Assembly (NCBI GenBank): GCA_020002185.1 | Contig: CM034544.1 | Span: forward strand, 33,549,066 to 33,613,065 | Source: Paraescarpia echinospica | Lineage: Eukaryota; Annelida; Polychaeta; Sabellida; Siboglinidae | DNA: 64,000 nt | Direction: 5' to 3' | In this document: positions 1 through 64,000 of the stretch, piece after piece | How the letters are laid out: each line of letters begins with the position of its first letter | How positions within the stretch are numbered: position 1 is the stretch's first letter | Notes under the pieces: generated by a model | Told to the model about the DNA's origin: nothing | The model's input: only the letters and a program-made list of their open reading frames with translations | Database searches by the model: none | Made by a program: the position numbers and the translations under genes

Positions 1-1640
1 TACCAACAGAACCAATACTGTTACCAACAATAATGGAATCAATAACAATGTTAACAACGCTAACCAATAATGCTACCAACACCAATACAACACAATACAA
101 CAACAACAAACCACAATCAACAACAAATCATCACCGTTAACAATCAACAATCATCAACAATTAATAAGGATCAATAATACACAACAATAACCACACCAAT
201 AAGCTAACAATCACTGTTTTCAACAACAATAAATCACACCAATAAGCTAACAATAATCAATAATAAGCTACCAATACTGCTAACAATAATGTTAACAATA
301 CAAATCAATAATACCGTTAACAATGTTGTAACAATACCACACAATCAATTACCAATAACACAATACACAATAACAACAATGTTACCACCAATAAGCAACA
401 ATACATCAACAACAACAATAACAATACAACAACACAGCATCAACAATACAATAACTACAGCAATACCAACACAATACCGCTAACAATACAACAACATCAA
501 CAACAACAATCACCAATGTTAACAACAATAACACACCAACACAATAACACAATAATAAGCTACCACCAGCAACAATAATAAGCACAATAACAAGCAACAA
601 CAATAACACACCAATACACAATAATCACCAATAATAAGCCATCAATAATAAGCTAACAATAATAAGCTATCAATACCAACAATACTGTTAACAACACTGC
701 TAACAATAAGCTAACAATGTTAACAATAAATCACACCAACAGCACAATAATAATCAACACCAATGTTAACACACAGCACACAATGTTACCACCACAGCCA
801 ACAATACTGAATCACACCACATCACTGCTAACAATACAGCATCATCAATGTAAATCAACAATAACAGCCAACAATACAATGTAATAAATCAATATCAACA
901 AATCATCAATGTAATGTAAAATCAATAACAATGGAACACAATAACAATAATGTTAACACAAACACAAGCACCAACAATGTTAACACAATCAATAATAACA
1001 ATAAGCAATGTAATAAATAAGCTAACAATAACAACAACACAATTACCACCATACTAACAATCTCACACACAACAATAACACAGCACCACAATACACGCAA
1101 TAACCACACACAACACACAATACACACAGCAACAACACAATCACACACACAATACAATAATGAAGCAACACAGCACAATAACAGCACACACAGCACAATA
1201 ATAATACACACAATACAATAATAAAAATACCACAACACACACAGCAACAATACAGCAATAACAACAGCATCAAATACGTTAACAATAATAAGCTAACACA
1301 ATAATGTTACCACCACCGTTAACAATACCGTTAACAATAACAACAACAATAACAATAATACAATTACCACCACCAATAACAACAATAAGCTACCAATAAC
1401 GTTAACAAAACACTACATCAATGCAAGCACACCTGCTAACAATACCGTTAAATACCTGTTAACAATACCGTTACCGACGCTGTTAACAACAATTGCCAAC
1501 ACCAAGCTAACAATACCGTTAACAATACTGTTAACAACAGCAATACCACACAATACCAACAGATAACAATAACACAACACAACACCACACAAGCACAACA
1601 ACAACAATAACAATAATAAGCACCAACAATGTTAACCGAC
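1..1640. repeat. Degenerate A/C-rich satellite-like tract
   Basis: About 1.6 kb made of variants of ACAATACCGTTAACAATA, CAACAATAA and CAATAATAAGCTAACAAT. G is scarce on the + strand and GTTAAC recurs many times. No single period holds throughout, so it looks like an old, diverged tandem repeat. Open frames on the minus strand (Leu/Cys/Val-rich) follow from the base composition and are not genes. It probably lies in an intron of the plakin gene whose exons start at 2293. Confidence 0.8.
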
Positions 1641-1650
1641 ACCACTGCCA

Positions 1651-1790
1651 ACACGCAGCACACACAGCACACGCAGCACACGCAGCACACGCAGCACACG
1701 CAGCACACACAGCACACGCAGCACACGCAGCAAACGCAGCACACGCAGCACACACAGCACACACAACACACACAGCACACACACACGCGC
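1651..1790. repeat. 9-bp minisatellite (CAGCACACG)n
   Basis: About 14 copies of CAGCACACG/CAGCACACA in tandem, running into a short CA/CG-rich stretch. The period of nine keeps all frames open but there is no coding evidence. Confidence 0.85.
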
Positions 1791-1875
1791 GCACGCACGT
1801 AAACACCAGAAGAAGAATAATGGTATTCACCGCTCAAACAGAAGTCATCGATTGCTACATCACATCATTTGTTCC

Positions 1876-1886
1876 CCCACCACCAT

Positions 1887-1941
<55 letters not shown>

Positions 1942-1997
1942 ACCACCACCACCGCCACCGCCACCACCACCACCACCACCATCACCACCACCACCTC
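1876..1997. repeat. (CCG)n/(CCA)n triplet tract
   Basis: An uninterrupted CCG run followed by CCA/CCG mixtures. It translates to polyproline, polyalanine, polyhistidine or polyarginine depending on frame and has no flanking coding signature. Confidence 0.9.
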
Positions 1998-2292
1998 TCC
2001 ACGAGTCGTCTTCGTCCACGGCAGACACCTCCACTCTCGGCTGCTAACCTCTGCCCTTTCTACACCTATATTGACCCTGGCTCTCCTTTGGTCTTCCTCT
2101 TCTTCTAGTACCATGGTCTTTTGTTTTCTATGTCGTCTTTGTCACTCATTCTCTGTCCACGAACCTACATGTTGCCCCTAGCTGCGACTTGACCGCCGTG
2201 GTCAGTTGTTGTGTGCGGACATGGAGAGCCATTAGTGCAGTTTCTCTGGCCACGCCGCCATCCTCTGTCACCGTGGTCATGTCTGTGTTCAG

Positions 2293-2464
2293 CGCAACCA
2301 CTTGACGAGCGACGGAACGTGGGACGGTCGTGACCGGGTGACGAGGCGACTCAGGAGAATCGTCAACATTGCTGACGTCAACACGGGGCGAGTTGACCTG
2401 ACGCGACTCCACGACGCCCTCTACAGTGTCGAGAACGAACTAGGCTCGTTGACGTTAAATGGCG
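2293..2464 (+). CDS. plakin-A exon: end of plakin domain (partial gene)
   Basis: Candidate exon with acceptor GTGTTCAG and donor GCG|GTAAGG. It encodes a charged helical segment containing LRRIVNIADVNTGRVDL and LHDALYSVENELGSL. The last 40 residues align without large gaps to the end of the 82-codon exon of plakin-B at 37359-37604 (LRRI/LRKI, then YSVENELGSL against VSSVGRLGDV), which suggests homologous exons of a tandem duplicate. The upstream part of the gene would lie left of the window. One problem is that the donor leaves phase 1 while the next recognised exon starts in phase 0, so a small exon may be missing between them or a boundary is wrong. An alternative acceptor at 2240 would extend the exon. 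Confidence 0.5.
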
Positions 2465-3545
2465 GTAAGGACGAAAGGGTCATTCTTTTACTTCCGTGTT
2501 CACGATCTACGAATCGAATGCCAGTGATTTTAAGTCGGTATTTTCGTTATGCAATATTATAGGCATTTCTATTTTTTTAATTGGGACATGGCCATATTAT
2601 AATCATATCTATTTTATAAATAATAAAGATTCACCAAAAAGCGCAGATGTAGTAGCTACAAACGAAACACCACATGCACTGTGAAAGAATCCCCCGAGTT
2701 CCGATTAAAACAGTCGACAGAAGTAGAAACGTTGAAAGTAAGTTTTAATTCTCAGTTGTGTCAAAGAAAATTCGTTTAAAATAAACTTGCAGTAGCAAAT
2801 ATATTTGGCAGGCCAAGGAAGCAACTGAATTACCGACGTATAGTTTCAATCCTCTAGCAAGAGTTGTGTTTTATGCGTCTAATTATACAAGTTTAATTGC
2901 ACCTCCGATCTGGTCCGGATGGCCTACACAGTATTATTGCGTTGATACGGCGAGTGTGATAGCAAGTCAACTAGAAAATGGACTTTCGATCTAAACCACA
3001 CCCATAATTCTATATTACGACATTTCCGCCAGGTCTCCTGATTAACTATTCAGATTGAGTTTTTTTACATTACCTTCGCCATGTACAAAATCAATGCAAG
3101 TGAAGCCATTCTGTTTCAAACTTGTTTACTAATTTACCAATTGAGTCCGGAAAAGTGGCCTTCGTGCGGTTGTGATGTTAACAATGAATTGGCGTAACAC
3201 ATGCATAATTCATTGCAGAATTCAATCTCGCCAGTATGACTGCGGTTGTGTCTCGTTGTAAAGTTCTACTACGGGTGCCTGTTGGGCTCACTTACCATTG
3301 CGGTAGTGTTGCGGTAGTTGTATTATCACGTACACTGCAATACTATTGCATCGGTTTCACAACTATTTCAACAATTTTGTGATGCTGTTATGGAATAGCG
3401 AATAGGTAGTCCCACTTCATAGTTGATCGGTGGCGCCACCTCGTGGCCTTGGAGGCAGTTGATTCAGGGTTGTGAATCCGTGGTTGACGCTGCCATGATC
3501 GACGATTGTTGGTGTTACGCCGATACACGATAACAGTTACCAAAT
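2465..3545. other. Intronic sequence, no feature recognised
   Basis: AT-rich unique-looking DNA between the plakin-A exon and a LINE fragment. A TTCAATCTCGCCAGTATGAC motif near 3217 recurs at 4670-4790, so some low-copy repeat is present. No supported exon. Confidence 0.6.
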
Positions 3546-3552
3546 CAAGTTG

Positions 3553-4254
3553 ATGAAGCATGTTTATAAACAATGCTGCGGTGACCCAAGTATCCCTGTT
3601 GATGTGTTTTACCAGGTATTATTACAATCCATAGTTCAGCATATTATCGACGATAACCTAGATTATGCAATAGCAGTATGGTATCCATTTAAGACGAAAC
3701 ATAAAATAGCCATAGAAAATGTCCAGAGAAGAGCCACAAAAGAACTACCTGGTATGAGGGACTTAGCATATATTGAAAGACTAAAATTACTTAAGTTACC
3801 CACATTAACATATCGTAGGTTAAGAGGAGATATGATTGAAGTGTACAAAATAATGCATAACATATATGACAACAAATCTGCACCAAACCTTCCTAAGTGG
3901 GAGGATGTGGCATCGCGATCCAGTAACAGAGGACACTCCCTTAAACTGTTCAACCAAAGAGCAAAACTAAACATAAGAAAAAATGCATTCCCGCTTAGAG
4001 TGGTTGAACCATGGAACAGTTTACCTGATTCAGTAATACAAGCAAAATCAATAAATTCATTTAAAAACCGCCTTGATAAATTCTGGTCAACCCAGGAGAT
4101 ATTATACGACTATGAAGCCCCACTAACATTAAACATTGGAACCGGAAAACACAAACTCTTAATACTAGACCCCGAAGAAGAGGATCTGATCATTGAGGAA
4201 CCGAGAGGATCCTGCGATCAGAACAGTCCTAAGGTATCCCAAGGTAAGGTATAA
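3553..4254 (+). mobile_element. 5'-truncated non-LTR retrotransposon ORF2 C-terminus (CR1/L2/Jockey-like)
   Basis: A 234-codon open frame whose first 170 or so residues are the conserved tail that follows the reverse transcriptase palm/thumb in Jockey-superfamily LINEs. Visible hallmarks are LDYAIAVWYPFK, then ENVQRRATKELPGMRDL, LPTLTYRRLRGDMIEVYKI, and NAFPLRVVEPWNSLPDSV followed by SINSFKNRLDKFW. The catalytic FADD region and the endonuclease are absent, as expected of a 5'-truncated copy. The frame is intact, so the insertion is fairly recent. It lies in the sense orientation inside an intron of plakin-A. The exact family (CR1, L2 or a relative) is not resolvable by eye. Confidence 0.85.
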
Positions 4255-4296
4255 CCATCTATGGTAAATGTACTATTGATTGCATCGTCACAGCGA

Positions 4297-4636
4297 CTAT
4301 TGGGATGCATCGATAGGTCGGTCTCGGCGCCTATTGGGATGCATCGATAGTTCGGTCTCTGTGCCTATTGGGATGCATCGATAGGTCGGTCTCGGCGCCT
4401 ATTGGGATGCATCGATAGGTCGGTCTCGGCGCCTATTGGGATGCATCGATAGTTCGGTCTCGGCGCCTATTGGGATGCATCGATAGTTCGGTCTCGACGC
4501 CTATTGGGATGCATCGATAGGTCGGTTTCGGCGCCTATTGGGATGCATCGATAGTTCGGTCTCGGCGCCTATTGGGATGCATCGATAGTTCGGTCTCGGC
4601 GCCTATTGGGATGCATCGATAGTTCGGTCTCGGCGA
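4297..4636. repeat. 34-bp tandem repeat, 10 copies
   Basis: Ten near-identical units beginning CTATTGGGATGCATCGATAG and continuing (G/T)TCGGTCTCGGCGC. The spacing is exactly 34 bp between the unit starts checked (4297, 4331, 4365). Each unit holds the palindromic core ATGCAT-CGAT. It starts about 40 bp after the LINE reading frame ends, so it may have arisen in the LINE 3' end or beside it. Confidence 0.95.
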
Positions 4637-4667
4637 TATGATAAGGTTTGACTCGTTGTATTTTCCA

Positions 4668-4800
4668 GGGTTCAATCTCGACAGTATGAACGAGGTTGTG
4701 ATTATTTGTGCTTGCCGCAGTTCAATATTGAGAGTATCACTGAGATTGTGAGTCGATGTATTTTCCAGGGTTCAATCTCGGCGGTATGACTGAGACGGTG
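4668..4800. repeat. ~50-bp degenerate repeat, 3 copies
   Basis: Three diverged copies headed GGTTCAATCTCG(A/G)CAGTATGA, with a related copy near 3217 on the other side of the LINE. Together they look like an older tandem or dispersed repeat that the LINE interrupted. Confidence 0.5.
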
Positions 4801-5009
4801 GCAAACCTCGACAAAGCTGTCCTTTGTTATCAGGTGAGACATCAGTAAGGTTGTAGCATTGAAGCAATGAATATTAACGATGTTACTTTCCTGAACATGT
4901 GTGGTGTTTGTCTATGAATCGTCCCTTAAACAACACCAGTAATTCTTTCGTGAACAGTTTATAAACGTAATCAATACTCATTTATTTCACTTCACTTACT
5001 TGATTTAAA

Positions 5010-5180
5010 CTCACACGCACGCACGCACACACGCACGCACACATGCACGCACACACGCACATACGCACACATATACGCACACAGACACAAACACGCACGC
5101 ACTCACGCCCACAAAAGACAAACATGCACATGCACATGTACACGTACACGCACACGCACACGCACACTCACACACACTAT
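5010..5180. repeat. CA-rich microsatellite (ACGC/ACAC mixture)
   Basis: Imperfect CACACGCACG/CACATGCAC tract, about 170 bp. The open frames crossing it on both strands are low-complexity artefacts. Confidence 0.9.
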
Positions 5181-5199
5181 CCAGTATATTTCCCACCCG

Positions 5200-5330
5200 G
5201 TCACTCCACGTCTTCAGTGATCTTCTTCTCTTCCGCTGTCGTTTAAAGCCTTGCTTGAAAATTTGTTTAATAAGGTTCTCTTGACATACGGAGCACATGT
5301 CCAACCAACATGAGGCTCCTGTGTTTGTTT
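5200..5330 (-). mobile_element. Decayed LINE 3'-end fragment
   Basis: Read on the minus strand this short stretch encodes MCSVCQENLIKQIFKQ followed by a Lys/Arg-rich piece. That resembles the RNA-end tail of many invertebrate LINEs (a small-residue CRM-like box, then L-K, then a basic GKR/GRP segment). A second, related fragment lies at about 6225-6530 in the same orientation. Identification is by general pattern only. Confidence 0.35.
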
Positions 5331-5370
5331 TTGTTTGAGCAACGTGTGTATTTGTTTTGTTTGTTCACAG

Positions 5371-5486
5371 ATGTTTCGCAGACATTGGCATCAATACAGA
5401 AAGGTGATGGCGAAAGGCCCTAAGCCCATCCGGGTCGTCGAACACATATCATCACTTCGGCCGTCGAGAAACGGCATGAACATAAA
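5371..5486 (+). CDS. plakin-A exon: spectrin-like helix (partial gene)
   Basis: Exon of 116 nt with acceptor TTTGTTTGTTCACAG and donor AAA|GTGAGT. It starts in phase 0 and ends in phase 2. The peptide begins MFRRHWHQYRKVM. It aligns with the plakin-B exon at 39761-39882 (EFWSYWDTYRVVC): F, an aromatic before W, W, YR and V fall in register, the lengths are similar (116 and 122 nt), and both start at phase 0 and end at phase 2. That shared architecture is the main support. The first ATG is internal to the exon and should not be read as a translation start. Function is inferred as part of the terminal spectrin-like bundle of the plakin domain. Confidence 0.65.
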
Positions 5487-6224
5487 GTGAGTGTCATTGC
5501 GGTAAGCCGGGGACGTATCAGTATTGCACTTCCAGTTTCGAGTCATACGAATAAACACGCATGTATAATAATAATAATAGTAAATCTCTATAGTGCCTAC
5601 ATACCAGGGAATCTGAGCTCAGAGGCGCAACATACAAGAATGATTAGTCAAATAAAACATGGTGTCGTTGGTTGACAGCTGTGTTATGGAGTCCAAACAA
5701 CTACAACTTGAATGTTGATTTTTAAGGAGAAATTTGCAAAATTTTAAAAAATTTACAAAATTTTAATAATTTTTTTTAAATTTTATCATGTGAATTGATG
5801 ACTGAATATAATATATTAACAAAGTCGATTATCTGAGTATTCAAAACTTAAATTTGCGAACAGAATTGGAAAACGTTGACATTATTGAATAACAGTGCTG
5901 TTCCAGCCCCTGCGGCCCGGGCCAGCTTTACCCCACAGCTGTTCATATGGTTCTACCCGGAAAGCGCACTCATGCGCGCATATGTACAGTCGTTTTTATA
6001 ATTTGTTGCATTTCTGGCGCGAGTCGAACAGTTTCTATTAAAAACGAATCCAAACTTTGCTCAACTTTTAGAATTCTCTGTCTGACTGTAGCATTAGATT
6101 ATAGTTCCACTTGACTTACTTGACTCAAATGCCTAAGCCAAGTTGACCGCTTGCTGGATGTCACACCCCTCCATTTTGTCCTGTCTAGAGCATACCATTC
6201 TGATGTTAATAGCAGGTGTCTAGT
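5487..6224. other. Intronic AT-rich DNA, no feature recognised
   Basis: The stretch includes a very A/T-rich segment near 5725-5830. No exon, RNA gene or clear repeat could be supported. Confidence 0.6.
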
Positions 6225-6530
6225 GTCCTGTCTAACTTGGTCACTCTACCTCTTCGTGGCCTTCCTTCCATTTTTTCTGTATTTTAAAGTTTTCCTTGAA
6301 AGCTATTTTGATGAGGTCTCCGTTTAGCACGCGGCAGACATGTCCAAACCACCGATGACGACGTGAGAGATGGACTCAGGTGTGAATGCCTCATCTCTAG
6401 CTATTTCGTAGTCTGTCTGCCCTAGTAACACCTCTGATAGCTCGCAGGCAACGCATCTCAAAAACGTCAAGAGACTGTGTCTGTTGCGACCGTAGTGTCC
6501 AGGTTTATGTACCATAGATTGATAGGCAGT
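6225..6530 (-). mobile_element. Decayed LINE 3'-end fragment
   Basis: The minus-strand frame contains RCVACELSEVLLGQTDYEIA and then VVIGGLDMSAAC, after which a frameshifted continuation reads NGDLIKIAFKENFK and a basic segment. This order (IS..IRWFGHVCRM-like box followed by the K/R-rich tail) is typical of the C-terminus of invertebrate LINE reverse transcriptases. It is related to the fragment at 5200-5330 at DNA level (ACTTGGTCACTC, GACATGTCCAA shared). It is broken by stops and frameshifts and not functional. Confidence 0.4.
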
Positions 6531-6610
6531 ATAAAGATCTCACATAGTCTGGCCTTCATTCTTATTGAGATATTCGTCTGCAGGAAGATTCAATAGTGAT
6601 CTGTAGCCAG

Positions 6611-6797
6611 TAATAAAGAGCGCATGCGGTGTGACTTGGTCAGGTACTATGAGTTGAAGATGACGATGGAGCGTTCAGAGACAGTTGAGGAGAGTGTCCG
6701 TGTGACGAGGTCAGGCGAGGTCATCTTGACGACGACACGCACGACGAGTGACTGCACGAGTCAGAACGAGACGGTCAGCGCTGACCAGATCACGCAG
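6611..6797 (+). CDS. plakin-A exon: acidic Ser/Thr linker before plectin repeats (partial gene)
   Basis: Exon of 187 nt with donor ACGCAG|GTCAGT. The acceptor CCAG at 6607-6610 gives the phase-2 start required by the upstream exon. It encodes a flexible linker containing MTMERSETVEESVRV and VILTTTRTTSD. The corresponding plakin-B exon (40399-40631) also encodes an acidic Ser/Thr/Glu-rich linker with EMQEETVEQVTEV at the equivalent place, directly before the first plectin repeat. Position and composition agree even though identity is low, as expected for a linker. It ends in phase 0, unlike the plakin-B linker exon (phase 1). Confidence 0.65.
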
Positions 6798-6839
6798 GTC
6801 AGTCGTCGTTACTCCGGCCACGTGGACAACTCAGGCGTA

Positions 6840-7175
<336 letters not shown>

Positions 7176-7209
7176 ATTGTTCGATTTTTGACAACTGGAA
7201 TTACTTTTG

Positions 7210-7285
7210 TTTTGATACAGCTCTGAGCTTGGTTTCCAAGGATTTAGGCGCAATATAAGTTATCTTATTATTATTATTATTATGT
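7210..7285 (+). mobile_element. Retroposon 3' tail remnant with (ATT)n
   Basis: CTCTGAGCTTGGTTTCC and GGCGCAATATAAG followed by TTATTATTATT resemble the 3' tail common to LINE-mobilised SINEs (GCGCTATATAAG plus an ATT run). Short and truncated; only the tail is recognisable. Confidence 0.4.
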
Positions 7286-7708
7286 GACAGTGTGCGTAAG
7301 TAATGTGTTATTAATATTATTAGAAACAAAACATAGCATTTATTTTGCAATAACCTCTACGCTGATGATACATAGAACGTGAAATGATACTCGGAGTGTT
7401 ACCTGTGGCACTCCCGGGGGCTGCGTGTATGCGTGTGTGCCTGCGTGTTGGTGTGCGGATGTACTTACAAGTCTGTGTGTGTGTGTGTATGTGGGTTTTT
7501 TTGCGAGAGAGTGTGTAGTATGTGTGTAGGGGTGTGTACCTGCGTGCGTGTGATTGATCGATTGTGTGACAGTGTGTCTACCGTAATGTGTTATTACTAT
7601 AAACAAAACATGGTATTATTTTTTTAATAACTTCTACGCTGATGATACTTAGAACTTGAAGCGATACTAGAGAGTGCCTATAGCACTACCGTCGCTGTGT
7701 GGCTCCAG

Positions 7709-8143
7709 GTATGTGCGGAGGAGAGCAAGAGGTTCGTGATCCGCGCCGTGCTCGACCCCCGCACCGACTGCGAGATCTCCTTCAAGGACGCCATCGCTCG
7801 CGGTATCGTCGACCCGGATCGTGGCCTCTATATGAACACAGTGACCGGGGAGGGCGTACCCATTCCGCAGGCCATGAACGCAGGCCTCATTCTCGTCGAC
7901 TACTGCACGACGAGCAAGTCCCAGGAGAAGACGAAGGCCATGGGCATTATCACCATCAGGACGGCGATAGACAAGCGCAAGTTCACGGTGAGACTCGTCA
8001 CGGATGCATTGACGGCGGACAGAGTGGACCTAGAGGAGGCGAGAAAGAGGGGAATCGTTGACGAGGATGAGACGACGTTCACAGTGACGACGACGGGGGA
8101 GAAGATGGACCTGCGAACAGCCGCACAGATCGGCTGGATCCAG
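7709..8143 (+). CDS. plakin-A exon: plectin repeats 1 and 2 (partial gene)
   Basis: Exon of 435 nt (145 codons, phase 0 at both ends) with acceptor GGCTCCAG and donor ATCCAG|GTAGGG. It encodes two plectin/plakin repeats. The first is near-canonical: AVLDPRTDCEISFKDAIARG, then GIVDPDRGLYMNTVTGEGVP, then IPQAMNAGLILVDY. The second is more diverged (FTVRLVTDALTADRVDLEEA, GIVDEDETTFTVTTTGEKMD, AAQIGWIQ). In vertebrate plakins these repeats build the plakin repeat domains that bind intermediate filaments, or for spectraplakin isoforms contribute to junction anchoring. GC content and codon use contrast sharply with the flanking repeats. The reading frame in the intron beyond 8143 is not coding. Confidence 0.9.
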
Positions 8144-8259
8144 GTAGGGCCGGCAGACAGCAGCCTAACGGAGGAGGGTTAGTTCCCATCGAAAGGTGCA
8201 CCGTGGTGTGTATTGGAAATATTGTGTAGACCCTACGAGTGTTGTACTGGTGGTGGCGA

Positions 8260-8515
8260 AGGTGGTAGTATTATTATTACTAGTAGTAATAGTAGTAGTA
8301 GTATTAGTAGTAGTAGTAGTAGTAGCGATAGTAGTAGTAGTAATAGCAATAGGAGTTGTAGTAGTAGTTGTAGTAGTAATAGTAGTAGTAGTAGTAGTAG
8401 TATTAATAATAGTAGTAGTAGTAGTAGTAGTAGTAGTAATAGTAATAGTAATAGTAGTAGTAGTAGTAGTAGTAATAGTAGTAATATCAATAACAGTAGT
8501 AGCAGTATGGTATTG
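8260..8515. repeat. (AGT)n trinucleotide tract
   Basis: AGT/AAT triplets with a few substitutions, about 250 bp, in the intron between the two plectin-repeat exons of plakin-A. Confidence 0.95.
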
Positions 8516-8559
8516 GCATTATATGACTACTCGTCTCAGCAGTAGCAATGTAGAAATAG

Positions 8560-8930
8560 TACCACCACCACCACCACCACCACCATCATCACCACTACCA
8601 CGAGCACCACGAGCACCACCAGCACCACCAGCACCACGAGCACCACCAGCACCACCAGCACCACCACCACCACCACCACCATCATCATCACCACTATCAC
8701 CAGCACCACCACCATCATCACCACTACCACCAACACCACCATCATCATCACCACCAGCACCACTACCACCAGCACCACCAGCACCACCAGCACCACCAGC
8801 ACCACCAGCACCACCACCATCGCCACAACCACCACCATCATCATCACCACTATCACCAGCACAGCACTACTACCACCACTATCACCAGCACTAGCACCAC
8901 CACCACCACCACCAATATCACCAGCACCAC
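8560..8930. repeat. (CCA)n-type trinucleotide tract
   Basis: CCA, GCA and TCA triplets (ACCACCAGCACC variants), about 370 bp, in the same intron. Further CAG/CAA triplets continue to about 9005. Polyproline, Val/Leu and Ser/His frames across it are artefacts. Confidence 0.95.
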
Positions 8931-9080
8931 CACCATCACAAGCAGCTACAGCAGCAGTAACAACTACAACAGCAGCAACAGCAGCAACAGCTGCAACAAC
9001 AACCTTACCAATAACAGTAGCATTAGTATTGATACTACCAGTCGTAACAACGACATCACTCCTGCGGTCGTGTGTTGCAG

Positions 9081-9434
9081 GTGGACTACGAAGACGACGA
9101 GGCCGAGCCAGAGATCGAGGAGAAGACGTACGCCGTAAACGCCGTGGTCGACCAGCGCCGTAAGATCAAGATCCCCTTCTTTGAAGCCGTCAGTCGGGGC
9201 CTCATCGAGCGAGATACGGCCAACTACGTGAACAACGTGACGGGGGAGCGGGTGTATGTCACCGAGGCCATCCGACGCGGCTTCCTCAAGGCGAGACTTA
9301 TCGAGGACACGCGTGGTCTCGACATAGACGGCGAGAACAACATCGTCGTGAAGGCCGTCGCCAAGATCCGCAAGAACGTCATGGGGTCGATGGGCGTGCT
9401 GAGTGCGCTCAAGAGGGCCGCCCATCATAAATAA
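9081..9434 (+). CDS. plakin-A terminal exon: plectin repeat 3, basic tail and stop (partial gene)
   Basis: Exon starts after TGTGTTGCAG in phase 0 and runs to a TAA at 9432-9434. It encodes VDYEDDEAEPEIEEKTYAVN, then a third plectin repeat (AVVDQRRKIKIPFFEAVSRG, ANYVNNVTGERVYVTEAIRR, GFLKARLIED) and a C-terminal helix ending VLSALKRAAHHK. The same order and the same end (DIDGENN/NIDAENK, VLSALKRAA/ALSALRKAA) occur in the plakin-B terminal exon at 42177-42806. The two genes are therefore tandem paralogues, and both stop right after three plectin repeats with no spectrin-repeat rod, EF-hands or GAR domain. Plakin-B keeps repeats 2 and 3 in one exon, whereas plakin-A splits them 2+1. Confidence 0.92.
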   Translation: MDYEDDEAEPEIEEKTYAVNAVVDQRRKIKIPFFEAVSRGLIERDTANYVNNVTGERVYVTEAIRRGFLKARLIEDTRGLDIDGENNIVVKAVAKIRKNVMGSMGVLSALKRAAHHK

Positions 9435-9700
9435 CGGCACGGGGACGTCAGGAGGGCGGACACGGTGGAGACATAGCTTACTGCTTCGGGTTGCGGCATC
9501 TCTCGCGTGCCCAACGTCATCATTGAAGGTGCTTTGTGGAGACGCTACACGTGTATTTTGCGTAATGACAATACTGTGCATGTTGTAAACTCACCTATAC
9601 AGAAGGGTGTGGGCGCATATTGCCACTTGCAGAGACAAGAATGTACTTCAATAGGTGGACGTTCCAAGCCTAATCATTTTGGTCTAACTATAAAGTCGAA

Positions 9701-9706
9701 AATAAA
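9701..9706 (+). terminator. Poly(A) signal AATAAA of plakin-A
   Basis: Canonical AATAAA 267 nt after the stop codon, in AT-rich unique sequence. It is the first AATAAA after the stop that I can see. Confidence 0.6.
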
Positions 9707-10885
9707 GACCCGGGATCTTTGCAGTGTTACGTTATACTGATCGTACAAACAACATAATGTATATTGGGCATCACGTACAGCACATCGTGGTATATGTAGT
9801 TGAACGATGTATTTTGACTTAAGCTTACCACAAAACTCGTTCATTCTGCTAAGCAAACTATGTAAGATTTATATTTAAGGTTGCTATTTTATTACACCAA
9901 AATATAGTGCATATGCTGCCATGCATCGCAAACTTTGCACATTGCAATTATAAGCCTCCACATTACTACTACAAGCCGGACATGTCAACAATTTACAATT
10001 ATGTGTGTATACACATTAAACAAGTAGGCGATTCATGTTTTACAGTTTACTATTAATTACAGTGATGCGAACAAAATCTCCTAATAGAGAAGTGTGCTTC
10101 TAAAAACGGGTAGCTAATAAACGGTATGCACACAATTACGTTTTGGTGTCAGATGTTTGGTTACAATTGCGGCAAATATCGCTTAACCGTAAATACACCG
10201 TTTACATGTAGAGAAACGTTTACAACGCTTACATCAGTATTTACAAGGTTTACATCAGCTTTATTTCCGGAGCTTTGTGGACGGGGATATTAAAAATATA
10301 TTTGCACGTTCATCACGCACTGCTAAGGATGTCACGTAGACAGTGTTTTATAAGCAGTTATGAGACAGTCCGTGTACCGACTTCCTCACGCCAGTGGTTA
10401 CACAGAACGAAGCTGTACTTGTTTGAAGTATAACCATGGAAAGTCTACCGAAACTGAGACCGCACCATGCTAACTCTACATGTATAATTTAGTCATTCTA
10501 TCAACGTCCCTCACTGGACTTTGCTCAACGTCCTGGTTCGACTTTGAAACAACACTGATATATTACGTCAGATTTGTTAAAGTGGGTTGAACGCTTTCGT
10601 TAAGTTCGTATTAGTTTTCAGTTGCAAACTTTCGATGAATTGTATTTTTGTTGCACGATGACTGCCAACTGTTATGTTTTGTTTCAACTTTGACTGTCGC
10701 CGTTTTCGTCAAACTTCGCCTTAGTTATCTGCCACAATACTATCTATCGTGCGGCTACTTTCGTCAAAGAATCTCCTTCTGCTTGTATTTGTATTACTTA
10801 ATGAGATGTTTATATTTTTGTGTTCAGCTTGCGCTGCGAGTTGTTCGCCTGCCAGGCGGGCAGTTTACGAGATACAATTTATTAA
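9707..10885. other. Intergenic AT-rich DNA, no gene recognised
   Basis: Between the plakin-A 3' end and the GACGT-rich array. Short frames here have no coding signature. A few TTTACA(A/T) motifs repeat near 10195-10260. Confidence 0.6.
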
Positions 10886-10889
10886 AATT

Positions 10890-11560
10890 GAAACAAAAAA
10901 CGCTGACGTACATTTTGTGACGTGTTATGTGGAGTCTGGACATATATTTTATAACGTAGCGTATGACGTCTGGACGTACATTTTATGACGTGTTGTGTGA
11001 CGTCTTGACGTACATTTTATGACGTGTTGTATAACGTACATGTTATGACATGTTTATTGACATCTGGACGTATGCTTTATGACGTGTCCTTTACTTTAAC
11101 GTCTGGACAAACATTTTACGACGTCTTGTATGACACATTAGCGTACGTACATACGTGTTCTGACGTGTTGATTGACACCTGGGCGTATATTTTATGACGA
11201 GCTGTTTAGCGTCTGAACGTACCTTTATGACGTGTTGTGTGACAGCTAGACGTACACTTTATGACGTGTTGTGTGACAGCTAGACGTACACTTTATGACG
11301 TTATGTTACGTGTTGTGTTACTTTGTAACTAGTGACGTCTGGGCGTGCATATTATTTATATGTTGTGCAACATCTGAACTTTTTATGCATTGTGGTGTGA
11401 CGTCTGGACTTTATGACGTTTTCCTTAACGTCTGGACGTACGTGTTATGACGTGTTGTGCCATGTTGTCACTATTTGTGACGTATGGGTGTGCATGTTAT
11501 GATATGTTGTGTGACGTGTGGACCGACATTTTATGGCGTGTTGTGTATGTGTAACGTTTG
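10890..11560. repeat. Degenerate GACGT-rich tandem repeat
   Basis: About 670 bp of diverged units of roughly 35-45 bp built from TTATGACGTGTTGTGTGACG and TCTGGACGTACATTT. Divergence between copies is high. The array carries many TGACGT half-sites, which may be incidental. Confidence 0.75.
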
Positions 11561-12234
11561 GCCATATTTTCTGAGTGTACACTGCTCTACCAGTAGTCCT
11601 ACTGCTGAGTAGCCGTGGACGTCGAGACGACGAGGTCCAGGTTTAGCCAGACAGCAACAAGGTGGCTACCGAGTCTCGTTGACTGAACGATCTATTACCT
11701 CCGTATAGAACACAGCAGATTGAAGAAGACACGGCTAACGTAGTAACAGGCCGTCCTTGTACAGTTTGACGTAGTTCAGCTGGGTCCACGGATGTCGATT
11801 GTGGTCACACAGGATCGTTTAGCAGTCCAAACTAGTGATCGGTCTTACTAACTTACTTGACTTTATAGAAAGCATTGCAAAAATTGAGTCAGAAAACATG
11901 GCCTCCGAAAAAATGTTGAAAAGACCTAAGAATTATGGATAGGTGAAGTACTGGTGGATCTGTGTGTAGTATTCGATGGAAAGGTCATTAAACAAGTGAA
12001 CAGATCTGTATACTTTGGTGCAGCATGTGGGATGGAGGCAGTACTACCGAGGTACAGGGGACTGTGCAAACAGGAAGCGGAGCATGGAGGAGGACAGAAG
12101 GGATGGTGTGAGGCAGAAAGGTGAAGAAACAGCTAAAGTGGGAAGTGTTGCCAGTCTGCGTGTTACCAGCTTGCAAGGGATTAAAGGGAAGAAGAATATA
12201 ATATAATTAAAAATATATAATAAAATGGTTATAC
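11561..12234. other. Intergenic DNA, no gene recognised
   Basis: Moderate-GC sequence with short frames only. Nothing supports an exon. Confidence 0.5.
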
Positions 12235-12570
12235 ACATAAATGGTTCCGACATGCCTACGTATCCGTGACACCAATGACACTCGACGTGAGACTGACATT
12301 GTGTCCATGACACCAATGACATGAGACTTACAGTGTGTCCGTGACACAAATGACACTTGACGTGAGACTTGCAGTGTGTCCGTTGATCAGTGACACTCGA
12401 CATAAGACTAACAGACAGTGTGTCAGTGACATCAATGACACTTCTCGTGAGATTGGCTGTGTGTCGACGTGAGGCTAGCAATTTGTCCGAGACATCAGTG
12501 ATACACGACATGAGACTGACTGTGTGTCCGTGACATCAGTGACAATTGACGTGAGACTAACAGTGTGCGA
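12235..12570. repeat. Degenerate ~40-bp repeat (GTGTCCGTGACA type)
   Basis: Seven to eight diverged units with GTGTC(C/A)GTGACA, CAATGACACT(T/C) and GACGTGAGACT. It generates an open minus-strand frame that has no protein-like composition. Confidence 0.7.
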
Positions 12571-12962
12571 CTCAGTAACCACATTATGACTAATGTCTGA
12601 GTGTAAAGACGTCGATGGACGATGACAATAGCAAGCAGCACTTTGACAAAACAAGTCAGTGCCTTGTGCGTCAACATGTATAAGCAAACAGAAGGAGTAT
12701 TATAGACGGCAGTCAGTTGACTCTAGACGACCTTGGACCGGCAGTGGACCGAAGCTGCCATCTTTTGAAGAGACGCCAAAACTGAGAGACGGGGCGTCAG
12801 TGTTACACGCCCGCTGCTATTTGACTGCATCATACAATAATATTAATCTCCCTACGGGTCACTCCATAGAAAGGTGTTTTGATGTGCAAGAGTTAATTAA
12901 ATACCACCGAATACAGAAGTGACCAATTACAGACACTTACATTTATCATGAACAGAGCCCTG

Positions 12963-13140
12963 CCATTGTTAAAGGCCTTCCCACAGAAGCCTTCCGTAGA
13001 GGCCTTCCATAGAGGCCACACAGGCCTTCCGTAGAGGCATTTTACAGACGCCTTCCACGGAGGCCTTCAACAGTTGCTTTTCATACAAGCTTTTCACAGA
13101 AGCATTCCACATAGAAGCTTGCCGTAGAAGCCTACCTCAG
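12963..13140. repeat. ~20-bp degenerate repeat (AGGCCTTCCGTAG type)
   Basis: Eight or so diverged copies of AGGCCTTCC(A/G)(T/C)AGA, lying 300-500 bp upstream of the probable first exon of plakin-B. Confidence 0.7.
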
Positions 13141-13445
13141 AGGGTTGTAGTTGACTCGTGTCGCAGCGTCCCGCCAAAAGCCGCAAACCTAATAAATTTG
13201 TCAGATGCTGTGTCGCATAGATTACAATTTGTCAAGAGGCAGCCGCGAAATGACATTGTCTAAAACCATCGGTGCGACTTCTCTCAACATTATACCTTCA
13301 TTGATTCGATTATAAATTTAACGTTTTTCTCCCCACATTAATGAAACACAGCCGTAACGGTAGACACGCAGTCGACCCCCAAACTGCTAAGGGTATCGTG
13401 TTACTGCCGTGACAGCTGTGGTGTGCTCCCACGCCAGTGGCGGCC

Positions 13446-13487
13446 ATGCTCATTTATTCTCGACATCACCGTCAGCGTGAAGCGTGA
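13446..13487 (+). promoter_or_regulatory. Short upstream ORF in putative plakin-B 5' leader
   Basis: ATG followed by 12 codons and TGA, 54 nt before the proposed start at 13541. If the leader is transcribed as inferred, this uORF could lower translation of the main frame. Inference from sequence only. Confidence 0.3.
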
Positions 13488-13540
13488 CCTCGCCGCTGTG
13501 GCAGTCAGTGTAACGCGAAGCGAGCGGCAGACACGCGGAT

Positions 13541-13585
13541 ATGGGACGGCGGAAGAAATCGGGAGGCGCGGCCGTTGAGCCACAG
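13541..13585 (+). CDS. Probable first coding exon of plakin-B
   Basis: ATG with G at -3 and G at +4, followed by 15 codons (MGRRKKSGGAAVEPQ) and a consensus donor CACAG|GTATGT in phase 0. It sits in a GC-rich island of about 150 bp that stands out from its surroundings, with in-frame stops upstream, which is what a leader plus start exon looks like. The next recognised plakin exon on this strand (29146) also begins in phase 0, so direct joining would keep frame. The intron would be 15.5 kb and full of repeats. Linkage to plakin-B is inferred, and unseen exons between are possible. Confidence 0.5.
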
Positions 13586-13749
13586 GTATGTGTATAGCAA
13601 CGTGTTATCGACTTATAGTGATTAGGTTGTGGGGTAGACACGGGCAACGCCCGTCGTAAAGAATACAAGGGACGTGGATGGAACCGGCACATCCTAGCAC
13701 ACAACGATGTTACGTTAGTGCAACAACGTGCAACAACGTGCAACAACGT

Positions 13750-13751
<2 letters not shown>

Positions 13752-13789
<38 letters not shown>

Positions 13790-13797
13790 CAACAACA
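13752..13797. repeat. (CAG)n(CAA)n trinucleotide tract
   Basis: About 10 CAG then 5 CAA triplets, in the proposed first intron of plakin-B, preceded by three copies of CAACAACGTG. Confidence 0.9.
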
Positions 13798-13932
13798 TAT
13801 TATAATAACAATAATCGTCAGTAGCCACTGTCAGCTCTAAAATATCTCAACTCCTAGCATGGTGTAACTGATATCAATGCTTATCATCGACACCATCGAC
13901 ACCATCGCCATGCTCCGCACACCCAGATCTTA

Positions 13933-14245
13933 CACCACCGCCACCACCACCACCACCACCACTACCACCACCACAGCCGCCGCCGCCGCCACCACTACCA
14001 CCACCACCACCACAGCCGCCGCCGCCGCCGCCGCCGCCACCACCACTACCATCACCACCACCGCCACCACCACTACCACCACCACCACCACCACAGCCGC
14101 CGCCGCCGCCGCCGCCGCTGCCGCTGCCGCTGCCGCTGCCGCTGCCGCTGCCGCTGCCGCTGCCGCTGCCGCTGCCGCTGCCACCACTACCACCACCACC
14201 ACCACCACCGCCACCACCGCCGCCACCACAATCAACAACAACAAC
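13933..14245. repeat. Compound (CCA)n/(CCG)n/(CCGCTG)n tract
   Basis: Alternating blocks of CCA and CCG triplets with a pure GCTGCC hexamer run at about 14116-14180. Polyglycine, polyalanine and polythreonine frames on both strands are artefacts of the period of three. Confidence 0.95.
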
Positions 14246-14559
14246 AACGACAAAAACAACAACACACGCATGAGCAATAGGGCGTATTTTTATAACTACA
14301 TTCGGCGTACGTTCATTCATACAAACACGAAGACACTGACGCACGCCTGACCTCACGTGCCTGGAGTAGAAGACTCCGCTCGTTCTTGGAAGTTGTTAAT
14401 AGAACTAAATGTCCTGACACGACATACCATTACCTATTGAACGAGATCTCTGACGTGAACAGACGTGGCAAGATGTTATCAGGGATATAATCGTATCGCT
14501 ACCTGTATCGAGTTACCTTTGAGATTGAGCTTGTTTAGGCCCGGCCTCACATTGTAGTT

Positions 14560-14682
14560 GCACGTGTACGTGTGTACGTGTGTACGTGTGTACGTGTGTA
14601 CGTGTGTACGTGTGTACGTGTGTACGTGTGTACATGTGTACGTGTGTACGTGTGTACGTGTGTACGTGTGTACGTGTGTATG
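14560..14682. repeat. 8-bp tandem repeat (ACGTGTGT)n
   Basis: About 15 copies of ACGTGTGT with one ACATGTGT variant. Confidence 0.95.
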
Positions 14683-14689
14683 CTGCAGC

Positions 14690-16310
14690 ATGCTGTTACC
14701 TGTGACCTGACGTGTCTTCTTTTGGATGGTCAATGTTATTGGTGCCTCTGATTTATCGGAGCGTGATTAGTTGTAAATTGAGCAGTGACATACGTCGCTA
14801 TCAAACACGTTACGCTTTGTACACTAACGGTACGACGTCCGTATGCTCCTTGTAAACCGTGTCAGTACAATATTTAGCCTTGGTCGTTAATTGCAGCATA
14901 TACACGCTTTCTGGTTGAAACAAACATGTAACACTATACATAGTTTACTAGCTGGAAACAGCTACGAACGTGACAGCGTGAGGTTGTGCTTTTGTTGTTG
15001 CTGAGTTGGTCACAGGTTATCCCAATATAGACACCAGCCACAGTATAGACACTAATACCGCGTTCAGAACCTCTCGGTGCCCGCAATCGCTTCCGATAAC
15101 GTTCCTCCTCGCCCATGCAATAACAACTAAACAAGCAGCATAAGCCAGGTCGCGGCCTACCGTATCCACGCCAACGCCCCGGGCGTTGTTTTATGGTATC
15201 GTGTGAATACACGGCGTGTCGGGTCATCGCATATCGCTCCCTCGGCAAACAACGTCGACGTAACGGTCCGTGTATACACGGCAAACACTGTCGAAAAGTT
15301 GGTGGTGATGAACAATCACCACCCGCAAAGAATGAATTAGTTTTAGTAACTGGCATCCGTCCATCTACTCCTCGGAATCAGCGTATATTACATAGGATGT
15401 TCCATTGTTTTTTTAAGAAAACAAAGTGTCATGGTCTGTTCATTTTGTTTGCTATGTTAGATATGATTTATTACGTATACACGTGTACACTCAACCAGCA
15501 GAAATTGCTGGAAGTAGCGTATGACTAAACTTTTCATCAGTTTATATGGTCTTCATGTATTGCCTAAATTCGCTTCACAGTATCAATAGGCCCTAGCTAT
15601 GAATAACGATATTCTGCCTGATGAGGAGAATATCCGCTCGTTCGACGGGTTTTGTTGGCATCGTCTCGCGGCATTGCACAAGACGATACACGGACCATGC
15701 GTCAGTCAGTCACGCAGCCCGCCTGAGCGGCGTATATCGGTCACGGCGGCGGTACTGAAAGGGCGTCTCATACGAGCGACAGCCACTCGCAGGAGGATGT
15801 TTTACCAGCGAGTGGGTGGCACCAGACAGACCCACGCGTCAAGGTGTCGCTAAGGTGACTTTCTGCATTGACACAGGACGCCGTTTTACTGCCACAGTGA
15901 ACACACTGCCGGCTCTGTCGGCCGACTTAGTGAGATACGATGACTGTTGGAGTTCGCTGAAGTGACGCTGATTGCAGTTGCAAAGCAACGACCTAGTTAG
16001 ACGTCATCCAGGTGGAGTCAGCAGACATAAGCATTGGTCGATACATCATCGTATTATCGCCCACCAGCCGCGTGACTCGACACACGCCGATGTTGTTATC
16101 GCACCTGTGGTGTAGGTCGATGAAGTAGAGCGCAGTCGAACTGGGACACGATGAACTAGCACAACACCGGACTGAAAGACAGCTACATATGCATGACAGT
16201 ATAATGTATTTATAGCATTCTATATATCCTGAGGACAGCGGTTGGCCTCGGAGGAGTGTTATCGAGGTATATGTAGCCGCTATACATTTAGTTGGACGTG
16301 CAAGAACCGG
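14690..16310. other. Putative intron, no confirmed exon
   Basis: Mixed-GC sequence. Frames at 14934-15356 (-) and 15599-15853 (+) are open but have no recognisable domain and no convincing splice-site pair, so I do not call them genes. Confidence 0.5.
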
Positions 16311-16403
16311 GCGTGTAACCTGCCCACAGAGGTGAAGTCGGTGTCGGGACGTCTCGCAAGGGAGGTGCCGCCAATGGTTGACAATCTCGTGACAAGTGTT
16401 TGG

Positions 16404-16500
16404 ATGACGATGATCTGGTGATGTTGACGCTGCCTATCTACATCTGGTTCTACGTTCGAGACGCGTGGCTGTACGTGAGGATCTACGGCCTGCGAGTCAA
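16404..16500 (+). CDS. Candidate small exon, function unknown
   Basis: A short open stretch (CLDDDDLVMLTLPIYIWFY, then VRDAWLYVRIYGLRVK) ends at the donor-like CAAG|GTAAGA. The putative acceptor GTGACAAG is poor. Base composition is more exon-like than the surroundings. The 39-bp array begins about 100 bp further on. The complementary strand is also open here, so coding strand is uncertain. I do not recognise the peptide and it shows no plakin feature. Confidence 0.2.
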
Positions 16501-16599
16501 GGTAAGACACAAGGCGATGTACAATGCAAGCTACTTCCGGGCGGTCCACTCCTGAACGCGCCTTCATGCTCCGGATAGGGACGTTCAATTCCTGTACAC

Positions 16600-17190
16600 A
16601 TCATAATGTTTTGGATGGGACCTATCGTCTTGTCTTGAATGGGACATTCTATTCCTGAACCTATCGTATTGTCTTGAATGGGACTTTCCATTTCTGAACC
16701 TATCGTCTTGTCTTGAATGGGACGTTCCATTCCTGAACCTATCGTCTTGTCTTGAATGGGACATTCCATTCCTGAACCTATCGTCTTGTCTTGAATGGGA
16801 CGTTCCATTCCTGAACCTATCGTCTTGTCTTGAATGGGTCGTTCCATTCCTGAACTATCGTCTTGTCTTGAATGGGACGTTCCATTCCTGAACCTATCGT
16901 CTTGTCTTGAATGGGACGTTCCATTCCTGAACCTATCGTCTTGTCTTGAATGGGACATTCCATTCCTGAATCTATCGTGTTGTCTTGAATGGGACGTTCC
17001 ATTCCAGAACCTATCGTGTTGTCTTGAATGGGACATTCCAATTCTGAATCTATCGTGTTGTCTTGAATGGGACATTCCAATTCTGAATATATCGTGTTGT
17101 CTGAAATGGGACATTCCATTCCTGAATCTATCGTGTTTTCTTGAATGGGACATTCCATTCCTGAATCTATCGTATTGTCTTGTTGAGACG
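16600..17190. repeat. 39-bp tandem repeat, about 15 copies
   Basis: Units of CTTGTCTTGAATGGGACGTT plus CCATTCCTGAACCTATCGT. Later copies vary at a few positions (AATTCTGAATC). Being 13 codons long, it keeps frames open on both strands (minus: GSGMERPIQDKTI). No splice or start context supports translation. Confidence 0.95.
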
Positions 17191-20100
17191 TTGCATTCCT
17201 GGAGTAATCGTCCTAATCGGAAGTTGATGTTCCATTCTAGAAACGGTAATGTTGTGCGGATCCTAGTGCTCTTTTCAGTTTAGTGGTGCTTTACTTACAT
17301 AATACAGTCATACTTAATTGGTTTGGTGTAGGCATCTCCAGGTCGTCTCTTCTTGGCTTCAAGTTACTACAGAATGTAATACCGATGTTTAACATTAACA
17401 AAATATATGATGAAACAGCATGGGACATTATGTTGCAAAACGGGAATGTTATTCTGGTCGTAATAGATGCAGCGATTCCCTGTAGAGCGCATAATATAAA
17501 CGTGTAATGTGGTAAGGCGAAATCTATACAAATCAACATTTCATTACACTGAGACCGAATCTGACCCATTACTTACAAACCACCTACGTTGGACTATCTA
17601 CTTGACGTATACGATAGTATCGGTAGTGAGGTAGTATTCAGCAATAACTATGTTAACTATTAGTGTCCTAAATGGGTGGCATTTATTATAATAATCACAT
17701 TCTTTTAGGTAAGTACTGCGGTTAAACGTGGTTACAAGCAATAATCCAGCTGTATATTTTTAATCTGGTTGTTTGCTTTACGCACATTCAAGATCACCCC
17801 TTTTGAACGAGAACGCGATGTTTTCCATTTCATGTAGTCGAGACACCGTCACGCTGGTTGACATAAACTAAATGCGGTAGCAGTTGATTCTAGATACAGT
17901 TCAGGTGATTCAAATATGTGCGCAGTGTCCTGTGACAGATCGTCCTTTACAGCTGAGCCATCTCTGCCAGCGGCAATCGTAAACAACTGTCACTGACTTC
18001 TGACGGTGTGTTTATTGGGAATTTTGGTTTTAATGCTGTTGTGTAGTGTAGTGTAGTGTGTTTGTCACACATTGGACTGGTTGCTGCTAAAAGAGAGTGT
18101 CCTCAAGAGACTGCAACCCTAGTAGACACTATACATGTTGCATGCCATGGCATTGGCCAGATTAATGATGTGTTATTGAGGGCCACTGGACTCCGCCTTA
18201 TAGGCTGTTGTACTGTAGTAAACAGGCAGTTGCCGAAATAAAGTAGCCCTGTGAACTAGTACTGCCTTCTTTGTTATTGTATGATACAGCGTTACTGCGT
18301 AGCAAGTGACTACGTAACAAATGCGTTGTATCGTTATGATATCATCGCTACCATCTTTATTTTGTCATTTATACAATGGACATTATTCCGAAATAGTGGG
18401 CATAACTCTGACGTAATGAACACTATTCAGACTCATCGGACACCACTGTGACAAATCGGACACTATTTTGACATAACATAGACCTACATTATTCTGAGTA
18501 CCTGTTTGTACGTTACGTCTTTAATATAATGTAGATAGATGTACGAACCATGCATACATTGCTGTTTACTCGTGAGATTCACAACACAACAAACACACAC
18601 ACATCGTGTGACAATTCGGCCGTTCAGACACGTTAAATGAATTTACTAAATGTCATAAGTTCGACTCAATTGTTGCATACTGGCATGTGTACATCATATA
18701 CATTGACGGGGACATTCCATTCGTCAATAGGTATATAACGTGGGAACAGACAACATGTTACCTATAGTTCAGCAATGCAGCGGAGACATACGTCACGCAA
18801 AGTTAAATCACAGCAATGCATTTCAATTATGTATTTGCAACTCAATAAATGTTACTACATAGCATATGAATGTTGTCTATAGCTGTTAACCAAGTGTTGA
18901 CTAAATGGGTGTGAGGCGGTAACTTCGTAACAAGTCGCTGAGTTGTGACTCATTCGTATATCGCGCTTTTTGTCGAGCCCAAAAATAACCCATCGTCTAC
19001 CCGTGCACCCGGGGTAGGAAGTGGAGAACGTCATCCCTTGGAGACATTGCGGTAAAGTTTTGAATGTACAGTAGCTTCAAGACACTAACGTGGTGCGTTG
19101 AACGGAGTAGTGTCTTGCACGTCCTACATACGGCGTTGTCCGTAGGTCGTTGCTTGGCAACGTGTTTTTTTGCCACTGCACCCATATGCCACTGGACTAG
19201 GTTTGCAGTTTGTTGCAGATGTAGGCCACTAGAATACTTTTTTTATCCCTCGTTCCATTATGCAGCCTCGTGGAACACGATCTCCACACTGCCGTTGGTG
19301 GTTTCACTGCCGTGACCAGGCACCGCCTCCCCACAGAATCAATACCGTCTGTCGACACCGACTTGAGTCTGTCACCAACTGAACTGATAGGTCTGTTTGA
19401 GATTCGTTGGTGCACGCTTGCTTTAATGGCATTTACAACTAAAGGACTGTTGAAATGCTCCGTTATTTATAGTCTAATTCGTCCAATCTTTCTTGCAGTG
19501 TAAATAAGATTCCCTTTTGAAGATCCAATACCCCACACGTGACTCAATTCTATGTTGTCATAACTTATTTTCAACCAAAATCGGCCTCATATATGTGACA
19601 CAAAGAATCGAAGATTTCAGAGCAAACAAGAACTCAGTCTTTTAGTCAGAATTGATTTGGTAGACATTTTATACACGTTTCTGATTTTTCTTCACATCCA
19701 CCTGATAAAATCGGTTAACTGATGCACTTAAATCTTCATCAATCTAAGCTGTAGTTCGAATAGTGTGCTGAACGGAATGTTGGATGAGGTATATTTAAGA
19801 CCTATGGTTAATCCTGTGGCACGTATTATACCCTCCTAACAAGGATGTTTAAGGCAGCTTGTTGTAAACACGTTAACAGTGCGTATCTCTCTTTCAGTTT
19901 ATTAAGGCGGCAGCAAGACAATGCTTATTTGCGAGCTTTTTTTCTGGTTGTAACGTATTTGTTACGCGTTGTATGTTTTTGTCACGTTCTCCCTCCCGCC
20001 CTCGCTTCGCCCTCCATTACCACTGTTTCCCCCTTCTATCCCCCCCCTCTTTCTCTCTTTCCCTGTATATCGGCATTTAAATGTCTTATTTATATAAGTC

Positions 20101-21770
20101 AATAAATATCGAGTTATGTGATTCCATGGATACGAAGGGCATTCAAGCAACACTTTTTGTGTTTTATATGTTCCATTATATTGGTGGTAATTTCCTCAAA
20201 TCCCGAATGCATTTTTTTTACAAATAACAGTGTCTGGTGTTTACGCGTAAACACAACACTTAGAGATGAATGTTAACGAAACCTGTAGAACGTATTGGCG
20301 CTAAATTGGTGATCAACTTTAATTGGCTTATTTACTCAGAGTTCACGCGACCACAATTCAACCACTAGTGCCACTGGGGAATGATTAGTTAATTAGTAGT
20401 GTGCCCCCATCGGGAGCGGACACAGTAAACGGTGAATTCAATCATCAACTTGATCCACATATATTTGAAATGCTAATATCTCGTCGATCAATCCTTTATC
20501 GCTGGCAAACCCAGTCTTGGTCGTGCCGTTCTCCACACTCTTTCATTAAGAGTAGCTTTGCGTCCATTGTCGACGAAGTCCCAATTGTCATGCTGAATGT
20601 GCTCAGTCGCTGCACAACACCATCCATTATATACGTTATGGCAAGGTCGACATGGTTGGAGAGATATGGGCTCTGCCCAGGGTCCTGTAGTTAATTCATG
20701 TCACTGGTATGCTCTGTCGTGTTAACCTATCATCCAATGCCTGTATTGCGTGAGTAGTTACCCGCCATAAAATACTTATTTCCAGTGAACTTTTCATAAT
20801 AAAATATGTCTCCCTCCGCCACATTGTATTAGCCGTCGTGTTTAGACATTAGGTGGGCACTTCTATTGATATACAGGCCTCTATAAAATATAACGTTATG
20901 TAAGCATTATATGTATAACAAAAACTATTTATTTTTCGATAAAACCCTACTAATGTGTAGATCTAGACCAAAAGGTAATTATTATTTACCTTATTATTAT
21001 ATTACTAATGAATACAGCACAAATATGGCACAACATTTAATTAGTACTCGTGTTTGCCAGTGTAACGCTAAAACGACCATAAACAATTGCGGTGCAGCAC
21101 AGTGTCGCCGTCAAGCGACCAAGTACATAATCGACGTGGCCTCCTTGCACCCAGCAACTAGCCTCAATTACCCAGGCGCCGTGAGGTGGCAGCATTGGCC
21201 CCTCACTACGGCCTGCATTATTAAAACTGCCAATATTACCGGTAGGGGGCTTTACCCCAGATTCGGTTAGAGACGATGATTGGTTCTCAGGCCAACTATG
21301 AAATAACAAATTAAATAAGGATACACTTTTATCAGATAATACTATAATATAACAACTATTCAACATTAAATTTATATTGAAACATGACACACACACAAAA
21401 TAAACCGACATGTCAACAAGTGGGTAGACAAAACGCGATTCTGAGCCAAAGTATCTTCCTGGCGAAGTCACGCAGCAAGGCGAGAGTCGGTTAAGCGAGA
21501 CTACCCAGTAACCAGCGCTTGTCTTGGCAATGGGTTCGTCAATAACGCCAACTATGTTTTGTCGCAGTGTTTAATGGTCTTGCTGGGTGATAACTGAATC
21601 CAACATAATGCTTTTGTATTATTTACGTTCGGCAACGTTGCTATTTTTCCGATGTAAAACCGTTAGATATCGTAACTGTTCCACAAGCCACGGCATCGGG
21701 AACGTCGACCATTGACCTTCATCACACGTTGCGGGGCAACGTAAAGTGCATCATCTTATGTCATTTATTT
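17191..21770. other. Putative plakin-B intron 1, no gene recognised
   Basis: About 4.6 kb of AT-rich DNA. A degenerate repeat about infrequent GGACA(C/T)TATT motifs lies near 18370-18480. Frames at 17283, 18056, 19270, 20401 and 21037 are short or composition-driven and show no known domain or clean exon boundaries. Confidence 0.5.
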
Positions 21771-23040
21771 TGCAAGCACCAAGTATGTGTGTACGTGTGT
21801 GCGTATGTGTGTGCGTGCGCGTGTGCGCATGCGTGTGAAGATTGATCTCACTTTTCAGTAAAGGCGACGCCGAACTGCTTATATTGTAACACAATAAAAA
21901 CATTATTACGCGGCCAATGTTGATAGACGTTGCTACAACATTCAACAAGACCATTATATGCTAATTTAGTCGACATCAGGGAAAAATTATGACACCAACG
22001 TTTTAACGATACAGCAAAGCTAGCGTTGTTGGAATAACTTTCGTTGTCTTTATAAAATATGTTTATTACGATAGTGTTAGCGGTAACATAATACTTCAAC
22101 TGATTGCTGCAACCAAACAGTGTTGTCTGAGTTATTGGTTAGACGTGTAATTAGAGCGAGAATACACAGCGTCCGGATTACCGGTAAGACGTGTACTGAG
22201 AGCCACGGTGTCTACAACAGATGAACAGAGTGTCCCGCCAGAGGTGATCCCTCGACCCTAACCTGGATTGACCTCACAAAGGTATCAACCACAGTTCTCT
22301 TGAACCTCGCTCCATTGCTTAGTCGATCATGCGTGACGGGTGTACAATTAATATGTCGTCATTGGATCTTTCCGTCTCATGCAATACCAATCCCCGCCCG
22401 TCATTCAGCTCAGTGAACTGCTCAATGTTTTGGGTCAGAAATTAAGCTACCTATTTACATTTAGGGACTGTGTAAACATTGAAAATTTGCGAAAACTTCC
22501 TGTTTGAATAAGCTAGCGTTCAGTGTTGTCAGCGTTGTCCAAACCATGTACATAACAACGGTACAATACATTATGGTTATTCAATGTATAAACAGTTGCA
22601 TATAATTACTATTTTCAACTCGCGTAGTATTTTAAAACATGCACCAAAAGTTAATTGATAATTTAACGCAATTGTTGTTAACAGGGAGATTAAACTATTT
22701 GAATATTTTGAGTGCATTTAATTCGATCTAACTGCAGAACGAATCAGTGAGGTTAATTTAATTTAACGATGTAGGTGTTAAATATAATTTAACTACAGTT
22801 AGGTGCGAAGGCTTGGGATGAGGCCACGGTGCTTTGTAAATGGGGCAGGGGGTCGGGTGCAAGGGTGGGGAAGCCCCTGTTCCAGCATCCTTGCTACAGG
22901 TCAAATATTTGTTTTACCACTAGTCAATGTTACGGCATTAAATGCACATTAACAAGTTACCATAAACATGCGTATTGTAGGGTATATTGATGCGACATTA
23001 AGTTGTTTAAAGCGGTGCGTTGAAAAGACGTGTTTGTACT
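21771..23040. other. Putative intron, no gene recognised
   Basis: A short GT-rich patch near 21783-21835, then AT-rich unique-looking DNA. Nothing else recognised. Confidence 0.5.
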
Positions 23041-23055
23041 GGCAAGTCCCCGCAG

Positions 23056-23275
23056 ACTGCGTCCATTGACCGCTGCGGTCACGGCCAGGTTGCATCGTCT
23101 GTGCTCGGCGGAAAGTCAATCAACCAGTTTCGTTAACGGTGCAGCCGTGACTGTGGCGGTGGCGGTGACCGGGGTGAGTAACTCGGCAGTGAAGTATAGC
23201 GTCTCGCCAGTCTCGTCACGCGAACTGAAAGTTCAGTGCTGTATAGCAATTACCGCTCGGTCAACTCTCTCCAGG
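23056..23275 (+). other. GC-rich exon-like island, unassigned
   Basis: Acceptor-like CCCCGCAG, an open frame (LRPLTAAVTARLHRLC, later NGAAVTVAVAVTG) and donors GGG|GTGAGT at about 23176 and CCAG|GTACGT at about 23276. It could be a non-coding or coding exon in the first intron of plakin-B. The peptide matches nothing I know and lacks plakin character, so no gene is called. Confidence 0.2.
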
Positions 23276-23319
23276 TACGTGTCCGTCGTCGGTCGTAAAC
23301 AGTAGCCTCGTCCGACTAC

Positions 23320-25640
23320 GCTATTAGGTGGATGCACAAACGGTTTGAACCTGCCCACCTTCCGTTACTTACAAGTGTATGAATCAGGTAGACCAATGTG
23401 CTGACTGTTTGGTTATGGTTAATAGTTAGTTCGATACAGTGTGTAACGATTGTGGATCGTCAGATGACGATATTTGATCGTGTGTCATCGCTCAACACAC
23501 ATTACAGCACACCGTGGCACTGTTGGTTCACGGCGGGGAAGGCGGTCTTGGCATCCGTCGTCACAGCCACTAAGGCGGGTGTCTGGTTTCACACCAAATC
23601 GTTCACCCCTGCTGTGTCCCTCGAGATTTCATTGTTGTATACACCCTTCGCAGCACTTCTGTCCTGCTGAACGTCTGCCAGTGTTGATACATATATAGAT
23701 GACCAACTTATGAAGAACGTATATCTAAGATAGTAATCGATATGTCACAGTGATTTGACCTGTTACCATCTAGTGGCACTGGTGACTATTAACAGTGCAA
23801 CAACATTGGACTGTCGTAATATCTATCGATTTCAATCTCAGTGTCAGATCTGGTTCACAACAAGACTGTGTATCCCTCGTGGCGCTGACGATCACGTCAA
23901 TGTGTGTCCCACCCGTCTCATTAACTGCGGACGTAAACAAACCACTGAGGACTTTAACACTCACTGGCAGAGTAGAAAGGTCTGCTTAACCAGTGTGATA
24001 CTATTCTAGTTGAATGAGGCCTCAATAGACCACCATTTTGTAATAGCAATAACACTGTTATAACCCGATAGAGCGTTGCCGAGAGGTGGAAACAAGTAGA
24101 AATTTGGATCCCGTGTTGAGTACAACAAGCGTGCCATGCATAAGTATGCTTTGCCGTTCACGGTTGACCGCGTACATCTAATGATTGCGCGAATCACCGC
24201 CTTTCCATTTCCCTTGCGCAAACAACTGTTTCTAAAGCTTTGTGAATACGTGGTCAGCGTTACTCCGCTTCCCTTATAGGTCTGTCCATCTACATTGTCT
24301 CTTGGCGAACTATGATTTGTATGTGAGGAACTTCATATTCAGTTGGTGTCAGTTCAGATATTCAACCAATACAGCAGATTTCGAGGCGGTGTGAATTACA
24401 CAGGCCTATATTCTTTATGAGAACACGCAACATTCATCACGTGTTTGATATATGTTGTTATATCCTAAGCGCATTAAGAAGTAGTCTAGCCATATGGTCC
24501 GACATGACTGTTCGTTCATGTCTCCTGAAGTACTTTGACAGTCGAGTACCATTGGCAGTTCCAATGATTTACAAGGCAATACCACTACGACATGAAATAT
24601 ACCGGTGGACTGCTCTTTTAACAGACAGCACTGAAAAGATGAATGAAGGTCGACCAGGGCTACACAAAAGACAAGCGCATACAGTTAGTTGTCTGACAGG
24701 CCGTAGCCATTTGACATGTTTATGCGAATCTTTTACCTGGGCACTGGAGACAATGGAAGTTTCACCGGGGGTTCATTTGACTGTACGGGAAAAGTATGCT
24801 TTCATTAATATAGTCGCTGTAAGAGATACTGACTCGAACCAGTTCCCACTCAGTCCTTGGTAGTAAAAGTTTTTAAACTTTATATCTTTGTCCTGTTGTC
24901 GAGAAATATCGGTAAGCCCCCGCTGTCGCCAGGTGGCGTTGTGGACACCAGGGGGCGTGATAATAACCAGCTTACAGTTAAGACTTGGATCATATGTTGG
25001 CTAGAAAACATTGTATTCAAACAGCCGCCAGAGCCACGTGGACGGTAACAAACACCACCGCCACTGAACACCCGACACTCTGATGGCGACAATCACATGT
25101 GACGTCAACGAACACAGACTGTTCATTCACTGAAGTCAACTTTTGACTACAGTTGAGTGAACCTGGGTAAACATGTGCATGAATGAAACGAATTTTCCAA
25201 ATTCCCTTCTTCATTGGATTGCCCTGAAGGCGTGGTACTCGAGAAGTCATGGGGTCGCCTCATAAATTTTATGAACAGTTTGACAAGTGTAAATCCTTCT
25301 GTTCGCCAAGAATGACTGTCGTTTATTAAAAAACATGGGTACTTTAAATGTGCATATACTGATTAACAACGTCACCATACTGGACACGAGCGTGTAACGA
25401 ATAACGAGGATACAGCGATGTAAATATCGTTGGTTGCTTACTATGTATGAATGAGATCAAGTTTAAATTACAATTGTTGCCCGTTTATTTATTAATGGTC
25501 TACGTTGCCATTGCGTCATCTTGTCTAAATAAACCTGGTTTTAAGAACAGTGACAGATGGTGTCATTTTGTGTTTCACCGTCAGAACCTGCCGCCTAATG
25601 TGTGTAGACTAAGTTGCTCATTGTGACTAAACAACTGCGA
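23320..25640. other. Putative plakin-B intron, no confirmed gene
   Basis: Contains a 148-codon frame at 24417-24863 (+) starting with ATG. Its codon composition is like the surrounding non-coding DNA and no domain is recognisable. Confidence 0.45.
24926..24959 (+). promoter_or_regulatory. Two adjacent CTCF-like motifs
   Basis: TCGCCAGGTGGCG at 24926-24938 and ACACCAGGGGGCGTG at 24945-24959, 19 bp apart and both close to the bilaterian CTCF core (CCASNAGRKGGC). Motif match only; insulator function is an inference. Confidence 0.35.
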
Positions 25641-25654
25641 GTTATCGACAATTC

Positions 25655-26092
25655 TGGCACACCAGCGTAGACCCCGGTGTCAGTGCCAGTACTGTTAGCA
25701 CGACCATTTGGCACAGCAGAGTAGACCCCGGTGTCAGTGCCAGTACTGTTAGCACAACCATTAGGCACAGCAGAGTAGACCCCGGTGTCAGTGCCAGTAC
25801 TGTTAGCACGACCATTTGGCACACCAGCGTAGATCCCGGTGTCAGTGCCAGTACTGTTAGCACAACCATTTGGCTCAGCAGAGTAGACCCCGGTGTCAGT
25901 GCCAGTACTGTTAGCACGACCATTTGGCACACCAGCGTAGACCCCGGTGTCAGTGCCAGTACTGTTAGCACAACCATTTGGCACAGCAGAGTAGACCCCG
26001 GTGTCAGTGCCAGTACTGTTAGCACGACCATTTGGCACACCAGCGTAGACCCCGGTGTCAGTGCCAGTACTGTTAGCACGACCATTTGGCGA
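25655..26092. repeat. 54-bp tandem repeat, 8 copies, alternating two variants
   Basis: Eight 54-bp units containing TAGACCCCGGTGTCAGTGCC and AGTACTGTTAGCAC(G/A)ACCATT. CACACCAGCG and CACAGCAGAG heads roughly alternate, which implies a 108-bp higher-order unit. On the minus strand it reads as an 18-residue Ser/Thr/Gly-rich repeat with VPNGRANSTGTDTGVYAG. There is no evidence that it is translated. Confidence 0.95.
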
Positions 26093-26462
26093 ACATTCAA
26101 CCGGCGCGATGGTGTTGTGGTAAAAACACATTCCCTGCTTACCTTCATGGCCAAAGGAGTTGCCTTCTTAGCAAGACATTAACCTGCGTGTGTCCGCGGG
26201 GATTAACCGGCGATACACTGGTACGGCATAGGCCGTAGGCGCGGATTTACATTTCTGTCAGCGGATTAGCACCGGCTTTGCAAGTAATACGAAGTCGAAC
26301 GGTATATTATATTGTAATACGAGGTCGTAACTTATAGCATACTGTAATATGAGGGCGTAACTTAACACTGTAATATGAAGTCGAACGGTATGGCATATTG
26401 TAATACGAGGTCGTAACACATAGCATACTATAATAGTACGTTGTCACGCACAACATATTGCA

Positions 26463-26803
26463 ATAAAGGTAATTAAGTTCTTATATAGCGCAGTTTCCTG
26501 TCCTCAGGACAGCTCAAGCCGCTTTACACTTTACTCCCTGGCAGACCTGTTCAATCCAACACCATCTCGACTTCTATCGGAAGCATTCAACCACACTGCC
26601 GTTAATGCTCAAATGTTATTCGCACACAAATATGCACTACTGTCTATAGCCAAGTACTCATTCAAATAGGTGAGTGAACTGGAGCAACGCAGAGTGAACG
26701 AACGTGCCCAAAGTTCGATGTGGTAGCACAGGATTCGAATCTGGGTTATCTCGATTGAGAATCGGATGATCTAGCCATTAGTGGCGCCACTGCGCTCCAA
26801 TGA
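26463..26803 (-). mobile_element. tRNA-derived SINE, full length
   Basis: Read on the minus strand it begins GGAGCGCAGTGGCGCCACTA with an A-box-like segment, has a B-box-like GGATTCGAATCC about 60 bp in, then a central body (GAATGAGTACTTGGCTATAG, GAACAGGTCTGCCAGGGAGT) and ends AAAG-GCTTGAG, CTGCGCTATATAAGAAC. That tail is of the type shared with LINE partners. Five related copies are present in this window (26819, 38294, 46075, 53130, 61445). Confidence 0.85.
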
Positions 26804-26818
26804 GTAAAACGAACCTTG

Positions 26819-27064
26819 GGTAAGTTCGTTTACTCTATATTGCTCCAGTTCACTCAGCTGTAAGAATGAGTACTCGGCTATAGACAATGGTGGATATTTG
26901 TGTACGAATAGTCTTCACGTATTATTTGTAACGTGGCTTAATGTTTCCCAGAGAAGTCGACATTGTGTTTGATTGAACAGGTCTGCCAGGAAGTAAAGTG
27001 TAAATCGCTTTGAACAGTCATGAGGACTGGATACTGAGCTATATAAGAACTTACCTTTACCTTT
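26819..27064 (+). mobile_element. SINE copy, 5'-truncated
   Basis: Same family as the preceding SINE but in the + orientation and lacking the tRNA-like head. It contains AGTTCACTCAGCTGTAAGAA, GAACAGGTCTGCCAGGAAGT and ATACTGAGCTATATAAGAAC. Together with 26463-26803 it forms a head-to-head inverted pair. Confidence 0.85.
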
Positions 27065-27865
27065 TTAAGGTCGTAAATGTATAGTATATTGTAATACGAG
27101 GTTGTAACGTATAGTCTACGTATGCCGGCTGAAACAATAAAACACAACAGCAATTGTGGCGTTGCTCCACTGTCACCATTAGTCGTCCTCCCATCGCGCT
27201 ATCACTCTATCAATGTGTCTCTCGTGTCCTATTAAAATTAAATACACCCCTCCTTCACCCTGGCTGTGTAATATTTGATATTATGTTAATATCGGGTCTT
27301 CATAACCCAGTGAGCGAGATTTACTGCTGGTGTGTCAAGCGCTGGGGCACCAACAATAGAGGTCATTGTTGGGTCACGTTGGTTCCTTATGGACTTGTGT
27401 TGCCAGTGGTAACCCATTAAATTCATAGCACGCAGCACGAAAGCTTAATATAGCCTGGGCGTCAAATACCGACCTGGCTTTGTACAAAGAACGTTTCGAC
27501 GACTACACAAACAAAGCCTTTTATGCGTTGTGAGATCAGATTTGAAATGGCGCTAGGAATTGAAGCATACGATATGGGCGATAGTCTGTAGAGTACTGAC
27601 ACAAATAGGTCCTTTATAGGGTGAAATGTATACAGACGATGGCTAAACATCAGTAGGAGGGTGGATAAACATTTGCGTAGTACTCGTTGACCTTTTCTGG
27701 TAGGGTAGGGTAGTTTGTTCGCTTGTGTGTAAATGTAACGTCGTCTTGTGACAGCGTTGAGCGAGTAGTCCCTGTCATCGCTGCAATGAAATTCGTTGTC
27801 TTGCATTACTGCTTTGTTTTCGTTTATATTTGTCTGCTTGGATCTGTTACCCCCACGATGCACGA
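27065..27865. other. Putative intron, no gene recognised
   Basis: Moderate-GC DNA with short frames only. Repeated TAATACGAGGTCGTAAC-type motifs occur on both sides of the SINE pair (26300-26420 and 27068-27110). Confidence 0.5.
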
Positions 27866-27869
27866 ATCC

Positions 27870-27990
27870 GGAGGGAGGGAGGGAGGGAGGGAGGGAGGGA
27901 GGGAGGGAGGGAGGGAGGGAGGGAGGGAGGAGGGAGGGAGGGAGGGAGGGAGGGAGGGAGGGAGGGAGGGAGGGAGGGAGGGAGGGAGGG
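27870..27990. repeat. (GGGA)n tetranucleotide tract
   Basis: About 30 copies of GGGA with one GGA interruption. The G-rich strand could in principle form G-quadruplexes. Confidence 0.97.
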
Positions 27991-29145
27991 ACTCTCGTTT
28001 TTGTTGTCGTCTGAGTGAGTGCCTTTTATCGCATCTGCCATATATATGTAATGTAGTTGTTGTGCAACGTTTAACGTTAATGCAACGCCCAACCTATTTT
28101 CATGCCAGAGTCAGTCAGTACGTGGCTGGTTATATACGTGCCCTTTGTGTGATGTATATGTTTACGTTCTTTGGCGTAGACACCTAGTGAAACGGATCGA
28201 CGGTCTTTGTTGTTTCACCCCTTTCCGATGAGACACGTAAATCTGTAGGTAGGCTACGCTATACATAGGACAGGTGGAGTAAACGGAATTGTCCGTGTTT
28301 CGAAACGGCAACGGTGGCACTCGAACATCAATCCTGTCGATTGACCGTCTGACAGGTTGCCATGTTTCTAGTTATAATAGTTAGTCGGATTTTGTTCGGT
28401 AACCAGTTAGTCAAATTAATAGTTAGAACTCAGCATGGGCTGTTGACGAAACCGACGTGGACTTTTCTCATTCAGCAAAATATCCTAATCTTCCTAACTT
28501 AACTTTATTCAGAAAAGTTCATTTATTTAAAACAATTCCATTAAACATACAACATGTACAGCTTCCGGGACGCCACGTGTAATGATGACGTCATCATGAT
28601 AAGACGGGCGAAATTATTTACAGGTATTTGCTAACTAGGATGTATGGTTGATACTAACGAAAATGTCTCCAGTAGCCAAAATGTGTCTGTGGTCCAAAAA
28701 ATAATTGCAATGGCTTTAACGACAGCAGAAATGGCATGTTTATATGGAGCTCTATGAGCTCTTCCTGGATATAGTTAATTTCCATGTGCAGTGTGATAAT
28801 CTATAAGACCTTTTGTGTAAGAAAGATGCCCAAGCAGCATGTTTTGACATGTCCACAGCACAGGGGGCATTACAATTTTTGTTTATCGTAATAATAGCAT
28901 TTAGTAACTTATACCTGTTTAAAAACTTGTTTTAGTATTTTGATTGGATGAGACGAATTATTGTTTCAAGATGCTCGACTTGTTGACATTCGTAACAAAA
29001 TACAAATTTGTAATTATTGTAGTAGTTCATATGTTTCAATTTCTAGATCGGACTGGGAACATTTGCGGCAGTATCAACCATATATTAATAGGAACCTTAT
29101 TAAGAACGCCGATCATGTCTGACCAAGTTATTGTGTGTTGTGCAG
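27991..29145. other. Putative intron upstream of the first plakin-domain exon
   Basis: AT-rich DNA without a supported exon. A perfect 16-bp palindrome with a CRE core lies at 28582-28597. Confidence 0.5.
28582..28597. promoter_or_regulatory. Palindromic CRE-like site
   Basis: ATGATGACGTCATCAT is a perfect palindrome containing TGACGTCA, the consensus for CREB/ATF factors, and an ACGTG E-box-like string lies just upstream. It is about 550 bp before the first plakin-domain exon. A role in an internal promoter is only a possibility. Confidence 0.3.
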
Positions 29146-29205
29146 GACAAGATGGCGGAGAAGAACGCCGTGAAGAACTGTCTCGCGTGGATCGCGGACG
29201 AACAG
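29146..29205 (+). CDS. plakin-B exon 2: start of spectrin-like repeat
   Basis: 60 nt, phase 0/0, acceptor TTGTGTGTTGTGCAG, donor GAACAG|GTGAGT. It encodes DKMAEKNAVKNCLAWIADEQ, the first helix of a plakin-domain spectrin repeat with the conserved Trp. It starts the chain of phase-consistent exons that continues to 40631. Confidence 0.75.
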
Positions 29206-30393
29206 GTGAGTGCATCCGTTAAACGGCAAGACGATTACTATCGGTTTCTTGTGGGTTTCTATAAATATTTTCGCATTCAATTTAGATGCAATTGAGGAAA
29301 TGTTAGGTAGAACGTTCTCACTAAGTGTCCGTTATTTGATCTCTAGGGTGTTGTGTAGTCTTTTTTAATGCACGGCAGACAATAATCTTCAATGCGTCAT
29401 GGGAAATATAAATATTTAAATAGTTTCACAGACAAAACAGATAAGGGACAAAATAAACTACCTAACACCACGGATCATATGTCACAGACCTTAACAAATC
29501 AGACACACGAACCTAGCAGAACACACCATAACATACAAACACAACGGACCAAATACTACAGAATGTAACAGACCAAACACAACGGACCAAACACTACGGA
29601 ATGCGGCAGACCAAACACAACGGACGAGACACCACAAACAGACATGCCGACTACCTCCGTTTGGTTGACCTAGATCTGTCGGTGTAACGTCACACCCGAC
29701 CGCCGGCGGCCTGTCGGGCGAAGAAATCGACTCCCGCGAACACTCCACTTGTGGCACTTCGTCTTTCTTCACCAGACTTTTTGGTGTGCAAATTCCACGG
29801 TCTATCTTGAGTGGCTCGTGTCCCGATTGTTTGCATATAGAATTCTACGTTATTTATAAGAGTCTTATAACTTGACGAAACAGTACAAGGTCACGTTTGG
29901 ATGATAGAATCAACTAAATTTGATAAGGATTCTATTAATAATTCTCAATAGTGGTAATTAGGTCTTTTTGTACAAAATACCTGAAGCACCAGGCGATGTT
30001 AATCACAAAAAAGATACTCTTTTATACCCTTTTACACACCAGAAAACACGTCACTAAATAACACTGTTAACGTAACGGAAAGTCGACATTCCGTGACAAA
30101 TTATGTGTTAATGTGCCGAGTACGTTGCGGGAACTGATCGATTATATGACACTGCCTTATATAACACACTGCTGCTTTGAATACCAATTACTCGTTTCTT
30201 TGGTGTGTTTTTGACCGCCGTTCGTGATGCTCCACACGAGTCTTGTGTTGAACACTGGCCACATTCCGGGAGTCAGACAGTCACGGTTGAGACGACATTA
30301 TGTCATTGTTATTTTCTCGGGTTTGCTCGATTTGTTTGGTTTCTGATACTGATTACGCCGTCTGGTGGTTAGCTCTGATGTTTTATTGCATAC

Positions 30394-30610
30394 TTAAAAT
30401 AGGCGAATGTGATACTTTCCTTGATGGTCTGACACTGTATGGTGTCGATGACTTGGCCGCGGAGATGCCTTGATCAAAGAAAGGAAACTTAAAACGTAAA
30501 GCCATATTAAACTAAGTACACGCATATTTCCAGTGACGATCAGCCGTATTTTGTGTGCGTGTGAATATAGTGTAAGACATATTGGACACCTCATTATATT
30601 CAAAGTGCTA
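30394..30610. other. Intron sequence, no gene recognised
   Basis: Together with the stretch 29206-30393 this is an intron between plakin-B exons 2 and 3. A short degenerate repeat of GACCAAACACAACGGACC lies at about 29560-29640. Confidence 0.6.
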
Positions 30611-30614
30611 TAAA

Positions 30615-30633
30615 GTGTGTGTGTGTGTGTGTA

Positions 30634-30685
<52 letters not shown>

Positions 30686-30695
30686 TGTGTGTGCC
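30615..30695. repeat. (GT)n microsatellite
   Basis: About 40 GT dinucleotides with a few substitutions, inside a plakin-B intron. Confidence 0.95.
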
Positions 30696-30972
30696 TGGTC
30701 GCATGCGTGCGTTGTGTGTGGAGGGGGCGCGGGTTACGTGCGTGCTGCGCACGTGACAATAATGTTTGTGTACGTCATAAGAATTTACACAAACTCATTA
30801 AGACTAAGGAGCCCACACATAGAAGCCCAGGCACTGCATTCCACGCGTACAGAGTTAAGAAAAGTGTAAACCAAATTTAGGGCCTACACCGAAGATACTA
30901 ACACTATTAAGTTGCCTTTATATTAACATCGAATGCCCCGTATATTGAGACTGTTGCCCCGTGGTCCTGTAG

Positions 30973-31104
30973 GCGGTGCACGAGACGGCCGACTATGGTA
31001 GTAACATGTCCGGCGTGCAGGCGGCGCTGCGAGAGCAACAACGGCGGGTGAAGTTGGTTCAAGACTTTAAGCCGGAAGCAGATAAAGTCGTACGATCGAC
31101 GGAG
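30973..31104 (+). CDS. plakin-B exon 3: spectrin-like repeat
   Basis: 132 nt, phase 0/0, acceptor GTCCTGTAG, donor ACGGAG|GTATCA. It encodes AVHETADYGSNMSGVQAALR and then VKLVQDFKPEADKVV. The order (W in the preceding exon, then a YGSN-SGV helix start and a Q-DF-PE helix) follows the third spectrin repeat of plakin domains. Role: structural rod segment of the plakin domain. Confidence 0.85.
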
Positions 31105-31526
31105 GTATCATATTTGTTAACTCGGCTTACTAGTGTGTTCGTGATATGATCGGTGTTTAACATTATTGGATGGATCTTTATTTTATTGAAGTGTAGATGA
31201 AAAAGAGGGCTCACGGATAACCAAAAGCAGCTTTTTTAATATTGTTACAATACGGAAAACAAAACAATATTTTAAAGTGTTACTATCACGCATATTAGCT
31301 GTTATCATAGTTGTTGCTATACAGAGAAATATGTCGTTAGACATCAATGGAATCTCAGGCTGTTTAATTAACATCCGAAGACACACGGTAATTGGCATCG
31401 CAATTCTTTCTTTTGCTTGGGTTATTGGGTTAGTATGTGTTGCGTATGTAACGGCAATAAAGTGTTAACGTTTACGTTTATTTATCTAACATTATATTTA
31501 CTTAACTGCTCTTTATGTTTTTTCAG

Positions 31527-31574
31527 AACAAGGAAGATGGCGCCACCGTCAATGCTGCATACGAAGGCCTCGTT
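31527..31574 (+). CDS. plakin-B exon 4: spectrin-like repeat
   Basis: 48 nt, phase 0/0, acceptor ATGTTTTTTCAG, donor CTCGTT|GTGAGT. It encodes NKEDGATVNAAYEGLV, the loop and third-helix start of the repeat begun in exons 2-3. The small size and frame preservation fit the chain. Confidence 0.75.
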
Positions 31575-31876
31575 GTGAGTATTACAGTGACGTCAGTAGA
31601 TTGAACGGGCGGCGGTAGGCAGGGTACATAAACATACTTGTTTAAACAGACTCGACCAGGCTGGGCACATTGTCTTTAAACACGCTCCAGTACACAGGAC
31701 TGCTTTTAAAATGACTGCGACAAACAGAACATAGACATATGTTCGTCCCTAGAGCGTTCTATAACAATTGCATGGAATTAAAAAGAGGATGACAGAAATA
31801 AAAAAAATAGGACAGGAAGCATAAAGAAAAGCTGGTTCCAAACCCAATGCACATATCCTAATGCCTTCTGTTATAG

Positions 31877-31948
31877 GAGATCGCCAACAAGAGGCTGGCC
31901 TGTCTCGAAGACATGGCCAAGATCGCCGGACTGGAGGATCTGTTTGGT
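31877..31948 (+). CDS. plakin-B exon 5: spectrin-like repeat
   Basis: 72 nt, phase 0/0, acceptor TTCTGTTATAG, donor TTTGGT|GTAAGT. It encodes EIANKRLACLEDMAKIAGLE followed by DLFG, a helix with heptad-like Leu/Ile spacing, in frame with its neighbours. Confidence 0.8.
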
Positions 31949-32504
31949 GTAAGTGTGCCTTTGCGTTCCACAGCGAAGATGTGGATCCAAACGGGACAGT
32001 GTCTTTGTTACCGTTGATCTACATTTGTTCACATCATCCACTGATGGCATTGTCGATCAGTTGTAGACCTATGTGTTCTATATGCGATATTTACTAAATG
32101 TGTTTAGTTTCCTTGAAGGTTGACGTGACACATTTTGTATAGCATCTACTTTTGACACAGCACTCAGGAGATTTTATTTGTGCGATATGTCGTCCGTCTC
32201 TCTAGTGTCTTCGCTGCTTCATCCTGTTGATTTACCAGCCGTTGATGTCTACAGGACGGGACGATCTTCGGTTTCATTTAGATGCCTTTTAGAATATTAA
32301 TGTATCTTCTTCAACGATTTCCATCAACCTTTGTATATATCTGGAATTTTTCTCTCAAGTTTCTCCCACGGGGTAGTGTTTGTTAAATGTGTTGTTTAAT
32401 TATATATTACATTATAATATTTAGTGCTTCCTTTTAATGGGCTATTGGTTCTTATAACATATTGTTACTGTTGTCGTGTACATGCACTTCAAATTCATTG
32501 ACAG

Positions 32505-32615
32505 ATGTTGTCGTCTTCGTTCGCCGAGCGTGCGACATCGTTGGTGACAGGGGAAGCTTGTGGTGACGTCACTCTCTCGAAGCGCGGCAACGAAGGAATG
32601 GCTAAGGCAGCACAG
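32505..32615 (+). CDS. plakin-B exon 6: spectrin-like repeat linker
   Basis: 111 nt, phase 0/0, acceptor TTCATTGACAG, donor GCACAG|GTTAGT. It encodes MLSSSFAERATSLVTGEACG and then DVTLSKRGNEGMAKAAQ. The ATG at its start is internal and is not proposed as an initiator. The middle is less helical than the neighbours and could be an inter-helix loop. Confidence 0.75.
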
Positions 32616-32947
32616 GTTAGTTGTAGTTGCGTCACATTTGTCCCTAATCCATAACCACTTCCGCGTAGGCCTATACTGAGACACCAGACAACATGGCGAA
32701 ATCACCTGCAATCAAAGTACTGTCGAGCTTTATTCGATTTTTCGCTCGTTTTGTTTGATAATTGATAATCATTCGGCAAAAAATAAAACCTACCAAGTAT
32801 CCACGATGACATGCTAACTCGTCTGTACACATTTTTTATTCAGTTGGTGAAATATTCTGATAAACTATTGCATTATTTGTGACCGGGTTCGATCAAAATT
32901 CGGTGAAAGCGGCGACCGTGATCCAGTTTCATATACTGTACTATACA

Positions 32948-33070
32948 GTTATTCACACTATCGCTGCTACCGGATACAGTTATTCACACTATCGCTGCTA
33001 CCGGATACAGTTATTCACACTATCGCTGCTACCGGATACAGTTATTCACACTATCGCTGCTACCGGATCT
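32948..33070. repeat. 32-bp tandem repeat, 4 copies
   Basis: Four almost identical units GTTATTCACACTATCGCTGC plus TACCGGATACA, in a plakin-B intron. Confidence 0.97.
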
Positions 33071-33376
33071 AACAACCGAGGTCCATTCGTTTCATTTTTA
33101 TTAAACCGACCTCGCATCTTAAATAAACTAGTCATACACTACCGAGTTGACCATATCGAACTTGATTCGGGATAAATCACTTATGTACTTAGTTAAAATT
33201 ATATACATTTACGGTGTCGACAAAAATCGTCTAAAGATATATATATATTTAATGAACTACTGAATACTGATTGATTGGGGTAGCATATTTATTTTAATTG
33301 ACTACTTAATGCATTGACGTTATGGCTAATTGATGGACTGAAGCATGTTCTGGACCAGTGGTGTTGTTTTCGACAG

Positions 33377-33472
33377 AACTGTATCCTGGCGGTGCGAACC
33401 AACTGGTCGTGGATGTCTAAACTCATCAAGTGCTCCGATCTCCACCTTCAGCACGTCTCCGAGTACCACCAG
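33377..33472 (+). CDS. plakin-B exon 7: spectrin-like repeat
   Basis: 96 nt, phase 0/0, acceptor TTTTCGACAG, donor CACCAG|GTAGAA. It encodes NCILAVRTNWSWMSKLIKCS followed by DLHLQHVSEYHQ. NWSWM-KLI is the first helix of a spectrin repeat with the core Trp. Confidence 0.85.
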
Positions 33473-33973
33473 GTAGAACACTCTCCCTTATCTTCCTAGC
33501 CCAAACTACCGATATTATCAGGCTCGTAGCGTGGTTGTTTTTGGAGGTGCGTTTTGGGTAATTGTCGCCGTGCCGAGGGGTAGTGTTGGTTCCCTCCAAG
33601 CGGAACTAATCCCCTCAATCAGAACGTTTTGCCTCAACTGGGGGATGGGTATGTAAGTAGTCACGTATCTTATCCCCATCAGTCTGCGGATTTGCAGTAT
33701 GCAACATTGATAGTTTTATTTCTCACCTTTGGGTTGCTCATATGCTAGCACCTTATCATCGCATTAGTGTTAGGTCAGCAAGAAACATATCATTCGGCTC
33801 TCATCTGAAGACTTATTACATTTTGTAACATTGCGTGTTCCGTATTCCTCTATATGTTGACAACTTTATCATTCTAATATATTTTAATAGTCTTTCATGT
33901 AAAGGCATGCTCTGTCATACATAATGTTGCGCAAAGCATAAGATAGTATATACGCCACAATGTGTTTGTCTAG

Positions 33974-34105
33974 TTCTTCCATGAGATTAAAGAATACCAA
34001 CATTGGATGCCCGTGGAGATGGCACGGGCACAAGACCTTGCTCAGTGCGCCCCTAGAGGATCTGGCGACAAAGATGACGCCTGCCGCATCCTTATCGAAT
34101 TGAAG
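33974..34105 (+). CDS. plakin-B exon 8: spectrin-like repeat
   Basis: 132 nt, phase 0/0, acceptor TTTGTCTAG, donor TTGAAG|GTATGC. It encodes FFHEIKEYQHWM and, at its end, DACRILIELK. F(F/Y)xEIKExxxW is the usual second-helix pattern in plakin-domain repeats just before the SH3-bearing repeat. Confidence 0.88.
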
Positions 34106-34371
34106 GTATGCCCATTCTAGGTTTACAACAGTCGTCGTCGTCTTTTATTTATACGAATTTTTTTTACTTTACACAGGTGTGATAATTTGAAAATGCAAAA
34201 ATACGTAAATTGAAATAGTAATACTAAATTGGCTAGTGTATCAACTGAGTGTGTCACTGCGTGCTAAACTGAAACATGTTCCGGAATGATAGTTTGTGTT
34301 CTTTACGACATATCTATCATCCTCAATGCTACCGTATACGGGACTGTTACAAGTGTGTTGTTAATCGCCAG

Positions 34372-34518
34372 GAGGCGCTGGCAGTCTTCCTGCACTGGCA
34401 GTCGAAGGTGGATGGTCTTATTGAGCGCAGCAAGAGCGTGGTCCCTGTCCATCTACGGACCGCCAAGTTGGACCATTGCCGACCCGTATCGTCGCTGTGC
34501 GACTACCAGACCAAACAG
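34372..34518 (+). CDS. plakin-B exon 9: repeat bearing the SH3 insert, first half of SH3
   Basis: 147 nt, phase 0/0, acceptor TTAATCGCCAG, donor AAACAG|GTGAGT. It encodes EALAVFLHWQSKVDGLIERS, then KSVVPVHLRTAKLDH and PVSSLCDYQTKQ. The LIERSKSVVP-L-R stretch followed by (A/S)LCDY is diagnostic of the plakin family, where an SH3 fold is inserted in the central spectrin repeat. ALCDY is the start of the SH3 strand (normally ALYDY in signalling SH3s). Plakin SH3s generally lack a usable proline-ligand groove, so a structural role is expected. Confidence 0.93.
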
Positions 34519-35064
34519 GTGAGTCACTTTGATACAACTTTAGACCACAATGAATCACAGTGGCAAAGACGTATTTAATTACCTGCACGTATATTGATTC
34601 AACGAATTAACTGATTTATTTTATTTCAACACAACACATTACGACATTAACTTAATTGATACGGTACATTATTGTTCACTGCAATTTGTTGAAAAATGGC
34701 AACATAAGTATAGTACTGTTGTTTACTATGTCGTTAGTTTAACTTATTATGACAAAAATTAATTTAACAACATGCCCACAGACCCTCAAGTGTTGGTATT
34801 TTTGACGAGTTTCGGGGGTGCAATAGGAGTTTTCCCCCCTAAACAACCCTGTTTGGATCCACTCCTGGTTTCAGTTGCTTTATTTCGAATAATTAATAAA
34901 TATTTTCTTGGTTGTTTACGGATATATTCATATATCTGTATGTTATTATCGAATAATATAACTACGTTCAGAAACATTGATCGGAAACGCCTAGGTCCTA
35001 CAAGAAGTTATGATTTGTTACACTAAGCTATGGAATGTTTTCAATACGTCACATCCGATTGCAG

Positions 35065-35127
35065 ATCAACATCCGGGAACAAGAGGAGCTGCAGTTGATT
35101 GACAACTCAAACCCTCAGACGTGGACA
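35065..35127 (+). CDS. plakin-B exon 10: SH3 middle
   Basis: 63 nt, phase 0/0, acceptor ATCCGATTGCAG, donor TGGACA|GTGAGT. It encodes INIREQEELQLIDNSNPQTW then T. This matches the plakin SH3 pattern I-(I/V)-KGDE-LLLDNS-----W, with the conserved DN and the SH3 Trp. Confidence 0.92.
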
Positions 35128-35368
35128 GTGAGTACAAAGTTACATCAGTGTATATATCTTAGGAATTTGTTGCTTCATTACTTTATTTCACGCACATCAC
35201 AATTCATCAGCAAAAATAAGGTCACGCAGCTTAGGTTTTGTAGATATTTTGTCATACTACCCCCAGAAAATACATATTTCTTAAAACCAAAGTGTGAAAA
35301 ATCAACTAATGCGCTTTGAATGAAATGCGGTGTTAATATGTTGACATTGTTGTTTTAATTTAACATAG

Positions 35369-35460
35369 GTTCGCAACATGCACAGTACGAAGGCCGAAGT
35401 ACCATCGACTATCTGTGTCATCCCTGGCCCTGACCCTGCCGCCGTGCAGGCCGCTATGAC
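35369..35460 (+). CDS. plakin-B exon 11: SH3 end (VPSxCFxIPPP-like motif)
   Basis: 92 nt, phase 0 in and phase 2 out, acceptor AATTTAACATAG, donor ATGAC|GTAAGT. It encodes VRNMHSTKAEVPSTICVIPG followed by PDPAAVQAAM. EVPSTICVIPGPDPAAVQ is the plakin VPS-CF-IPPPN-(D/E)A signature that ends the SH3 and re-enters the spectrin repeat. The whole 3' part of this exon with its donor is amplified in the tandem array that follows directly (35443-36215). Confidence 0.92.
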
Positions 35461-36215
35461 GTAAGTACTGTCGACTGTCTATGTCATTCCTTTACTCCAC
35501 CGCCGTGCAGGCCGCTATGACGTAAGTACTGTCGACTGTCTAAGTAATTCCTTTACTCCACCGCCGTGCAGGCCGCTATGACATAAGTACTGTCGATTGT
35601 CTGTGTCATTCCTTTACACCGCCGCCGTACAGGCCGCTATGACGTGTAAGTACTGTCAATTATCTGTGTCATTCATTTACTCCGCCGCCGTACTGGCCGC
35701 TACGACGTGTACGTACTTTCGACTATCTGTGTCATCCCCTGAATCCGCCGCCGTACAGGCCGCTATGACGTGTAAGTACTGTCGATTATCTGTGTCATCC
35801 TCTGAATCCGCCGCCGTACAGGTCGCTATGACGTGTAAGTACTGTCGATTATCTGTGTCATCCCCTGAATCCGCCGCCGCGCAGGCCGCTATGACGTGTA
35901 AGTACTGTCGACTATCTGTGTCATTCCTTTACTCCGCCGCCGTACAGGCCGCTATGACGTGTACGTACTTTCGACTATCTGTGCCATCCCCTGAATCCGC
36001 CGCCGTACAGGCCGCTATGACGTGTAAGTACTGTCGACTATCTGTGTCATCCCCTGAATCCGCCGCCGTACAGGCCGCTATGACGGGTACGTACTTTCGA
36101 CTATCTGTGTCATCCCCTGAATCCGCCGCCGTACAGGCCGCTATGACGTGTAAGTACTGTCGACTATCTGTGTCATCCCGTCATAGCCGCCGTGCAGGCC
36201 GCTATGACGCATGGA
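35443..36215. repeat. 63-bp tandem array made of exon end plus 5' splice site
   Basis: About 12 copies, unit roughly 60-63 bp, consisting of the last bases of the preceding exon (GCCGTGCAGGCCGCTATGAC), the donor region (GTAAGTACTGTCGAC or GTGTAAGTACTGTCG) and TATCTGTGTCAT, itself a piece of the exon. The first two copies after the exon are closest to the exon. Later copies settle on GTGTAAGTAC/GTGTACGTAC. With 63-bp units a frame stays open (AAVQAAMTCKYCRLSVSSPE), but this is a by-product. The last copy is at about 36185-36215. Confidence 0.95.
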
Positions 36216-36665
36216 CGACGTGTTTGGAAGTCACAATGAAGCACGTGCACCGCAGTGACAATGACGGTGATAATTAATGTATCATTTCGTTAATGTTGGT
36301 TAAAAATGATATGATATGTTGGTGATTATTGTTATGGTTATATAGCGACAACAGCGATGGAATATCCAAAGAAATAAAAAAAATTCAATTCGGAGAGAAC
36401 TTGAAGAAACATGTAGATCGTATGGAATCTTGTTTTATGTACTAACAACAAGACCACGTTTGTCGAGACAGCTTGTGTTCTGTGTACAATGGACAACAGA
36501 TAATCATAGAAGATACACACATTGCATGTTGATGCTAGTTGTATTGGATGCTGAACTGCGCCTGGTCTTCCGCACGTATTCCGTACGGGTGTCGACGGTA
36601 AACACCAACATCTACTTGTCACTAGGCCTACTAATCATTAAGTGAAGTCTAATTATGAATTCGAG

Positions 36666-36816
36666 AAATGTAAATGTTTTCCAGCAGAAGGTTTATCTCT
36701 GTGTTGACAGTCTTCGCCTGCAGTTGCTAGGAATGTGGACCATTACAATCAAGCGAGTCGGTCAGTCCATCTTCTACACTCTTTTGCAAATCTTCCGGGA
36801 TTGGAATGCGCAAGAG
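36666..36816 (+). CDS. plakin-B exon 12: spectrin-like repeat after SH3
   Basis: 151 nt, donor CAAGAG|GTGAGT. It encodes a segment with VYLCVDSLRLQLLGMWTITI and IFYTLLQIFRDWNAQE. It corresponds to the ALW-QLH-D-KSLL-W segment after the SH3 in plectin and dystonin. The exon must start in phase 2; the acceptor TTCGAG at 36660-36665 satisfies this and adds NVNVFQQ, exactly the seven residues expected by comparison with plectin. The stronger-looking acceptor TTTTCCAG at 36684 would break the frame. The ORF is clear but the 5' boundary is provisional. Confidence 0.8.
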
Positions 36817-36980
36817 GTGAGTCACGTGATGTACATCGTAGGCGTCAAACTATGGAGGGATGGAGTTGGGGGGTGAGCTCCTCAAATATTTCTATCAGGG
36901 GGGGTGCAAGAGTAGCTGAATATAAGTGGACTGTACTTTATAATATTATAACGGCCACTTGTTTTACGCATAATTATTAT

Positions 36981-37335
36981 TATGTTACACGATACACTAT
37001 TACATGATGCATTATTACATGATTCACTATTACATGATGCATTATTACATGATTCACTATTACATGATACGTTATTACACGATAAACTGTTATATAATGC
37101 ACTATTACATAATACACTATTACATGATGCATTATTACATGATTCGCTATTACATGATGCATTATTACATGATTCACTATTAAATGATACGTTATTACAC
37201 GATAAACTGTTATATAATGCACTATTACATGATACACTATTACATGATGCATCATTACATTATTCACTATTACATGATACGTTATTACACGATATACTGT
37301 GATATAATGCACTATTACATGATACACTATTACAG
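36981..37335. repeat. 15-bp tandem repeat next to a plakin exon
   Basis: About 23 units of CACTATTACATGATG/CATTATTACATGATT with ACGTTATTACACGATAAACTG variants. It ends 24 bp before the acceptor of exon 13. LLHDALLHDS-type frames reflect the 5-codon period and are not coding. Confidence 0.95.
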
Positions 37336-37358
37336 ATAACACGTCTTTCTTTTCACAG

Positions 37359-37604
37359 AGGCGCCAACTAGCGGCATTGTCTGACTCCGATAAGACGCAG
37401 ATCCTGAAAGTGGTCGACGCCATCGAGTCGAGTCTACGCACTCACTGGTCCGAGTACGCCGGATTCAAGAAACTGAAGGGGCGATTTGACCTCCTTAGGA
37501 AGATCCTGGCGGAAAGAGGAGACCCGTCCTACGCTGACTCGGCCTTCGGGAGACAATTCGTGTCGTCGGTGGGGCGGCTGGGTGACGTGTCCAACAGCTA
37601 CCAG
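37359..37604 (+). CDS. plakin-B exon 13: spectrin-like repeat
   Basis: 246 nt (82 codons, phase 0/0), acceptor TTTCTTTTCACAG, donor TACCAG|GTGAGC. It contains LAALSDSDKTQILKVVDAIE, RTHWSEYAGFKKL and LLRKILAERGDPSYADSAFG. The exon is strongly GC-rich and helical. It belongs to the spectrin repeats following the SH3 repeat in the plakin domain. Its C-terminal 40 residues align with the plakin-A exon at 2293-2464. Confidence 0.9.
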
Positions 37605-38029
37605 GTGAGCTACTGTCTGTATACCTCCTGGCTAAGATGCTCTTGTGAGAATGTAGTATTGAGTTATCAGTGCTGTCTCTCAGGTTGTGGGTCTGAAGCT
37701 GAAACAGCAAGTCTCGATAGATACCGCGAGTATCGGTCGTAGTTGTTAGTAGTAGTTTCCAGCACTCGGCAACGTACTATTGACTGTATAGTCTTTGTAT
37801 ATTTTGGTTACAATGTTATAAGGTCTCATTCAACTAGTCAGCCTTTTACAGAACATTATCGCCAAGCCGACCTTTCTATGCTGGCACTGAGGGTGGTCAC
37901 TACCAGGGTGCTTTTCGTCGTCAGTGATTCTTCTACGTCCCAAATTTAGACTTTGATTGTGTCCCGTCTAGACCCAGAATCGATATACCAATACTTATCA
38001 GTCACACACTATTGTTATTCGAAGCTCAA

Positions 38030-38136
<107 letters not shown>

Positions 38137-38293
38137 TATATGCCACTACGTATCTTAATCATATAACACAGATACCAAATACAGTAGAACAGATAACACA
38201 TATTGTACAGAGATTACAGATAAAACAGACAACACATAACACATATACAAGGCAGATAACACATAATCTATAGCACAAACTGCACATTTAATG

Positions 38294-38632
38294 TAGCGCC
38301 GTGTTGCAGTGACTAGAGCTTCCGATTCTTTTTAACGAGAGAACCCATGTTCGAATTCTGTGCTGCGGTGTCGAACCTTGGGCAAGTTCGTTCACTCTAC
38401 GTTGCTCCTGTTCATTCAGCTGTATGAATGAGTACCTGGCTATAGACAGTGGTAGATATGTCTGTACGAATTGTCTTCGCGCAATAATTGCAGCGTGGTT
38501 GAATGTTTCCCAGAGAAGTCGAGATTGTGTTCGATTGAACAGGTCTGCCAGGGAGTAACATGTAAAGCGCTTTGAGCAGTCCTAAGGACTGGATACTGCG
38601 CTGTATAAGAACTTCCCTTTTTCATTTGATTA
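38294..38632 (+). mobile_element. tRNA-derived SINE, near full length
   Basis: Head GTGTTGCAGTGACTAGAGCT, B-box-like GTTCGAATTCTGTGC, body GAATGAGTACCTGGCTATAG and GAACAGGTCTGCCAGGGAGT, tail AAGCGCTTTGAGCAGTCC and ATACTGCGCTGTATAAGAAC. Same family as the copies at 26463 and 53130; sense orientation in the plakin-B intron. Confidence 0.85.
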
Positions 38633-38777
38633 ACATGAACATGTTTTGGCACGCGGCCACCGTCCGCACAGTGTCAATCGGCGAGCTAAATTATTGGCAA
38701 CGTTCGAGTAGATTTTATGCACGGAAAGCGAGTAAAACCACGTAGATGCCAAGTAAAATAGTGTATATTCTTACAGA

Positions 38778-39388
38778 GTGTCTTTTCGTCATGTCATAGC
38801 CCCTTCAAGGGAAACATGCTTATAAATAAGGCTAGTAACTGTCTTTTCGTCATGTCATAGCCCCTTCAAGGGAAACATGCTTATAAATAAGGCTAGCAAC
38901 TGTCTTTTCGTCATGTCATAGCCCCTTCAAAGGAAACATGCTTATAAATAAGGCTAGTAACTGTCTTTTCGTCATGTCATAGCCCCTTCAAGGGAAACAT
39001 GCTTATAAATAAGGCTAGTAACTGTCTTTTCGTCATGTCATAGCCCCTTCAAAGGAAACATGCTTATAAATAAGGCTAGTAACTGTCTTTTCGTCATGTC
39101 ATAGCCCCTTCAAAGGAAACATGCTTATAAATAAGGCTAGTAACTGTCTTTTCGTCATGTCATAGCCCCTTCAAAGGAAACATGCTTATAAATAAGGCTA
39201 GTAACTGTCTTTTCGTCATGTCATAGCCCCTTCAAGGGAAACATGCTTATAAATAAGGCTAGTAACTGTCTTTTCGTCATGTCATAGCCCCTTCAAAGGA
39301 AACATGCTTATAAATAAGGCTAGTAACTGTCTTTTCGTCATGTCATAGCCCCTTCAAAGGAAACATGCTTATAAATAAGGCTAGTAAC
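38778..39388. repeat. 61-bp tandem repeat, 10 copies
   Basis: Units of CTGTCTTTTCGTCATGTCAT, AGCCCCTTCAA(G/A)GGAAACAT and GCTTATAAATAAGGCTAG. Nearly identical copies imply recent homogenisation. It is in the intron before exon 14 and is not made from an exon boundary that I can see. Confidence 0.97.
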
Positions 39389-39669
39389 TAGCACAATACT
39401 AGTTCCACGTGATCCAGTAGTTGAAGTAGTAGTGTCATTGAAAGTGTGGCACAAATGCTGCGGTACAATGTGCTCGTTTCCTACTTGTGCACAACCAGAT
39501 ATTTCCCAAAGACAATTGTATCGCCATTTTTGACGTAGATCTGCACATATACCCACTAGATGAGGTATGAGCCTCGTTACACTGTAATCAGCGCCATAAC
39601 TGGTCATTTCACCTTACCTTATCCTTCGTTAATGGTCATTTTGTGAGCTGAGGACATATCAGAAAGACA

Positions 39670-39735
39670 CAAACTGTTATAAAGTGCTCTGAACAGATCG
39701 AAGGACTGCAACGGCGCTGTGCGGTTTTGTAAAAT
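39670..39735 (+). mobile_element. Possible SINE tail remnant
   Basis: AAAGTGCTCTGAACAGATCG, then GGCGCTGTGCGG, resembles the diverged SINE 3' tail (AAGCGCTTTGAGCAGTCC...GCGCTATATAAG). It directly precedes the acceptor of exon 14. Weak. Confidence 0.25.
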
Positions 39736-39760
39736 TAATATTTCATGTGGATATTTGCAG

Positions 39761-39882
39761 GAGTTTTGGTCGTACTGGGATACGTACCGAGTGGTCTGCG
39801 AGACGTCAAGACAACCAGAGTTTCTCCTTCTGCTCGAGAGATGGCAGCAGCTGAAGCTTGTCGAAATACTGCCCCTTCTCAA
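39761..39882 (+). CDS. plakin-B exon 14: spectrin-like helix
   Basis: 122 nt, phase 0 in and phase 2 out, acceptor GATATTTGCAG, donor TCAA|GTGAGT. It encodes EFWSYWDTYRVVCETSRQPE and FLLLLERWQQLKLVEILPLL. Helical, Trp/Tyr-rich, in frame with exons 13 and 15. The plakin-A exon at 5371-5486 is its counterpart (F-x-x-aromatic-W-x-x-YR-x-V). Confidence 0.85.
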
Positions 39883-40214
39883 GTGAGTGTCCGCGTTACA
39901 TGGCCGTCTTGTCTGCTAATTAATTGTCGCATTCTTTTATTACACTGACAGCGCATACGTATTATAAAAACCTATTAACACCCAACGCATTTGAACATCA
40001 ACGAATCTGATTCGTGACGGGAGAAGTCAGTATATAGGTCTGCTAATGACGTTCTTAGTATTCATATTTTGGTACTGTATGCGTGTGTGTGTGCGTGCGT
40101 GCGTGCGTGCGTGCGTGCGTGTGTGTATATGGCTCTGTCGCCGCTGTAACAACAGTACTAGTTAACAACGGTAATCTATACGTTATTGTAGTTTATCAGA
40201 AACGGCACGTCATC

Positions 40215-40380
40215 ATCATTGATGTAGCAGCTGCAGCAGCAGCAGCAGAAGCAGTAGCAGAAGCAGCAGCAGCAGTTGTTGTCGTATTTGTTGTTGTTGT
40301 TATTATTGTTGTTGCTGTTGTTGTTGTTATTATTGTTGCTGTTGTTCTTGTTATTGTTGTTGTTGTTGTTGTTGTTAACA
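40215..40380. repeat. (GCA)n/(GTT)n triplet tract
   Basis: GCAGCAGCAG then GTTGTTGTTATT runs ending 18 bp before exon 15; it supplies the T-rich context of that acceptor. Confidence 0.95.
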
Positions 40381-40398
40381 AAGTGATTGTTATTCCAG

Positions 40399-40631
40399 GA
40401 AGTGGAACATTGATCTTCACTTTGACGAATCGGAATTTCTCGCGTTCGACTCGGTCGATTCCGAAATGCAGGAAGAAACGGTAGAACAAGTGACGGAAGT
40501 TATGCAAGAAGCCATCGTTGCGAAGACGTCCGAGTCAGTGACAATGGCTGTTGAGACAACGAAGGAGAACTCTTCTTCGGAACATATGACAACCATGGAA
40601 CAAGAGGAGAAGAAGACGTTTGTCATCACAG
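40399..40631 (+). CDS. plakin-B exon 15: acidic linker, branch-point exon for two C-termini
   Basis: 233 nt, phase 2 in and phase 1 out, acceptor TTATTCCAG, donor ATCACAG|GTGAGT. It encodes KWNIDLHFDESEFLAFDSVD, then EMQEETVEQVTEVMQEAIV, an acidic Thr/Ser/Glu linker and KKTFVIT at the end. The phase-1 end fits two downstream exons: the plectin-repeat exon at 41602 (G+CC gives Ala, KKTFVIT-AVLDPR) and the KASH exon at 45364 (G+AC gives Asp, KKTFVIT-DDEDVD). Both joins keep the frame open. The donor is followed by an array of donor copies (40615-40985). Confidence 0.9.
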
Positions 40632-40985
40632 GTGAGTAGCTGTCATCACAAGTGAGTAGTTGTCATGACTGATGAGTAGTTGTTATCATTAGTGAGTAGT
40701 TGTCGTCATTGGTGAGTATTTGTAATCACTGGTGAGTAGTTGTCATCCCTGGTGAGTATTTGTCATCACTGGTGAGTATTTGTTATCACTGATGAGTAAT
40801 TCTTATCATTAGTGAGTAGTTGTAATCTTCGGTGAGTACTTGTCATCACTGGTGAGTAGTTGTCATCACAGGTAAATAGTTGTAGTAGTTGTCATCACTG
40901 GAGCAAATTTGTGATGACATGTGAGTAGTTGTCATCACTTGAGAACAAGTGTCACCATTGGTGCGTATTTGTCATTATAGTGAGT
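40615..40985. repeat. 20-bp tandem array of the exon 15 donor
   Basis: About 16 diverged units of TTGTCATCACTGGTGAGTAG. The first is the real exon end plus donor (TTTGTCATCACAG|GTGAGTAG). About a dozen copies keep GTGAGTA intact. The array is therefore a string of close copies of the exon-intron junction. Confidence 0.92.
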
Positions 40986-41320
40986 AATATAACAACGCGG
41001 TCTTACAGCGCGGCTATCCGCGTAGAACATGCAAGGTGCTCCTGACACCTACGTCATATTAATGGAAGTGTTTTGGCAGCTGCTAAGATACAGCGCCTGT
41101 ATGGGGGCTGTAAATCAAGACCGTTTGGCTCCGTGAGACCACGACAGGTTTTCTAAATTGTTCTTCTATCTTTCAAGTATTTGTCATCACTTGTTATCCT
41201 GAGTCGTCTTGATTTAGTCTCTTTAATACAGAATACTATAATGCATAGAGTTTGATAAAATAAAGTTATTATGCGATCTAAAGACACACAAACACTCATA
41301 TTTATAAACGCATAGGCCGT

Positions 41321-41328
41321 ACACACAC

Positions 41329-41380
<52 letters not shown>
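41321..41380. repeat. (CA)n microsatellite
   Basis: About 28 CA dinucleotides in the intron between exons 15 and 16. Confidence 0.95.
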
Positions 41381-41382
<2 letters not shown>

Positions 41383-41601
41383 ACGCACGCATGCACGCAC
41401 ACAATACCAAATCAAAGATATGAATGTGCACGTTGTACAAAGGTACTACTATTAACATTTTTCACCAATCTCCATATTTCGGAGGTAAACGTGTCATTGG
41501 AATTGACAACATCTGTAATGTCAGAACACTGTTGGTCTTCCTTCAAATGAAGTCCCGTTGTTGTTGTTGGTGGTGTTATCACTGGTTGATGGTTGTTGCA
41601 G

Positions 41602-41750
41602 CCGTGTTGGACCCCCGCAACAACGAGGAGGTGTCGATGCAGCAAGCCGTGATGTTGGGCATCATCGACAGTCAGAAAGGTCTCTACGTCAACCCAACTA
41701 CGGGAGAGAAGATTCCCATCCCTGTCGCCATGAACGCCGGCAAGATCAAG
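41602..41750 (+). CDS. plakin-B exon 16: plectin repeat 1
   Basis: 149 nt, phase 1 in and phase 0 out, acceptor GATGGTTGTTGCAG, donor ATCAAG|GTGCAC. It encodes VLDPRNNEEVSMQQAVMLGI, then IDSQKGLYVNPTTGEKIPIP and VAMNAGKIK, a canonical plectin repeat (LDP, A---GII(D), GLY-NP-TGE--PI--AM--G-I). Its closest relative in the window is plectin repeat 1 of plakin-A. Presumed role: filament or junction binding by the C-terminal plakin-repeat domain. Confidence 0.95.
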
Positions 41751-42176
41751 GTGCACTTTTTAAAATATATTAATATTCTTTTTAGAATACTAATGTTATT
41801 ATATTGATTCTATGCTATTTATGAAACGAATTATGATATTAACTTTAGAATAGTTATATATGTATTTAGAAAATTTATCATAATGATTATATGATACTGT
41901 TTTGATAAGGATCTTACTGACTTTATGATGATTACGATATTAAATTTAGAACTATTCTGACATCGATATTATGATATTTATGATAATGATCTAAAATAAT
42001 GGTTTATAATAGTTAATTTTACAATTTTAAAATCCCCACTCTACTCCACCGACTCAGTGGCTTTTTGGCACCACGAGCATCTTATTTGGCGGATACCGGC
42101 GCTATACAATATTATTATTATTATTAGTAGTAGTAGTAGTTATTATTAGTAGTATTATTATTATTATTATTATAAG
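41751..42176. other. Short AT-rich intron with retroposon tail
   Basis: Mostly AT-rich. GGCGCTATACAATATTATTATT at about 42095-42118 looks like the tail of a LINE-mobilised retroposon. The ATT/AGT run that follows ends in TATAAG, which is the acceptor of exon 17. Confidence 0.5.
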
Positions 42177-42806
42177 GTTGAGTTCACGTCGACAAAGAAG
42201 ACGGAGGAGAAGCGGCGAGACATTGGCCTCATCACGATCAAGATGTTGCGCGAGTCTCGGCCTTACACCGTCAAGGCGGTCATCGACACGAGGACGAACC
42301 AGGAGGTAACGGTGGACGAGGCAATCGAGCGCGGCATTCTCGACCAGAAGAACGGCCTGTACCGCAACGTGCAGACCGGCAGCGAGATGACCATCGGCGA
42401 CGCCCTCGAGCAGGGTCTGCTGATCGTAGAGTTCGACAAGAACGCGCCTGTCACCGACCCCAAGTCGGAGACAGTTACCTACGCCATCCACCATGTCGTC
42501 GACGTCAAGCTGAAGACGAAGGTGACGTTCACGGAAGCCGTGCGTCTTGGCCTGCTCGATACCCACACCGGGGCGTTCCACAACACGAAGACGGGCGAGA
42601 ATCTGTACGTGGGCGACGCCATCAAGCGTGGCTTCATCAAGGCGACATTCGTCAAAGACCCGTCATCGCTCAACATCGACGCAGAGAACAAAGTCTTCAT
42701 CGACAAGGTGGCGATCATCAGACAGAAGCTCGTGAAGCCGATGGTAGCGTTGTCGGCTCTACGCAAGGCCGCCGAGGCGTCCGGTAAGAAGTCGGGTGGA
42801 AAGTAG
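42177..42806 (+). CDS. plakin-B exon 17: plectin repeats 2 and 3, stop (plectin-type C-terminus)
   Basis: 630 nt, phase 0 from ATTATAAG to a TAG at 42804-42806. It encodes VEFTSTKKTEEKRRDIGLIT, repeat 2 (YTVKAVIDTRTNQEVTVDEA, GILDQKNGLYRNVQTGSEMT, DALEQGLLIVEF), repeat 3 (VVDVKLKTKVTFTEAVRLGL, GAFHNTKTGENLYVGDAIKR, GFIKATFVKD) and a tail ending ALSALRKAAEASGKKSGGK. With exons 1-16 the predicted protein is about 842 residues. No coiled-coil rod, spectrin-repeat rod, EF-hand or GAR domain follows. The basic GKKSGGK end recalls the Gly/Ser/Arg tails of other plakins. Confidence 0.95.
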   Translation, partial: VEFTSTKKTEEKRRDIGLITIKMLRESRPYTVKAVIDTRTNQEVTVDEAIERGILDQKNGLYRNVQTGSEMTIGDALEQGLLIVEFDKNAPVTDPKSETVTYAIHHVVDVKLKTKVTFTEAVRLGLLDTHTGAFHNTKTGENLYVGDAIKRGFIKATFVKDPSSLNIDAENKVFIDKVAIIRQKLVKPMVALSALRKAAEASGKKSGGK

Positions 42807-43620
42807 TCCTATCAGCCCCTGCCATTTGGAGCTAGAGACAGTCCACGCGACCGGCCGCACACTTCCGCTTTGCGTGTTGCACACACAGAACTTGTCGCCA
42901 AACTGTCCTGGTGCTTCGCAAAACACGTATCGTTGTTCGACAGTGCTATCCGTGGCGTCTTGCGGAGAACTGTATTTTGGAAATATTGCGAACATTTACA
43001 CTGAAAACCTTCCGAGAGTAATGACTTTTGGTGATAACTTGTTTGTACTGAAATTTTGTTATGGGAATTAGAAATTTTGCTGACATCAACATTACTACAG
43101 TGTGACTGGTTGCCTTTGGGCGCAGGCGCAAGCGCACAAAGCGGAAATGACGTGCCGGGCGAGAAATGTCTCACTTTATTTTAATTTCGCTTGCCTAATG
43201 TAATTTCATATAGGGAACCTTCGTCGAAAAAAAACCAAGGTGGTATATAATTATTTCAGTAGACCTATAACGTGAATGTAGTGATATTTAGAAAACAACT
43301 GCGTTATTTAACGTCAACGGTGGTGTGATGTAACTACGAACAGTAGTGTGCAAACGCCCTTGCTGACGCTCGTGAATTTTGACGTTGCCATAGTCGATGG
43401 AAAGGCTTTACATAGTAGGCTTGTAGTTGATTTTAATAATTTAAATTAATATAGAGTATATATCTGTAATTAGTTTTGTCCGATTACCGAGAATATATTG
43501 AAGCGCACGATATAATTGTATTTAATTGTAATACACACATTCGTATGTCTTGAAATATATTCTTGCCGTAGTTGAAACTGTGTTGAGAAGTTTGTATTCT
43601 GCTGGCTGCTGTCTGGTAAC
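42807..43620. other. 3' flank of plectin-type end; no further gene
   Basis: Presumed 3' UTR grading into AT-rich DNA. I see no canonical AATAAA in the first 800 bp, so the cleavage signal is either a variant or not identified. Confidence 0.5.
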
Positions 43621-43629
43621 AATTAATAC

Positions 43630-45350
43630 ACGTGATGTATATCAATAGAAAGCTGTGTACCATGTCATCCAATAGTAGTTCGTGTGCCATATCCCCCAGT
43701 AGTAGACCATGTACCGTGTCATCCAATAGTAGTTCGTGTCCCATATCCCCCAGTAGTAGAATATGTATCTTGTCATCCAATAGTAGTTCGTCTCCCATAT
43801 CCCCCAGTAGTAGACCATGTACCGTGTCATCCAATATTAGTTCGTGTCCCATATCTCCCAGTAGTAGACCATGTACCGTGTCATCCAATAGTAGTTCGTG
43901 TCCCATATCCCCCAGTAGTAGACCATGTACCTTGTCATCCAATAGTCGTTCGTGTCCCATATCCCCCAGTAGTAGACCATGTACCGTGTCATCCAATAGT
44001 AGTTCGTGTCCCATATCCCCCAGTAGTAGACCATGTACCTTGTCATCCAATAGTCGTTCGTGTCTCATATCCCCCAGTAGTAGACCATGTACCGTGTCAT
44101 CCAATAGTAGTTCGTGTCCCATATCTCCCAGTAGTAGACCATGTACCGTGTCATCCAATAGTAGTTCGTGTCCCATATCCCCCAGTAGTAGACCATGTAC
44201 CTTGTCATCCAATAGTCGTTCGTGTCCCATATCCCCCAGTAGTAGACCATGTACCGTGTCATCCAATAGTATTTCGTGTCCCATATCTACCAGTAGTAGA
44301 CCACGTACCTTGTCATCCAACAGTCGTTCGTGTCCCATATCCCCCAGTAGTAGACCATGTACCGTGTCATCCAATAGTAGTTCGTGTCCCATATCCCCCA
44401 GTAGTAGACCATGTACCGTGTCATCCAATAGAAGACGTGTCCAATAATAGACCGTGAAACGTATATCGTCCAATATTAAACCGAGCACCAATTCATCAAA
44501 TTGCAGACCAATAACTATGTAGGCTAATATTAGACCGTATGGTTTGTCCGCCAATAGTATACCATGTACCATGTCATCCAGTATTATACCTTGTACCATG
44601 TCCATCAATAGCATACCGTGTACCGTACTCTCCAACAATAGACCATAGGCAATGTCCTCCAATAGTAGACCGTGTTCCACGTCATCCAATAATATACCAT
44701 GTACCATGTCCTCCAATAATAGACCATGTACCATGTCCTCCAATAATAGACCATGTACCATGTCATCCAATAATAGACCATATACCATGTCATCAAATAG
44801 TAGACTGTGTGCCATGTCCTCCAACAGTAGACCGTGTACCATGTCCTCCAATAGTAGACCGTGTACCATGTCCTCCAGTAGTAGACAGTGTATCATTTTC
44901 TCCAATAGTAGATCGTGTACCATGTCCTCCAATAGTAGACCGTGAACCATGTCCTCCAATAGTAGATCGTGTACCATGTCCTCCAATAGTAGACCGTGAC
45001 CCATGTCCTCCAATAGTAGACCGTGTACCATGTCCTCCAATAATAGACCGTGACCCATGTCCTCCAATAGTAGATCGTGTACCATGTCCTCCAATAGTAG
45101 ACCGTGACCCATGTCCTCCAATAGTAGATCGTGTACCATGTCCTCCAATAGTAGACCGTGACCCATGTCCTCCAATAGTAGATCGTGTACCATGTCCTCC
45201 AATAGTAGACCGTGTACCATGTCCTTTAATAGTAGACCGTGTACCATGTCCTCCAATAGTAGATCGTATACCATGTCCTCCAATAGTAGATCGTGTACCA
45301 TATCCTCCAATAGTAGATCGTGTACCATGTGTTCTGTGTACCATGTGTTC
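43630..45350. repeat. 27-bp/54-bp minisatellite, about 60 units
   Basis: About 1.7 kb of ATGTCCTCCAATAGTAGACC plus GTGTACC and relatives. In the left third two diverged units alternate to give a 54-bp higher-order repeat (CATCCAATAGTAGTTCGTGT, CCCATATCCCCCAGTAGTAG). The middle (44460-44640) is the most degenerate. It ends in CCATGTGTTCTGTGTACC and CCATGTGTTCTGCTCG, the sequence directly before the KASH exon acceptor. Period 27 keeps frames open on both strands (up to 653 codons on the minus strand) without coding evidence. Confidence 0.95.
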
Positions 45351-45363
45351 TGCTCGTCCCCAG

Positions 45364-45632
45364 ACGACGAAGACGTCGACACGGCGGCGCTGCTGCAGTA
45401 CTCCATGGCTGAATTGGTGGCGCTCTCTGGCGATAGTGACGACATGCGGGCGGCGTTCGTGAGTCGCGTGTATCGTTCCGCGGTACCGCTTCACGTCCTC
45501 ATGCTGCTTTTGCTCGGCCTCGCGTGCCTGCTGCCCTCTGGCGACGACGAGTTCAGCTGCTTCCTCGCCAACAACTTCGAGAGGTCCCTGGCCGTCATGA
45601 TCAGGTACAATGACGGCTCCCCGCCAGTCTGA
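45364..45632 (+). CDS. KASH-domain terminal exon (alternative 3' exon of plakin-B)
   Basis: 269 nt after TGCTCGTCCCCAG, phase 1 in, to TGA at 45630-45632. It encodes an acidic start (DDEDVDTAALLQYSMAELVA), then the KASH domain: FVSRVYRSAVPLHVLMLLLL, GLACLLPSGDDEF, SCFLANNFERSLAVMIRYND and GSPPV at the C-terminus. This has the order of nesprin KASH domains: basic juxtamembrane helix, one membrane segment, a lumenal Cys 23 residues before the last residue (same spacing as the SUN-disulfide Cys of nesprins), ANNF-RS, the RY-NG-like turn and a PP-X end. KASH peptides bind SUN proteins in the perinuclear space and tether the cytoskeleton to the nucleus. No other upstream + strand gene can supply its N-terminus except plakin-B. 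Phase 1 fits exon 15 (40631) and does not fit exon 16 (phase 0). The joined product would be about 672 aa: plakin domain, linker, KASH. An independent KASH gene with a start inside the array is the alternative, considered unlikely. Confidence 0.92.
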
Positions 45633-46074
45633 ACAGCGCGGTCTGGCGGGGAACTACATGAACTACGTCAGCCATGACGTCCACTACGCGGCGTGCGTGT
45701 CGCCACTGATAATGCGGCCCGAGAGCGTCGTATTGCGTCACTTCCGGTGGCGCCATATATGAAGAGAGAAAGCGGGTTGTTTGCTAGTCTCGCTCGTGCC
45801 TATTCCTATCTTTGCACTATTAACTTTTCACCATTCTGTAATGTATAAAATGTGATTATAAACGAATCTCATAATGGTCAGTGGGATTTCTTAACGGCAG
45901 TTCACCTAAGTGAGAAAAACTGACTGGTGTAAACCAATTGATAAGTGTTACTCGTTTATGGCAACGGGTGGTGTAGGTAACGCTGGTTCGGACCTTAGTA
46001 GGCCCTATATTGATTTTAATATAATATTATAATACTTTCCAAAAGTACACCGATTTGCGTAGTTTAGTAGGATA
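45633..46074. other. 3' flank of KASH exon
   Basis: GC-rich for about 150 bp, then AT-rich. No AATAAA seen close by; ATAAAATG-type A/T-rich hexamers near 45845 could serve. No further gene. Confidence 0.5.
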
Positions 46075-46392
46075 AGTGCGGGGGCTCGGGAGTGTAATAA
46101 CTAGAACCCTGGACTCTTAATCAAGAGTATCCAGGTTAGAATTATCTTGCTGCCGTTACGAAGCTTGAACAATTTTGTTCATACCACGTTCCGTCAGTTC
46201 ATTAAGCCGTGTAACGGTTTTAGACAGTGTTGGATAATGTGAACGAATAATCATCGTGCAGGAATTGTGGCGTTGCTGAACACTTCCCAGAGAAGCGTAC
46301 TATTCGAGTGAACATGTCTGTCAGGAGAGAAATATAGGCCTAAGGTGTTTTGAGTAGTGCACAGGATATCGCGTTATACAGACCTATAACAA
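46075..46392 (+). mobile_element. SINE copy, diverged
   Basis: Diverged member of the SINE family: head CTAGAACCCTGGACTCTTAA with a weak B box, body CTTCCCAGAGAAGCGTA and GAACATGTCTGTCAGGAGAG, tail AGGTGTTTTGAGTAGTGCAC and TCGCGTTATACAGACC. The divergence makes it an older insertion. Confidence 0.65.
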
Positions 46393-47461
46393 TATAACTA
46401 TGTTCCCGTGGGCGCGTGCGTGTGTTGTTGGTACACCTAGGAAGATTTGTTTTTCTTTTCTTTCTTTAATTATTTCTTTCTTTAGCAGTTCCCCTCAACA
46501 ATTTGCGTCCCATGGGATTATTGGCCGATCTTCCCGTTGGAAATGTAGGTTAGATATACACGGAGGAACGTGTGAGTGTGGCTCGGACAGTGGGAATTTT
46601 CACGTTACAACAGACTCACACTGTCAAACCATCTCTTTCGCAACATTGATCTGTTAACCTCTATACTTAGCGGTGTAATTAAAACGGCACGTTACACTGC
46701 TGCGAAAACGCAGCCGAAATCGACTGTGTAAAATGCCTGCATTGTTATGACACAAAACGTCATGCTGTATAACGACATTGCACAGTTCCTTGTAGAGAAC
46801 CTACAAGCTAAGTCCGGTCCATCAATGCTGAAACAAAACTTGTTGCGATGGTTAATAAAGGCTATGTCCACTGACACTCTAGAATGATATTCTCCCGCGT
46901 CTTGCTCGTTGTATTTCCAACACAATATTATCGTTGCCATTCTGACAAGCCGGCGCCTCGTGTGTACCTTTGCAGCTGGACACACGACGCTTGAGAATTA
47001 ACATAGTTTATGATTCACACACATGTTGGGTGAATTACTGTCCATATTAATGCGTTATTGCCCGACCGTAGCATTGTTTCACTCCGGTGATGAACGCTAC
47101 ACGAATGTGTACACTTTATTCATTAGGCCTCAAGCTACAGAATATGTTGTTATCGTAAAATCCCATTATATATTAACTGGTATTTTAACTATAATTACAG
47201 GCCTCTACTATCATCTTGAACACATATTACGCCTACTGAACCACATTAAAATCGTGTATATATATATATTCGTTCGTTCAGCATGCTATGTAAACTTAAT
47301 ACCTGAGTGGTCACGTGGATATTAAACGGACCAGCTAAAGTGCCCACCCTTCGGGTGACATTACATAGCGTAGACTCTACACGCACAGAAGACAGTTTTC
47401 CCAAGTATGCGTACCAAAACGTTTAACGAACATGAACAGGTTTTAGCAAAGCCAACATTTG
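46393..47461. other. Intergenic DNA, no gene recognised
   Basis: AT-rich. Frames at 46400 (+), 46692 (-) and 47023 (+) lack recognisable domains. Confidence 0.55.
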
Positions 47462-47648
47462 ACCTATCCATCACGTGACCTGTTGCCTAGCAAAACCTCC
47501 GTCAAATCATCGAAACACGTGTTGGCTTCAAACATTCCGTGGTTTATTTTGTTGAAATTCTGGTCTCAAATTCTGATTCTTTATAACAAACGCAAGGCAA
47601 GGTTTGTTAAAGTGATAACTGTATGCGGGTATGTTTGCTTTATGAGAT

Positions 47649-47830
47649 GTCATGAGTAGTATAGGGATCCATCTGGAGGGGTAAATGAGGATGCATGAAA
47701 ATGAGGGACATAAGATGCTGACTCACTTCCGGTTAGGAGCGCCCCCTGGCGACTATTGACCTACTTAAAGTGATGAGGTCATATTCCTTGATTATCACCC
47801 ATCCCCCTAGCGACTGCTGTTGGACCTTCT
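47649..47830. repeat. Inner terminal repeat block, left copy
   Basis: Contains ATGAGGGACATAAGATGCTG, ACTCACTTCCGGTTAGGAGC and TACTTAAAGTGATGAGGTCA, then a GTGCGTACGTGTCTGTGC tail. The inverted partner is at about 50870-51005. Carries a CTCF-like GCGCCCCCTGGCG (reverse orientation). Confidence 0.8.
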
Positions 47831-48024
47831 ATTAGTGCGTACGTGTCTGTGCATGTAAGGGAGGAAGGGAGGTGGACAGTTGATGACTATATCTTATTTT
47901 AGTGCGTGCGTGTGCGTGTAAGGGTGGAGAATGGTGGGCGTTTGGTGACTACCTTTTTATGGGGTATAACATCGTGTGTGTGTGCGTGTGTGTGTATGTA
48001 AGGGTCATCTATTTTTGTGTGTTA

Positions 48025-48135
48025 TCGCGGGGAAAATGAAGGACCTAAGATGCTGACTCCCGGTTAGGAGAGCCTCCTGGGGACTATTGACCTACTTAAA
48101 GTGATGAGGTCATATCCCTTAATTATCGCCCATCC
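48025..48135. repeat. Inner repeat block, second direct copy
   Basis: GAAGGACCTAAGATGCTGAC, GGACTATTGACCTACTTAAA and GTGATGAGGTCATATCCCTT. Same orientation as the 47649 copy. Confidence 0.8.
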
Positions 48136-48192
48136 TCCTAGAAAGAATAAACAAACAACCATATTTGAAAGTTTTCACAATCTTTAATTCTT

Positions 48193-48438
48193 TTAATCAA
48201 AACACCCACTTTCATCACTTTCGTATTCGTCTTTCCAATAGCCCTCACAGTCTCCGGTGTCGACCACAACCTCATCAGGTTCATACCAAGGTGATGGCTG
48301 ATCGCACACTGTCACGGTATCGCGTAGTTGACGCATCACGGCATGAAACAACATGTAATGTTCGCAACGTAGTTCCTCCTCTCTAAAACATATATGTGAA
48401 AACTGACTGTATGGTGTATAATGTGAGATCATTTTCAT
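48193..48438 (-). CDS. Small ORF in NADAR element, unknown function
   Basis: An 81-codon ATG-started frame on the minus strand with a non-repetitive composition. It starts MKMISHYTPYSQFSHICFRE and ends in an acidic aromatic tail (YWKDEYESDESGCFD). An ATTAAA lies about ten bases after its stop. I do not recognise a domain. It sits between two copies of the inner repeat block. It could be an element-encoded accessory protein, a terminal exon or chance; the acidic tail and clean end favour a real frame only slightly. Confidence 0.35.
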   Translation of the reverse strand: MKMISHYTPYSQFSHICFREEELRCEHYMLFHAVMRQLRDTVTVCDQPSPWYEPDEVVVDTGDCEGYWKDEYESDESGCFD

Positions 48439-48614
48439 ACGAGGGTTAGTTAAAAGACAGCGTCACTGACACATCTATTTTATTGTTAGTTATAACGACG
48501 GTATATTACAAGGCGCACCTGATCGTTTATAGTCATGAAATAAATTACGGATGAAGAGAGATTACAACATGACGGTTGGTAATAGTATACCATAAGGAGA
48601 GGATCTCGATAAGC

Positions 48615-48830
48615 AGATGTGGTGTCATGAAAGTGTGGAACCTAAAATGCTGACTCACTTCCGGTTAGGTGCGCCCTCTGGGGACTATTGACATACTTAA
48701 AGTGATGAGGTCATATCCCTTAATTATCGCCCATCCCCCTAGCGAGCGTTGGACGTTGTATTAGTGCGTGCGTGCGTATGTAAGAGAGGAGTATGGAGGA
48801 GTGGTGGACGGCTTATGACTAACTCTAATG
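48615..48830. repeat. Inner repeat block, third direct copy
   Basis: GTGTGGAACCTAAAATGCTG, ACTCACTTCCGGTTAGGTGC, CTTAAAGTGATGAGGTCATA and a GTGCGTGCGTGCGTATG tail. Same orientation as the two left copies. Confidence 0.8.
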
Positions 48831-48944
48831 GGATATAGCATCGTGTGTTTTAATGCATGCGTGCGTGTGGGAGTGGTGTTATATCCCATGAAAAAGTAGT
48901 CATCACACGCTCACCACTATTTTGTGTATGTTATTGCATGTGTA

Positions 48945-48946
<2 letters not shown>

Positions 48947-48990
<44 letters not shown>
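48947..48990. repeat. (GT)n microsatellite
   Basis: Short GT run inside the NADAR element. Confidence 0.9.
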
Positions 48991-48991
<1 letters not shown>

Positions 48992-49599
48992 GGTTATTGT
49001 TGACTCTTAGCAACCTCGACTCTCTCTTGCGCAATAACAGGTCCAAAGTTCACCAACGGATATGCATACGTCCTCCATAGAAACCCCGTGATATCACAAA
49101 TAATTAATATTGAAATACTTGTACATTCCTATATCATGGAGAAAACGCTAAGAATTTTTATAAATCTTGTGAAAACACAATATAGTAACTGTCATGTGTT
49201 TGAATTTGGCTTATACACCAAAAACACAGTGTGTACTTGGTGACCTAATCAAAACCAGATGTTGTTGACAGTAGCGAACGACGGTGTGTTATCATAGTAC
49301 AACAAACGAAACGGTTATGCACTTTTATGGGTGCTTGTCTCGTATGGGTACATATACCGTCCAGTGCTTCAGGCCGAATAATCAGCCGAGTCCATATGGC
49401 TGCTTGTCTCGTATGGGTGCATGTACCTTTGAGTTTAAGAGGTAATCGGGGGTAATTAAGGGGTAGCTAAAGGGTACGGCATGACATCGACCAATCAGCG
49501 ATGAGTATCTAGAAATGTGTGCTATGGTCCCGCTCTTTTTCTAGAAGTCTATGAGTTAACAAATTGTTGTGGAGCTACACGATAGTTTTCTTCTAGAAA

Positions 49600-50065
49600 A
49601 AGTATGTCTGTGCGAGTGTACGTGCGTCTGTGTGCGAGTGTACGTGTGTGCGTGCGTGTGCAGTCTGTGTGTGTGTATGCGTTGAAAATGTGCGTTGTGC
49701 ATGTGTTTGTGTGTGTGCGCGCGTGTGTGGTTTGGCTCATGTGTATGTGTTTGTCTTTTATGTGTGTTGTATGTGTATTGTGTGTTTGCCGTGTGCGTGC
49801 GTGTGTTGTTTTGTGAAGGTGGTCTACAACTGCGTGAAAGTGGTTTACAAGTGTGTGATGTGTTGTGCTTCTGTTTCTATTGTGCATGTGTTGGTTGGTT
49901 GTTTTGCGTCTGTTGTACATGTGTTTTGCGTGTTTTGGACGTGTATTGTACATATGTTAGGAGTCTGCTGTGTGTATGTTGTCCGTCTGCCGAGCGTCTA
50001 TTTTGCATGTGTTGGGTCGGGGTTGGGTGTCTGTTGGGCGTACGTTGTGTGTATGTTGTTTTCTT
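49600..50065. repeat. Degenerate GT-rich tract
   Basis: About 460 bp of T/G-rich sequence with GTGTGCGTG and TGTGTATGTTG motifs, upstream of the NADAR ORF. Cys/Val-rich + frames and His/Thr-rich - frames are artefacts. Confidence 0.8.
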
Positions 50066-50371
50066 GTTAGTGTAGCCTTTCCCATCTCGTGACCGCACAT
50101 TTAGTTATAAGTCTAGCATAGGTACATATTCAATCTGAATTCCCTAAAATGACTGTCCCTTACTCCTTCATAACCGACATGACACCTTCGCGTATGAATA
50201 CATATCCACACGTGCAAGAATACATGTCCAAGCAAGCACACATACTGACCACGCCCACACACATTCAGATATAGGCTAGTTACATTCGTCAATGCTTCGA
50301 CGTTCTGAGACATGTGACGGAGAAAATGACTATACTAGTTGGTGAGCCAGTGGTATAGAGATGGAAATATC

Positions 50372-50785
50372 ATGGATATGCCTATACGGTTTGGTGGATC
50401 AGCTTCTTTCCTGTCGAACTTTTACTCGTGTCGACTTGAAGCGTACGGTCGGGTGTTTAAGTCTGTTGAACATGCTTTTCAGTATAGAAAGGCGATGTTT
50501 GATGAAGACGACGAATGCACGGAAAGTATCAACGAACCAAGGTACGTGGCGAAATGGAGAAGTAGAGCCGTAAGGAAAACGAGAAGAGCATCAGAGTGGG
50601 ATGCTATCCGTATCGACTGTATGCATAACTTATTGATGACAAAGTTCACAACCTCGAAACAGTTGAGAGAGGTCTTGCTGGCTACTGGAAAAGTTGAACT
50701 GATGGAGAGGATACCGTCGAAAGAAGCTTCTTGGGGGGTCGGCTACGGTGGTAAAAAGGTCGAAACACGCTCGAAAAAATATTGA
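50372..50785 (+). CDS. NADAR (YbiA/DUF1768-like) domain protein
   Basis: An intact frame of 137 codons from the first in-frame ATG (an in-frame TAG lies at 50336-50338) to TGA. Motifs in order: FGGSASFLSNFYSCRLEAYG near the N-terminus, VFKSVEHAFQYRKAMF, a mid-region RYVAKWRSRAVRK, WDAIRIDCMHNLLMTKFTTS, LREVLLATGKVELMERIPSK and EASWGVGYGGKK. These are the defining blocks of NADAR domains: G-LSNFY, (F/Y)-SVEH-(F/Y)Q--KA, W---R---M---L--KF, L--LL-TG---L-E-(S/T)P-D--WG-G. Family members hydrolyse N-glycosidic bonds in riboflavin-pathway intermediates, and some reverse ADP-ribosylation of guanine bases. The length equals a single domain. The usual Asp in the P-D--WG block is a Glu-Ala here (SKEASWG), which may affect activity. 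AATAAA follows 24 nt after the stop. A splice acceptor CTAG at 50338 could alternatively add an upstream exon. Confidence 0.85.
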   Translation: MDMPIRFGGSASFLSNFYSCRLEAYGRVFKSVEHAFQYRKAMFDEDDECTESINEPRYVAKWRSRAVRKTRRASEWDAIRIDCMHNLLMTKFTTSKQLREVLLATGKVELMERIPSKEASWGVGYGGKKVETRSKKY

Positions 50786-50808
50786 TGGAGGTGTGTGATA
50801 ATTGCAGA

Positions 50809-50814
50809 AAATAA
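50809..50814 (+). terminator. Poly(A) signal of NADAR gene
   Basis: AATAAA 24 nt downstream of the NADAR stop and before the right inverted block, suggesting the unit carries a complete 3' end. Confidence 0.5.
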
Positions 50815-50869
50815 AACGCGTTTCAAGTGGCGCTGCGTCATTGTAGATGACACTAGTTTTGACATCGGT

Positions 50870-51008
50870 GATAATTAAGGAATATGTCCTCATCACTTTA
50901 AGTAGGTCAATAGCACCCAGGGGGCGCTCCAAACCGGAAGTGAGTCAGCATCTTATGTCCCTCATTTCCGTGCATCCTCATTTACTCCCTTCCTATGCTA
51001 CTGTCATG
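50870..51008. repeat. Inner terminal repeat block, right (inverted) copy
   Basis: Complement of the left block: CCTCATCACTTTAAGTAGGT, AACCGGAAGTGAGTCAGCAT and TTATGTCCCTCATTTCC, then CATCCTCATTTACTCCCTTC. Contains CACCCAGGGGGCGCTCC, a CTCF-like string at 50914-50930. Confidence 0.85.
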
Positions 51009-51399
51009 CAGCAATAGTAATGTAATTCACGTATATAACCGTTATCAACATTGTTGGGAATGGCAAAGCTTGACGGAGTCTCGCGCATAATTTCGATTGT
51101 GACGTAAGCAAACCGCGTCGTAGTGAATACATAAATTGTTGTAAGTTACGTAAATCATCTCCAAATGATAGGAGGGCGGTTGACGTAATTTTGAACAACA
51201 GCTAGATCAAGCGTTCTAGCGTACAGTTGTCGCTTTCAACCTTTGCCTTCTGTACGTGCTTGTCAGAAAGAATAACGTTTGGGGCCAGAATTTCAACAAA
51301 AATATATGACGGAATGTTCAAATGCTCCACGGTGTTTGTCATCCATTTTGATGGTTTGACGGACGTTCTGCTAGGTAACAGGTCACGTGATGGATAGGT

Positions 51400-51654
51400 A
51401 AATCGTCCGATACGAAATCCTTAAACGGTAAGAACTATTAATCTACTGGCACTTTTCGCACGGCCAGACCAGACCTGACCAGACCACGTCAGACCGACAC
51501 CGAGTTTAGCGCCCGATATGCATACCATCTAGGAGGAAAACGCTGACATATATGCACAGTCTACATAGGCTGACCCGGAGGGCTGGTTGGAACGTGCCGC
51601 CCTAGACTTTTGTAATTTTGCGTGCCCGTAGATCTTTTTGAATAGGCCCACATG
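51400..51654. other. Intergenic DNA, no feature recognised
   Basis: Includes a short CAGACC(A/T)GACC motif run at about 51480-51505. Nothing else supported. Confidence 0.5.
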
Positions 51655-51900
51655 ACCGTGCCAGCTAGATCGTTTGAATTGTGTCTCCATTCAGGTTACA
51701 ATAAGGTGAAGTTACGCCGACGAGGCAGCGACATTTTTTTCGACAGCTCCCTCCTCGTCTTCCGCTAGCACAATTTAGCCAGCCGCAAGCCAGCGGAGAA
51801 ATTGAAGAAGTACGGAAAATACGACGGCGAGGCGGCGAAATTTTTTCAACATTTTCGACACCATTTGGTTCAGCCGCCAGTGGAGGATTTGTGCCCTCTT
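51655..51900. repeat. ~220-bp direct repeat, copy 1
   Basis: TTCAGGTTACAATAAGGTGA, TTTTTCGACAGCTCCCTCC and GGTTCAGCCGCCAGTGGAGG are repeated in copy 2 at 52405-52625. Probably a fragment of a dispersed repeat; orientation direct. Confidence 0.75.
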
Positions 51901-52404
51901 AGACTCATTTACTGGATCTTGTCACTCCTTATACACGTAAAGTATCCGCCATTCGTATGGATCCTCCCTCACTTCGATATCACCGATCAACCTCCATTCC
52001 GCAGTTTAAAATCTTCGACATTGACGCTCAACAAAATAATTACAAAGAAATCCGTTTTTCATTGTGCCTTTGCTCACAGTAGTTACATGACCTAATCATG
52101 CCCACAAATGTTCATGCTAAAATGGAAATGGCAATACAGGTATATAGGAAAATAAAATTGTCAAGTTGAGATCATAACCCAGTAACCTTCCCATAAATAT
52201 GGCACTGGCAACGCGCAAAGCACAGTCCAGAACTCCAGATGTCAATAGAGCGCCGTATTATTTAGTTTCCATAAGCCTACTACAAGTAAGATATTAACAA
52301 ACTTGCTTATTTCCACAACTGCTTATTAGAGAAGATACAATATGAAGGAGTACCCCGAACATAGGCGGATCCATGCAGGGGGCTGGGGGCACGTTCGTGC
52401 CTCC

Positions 52405-52625
52405 CTAGTCCGTTTGAAATATGTCCCCGTTCAGGTTACAATAAGGTGAAGATACGCGGCGGCAAAATGTTTTCGACAGTACCTCCCCCCGTCCCCGTCT
52501 TCTGATGTCATCAGTCAAGCCGAGACAGCGAAGTTCTGAAGTTACGGCGGCGCGACAGCGAAACATTTTCTACAGCAGTTGGTTCAGCCGCCAGTGGAGG
52601 TTATTTCCCCCCCTAGACTACCCTC
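52405..52625. repeat. ~220-bp direct repeat, copy 2
   Basis: Second copy with TTCAGGTTACAATAAGGTGA, TTTTCGACAGTACCTCCC and GGTTCAGCCGCCAGTGGAGG. About 75-80 percent similar by eye to copy 1, allowing gaps. Confidence 0.75.
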
Positions 52626-53124
52626 TCTGGACACGCCCCTGGAAGCAGATGTACGTGGCTCGGAAGGATTGACCCCCAGAATGTAAGTGGAAAACGGGCA
52701 GATCAAAACAACCTTGAAGAATTGACGCCACCGTACTGGGCTGACATGGGGTAGGGTAATAAGGAAGGCCCAAAACGGGTAACTGGGGATCTGTTGTGTG
52801 ATACTTTATATGCCAAACACGGACACGAAGAGGATAAGAAATAATTTTGAACAACGACAACTTGATATTGTTATATTCCACCAATGACGCACCATTTCAC
52901 TGTGCTGGCAGCAGCATGTATTGCTAGTTGACGTCAACAACCTGAATAACTGGTACATTATAGTCAGTCTAGATTCACTCGTCTTGTGATCAATATGGCA
53001 TCAAACTATTTTGAACGTATCCATTATTTACACAATATCGCAGACTTGTCAATAAATACGCTAACAGAAAACTTCAATTCATAGGTTTGTTAACATCTTC
53101 GTCCATCGACATTACGTTCTCTTT
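52626..53124. other. Intergenic DNA, no gene recognised
   Basis: An 88-codon frame on the minus strand (52618-52884) has no recognisable domain. Confidence 0.5.
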
Positions 53125-53129
53125 CGTCA

Positions 53130-53440
53130 TTATGTTGACAGTCCTCAGAACTGCTCAAAGCGTTTTACACTTTACTCCCTGCCATACCTTTTCAATCGAA
53201 CACCATCTCGACTTCTCTGGGAAGTACCATGCTAAGCTGCAATTAATGCGCAAATACTATTTATACACAAATATCGACCACTGTCTGTAGCCAGGTACTC
53301 ATTCATACAGCTGAGACAACTGGAGCAACGTAGTGAAGGAACGAGCCCAAGGATCAATACCGCAGCGCAGGATTCGAACCCTGGTTCAACCAATCACGAG
53401 ACCAGAACCACGGCCTACATACGGGCACTTACGTGACTGG
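53130..53440 (-). mobile_element. tRNA-derived SINE, near full length, inverted
   Basis: Plus-strand order is tail first: GTCCTCAGAACTGCTCAAAG, ACTCCCTGCCATACCTTTTC, GGTACTCATTCATACAGCTG, then the B-box complement GGATTCGAACCCTGG at about 53370 and the head with CCAATCACGAGACCAGAACC. Same family as 26463 and 38294. Confidence 0.8.
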
Positions 53441-54120
53441 TCCGATGGGCAATGCTTTTATTCACTGGCTTTTTGGTGTTGGGCCTGGTTGGTGGAATGG
53501 AATCAGTGACGCTCTTTCACATGTTCGGCAGACATGAAGCTGATTGTGTGTGAAGAGGCTGAGCATAACAGCAAGCAGGATGAATTACAATTGATCCAGC
53601 GCACTCCCATACACAGTGTAGGACATACGCCAGATGTAGAGTGATACTACTACCCCTGGCGAGGTCGTCCCTTCCAATGTTTTTCTTGTATTGCAAATAT
53701 ACATTCTTGTCATTTTACTAATGCGTTGCGGAATGTTGTGGATTCTTCCTTCTATTTGTAACGATTATCGCGCGAGTAATCACAAACGACTCCCAACGCG
53801 TCACTGGCAAACATCGTGTACATACGGGGTGGTGTTATTTTACCCCCAAATATGGAGAATTTTTGAGATACTATACTTAAGTTCAAAACTGCAAGACGTT
53901 TACCAGTTGACTGATGCTAACCCCCTGTACATACCCTCTGAAAGTTGTGACCATTACATTGTCGTCGAAAATTATTGAAAATGGTGTTACAGTATGAGAA
54001 CTAGTCTTAATGTACCTTGCAGGGGTTACCATTGGAGTATAAGACGCAAGGAGTTGAAAACTGGTCATGAACTGTATGGCGTAAGGATGAATCATATTGG
54101 CGCAGGCTGAGTAACCATGA
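53441..54120. other. Intergenic DNA, no gene recognised
   Basis: Short frames only, none with a recognisable domain. Confidence 0.5.
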
Positions 54121-55260
54121 CTGCTGACGCAAGATCACAGTCCAAGCCAGTAGACACTTGGTGCTGCAGACTACACAGAGAAGGCCGAGTTTTCCCTTGG
54201 GATGCTTTCAACTTTCAAATATGTCATACAGAACACGTTACATCTGCTGTGACCAAAGCGGACTGACCAAGCCCAGCGCTCAAAGGATGCAGCAGCGAAG
54301 TTGCTAGTGGAACTGATTGAGGAGCACTATAGCTATTTTACAGTCTATACACTGTTCACACTAGACACATTAAGAAACACATCTTGAAGCTATATGAGGA
54401 CTTGACTCTGATCCAGACTCAGAAACGGAGACAAATTAAGTTTCCTTCAAGAGCGTGGAAGCTTTCAACAAAAGGCCAGAACAGGTGTTAGATATTTTAT
54501 GATGTGGCATCCTTCATTCAGAAGTACGAGCACGTTATGAGTCAGTTAACCTGCATCATCAGATGTTTCTTGGACGTGGCTTCTTGAAGGTTATGTACTG
54601 TGCAGGGGCTCTCGTTGGGCTACATCTGGTTGAATCTGTAAAGCTTTCAGTTTCCCACATGGACACACAGAAGGCATCATTCCACAGCCTAGCAGCGGAG
54701 CTGAGCATCCTGCGAGGATGAAGCGGAGTGTCCGCTTCGTGAACTTCGAGCTCTCAACTACGTGTGCCAAGCAGCTTGCCAATGCATGCGCAGCAAATGT
54801 GAGAGCAAAGGCGACATACCCGATTCGCCGCCAACAAGACGGTCTTTCAGGAACTATGGCAGTGTTGTAAGAAAAGAAAGTAGGATACCAGAAATCGTGC
54901 TAGAAAGACCCCACAAAACAAGGCCTGCATGACAAGGAAATTGCTAATATAGCAGTGGGCAGGCGGAGAAAGAATAACCTGGTTGCACTGAAGGTTATGG
55001 GAGGCCCTTCACATCAACTGATGCAGTCGATGAGTACATAGATGAGGGAACAAAAGTAGAACGTCTCTACCTGAAGGTTCGCTATGATCGTGACATATCA
55101 CTTTCCCTAACAAAAATAAGTGAACCGTTGCGCCTCATGAAGGACCACAGGAAACTCCTTATCAACAGTTATGTGGTGAATGTGAAATTGTACTTCAACA
55201 TCACTTCAAATACAGACGTCACCCTGCATGATATTAGCCAATAACGGCACTGACAGCAAC
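54120..55260 (+). pseudogene. Decayed coding-like region, unidentified
   Basis: Pieces such as DAAAKLLVELIEEHYSYF, MKRSVRFVNFELSTTCAKQL, ANACAANVRAKATYP and HDKEIANIAVGRRRKNNLVA are protein-like but fall in different frames separated by stops and frameshifts, all on the + strand. It reads like an old transposon or processed gene copy. I cannot name the family. Confidence 0.3.
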
Positions 55261-55533
55261 CAGCGTCATGGCATTTTGTCAGTAATGAGTCTCAAGTCTT
55301 AGAGGGGGTACTTTACAATATTGGTACTATATATTATGCTACTAACACCACCCCCTAATGTAGAGCAAGACAAAGAACGTGTGCATAGCGTCTAATGTGC
55401 ATTCGTGACCTAAATTTACACCAGAGTTATACAGCGGCTGTGGGTACATGAGCAACGACTTCAAATTAGTAGCCAGAATTGGAGGAAGTCCCTGAAAGTT
55501 GTGTCTTATATGCCCTCATCGTCCCCCAATTCT

Positions 55534-55708
55534 CTGTTGTCTTCTGTTGACGTCATCTCTGTTGTCTTCTGATGACGTCATCTCTGTTGTCTTCTGTTGA
55601 CGTCATCTCTGTTATCGTCTGTTGACGTAATCTCTGTTGTCTTCTGTTGAAATCATCTCTGTTGTCTTCTGTTGAAGACATCTCTGTTGTATTCTGTTGA
55701 CGTCATCT
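55534..55708. repeat. 25-bp tandem repeat with CRE sites, 7 copies
   Basis: Units of TCTCTGTTGTCTTCTGTTGA plus CGTCA. Four copies carry a perfect TGACGTCA (55548, 55573, 55598, 55698); three have it mutated (GACGTAATC, GAAATCATC, GAAGACATC). Confidence 0.92.
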
Positions 55709-56213
55709 TCCTTGATGGGCGGATGCAGCATCTACAGAAGACACAGAAACATTGAATACACGGCCAATGTACTGCGCACGTGTTGATGAACACTGGAAGT
55801 AAACTTAATGTAATTTAGGTCTACAGCTGGCAATGTAACAAAGATTAATTTAACGTCTACGACTGCTTTGAATATAATCTTAACAAGACTATGCTTTTGT
55901 CAGCACAACATTCAACTAAATGTTGTATGCACGAATGCAGGCAAGCATGCACACACCAGAGAGTGTGTCATCATTTAGCTAATTAACTTAAGGTCAGTTT
56001 TCCGTGCCCCTTTACACAAACGTGTTCAATCTATAACATGCTCTACTAAAATTCACTGCTCATCGCAATTTGCCCCCGATAGAAAAATTTACACAAACAT
56101 AATTTGAACTTCCATTGAAGTATCAAGCCATGATGTAGTTACTACACAAAAGCTGTCTGTTCTTATAATTCCACCATTGAGATGCCATCACTGTTTATTG
56201 TAAGGTACTCATT
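55709..56213. other. Intergenic DNA, no gene recognised
   Basis: On the minus strand an acceptor-like GTGTCTTCTGTAG at 55732 precedes ATGCTGCATCCGCCCATCAA, so a UVRAG-side exon is conceivable, but I cannot confirm it. Confidence 0.35.
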
Positions 56214-56215
56214 TA

Positions 56216-56711
56216 CACTGCACTCCACATAACTCGAACTCGGTTAAGTTAAGATTTTCGCTTAAGTCAACTCCTTTTCCTCGGCCACGGCTGTCTTTGT
56301 ATCTCTCACAGTATAAGATAATCAGCACATGTCGATTTCTCTTAAGTCAAAGTTTCAGTTAAGTCGACTTGATTTCACCTGCACACACATATTTCTTTCA
56401 TTCGGTTAACTCAAATTTTGTAAACCTATATTACAAAACAATGATATTCTGTCCACCCGCATATATAAAACGCCAAATATTACCGTATTGGTATAAGAGA
56501 TTCTTAAGGATTTAGTGTCTCTTACACATCGACGTTTCTCGCACTGCGTTTATGTGTGCATATTTTAGTGTATGGATCGGGAAAGTACAAAAAAGTTAAC
56601 CGATGACAACATACAAAACAAAATACATAGATCCTCCTGATAAATGGAACTTCTGATAAGTAGAAGTATTTCTATGGGTCTTGACAAGTTCAACTTATCC
56701 GGAGTGGACTG
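56216..56711. mobile_element. pogo/Tigger-like MITE (496 bp)
   Basis: Left end CACTGCACTCCACATAACTC, right end GTTCAACTTATCCGGAGTGG then ACTG, imperfect terminal inverted repeats of about 24 bp. Both ends are flanked by TA (56214-56215 and 56712-56713). Size, TA target and the CACTGCACTCC-type terminus fit Tc1/mariner pogo-group non-autonomous elements. The internal TTAAGTCAA/TTAAGTTAAG motifs lack coding capacity. Confidence 0.55.
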
Positions 56712-56713
56712 TA

Positions 56714-57340
56714 CAGAGCTAAGTGAACTGCGTCAGATACAGGCAGAGTCAGATGACTGAAATTGGGGTGAACTGATGCAAAGTGAGATGTTCAACATGT
56801 CCCAATGTTTGACAACTGTGGTCTCATACCGCGAGCCTCTCTCCTGCATTCTTCTGACGAGCCGTTATGGCTCAATAATAACAGCAACTAACTTATTCCG
56901 ACTGATGGACCAAGAAACCAAGGGCTGCAATTATCACCGTTACATTACTTTGTTCTTACTCGTTCTTACTGACCAAGTAATATCTGCTGTAGCCTATTAT
57001 GGCACTACATGCAGCAGATAAAAATATCCTGATAAATGTAATGTAACCCCACCATGGCATCACCTGCATAACGGCTGATCACTTGACTTGTCCATTGATG
57101 AAAGTATGTATGAAGAACTTAGAACCTCTAAATTTGCATATTAATACTAAGATAATACTACCAGGATAAATATCGAATGTCTTTCAAGCCTTTTCCCTTT
57201 CAGATAGGCCACTGAACTTTCAGGTAAATGTCTGACAGCAACCACAGTTAATGCGACATGTCCTATGACATATGTACCTGTGTCAGCAATAGTTCCCAGT
57301 AGCTGGCTTCACTGACACTGACCGGTCCATCTACGCCATC
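56714..57340. other. Intergenic / 3' region of UVRAG, no confirmed exon
   Basis: A short + strand frame at 56776-57021 has no domain. On the minus strand an open stretch lies at 57279-57391 in a frame other than the one I propose for UVRAG. Confidence 0.4.
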
Positions 57341-57351
57341 ACAGATGTGTG

Positions 57352-57392
57352 TCAGTCCCGCTTGAAGGTGACTGGTCGGAACTGACACGCGT
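57352..57392 (-). CDS. UVRAG: Possible last UVRAG exon (3' end)
   Basis: The minus strand acceptor GGTTATCACAG precedes an exon that, entered in phase 1, reads ACQFRPVTFKRD and a TGA at 57352-57354. Entered in another phase it stays open to a donor CAG|GTACAT at 57279. Its first 20 bases resemble the start of the exon at 59211 (GCGTGTCAGTTCCGACCAG against GCGTCAGTTCCGGCAG). If correct, the UVRAG tail would be far shorter than in vertebrates, where about 250 residues follow this point. Weakly supported. Confidence 0.25.
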
Positions 57393-57399
57393 CTGTGAT

Positions 57400-58160
57400 A
57401 ACCAACAGAGGGTGATGACGTGCGAGAGACACGTCACTTGTGTCATACTTGTACGATGACGTCAGTGGCCCTCAAGGCCAGCCAGGGTCACACCTGGAAA
57501 CATTGAGTGAGTGTATTAGTGACACTTCCCGGTCTCTTTCTGCCATACTCATCATCTCGTCCCCATCCCTGTCTCCTTCCCTTTGACTGCCATCTCATAA
57601 ATGTTGTAAGTGGGTATGATGTTCTAGCAGAACCTTAATTCACTATGAAACACCTGTCATATGTGTCAATCATATTCTACTACTTACGTATGTAGTCACT
57701 GTCGGTGGTTGGTCTCACCAAATGTTTGTGCTACACTCCATAACTGAACATTTCTTAGTTAATATTATTGTTCTTACATCTTACATCTGACATCTTACAT
57801 ATCAGGTCTATTATAGCAACTTAATCCACACGTGAAATTAATATTACATCGTTTACACAGTGACTGTGGGTTGACAGTGACCAGTTCACTTAATGAATGC
57901 TTATTTTATATTATTATAATTTAAAAATCAACTGGTTACAGCCTTAATTGGCTGTTGTCAACCCGGAATTATACGTCATCTCACCAGATGTCACACTTTG
58001 TTTGATTATGTTTCTGCGTTTAATTTATACAATCTCAAAATTAAACTATATCCATCTATCTACATGTGTCCATTCTAATGTATATCCATAAGGTAACGAG
58101 CAATCAGAGAAACAGCAAAAAAAACACACACAGACTATGAATCTTAGCATTTTAGAGATA
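57400..58160. other. Putative UVRAG intron, no feature recognised
   Basis: AT-rich except for the first 150 bp. No repeat array or exon supported. Confidence 0.45.
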
Positions 58161-58169
58161 AAACAAATT

Positions 58170-58750
58170 TAGTAACATTTTGAATAGACACTACTAAATA
58201 AAAGTGACCATGGCATGTGTTAGATGATCATTTTGAATACACTACTAAGTAAAAGTGACCATGGCATGTGTTAGATGATCATTTTGAATAGACACTACTA
58301 AGTAAAAGTGACCATGGCATGTGTTAGATGATCATTTTGAATACACTACTAAGTAAAAGTGACCATGGCATGTGTTAGATGATCATTTTGAATACACTAC
58401 TAAGTAAAAGTGACCATGGCATGTGTTAGATGATCATTTTGAATAGACACTACTAAGTAAAAGTGACCATGGCATGTGTTAGATGATCATTTTGAATACA
58501 CTACTAAGTAAAAGTGACCATGGCATGTGTTAGATGATCATTTTGAATACACTACTAAGTAAAAGTGACCATGGCATGAGTTAGATGATCATTTTGAATA
58601 CACTACTAAGTAAAAGTGACCATGGCATGTGTTAGATGATCATTTTGAATAGACACTACTAAGTAAAAGTGACCATGGCATGTGTTAGATGATCATTTTG
58701 AATACACTACTAAGTAAAAGTGACCATGGCATGTGTTAGATGATCATTTT
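58170..58750. repeat. 51/53-bp tandem repeat, 11 copies
   Basis: Units CACTACTAAGTAAAAGTGAC, CATGGCATGTGTTAGATGAT and CATTTTGAATA. Two length variants differ by a GA insertion (GAATACAC or GAATAGACAC) and are interspersed. The last unit decays into CATTTTCAACAGG. Confidence 0.97.
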
Positions 58751-59065
58751 CAACAGGCCACCACTCATCACCCATACATAATTAGACTCCTACATCCACA
58801 TTTACACAGCTTTTGATACAATATACAATTAACAAATTTAAGTGCTTTTTTGTGGTGTTTTGGTTTTCTCAAAACATCATTTATCAATTTATTTTATCAA
58901 CCCATAACTATGCACACGGCAAACTTTTACATCAAATTTCATTTTGCAACAGCAACAAAATAATGGTATACACAAAAAACAAGTTTAAAAAAAATGAATT
59001 TGTGTTAAATGGTAAAAAGGTATGTTACATGCTGTCTTCCTGTGACCCCATAAACATAAATTATG

Positions 59066-59099
<34 letters not shown>

Positions 59100-59131
59100 G
59101 TATACAATGATTATATATAGAAACGTCTCAC
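58751..59131. other. Putative UVRAG intron, AT-rich
   Basis: Contains a TATATA run at 59066-59105. Frames across it have no recognisable domain. Confidence 0.5.
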
Positions 59132-59211
59132 CAGGTGTTGGGGATGAACTGACCACATCTCTCCCTGCAGTTGGAGACCCGTGTCTGCCGTCACACTGCC
59201 GGAACTGACGC
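59132..59211 (-). CDS. UVRAG: Probable UVRAG exon: Ser/Pro-rich tail segment
   Basis: 80 nt on the minus strand, acceptor GGTCTGTGACAG, donor CACCTG|GTGAGA. Entered in phase 2, as the preceding recognised exon requires, it reads RQFRQCDGRHGSPTAGRDVV followed by SSSPTP and ends in phase 1. The composition is like the low-complexity Ser/Pro region that follows the conserved LPNL block in UVRAG. Sequence identity to known UVRAG is not evident here, and the other two frames are also open in part, so only splice sites, phase and position support it. Confidence 0.4.
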
Positions 59212-59954
59212 CTGTCACAGACCAACATAACATCATGTGTTGCCTAGCAACCATGCCAGATAAGCTCACTAAAATGGCTACAACAAACGTGAAGCAGTTT
59301 GTAGCATTTAAAAAAAATTCTGACATTAATTTTATACTTGCAACACTGTTGTTTAAATGAGAACATTACGCAGGAAAGATTGATCTAACACATGAAGGTT
59401 GCCTTTGTGATGTAAAATACATAAAATATGGTTATTACAGAAACTTTTGCTGGAGGTAATGGGAAGGCTTTCAGGGCAAAATGAGATAAACACCATTTTT
59501 GAAATCTTGCCAAAACCAGGAATAAACATTTGTTTAAATACATGTTCAGGTAGGATACTATCTAATTTATACAAAAACGCAATAAATCCCCCATGAAACA
59601 ACGTGCACAAAAGAGCGTTTGTTTTCAAAACGAGATAAGCGCCATCCATCTTTTTTTTTAATCAAAAAGCGATATATCCATGTTCAGCCAATCAGCACCG
59701 ACGTGCCATACGGAATGACGCGGTGCATTGTATGAATATGTACAGCATCTTGATAATTTAAAATCACATTTTGTGTAACAAATGTGCAACAAATATTTTC
59801 AGAGTCTGCCACCACCATGCTGTATGATTTTGGATTCTAAATATATATCAACTTAATTTACAAGTTGTTATTTAAACTTTGAGGATGAAACAGTGTTTTT
59901 TTCTTGAAATAAAGAAAATACACCTCAGTAATACAGTCACTTTGCAGTTACGTC

Positions 59955-60295
59955 ACCCTAGGGCAGTCCCACTTTATTTCAGTCCTGAGTGACCTGAATA
60001 GGGAAGTCCCACTTTATTTCAGTCCTGAGGACCTTAATAGGGAGGTTCCACTTTATTTCAGTCCTGAGTGACCTTAATAGGGAGGTCCCACATTATTTCA
60101 GTCCTGAGGACCTTAATAGGGAGGTTCCACTTTAGTTCAGTCCCGAGTGACATTAATAGGGAGGTCCCACTTTATTTCAGTCCTGAGGACCTTAATAGGG
60201 AGGTTCCACTTTATTTCAGTCCCGAGTGACATTAATAGGGAGGTCCCACTTTATTTCAGTCCTGAGGACCTTAATAGGGAGGTTCCACTGTATAT
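59955..60295. repeat. ~40-bp tandem repeat with minus-strand AATAAA motifs
   Basis: About nine units of GTCCCACTTTATTTCAGTCC plus TGAG(TG)ACCTTAATAGGGA, alternating GAGGTCCC and GAGGTTCC. On the minus strand (UVRAG sense) six units contain CTGAAATAAAGTGG, i.e. a canonical AATAAA. It lies downstream of the exon at 60737-60828. Confidence 0.93.
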
Positions 60296-60596
60296 ATTCT
60301 GATTGCTTAGAAGAAATGGCTGATAAATAATTGTGATGTTGAAAATGATGTGGCAGTGAACAAGAAGGCTTATAGGACATTCCTCAGGGTCGTTCATTAT
60401 AGTAATAACACAGTTGTTCTTGATATATTCAACAGTACTGGGCAGGATTGAAAGTAGTAGACAGGGAGTCACAGAAGACGAATAAAAGAAGTGACGTAGA
60501 AAACAAACAGAAAGGCAACGATCAACAGAGACAAGAGAACTATAAACTTCCACATGTTTACACTGATGTCATCCTGCCATGACCACTATAATGTAG

Positions 60597-60646
60597 GCCA
60601 GTATGTTGAGGCATCATATATTATACGATGCCTCAACGTACTGGCT
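60597..60646. repeat. Perfectly spaced hairpin (19-bp arms, 12-nt loop)
   Basis: GCCAGTATGTTGAGGCATC (60597-60615) and GATGCCTCAACGTACTGGC (60628-60646) are inverted repeats with a single T/C difference. They lie 90 bp downstream (in UVRAG sense) of an exon donor. Confidence 0.9.
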
Positions 60647-60736
60647 TCAGATTTGTTCTATATGTGGTTAAACAAACAACTGGGAAACAGTAGGTGTGGC
60701 CTGAAGGATTTTAATATGAAGTGATAGGGTACGTAC

Positions 60737-60828
60737 ATCTTCACCCCGAGCCGTAGTTCTAGCAGGGTGATGAGGTTAGGCAAGGTCAGTCGCAGGTCAG
60801 TTGTCCCCAGACCACAGTAGAACCGCAG
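60737..60828 (-). CDS. UVRAG: UVRAG exon: conserved LGTxDLRxTLPNL block
   Basis: 92 nt on the minus strand, acceptor TTTGTGTCACTAG, donor AAGAT|GTACGT, phase 0 in and 2 out. It encodes LRFYCGLGTTDLRLTLPNL followed by ITLLELRLGVK. Vertebrate UVRAG has [20 protein letters not shown] at the same place, directly after LLNKNIAQ, so homology is strong. UVRAG pairs with Beclin 1 in the Vps34-Vps15 complex II and promotes autophagosome and endosome maturation; this block is near the end of its conserved C-terminal (BARA2-like) domain. If the donor is not used, the frame runs 21 codons into the intron to a TAG. The beginning of the exon with its acceptor is copied about 12 times in the intron upstream. 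Confidence 0.88.
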
Positions 60829-61445
60829 CTAGTGACACAAACACAACATGATCACATGTCAGACCATAGTAGAACCGCAGCTGGTGACACAAACACAATG
60901 TGATCACATGACAGACCACAGTAGAACCGCAGCTGGTGACACAAACACAACGTGATCACACGACAGGCCACAGTAGAACCGCAGCAGGTGACACAAACAC
61001 AATGTCACCACATGAGACCACAGTAAAACTGCAGCTAGTGACACAAACACGTCACCACATGACAGACTACAGTAGAACTGCAGCTAGTGACACAAATATA
61101 ATGTCACAACATGACAGAGCACAGTAGAACCACAGCTAGTAACACAAATACAATGTCACCCCATGACAGGCCACAGTAGAACCACAGCTAGTGACACAAA
61201 TACAATGTCACCACATGGTAGACCACAGTAGAACCGCAGCTGGTGACACAAACACAACATGATAACATGACAGATCACAGTAGAACCACAGCTAGTGACA
61301 CAAACACAACATGATCACATGACAGACCACAGTAGAACCGCAGCTAGTGACACAAATACATGATCATATGACAGACCACAGAGTAGAACCGCAGCTAGTG
61401 ACACAAACACAATGTGATGACATGACAGGCCACAGTAGAACCACA
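60805..61445. repeat. UVRAG: ~52-bp tandem array of the UVRAG acceptor plus exon start
   Basis: Thirteen units including the exon itself. Each (+ strand) has GACCACAGTAGAACCGCAGC and T(A/G)GTGACACAAACACAATG, then GATCACATGACA. On the minus strand this is GTGTTTGTGTCACTAG|CTGC, the 3' splice site and first codons of the UVRAG exon at 60828. Some copies have CACCAG|CTGC, an improved acceptor. Spacing varies between 48 and 54 bp. Confidence 0.95.
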
Positions 61446-61602
61446 CATTTCATACAATAATTGTAACATGGCTGAATGCTTCCCAGAGATGACGAGATGG
61501 TGTTTGATTGAACAGGTCTGCCAGGGAATAAAATGTAAAGTACTTTGCGCAGTCCTAAGGACTAGATACTGCGCTATATAAGAACTTACTTTTCTATTGA
61601 AA
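61446..61602 (+). mobile_element. SINE 3' half
   Basis: GTAACATGGCTGAATGCTTC, GAACAGGTCTGCCAGGGAAT, TTTGCGCAGTCCTAAGGACT and ATACTGCGCTATATAAGAAC: the distal part of the SINE family, antisense to UVRAG, inserted between the acceptor array and the donor array of the same intron. Confidence 0.85.
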
Positions 61603-61726
61603 TGTGCACATTATATATATACACTGCAATATCGTTTTTGGATTAATAAACATGTAGTAAATAATAAAACAATTCTAAGAAATATGGCATCAGATGTCAA
61701 CATATAGACACCTGACTATTTGAAAG

Positions 61727-63923
61727 TACCAGGGCAATGTCTTTCTTGAGCAAGTAGACTGCATAGTTGAACTGGGGCCTACCTGAGCAATGTCTTTATT
61801 GAGCAAGTAGACTGCGTAGTTGAACTGGGGCCTACCTGGGCAATGTCTTTCTTGAGCAAGTAGACTGCATAGTTGAACTGGGGCCTACCTGAGCAATGTC
61901 TTTATTGAGCAAGTAGACTGCGTAGTTGAACTGGGGCCTACCTGGGCAATGTCTTTATTGAGCAAGTAGACTGTGTAGTTGAACTGGGGCCTATCTGGGC
62001 AATGTCTTTCTTGAGCAAGTAGACTGCGTAGTTGAACTGGGGCCTACCTGGGCAATGTCTTTCTTGAGCAAGTAGACTGCGGAGTTGAACTGGGGCCTAC
62101 CTGGGCAATGTCTTTCTTGAGCAAGTAGACTGCATAGTTGAACTGGGGCCTACCTGAGCAATGTCTTTATTGAGCAAGTAGACTGCGTAGTTGAACTGGG
62201 GCCTACCTGGGCAATGTCTTTATTGAGCAAGTAGACTGCATAGTTGAACTGGGGCCTACCTGGGCAATGTCTTTATTGAGCAAGTACACTGCGTAGTTGA
62301 ACTGGGGCCTACCTGGGCAATATCTTTATTGAGCAAGTAGACTGCGTAGTTGAACTGGGGCCTACCTGAGCAATGTCTTTATTGAGCAAGTAGACTGCGT
62401 AGTTGAACTGGGGCCTACCTGGGCAGTGTCTTTATTGAGCAAGTAGACTGCATAGTTGAACTGGGGCCTACCTGGGCAATGTCTTTATTGAGCAAGTAGA
62501 CTGCGTAGTTGAACTGGGGCCTACCTGGGCAATGTCTTTATTGAGCAAGTAGACTGCGTAGTTGAACTGGGGCCTACCTAGTGTCCTGAGCAAGGGCACT
62601 GGGGAGCAATGTCTTTATTGAGCAAGTAGACTGCGTAGTTGAACTGGGGCCTACCTGGGCAATGTCTTTCTTGAGCAAGTAGACTGCATAGTTGAACTGG
62701 GGCCTACCTGGGCAATGTCTTTATTGAGCAAGTAGACTGCGTAGTTGAACTGGGGCCTACCTGGGCAATGTCTTTATTGAGCAAGTAGACTGCGTAGTTG
62801 AACTGGGGCCTACCTGGGCAATGTCTTTATTGAGCAAGTAGACTGCGTAGTTGAACTGGGGCCTACCTGGGCAATGTCTTTATTGAGCAAGTAGACTGCG
62901 TAGTTGAACTGGGGCCTACCTGGGCAGTGTCTTTCTTGAGCAAGTAGACTGCATAGTTGAACTGGGGCCTACCTAAGCAATGTCTTTATTGAGCAAGTAG
63001 ACTGCGTAGTTGAACTGGGGCCTACCTGGGCAATGTCTTTCTTGAGCAAGTAGACTGCATAGTTGAACTGGGGCCTACCTGAGCAATGTCTTTATTGAGC
63101 AAGTAGACTGCGTAGTTGAACTGGGGCCTACTTGGGCAGTGTCTTTATTGAGCAAGTAGACTGCATAGTTGAACTGGGGCCTACCTGGGCAATGTCTTTA
63201 TTGAGCAAGTAGACTGCATAGTTGAACTGGGACCTACCTGGGCAATGTCTTTATTGAGCAAGTAGACTGCATAGTTGAACTGGGGCCTACCTGGGCAATG
63301 TCTTTATTGAGCAAGTAGACTGCGTAGTTGAACTGGGGCCTACCTGGGCAATGTCTTTATTGAGCAAGTAGACTGCGTAGTTGAACTGGGGCCTACCTGG
63401 GCAATGTCTTTATTGAGCAAGTAGACTGCGTAGTTGAACTGGGGCCTACAACTGGGCAATGTCTTTATTGAGCAAGTAGACTGCGTAGTTGAACTGGGGC
63501 CTACCTGGGCAATGTCTTTATTGAGCAAGTAGACTGCATAGTTGAACTGGGGCCTACCTGGGCAATGTCTTTATTGAGCAAGTAGACTGCGTAGTTGAAC
63601 TGGGGCCTACCTGGGCAATGTCTTTATTGAGCAAGTAGACTGCATAGTTGAACTGGGGCCTACCTGGGCAATGTCTTTATTGAGCAAGTAGACTGCGTAG
63701 TTGAACTGGGGCCTACCTGGGCAATGTCTTTATTGAGCAAGTAGACTGCATAGTTGAACTGGGGCCTACCTGGGCAATGTCTTTATTGAGCAAGTAGACT
63801 GCGTAGTTGAACTGGGGCCTACCTGGGCAATGTCTTTATTGAGCAAGTAGACTGCGTAGTTGAACTGGGGCCTACCTGGGCAATATCTTTATTGAGCAAG
63901 TAGACTGCGTAGTTGAACTGCAG
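61727..63923. repeat. UVRAG: 53-bp tandem array of the UVRAG exon end plus donor, about 41 copies
   Basis: About 41 units of GGGCAATGTCTTTATTGAGC, AAGTAGACTGC(G/A)TAGTTGAA and CTGGGGCCTACCT. One interruption with extra sequence occurs at about 62578-62603. On the minus strand each unit is the last 42-45 nt of the UVRAG exon ([15 protein letters not shown]) followed by its donor GTAGGCCCC. Copies differ by only a few recurrent substitutions (CGTAG/CATAG, TTATT/TTCTT, GGGCAA/GAGCAA), so the array is young or homogenised. 53 is not a multiple of three. Confidence 0.97.
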
Positions 63924-63954
63924 CCGTTCACGGCCCTTGCTGTAAAGTGGGAAG
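63876..63954 (-). CDS. UVRAG: UVRAG exon: FPLY...LLNKDIAQ block
   Basis: 79 nt on the minus strand, acceptor CTGTTTGCTTTCAG, donor GCCCAG|GTAGGC, phase 2 in and 0 out. It encodes [20 protein letters not shown] then NKDIAQ. Vertebrate UVRAG has [26 protein letters not shown] and continues with LRYQHGLGT, which matches the next exon (60828). Upstream exons (N-terminal C2 domain and coiled coil) would lie beyond 64000. This exon's 3' half is the source of the 41-copy array. The nearest exon copy differs from most array copies at GATATT/GACATT. Confidence 0.9.
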
Positions 63955-64000
63955 CTGAAAGCAAACAGGTTGTTAGTCCACTATCATCACATCTCATGCT

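What the first reader, a model, noticed from the sequence alone, without database searches (positions are those of the whole stretch)
40399..45632. Plakin gene with an alternative KASH terminal exon
The exon at 45364-45632 encodes a complete KASH domain (membrane segment, lumenal Cys at the nesprin spacing, ANNF-RS, PP-V end). The only upstream coding exons on this strand belong to plakin-B. Exon 15 ends in phase 1; the plectin exon 16 and the KASH exon both start in phase 1, while exon 16 ends in phase 0 and cannot splice to KASH. This predicts mutually exclusive C-termini: three plectin repeats (about 842 aa) or a nuclear-envelope anchor (about 672 aa). It would be a one-gene switch between filament or junction linkage and LINC-complex linkage, with a plakin domain but no rod, unlike giant nesprins.
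Basis: partly seen in the sequence, partly recalled or inferred. Interest (0 to 1): 0.92.

Follow-up and report, generated by a model that had tools for sequence, protein, structure and literature searches.

The report
KASH exon behind a plakin gene
An animal genome carries, just behind a gene for a cell-skeleton linker protein (a plakin), a conserved exon for a nuclear-membrane anchor (KASH) that is not the one of its nesprin gene, which suggests a plakin that fastens itself directly to the nucleus; the splice that would join them is still unproven.

Summary
Window 45364-45632 (+) encodes a complete KASH domain (PF10541, E 2e-21, positions 1-58 of 58) in a terminal exon that starts in phase 1. 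Three unnamed relatives keep it at 87-97% identity, with conservation starting at the splice acceptor. In the window's own 1.08-Gb genome two KASH exons score: this one (C14) and one on C8 that lies at the end of a run of spectrin-repeat exons, the nesprin. So this is a second, separate KASH exon. The nearest recognised coding sequence upstream on its strand is plakin-B exon 17, whose stop is 2.6 kb before it; a tandem paralogue, plakin-A, lies further up. Mutually exclusive ends are one of two options. No transcript was available, and linkage in relatives could not be shown. Most likely: a KASH-plakin tying the cytoskeleton to SUN proteins in a single chain.

The parts
29146..40631 (+). plakin-B exons 1-15 (29146-29205, 30973-31104, 31527-31574, 31877-31948, 32505-32615, 33377-33472, 33974-34105, 34372-34518, 35065-35127, 35369-35460, 36346-36412, 36685-36816, 37359-37604, 39761-39882, 40399-40631): plakin domain with SH3_10; exon 15 ends in phase 1. 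Exon 1 is preceded by an acceptor, so further 5' exons are possible; exon 11 (36346-36412) is placed mainly by phase
   Evidence: gene model; SH3_10 E 9.4e-18; PDB desmoplakin 3r6n E 4e-17 and plectin 3pe0 E 6.6e-16
40631..40632 (+). exon-15 donor CAG|GTGAGT, phase 1: candidate 5' partner of the KASH exon
   Evidence: ties with exons 1 and 8 for the best donor score of 16 (12.32, leave-one-out)
41602..41750 (+). plakin-B exon 16 (start of plectin-repeat region; phase 1 in, phase 0 out)
42177..42806 (+). plakin-B exon 17: plectin repeats and plectin-type stop
   Evidence: Plectin PF00681 E 9.4e-11 (frame 42153-42803); 33 homologues at E<=0.001 among 434 candidates
   Evidence: best-scoring of 41 GT in exon 17; scores above 9 of 16 modelled donors
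43657..45363 (+). 27-bp-unit minisatellite from the plectin 3' region to the KASH acceptor
45364..45632 (+). KASH terminal exon, phase-1 start, stop at 45630-45632
   Evidence: PF10541; PDB nesprin-1/2/3 KASH peptides; relatives P0001-P0003
6651..9434 (+). 3' part of tandem paralogue plakin-A (plectin repeats, stop at 9432-9434); no KASH exon of its own in the window; segments of its plakin domain lie upstream of the window
50486..50773 (+). NADAR-domain segment, taken as part of the next gene downstream
   Evidence: PF08719 E 1.4e-13

Best explanation
The KASH exon is an alternative last exon of plakin-B. Some transcripts splice past the plectin-type ending into it, either from exon 15 (phase 1; plakin domain + KASH, 673 aa) or from the phase-1 donor inside exon 17 (plakin domain + plectin repeats + KASH, 925 aa). 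The tail inserts into the outer nuclear membrane, its 31-residue lumenal peptide binds SUN proteins, and the plakin domain (with or without plectin repeats) reaches cytoskeletal partners. It would do in one chain what vertebrates do with nesprin-3 bound to plectin. Shown: the domains, the exon, its phase, its conservation, its being distinct from the nesprin KASH, and SUN-domain exons in the same genome. Inferred: the splice, the choice of donor, membrane topology, SUN binding and the cytoskeletal partner.
For: Complete KASH. Conservation begins at the acceptor in 3 of 3 relatives, and the residue before it is P, S, P, P (window, P0001-P0003), each of which can be read as an in-frame CA|G acceptor; this argues for joining to an upstream coding exon, and P0003 has Leu where a stand-alone product could start at Met. 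Genome-wide PF10541 gives 2 matches, and the other lies at the end of a run of spectrin-repeat exons on C8. On the + strand plakin-A and plakin-B are the only genes I recognised between C14:33489066 and the KASH exon, besides a retroelement-like frame and unassigned segments. Of the plectin-repeat loci found in the genome (C14 plakin-A and plakin-B, C2, C6, C13), only plakin-B has a KASH exon beside it. Two phase-1 donors in plakin-B fit. SUN-domain exons lie at two loci.
Against: No transcript. The contig lengths listed for the KASH relatives (1,545; 1,247,037; 147,693) match none of the 3 closest plectin-exon relatives (1,153,615; 218,361; 137,903), so linkage in relatives is not shown; the lists look incomplete (P0004: 3 members, 1 contig). 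The KASH acceptor scores below 13 of 17 modelled acceptors, and 13% of all AG in the window score as high. No AATAAA or ATTAAA within 1 kb after the KASH stop, only variants such as TATAAA at 45844 and 45857. The plectin-type end is itself conserved (the 89 and 84% relatives end GGK*), so a form without KASH is expected anyway.
Confidence: 0.74

Rival explanations
1. The KASH exon belongs to a separate small KASH gene whose 5' exons are short or poorly coding-like and were missed, lying between plakin-B exons or just upstream.
For: Codon scans miss short exons; about 850 bp of unarrayed sequence (42807-43656) lies between the plectin stop and the minisatellite; linkage to plakin in relatives could not be shown.
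Against: No segment above the scan thresholds on the + strand in 42807-45344 (low-complexity segments left out); in plakin-B's introns only 29699-29740 and repeats reached 14. Conservation up to the acceptor calls for an upstream coding exon, and two fitting plakin donors are present.
Confidence: 0.18
2. It is the last exon of the genome's nesprin gene, separated from the spectrin repeats by a long intron that holds the plakins, or joined to plakin-B by misassembly in the minisatellite.
For: KASH sequence is nesprin-like; a minisatellite lies at the junction.
Against: A spectrin-repeat run with its own KASH exon is on C8. In the 60 kb upstream on C14 I recognised plakin-A and a retroelement-like frame, no spectrin repeats (three of its frames scanned). 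The array is 1.7 kb with distinct degenerate copies in its middle, on a 57.8-Mb contig.
Confidence: 0.04
3. A decayed duplicate of the nesprin KASH exon with no transcript.
For: No RNA evidence either way.
Against: Open frame, full-length domain, 87-97% identity over the whole exon in three relatives while sequence before the acceptor diverged; intron phase differs from the C8 exon (2 against 1) and identity to it is 53%, so it is not a fresh exon copy.
Confidence: 0.04

Closest known systems
Nesprin-3alpha bound to plectin or dystonin (vertebrates)
   Same: Links the outer nuclear membrane to plakins through a KASH protein (passages of PMC3352338, and PMC2924321).
   Different: There the KASH protein and the plakin are two polypeptides; here one gene would carry both.
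Giant nesprins (SYNE1/2, MSP300, ANC-1; names partly recalled)
   Same: Same kind of KASH tail; this genome has one on C8, 53% identical over 59 aa.
   Different: Spectrin-repeat rod; no plakin SH3 or plectin repeat in the four C8 exons scanned; different contig and intron phase.
Dystonin-a2
   Same: A plakin isoform held at perinuclear membranes by a transmembrane segment (PMC3352338 passages).
   Different: Its transmembrane segment is N-terminal, and nothing in those passages calls it a KASH domain.
Spectraplakins VAB-10A/B, Shot, MACF1-4
   Same: Isoforms with different domain content from one gene; plectin repeats in some (passages of PMC8012552; the VAB-10/Shot detail is recalled).
   Different: As recalled, the alternatives there are plectin repeats, rods and actin-binding ends, not a membrane anchor. 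The likely spectraplakin here is on C2, with 710-, 2909- and 2359-aa plectin-repeat frames.

Membership tests
KASH-domain protein | C-terminal KASH domain: single membrane span plus about 30 lumenal residues | tested here: met
   PF10541 1-58/58; hydropathy
KASH-domain protein | Lumenal Cys at the nesprin position | tested here: met
   Same column as nesprin-1, -2 and -3 peptides 4dxr, 4dxs, 6wme
KASH-domain protein | C-terminal PPPX (motif recalled) | tested here: inconclusive
   End is SPPV, two of three prolines kept; the C8 nesprin KASH of the same genome ends TPPF
KASH-domain protein | Cytoplasmic part on the same polypeptide | tested here: inconclusive
   Phase-compatible donors in plakin-B; no RNA
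KASH-domain protein | Binds SUN proteins at the outer nuclear membrane | not testable with these tools
   SUN-domain exons present in the genome
Plakin | Plakin domain with embedded SH3 | tested here: met
   SH3_10 E 9.4e-18; desmoplakin and plectin plakin domains
Plakin | Plectin repeats (most, not all, members) | tested here: met
   PF00681 E 3.4e-16 on the joined 925-aa form. The predicted fold of exon 17 gave no significant PDB match
Spectraplakin | Actin-binding CH domains, spectrin rod, EF-hand/GAS2 | tested here: not met
   None recognised around plakin-B in the window; short or distant exons not excluded
Nesprin | Spectrin-repeat rod joined to KASH | tested here: not met
   No spectrin repeats recognised on C14 near the exon; they are on C8. 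The genome-wide spectrin-family search did not complete

The most novel reading that the evidence does not exclude
Plakin-B makes a nuclear-envelope plakin: a new class of KASH protein in which plakin domain, and possibly plectin repeats, sit on one chain with a SUN-binding tail. It would be a one-gene version of the nesprin-3-plectin bridge, switched by splicing between a membrane-free plectin ending and a KASH ending, and kept alongside an ordinary nesprin.
Probability: 0.72. Interest if true: 0.86.

Novelty: new variant of a known kind. Interest (0 to 1): 0.72.

Why it matters
In the passages I saw, LINC complexes reach plakins and intermediate filaments through a separate KASH protein. A plakin with its own KASH tail would show that the bridge can be one molecule, add an architecture to the KASH proteins, and provide a natural system in which splicing decides whether a cytolinker grips the nucleus. 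It is directly testable by RT-PCR across three exons.

Tried and rejected
Rejected: nesprin tail exon (a nesprin with its own KASH is on C8); KASH-only product starting at the Met of LLQYSMAEL (Leu in P0003, and conservation extends upstream of it to the acceptor); recent copy of the nesprin KASH exon (53% identity, phase 2 against 1); a second KASH near plakin-A (one convincing match in the window).

Led nowhere: KASH search among proteins of about 509-1618 aa, 556 candidates, none at E<=0.01; as ordinary nesprins of that size were not found either, the database seems poor in animals, and absence from other animals cannot be concluded. Relatives in viral contigs and genome contigs: none. Fold of exon 17 (mean pLDDT 70.6) against PDB: no match with E<=0.001, desmoplakin and periplakin repeats only among non-significant rows. 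Rfam and tRNA scans empty. An idea left open: 18 of 28 complete plectin-exon homologues end in G[KQ]-stop, which could hide a donor overlapping the stop. Only protein letters were held for them; Q endings fit poorly; and of the genome's other plakins whose end I could read, plakin-A (HHK-stop) and C13 (NGL-stop) have no such donor.

Literature: searches of the held library showed me no plakin with a KASH tail; I read only passages of six papers (PMC9145010, PMC2924321, PMC3352338, PMC5605089, PMC12581424, PMC8012552) and listings of the rest. Subscription papers are mostly not in that library.
Full report
WHAT WAS CLAIMED. A KASH exon at 45364-45632 lies 3' of a plakin gene (plakin-B), and phases predict two mutually exclusive C-termini, plectin repeats or KASH.

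THE EXON IS REAL. The open frame ending at 45632 matches Pfam KASH over its full length (1-58/58, E 2.1e-21, 76.4 bits against a cut-off of 23). Its lumenal tail matches the nesprin-1, -2 and -3 KASH peptides in the PDB (best E 2.2e-6), with 16 of 31 residues identical to the nesprin-1 peptide 4dxr and the cysteine in the same column. It ends SPPV instead of PPPX; the genome's other KASH ends TPPF. In the alignment similarity starts at the acceptor and runs to the stop. Upstream of it the letters differ, but P0001 and P0002 show a 9-residue period (my reading), which fits the 27-bp minisatellite seen here; in P0003 this is less clear. The residue just before the conserved block is P, S, P, P (window, P0001-P0003), each of which can be read as an in-frame ...CA|G acceptor in phase 1. 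So this looks like an exon that begins inside a protein, under strong purifying selection.

IT IS NOT THE NESPRIN'S. The window lies at C14:33549066-33613065 of a 1.084-Gb genome in 3111 contigs. A genome-wide search with PF10541 scored 57 of 57 first-look candidates and kept 2: the window's exon (78.9 bits) and C8:40396282-40396455, minus strand (85 bits). About 28 kb upstream of the C8 exon (in L003-L005) carries a series of coding segments on the same strand. Of the four given to Pfam, two pass the Spectrin cut-off and two match Spectrin or the nesprin-1 spectrin model below cut-off. I take C8 to be the nesprin gene with its own KASH; that these exons are one gene is inferred from order and strand. 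Its KASH exon begins in phase 2, the window's in phase 1, and the two peptides are 53% identical over 59 residues. A KASH domain split between exons, or a very diverged one, could escape this six-frame search; the same kind of search with the Plectin family listed only two places on C2 and missed the window's plectin exons, so the count of two is a lower bound.

NEIGHBOURHOOD. A codon-score scan trained on plakin-B (so it favours genes like it) finds on the + strand of the window plakin-A, plakin-B, the KASH exon, repeat-derived segments and six small unassigned ones (2290-2454, 13459-13572, 16391-16519, 23524-23625, 29699-29740, 51778-51837) above its threshold of 14. A retrained scan adds 50486-50773, a NADAR domain (E 1.4e-13). 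Of 20 frames of the window given to Pfam, none gave a spectrin repeat or CH domain at E<=0.1; two (plakin-A) gave Plectin and one NADAR. 60 kb upstream of the window on C14 holds segments that I assign to plakin-A's plakin domain (one is 27% identical to plakin-B, E 2.5e-5) and, further up, a frame that looks to me like a retroelement ORF and an unassigned segment at C14:33509786-33510037 with codon score 27; no spectrin or CH exon was recognised by eye in the scan's output, and the 3 of its frames given to Pfam had no match. The nearest recognised upstream coding sequence on this strand is plakin-B exon 17, whose stop is 2.56 kb before the KASH exon. Plectin-repeat exons occur at C14 (plakin-A and -B), C2, C6 and C13 (28 matches); only plakin-B has a KASH exon beside it.

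GENE MODEL. Plakin-B has 15 exons before the plectin repeats, encoding a plakin domain with SH3_10 (E 9.4e-18) related by sequence to desmoplakin and plectin. Exon 15 ends in phase 1. Homologues suggest that this intron position is old: in P0004, P0007, P0014 and P0027 the frame upstream of V-x-D-P is unconserved but ends in Gly, as a phase-1 acceptor followed by G would give, while P0032 (FVITG) and P0028 (FQITA) read on into conserved sequence.

Exon 17 holds CCG|GTAAGA at 42783|42784 in phase 1. With a donor matrix made from plakin-B's own 16 donors it scores 6.81, best of the 41 GT in exon 17 and above 9 of the 16 modelled donors (those scored leave-one-out); 224 of 9727 GT in the window, both strands, score as high. 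Spliced to KASH it gives a 925-aa protein with plakin domain, plectin repeats and KASH. The exon-15 donor is stronger (12.32). Both are open, and the two are not exclusive. The plectin-type end is itself conserved (P0004 and P0005 end GGK*), so a membrane-free form is expected in any case.

HOW IT WOULD WORK. Inferred from established KASH biology: the tail is inserted in the outer nuclear membrane, the lumenal peptide is held by SUN proteins (SUN-domain exons occur at C5 and C10), and the plakin part faces the cytoplasm. The exon-17 form could hold filaments through plectin repeats; the exon-15 form would bring only the plakin domain. In vertebrates the same connection uses nesprin-3 and a plakin as two proteins (passages of PMC3352338).

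RESULTS AGAINST. No RNA was available. Contig lengths listed for the three KASH relatives and for the three closest plectin-exon relatives do not coincide; the lists look incomplete, so this is not proof of separation, but linkage in relatives is unshown. The KASH acceptor is below 13 of 17 modelled acceptors, and 901 of 6818 AG in the window score as high. No AATAAA or ATTAAA follows the KASH stop within 1 kb; the plectin stop has none before 44475 either.

VERDICT. Observation confirmed; interpretation partly supported. A second, conserved, non-nesprin KASH exon sits in frame-compatible position behind a plakin. Probability that it is spliced to plakin-B about 0.74, with the donor (exon 15 or exon 17) undecided. 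In eight searches of the held library I saw no plakin with a KASH tail, from listings and passages only.

Noticed in passing
40620-40883: The exon-15 end and donor (TTGTCATCAC-G|GTGAGTAG) is amplified about 13 times as a 20-bp minisatellite, leaving a row of donor-like sites in the intron.
   Followed up: partly
35397-36209: The end of exon 10 with its donor and an AG before it is repeated 13 times in 63-bp units, each like a tiny exon between AG and GT.
   Followed up: partly
43657-45363: 27-bp minisatellite filling the stretch up to the KASH acceptor; the translated upstream parts of relatives P0001 and P0002 show the same 9-residue period, P0003 less clearly.
   Followed up: partly
L020 and L021 (C2:17596753-17607909): A likely spectraplakin locus with plectin-repeat open frames of 710 and 2909 aa, and a third of 2359 aa further on.
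   Followed up: no
P0004-P0031 (homologues of exon 17): 18 of 28 complete plectin-exon homologues end in G[KQ]-stop after tails of very different length; either a functional C-terminus or a donor overlapping the stop.
   Followed up: partly
   Followed up: no
L010:721-972 (C14:33509786-33510037, +): A segment with codon score 27 and no Pfam match, upstream of plakin-A.
   Followed up: partly
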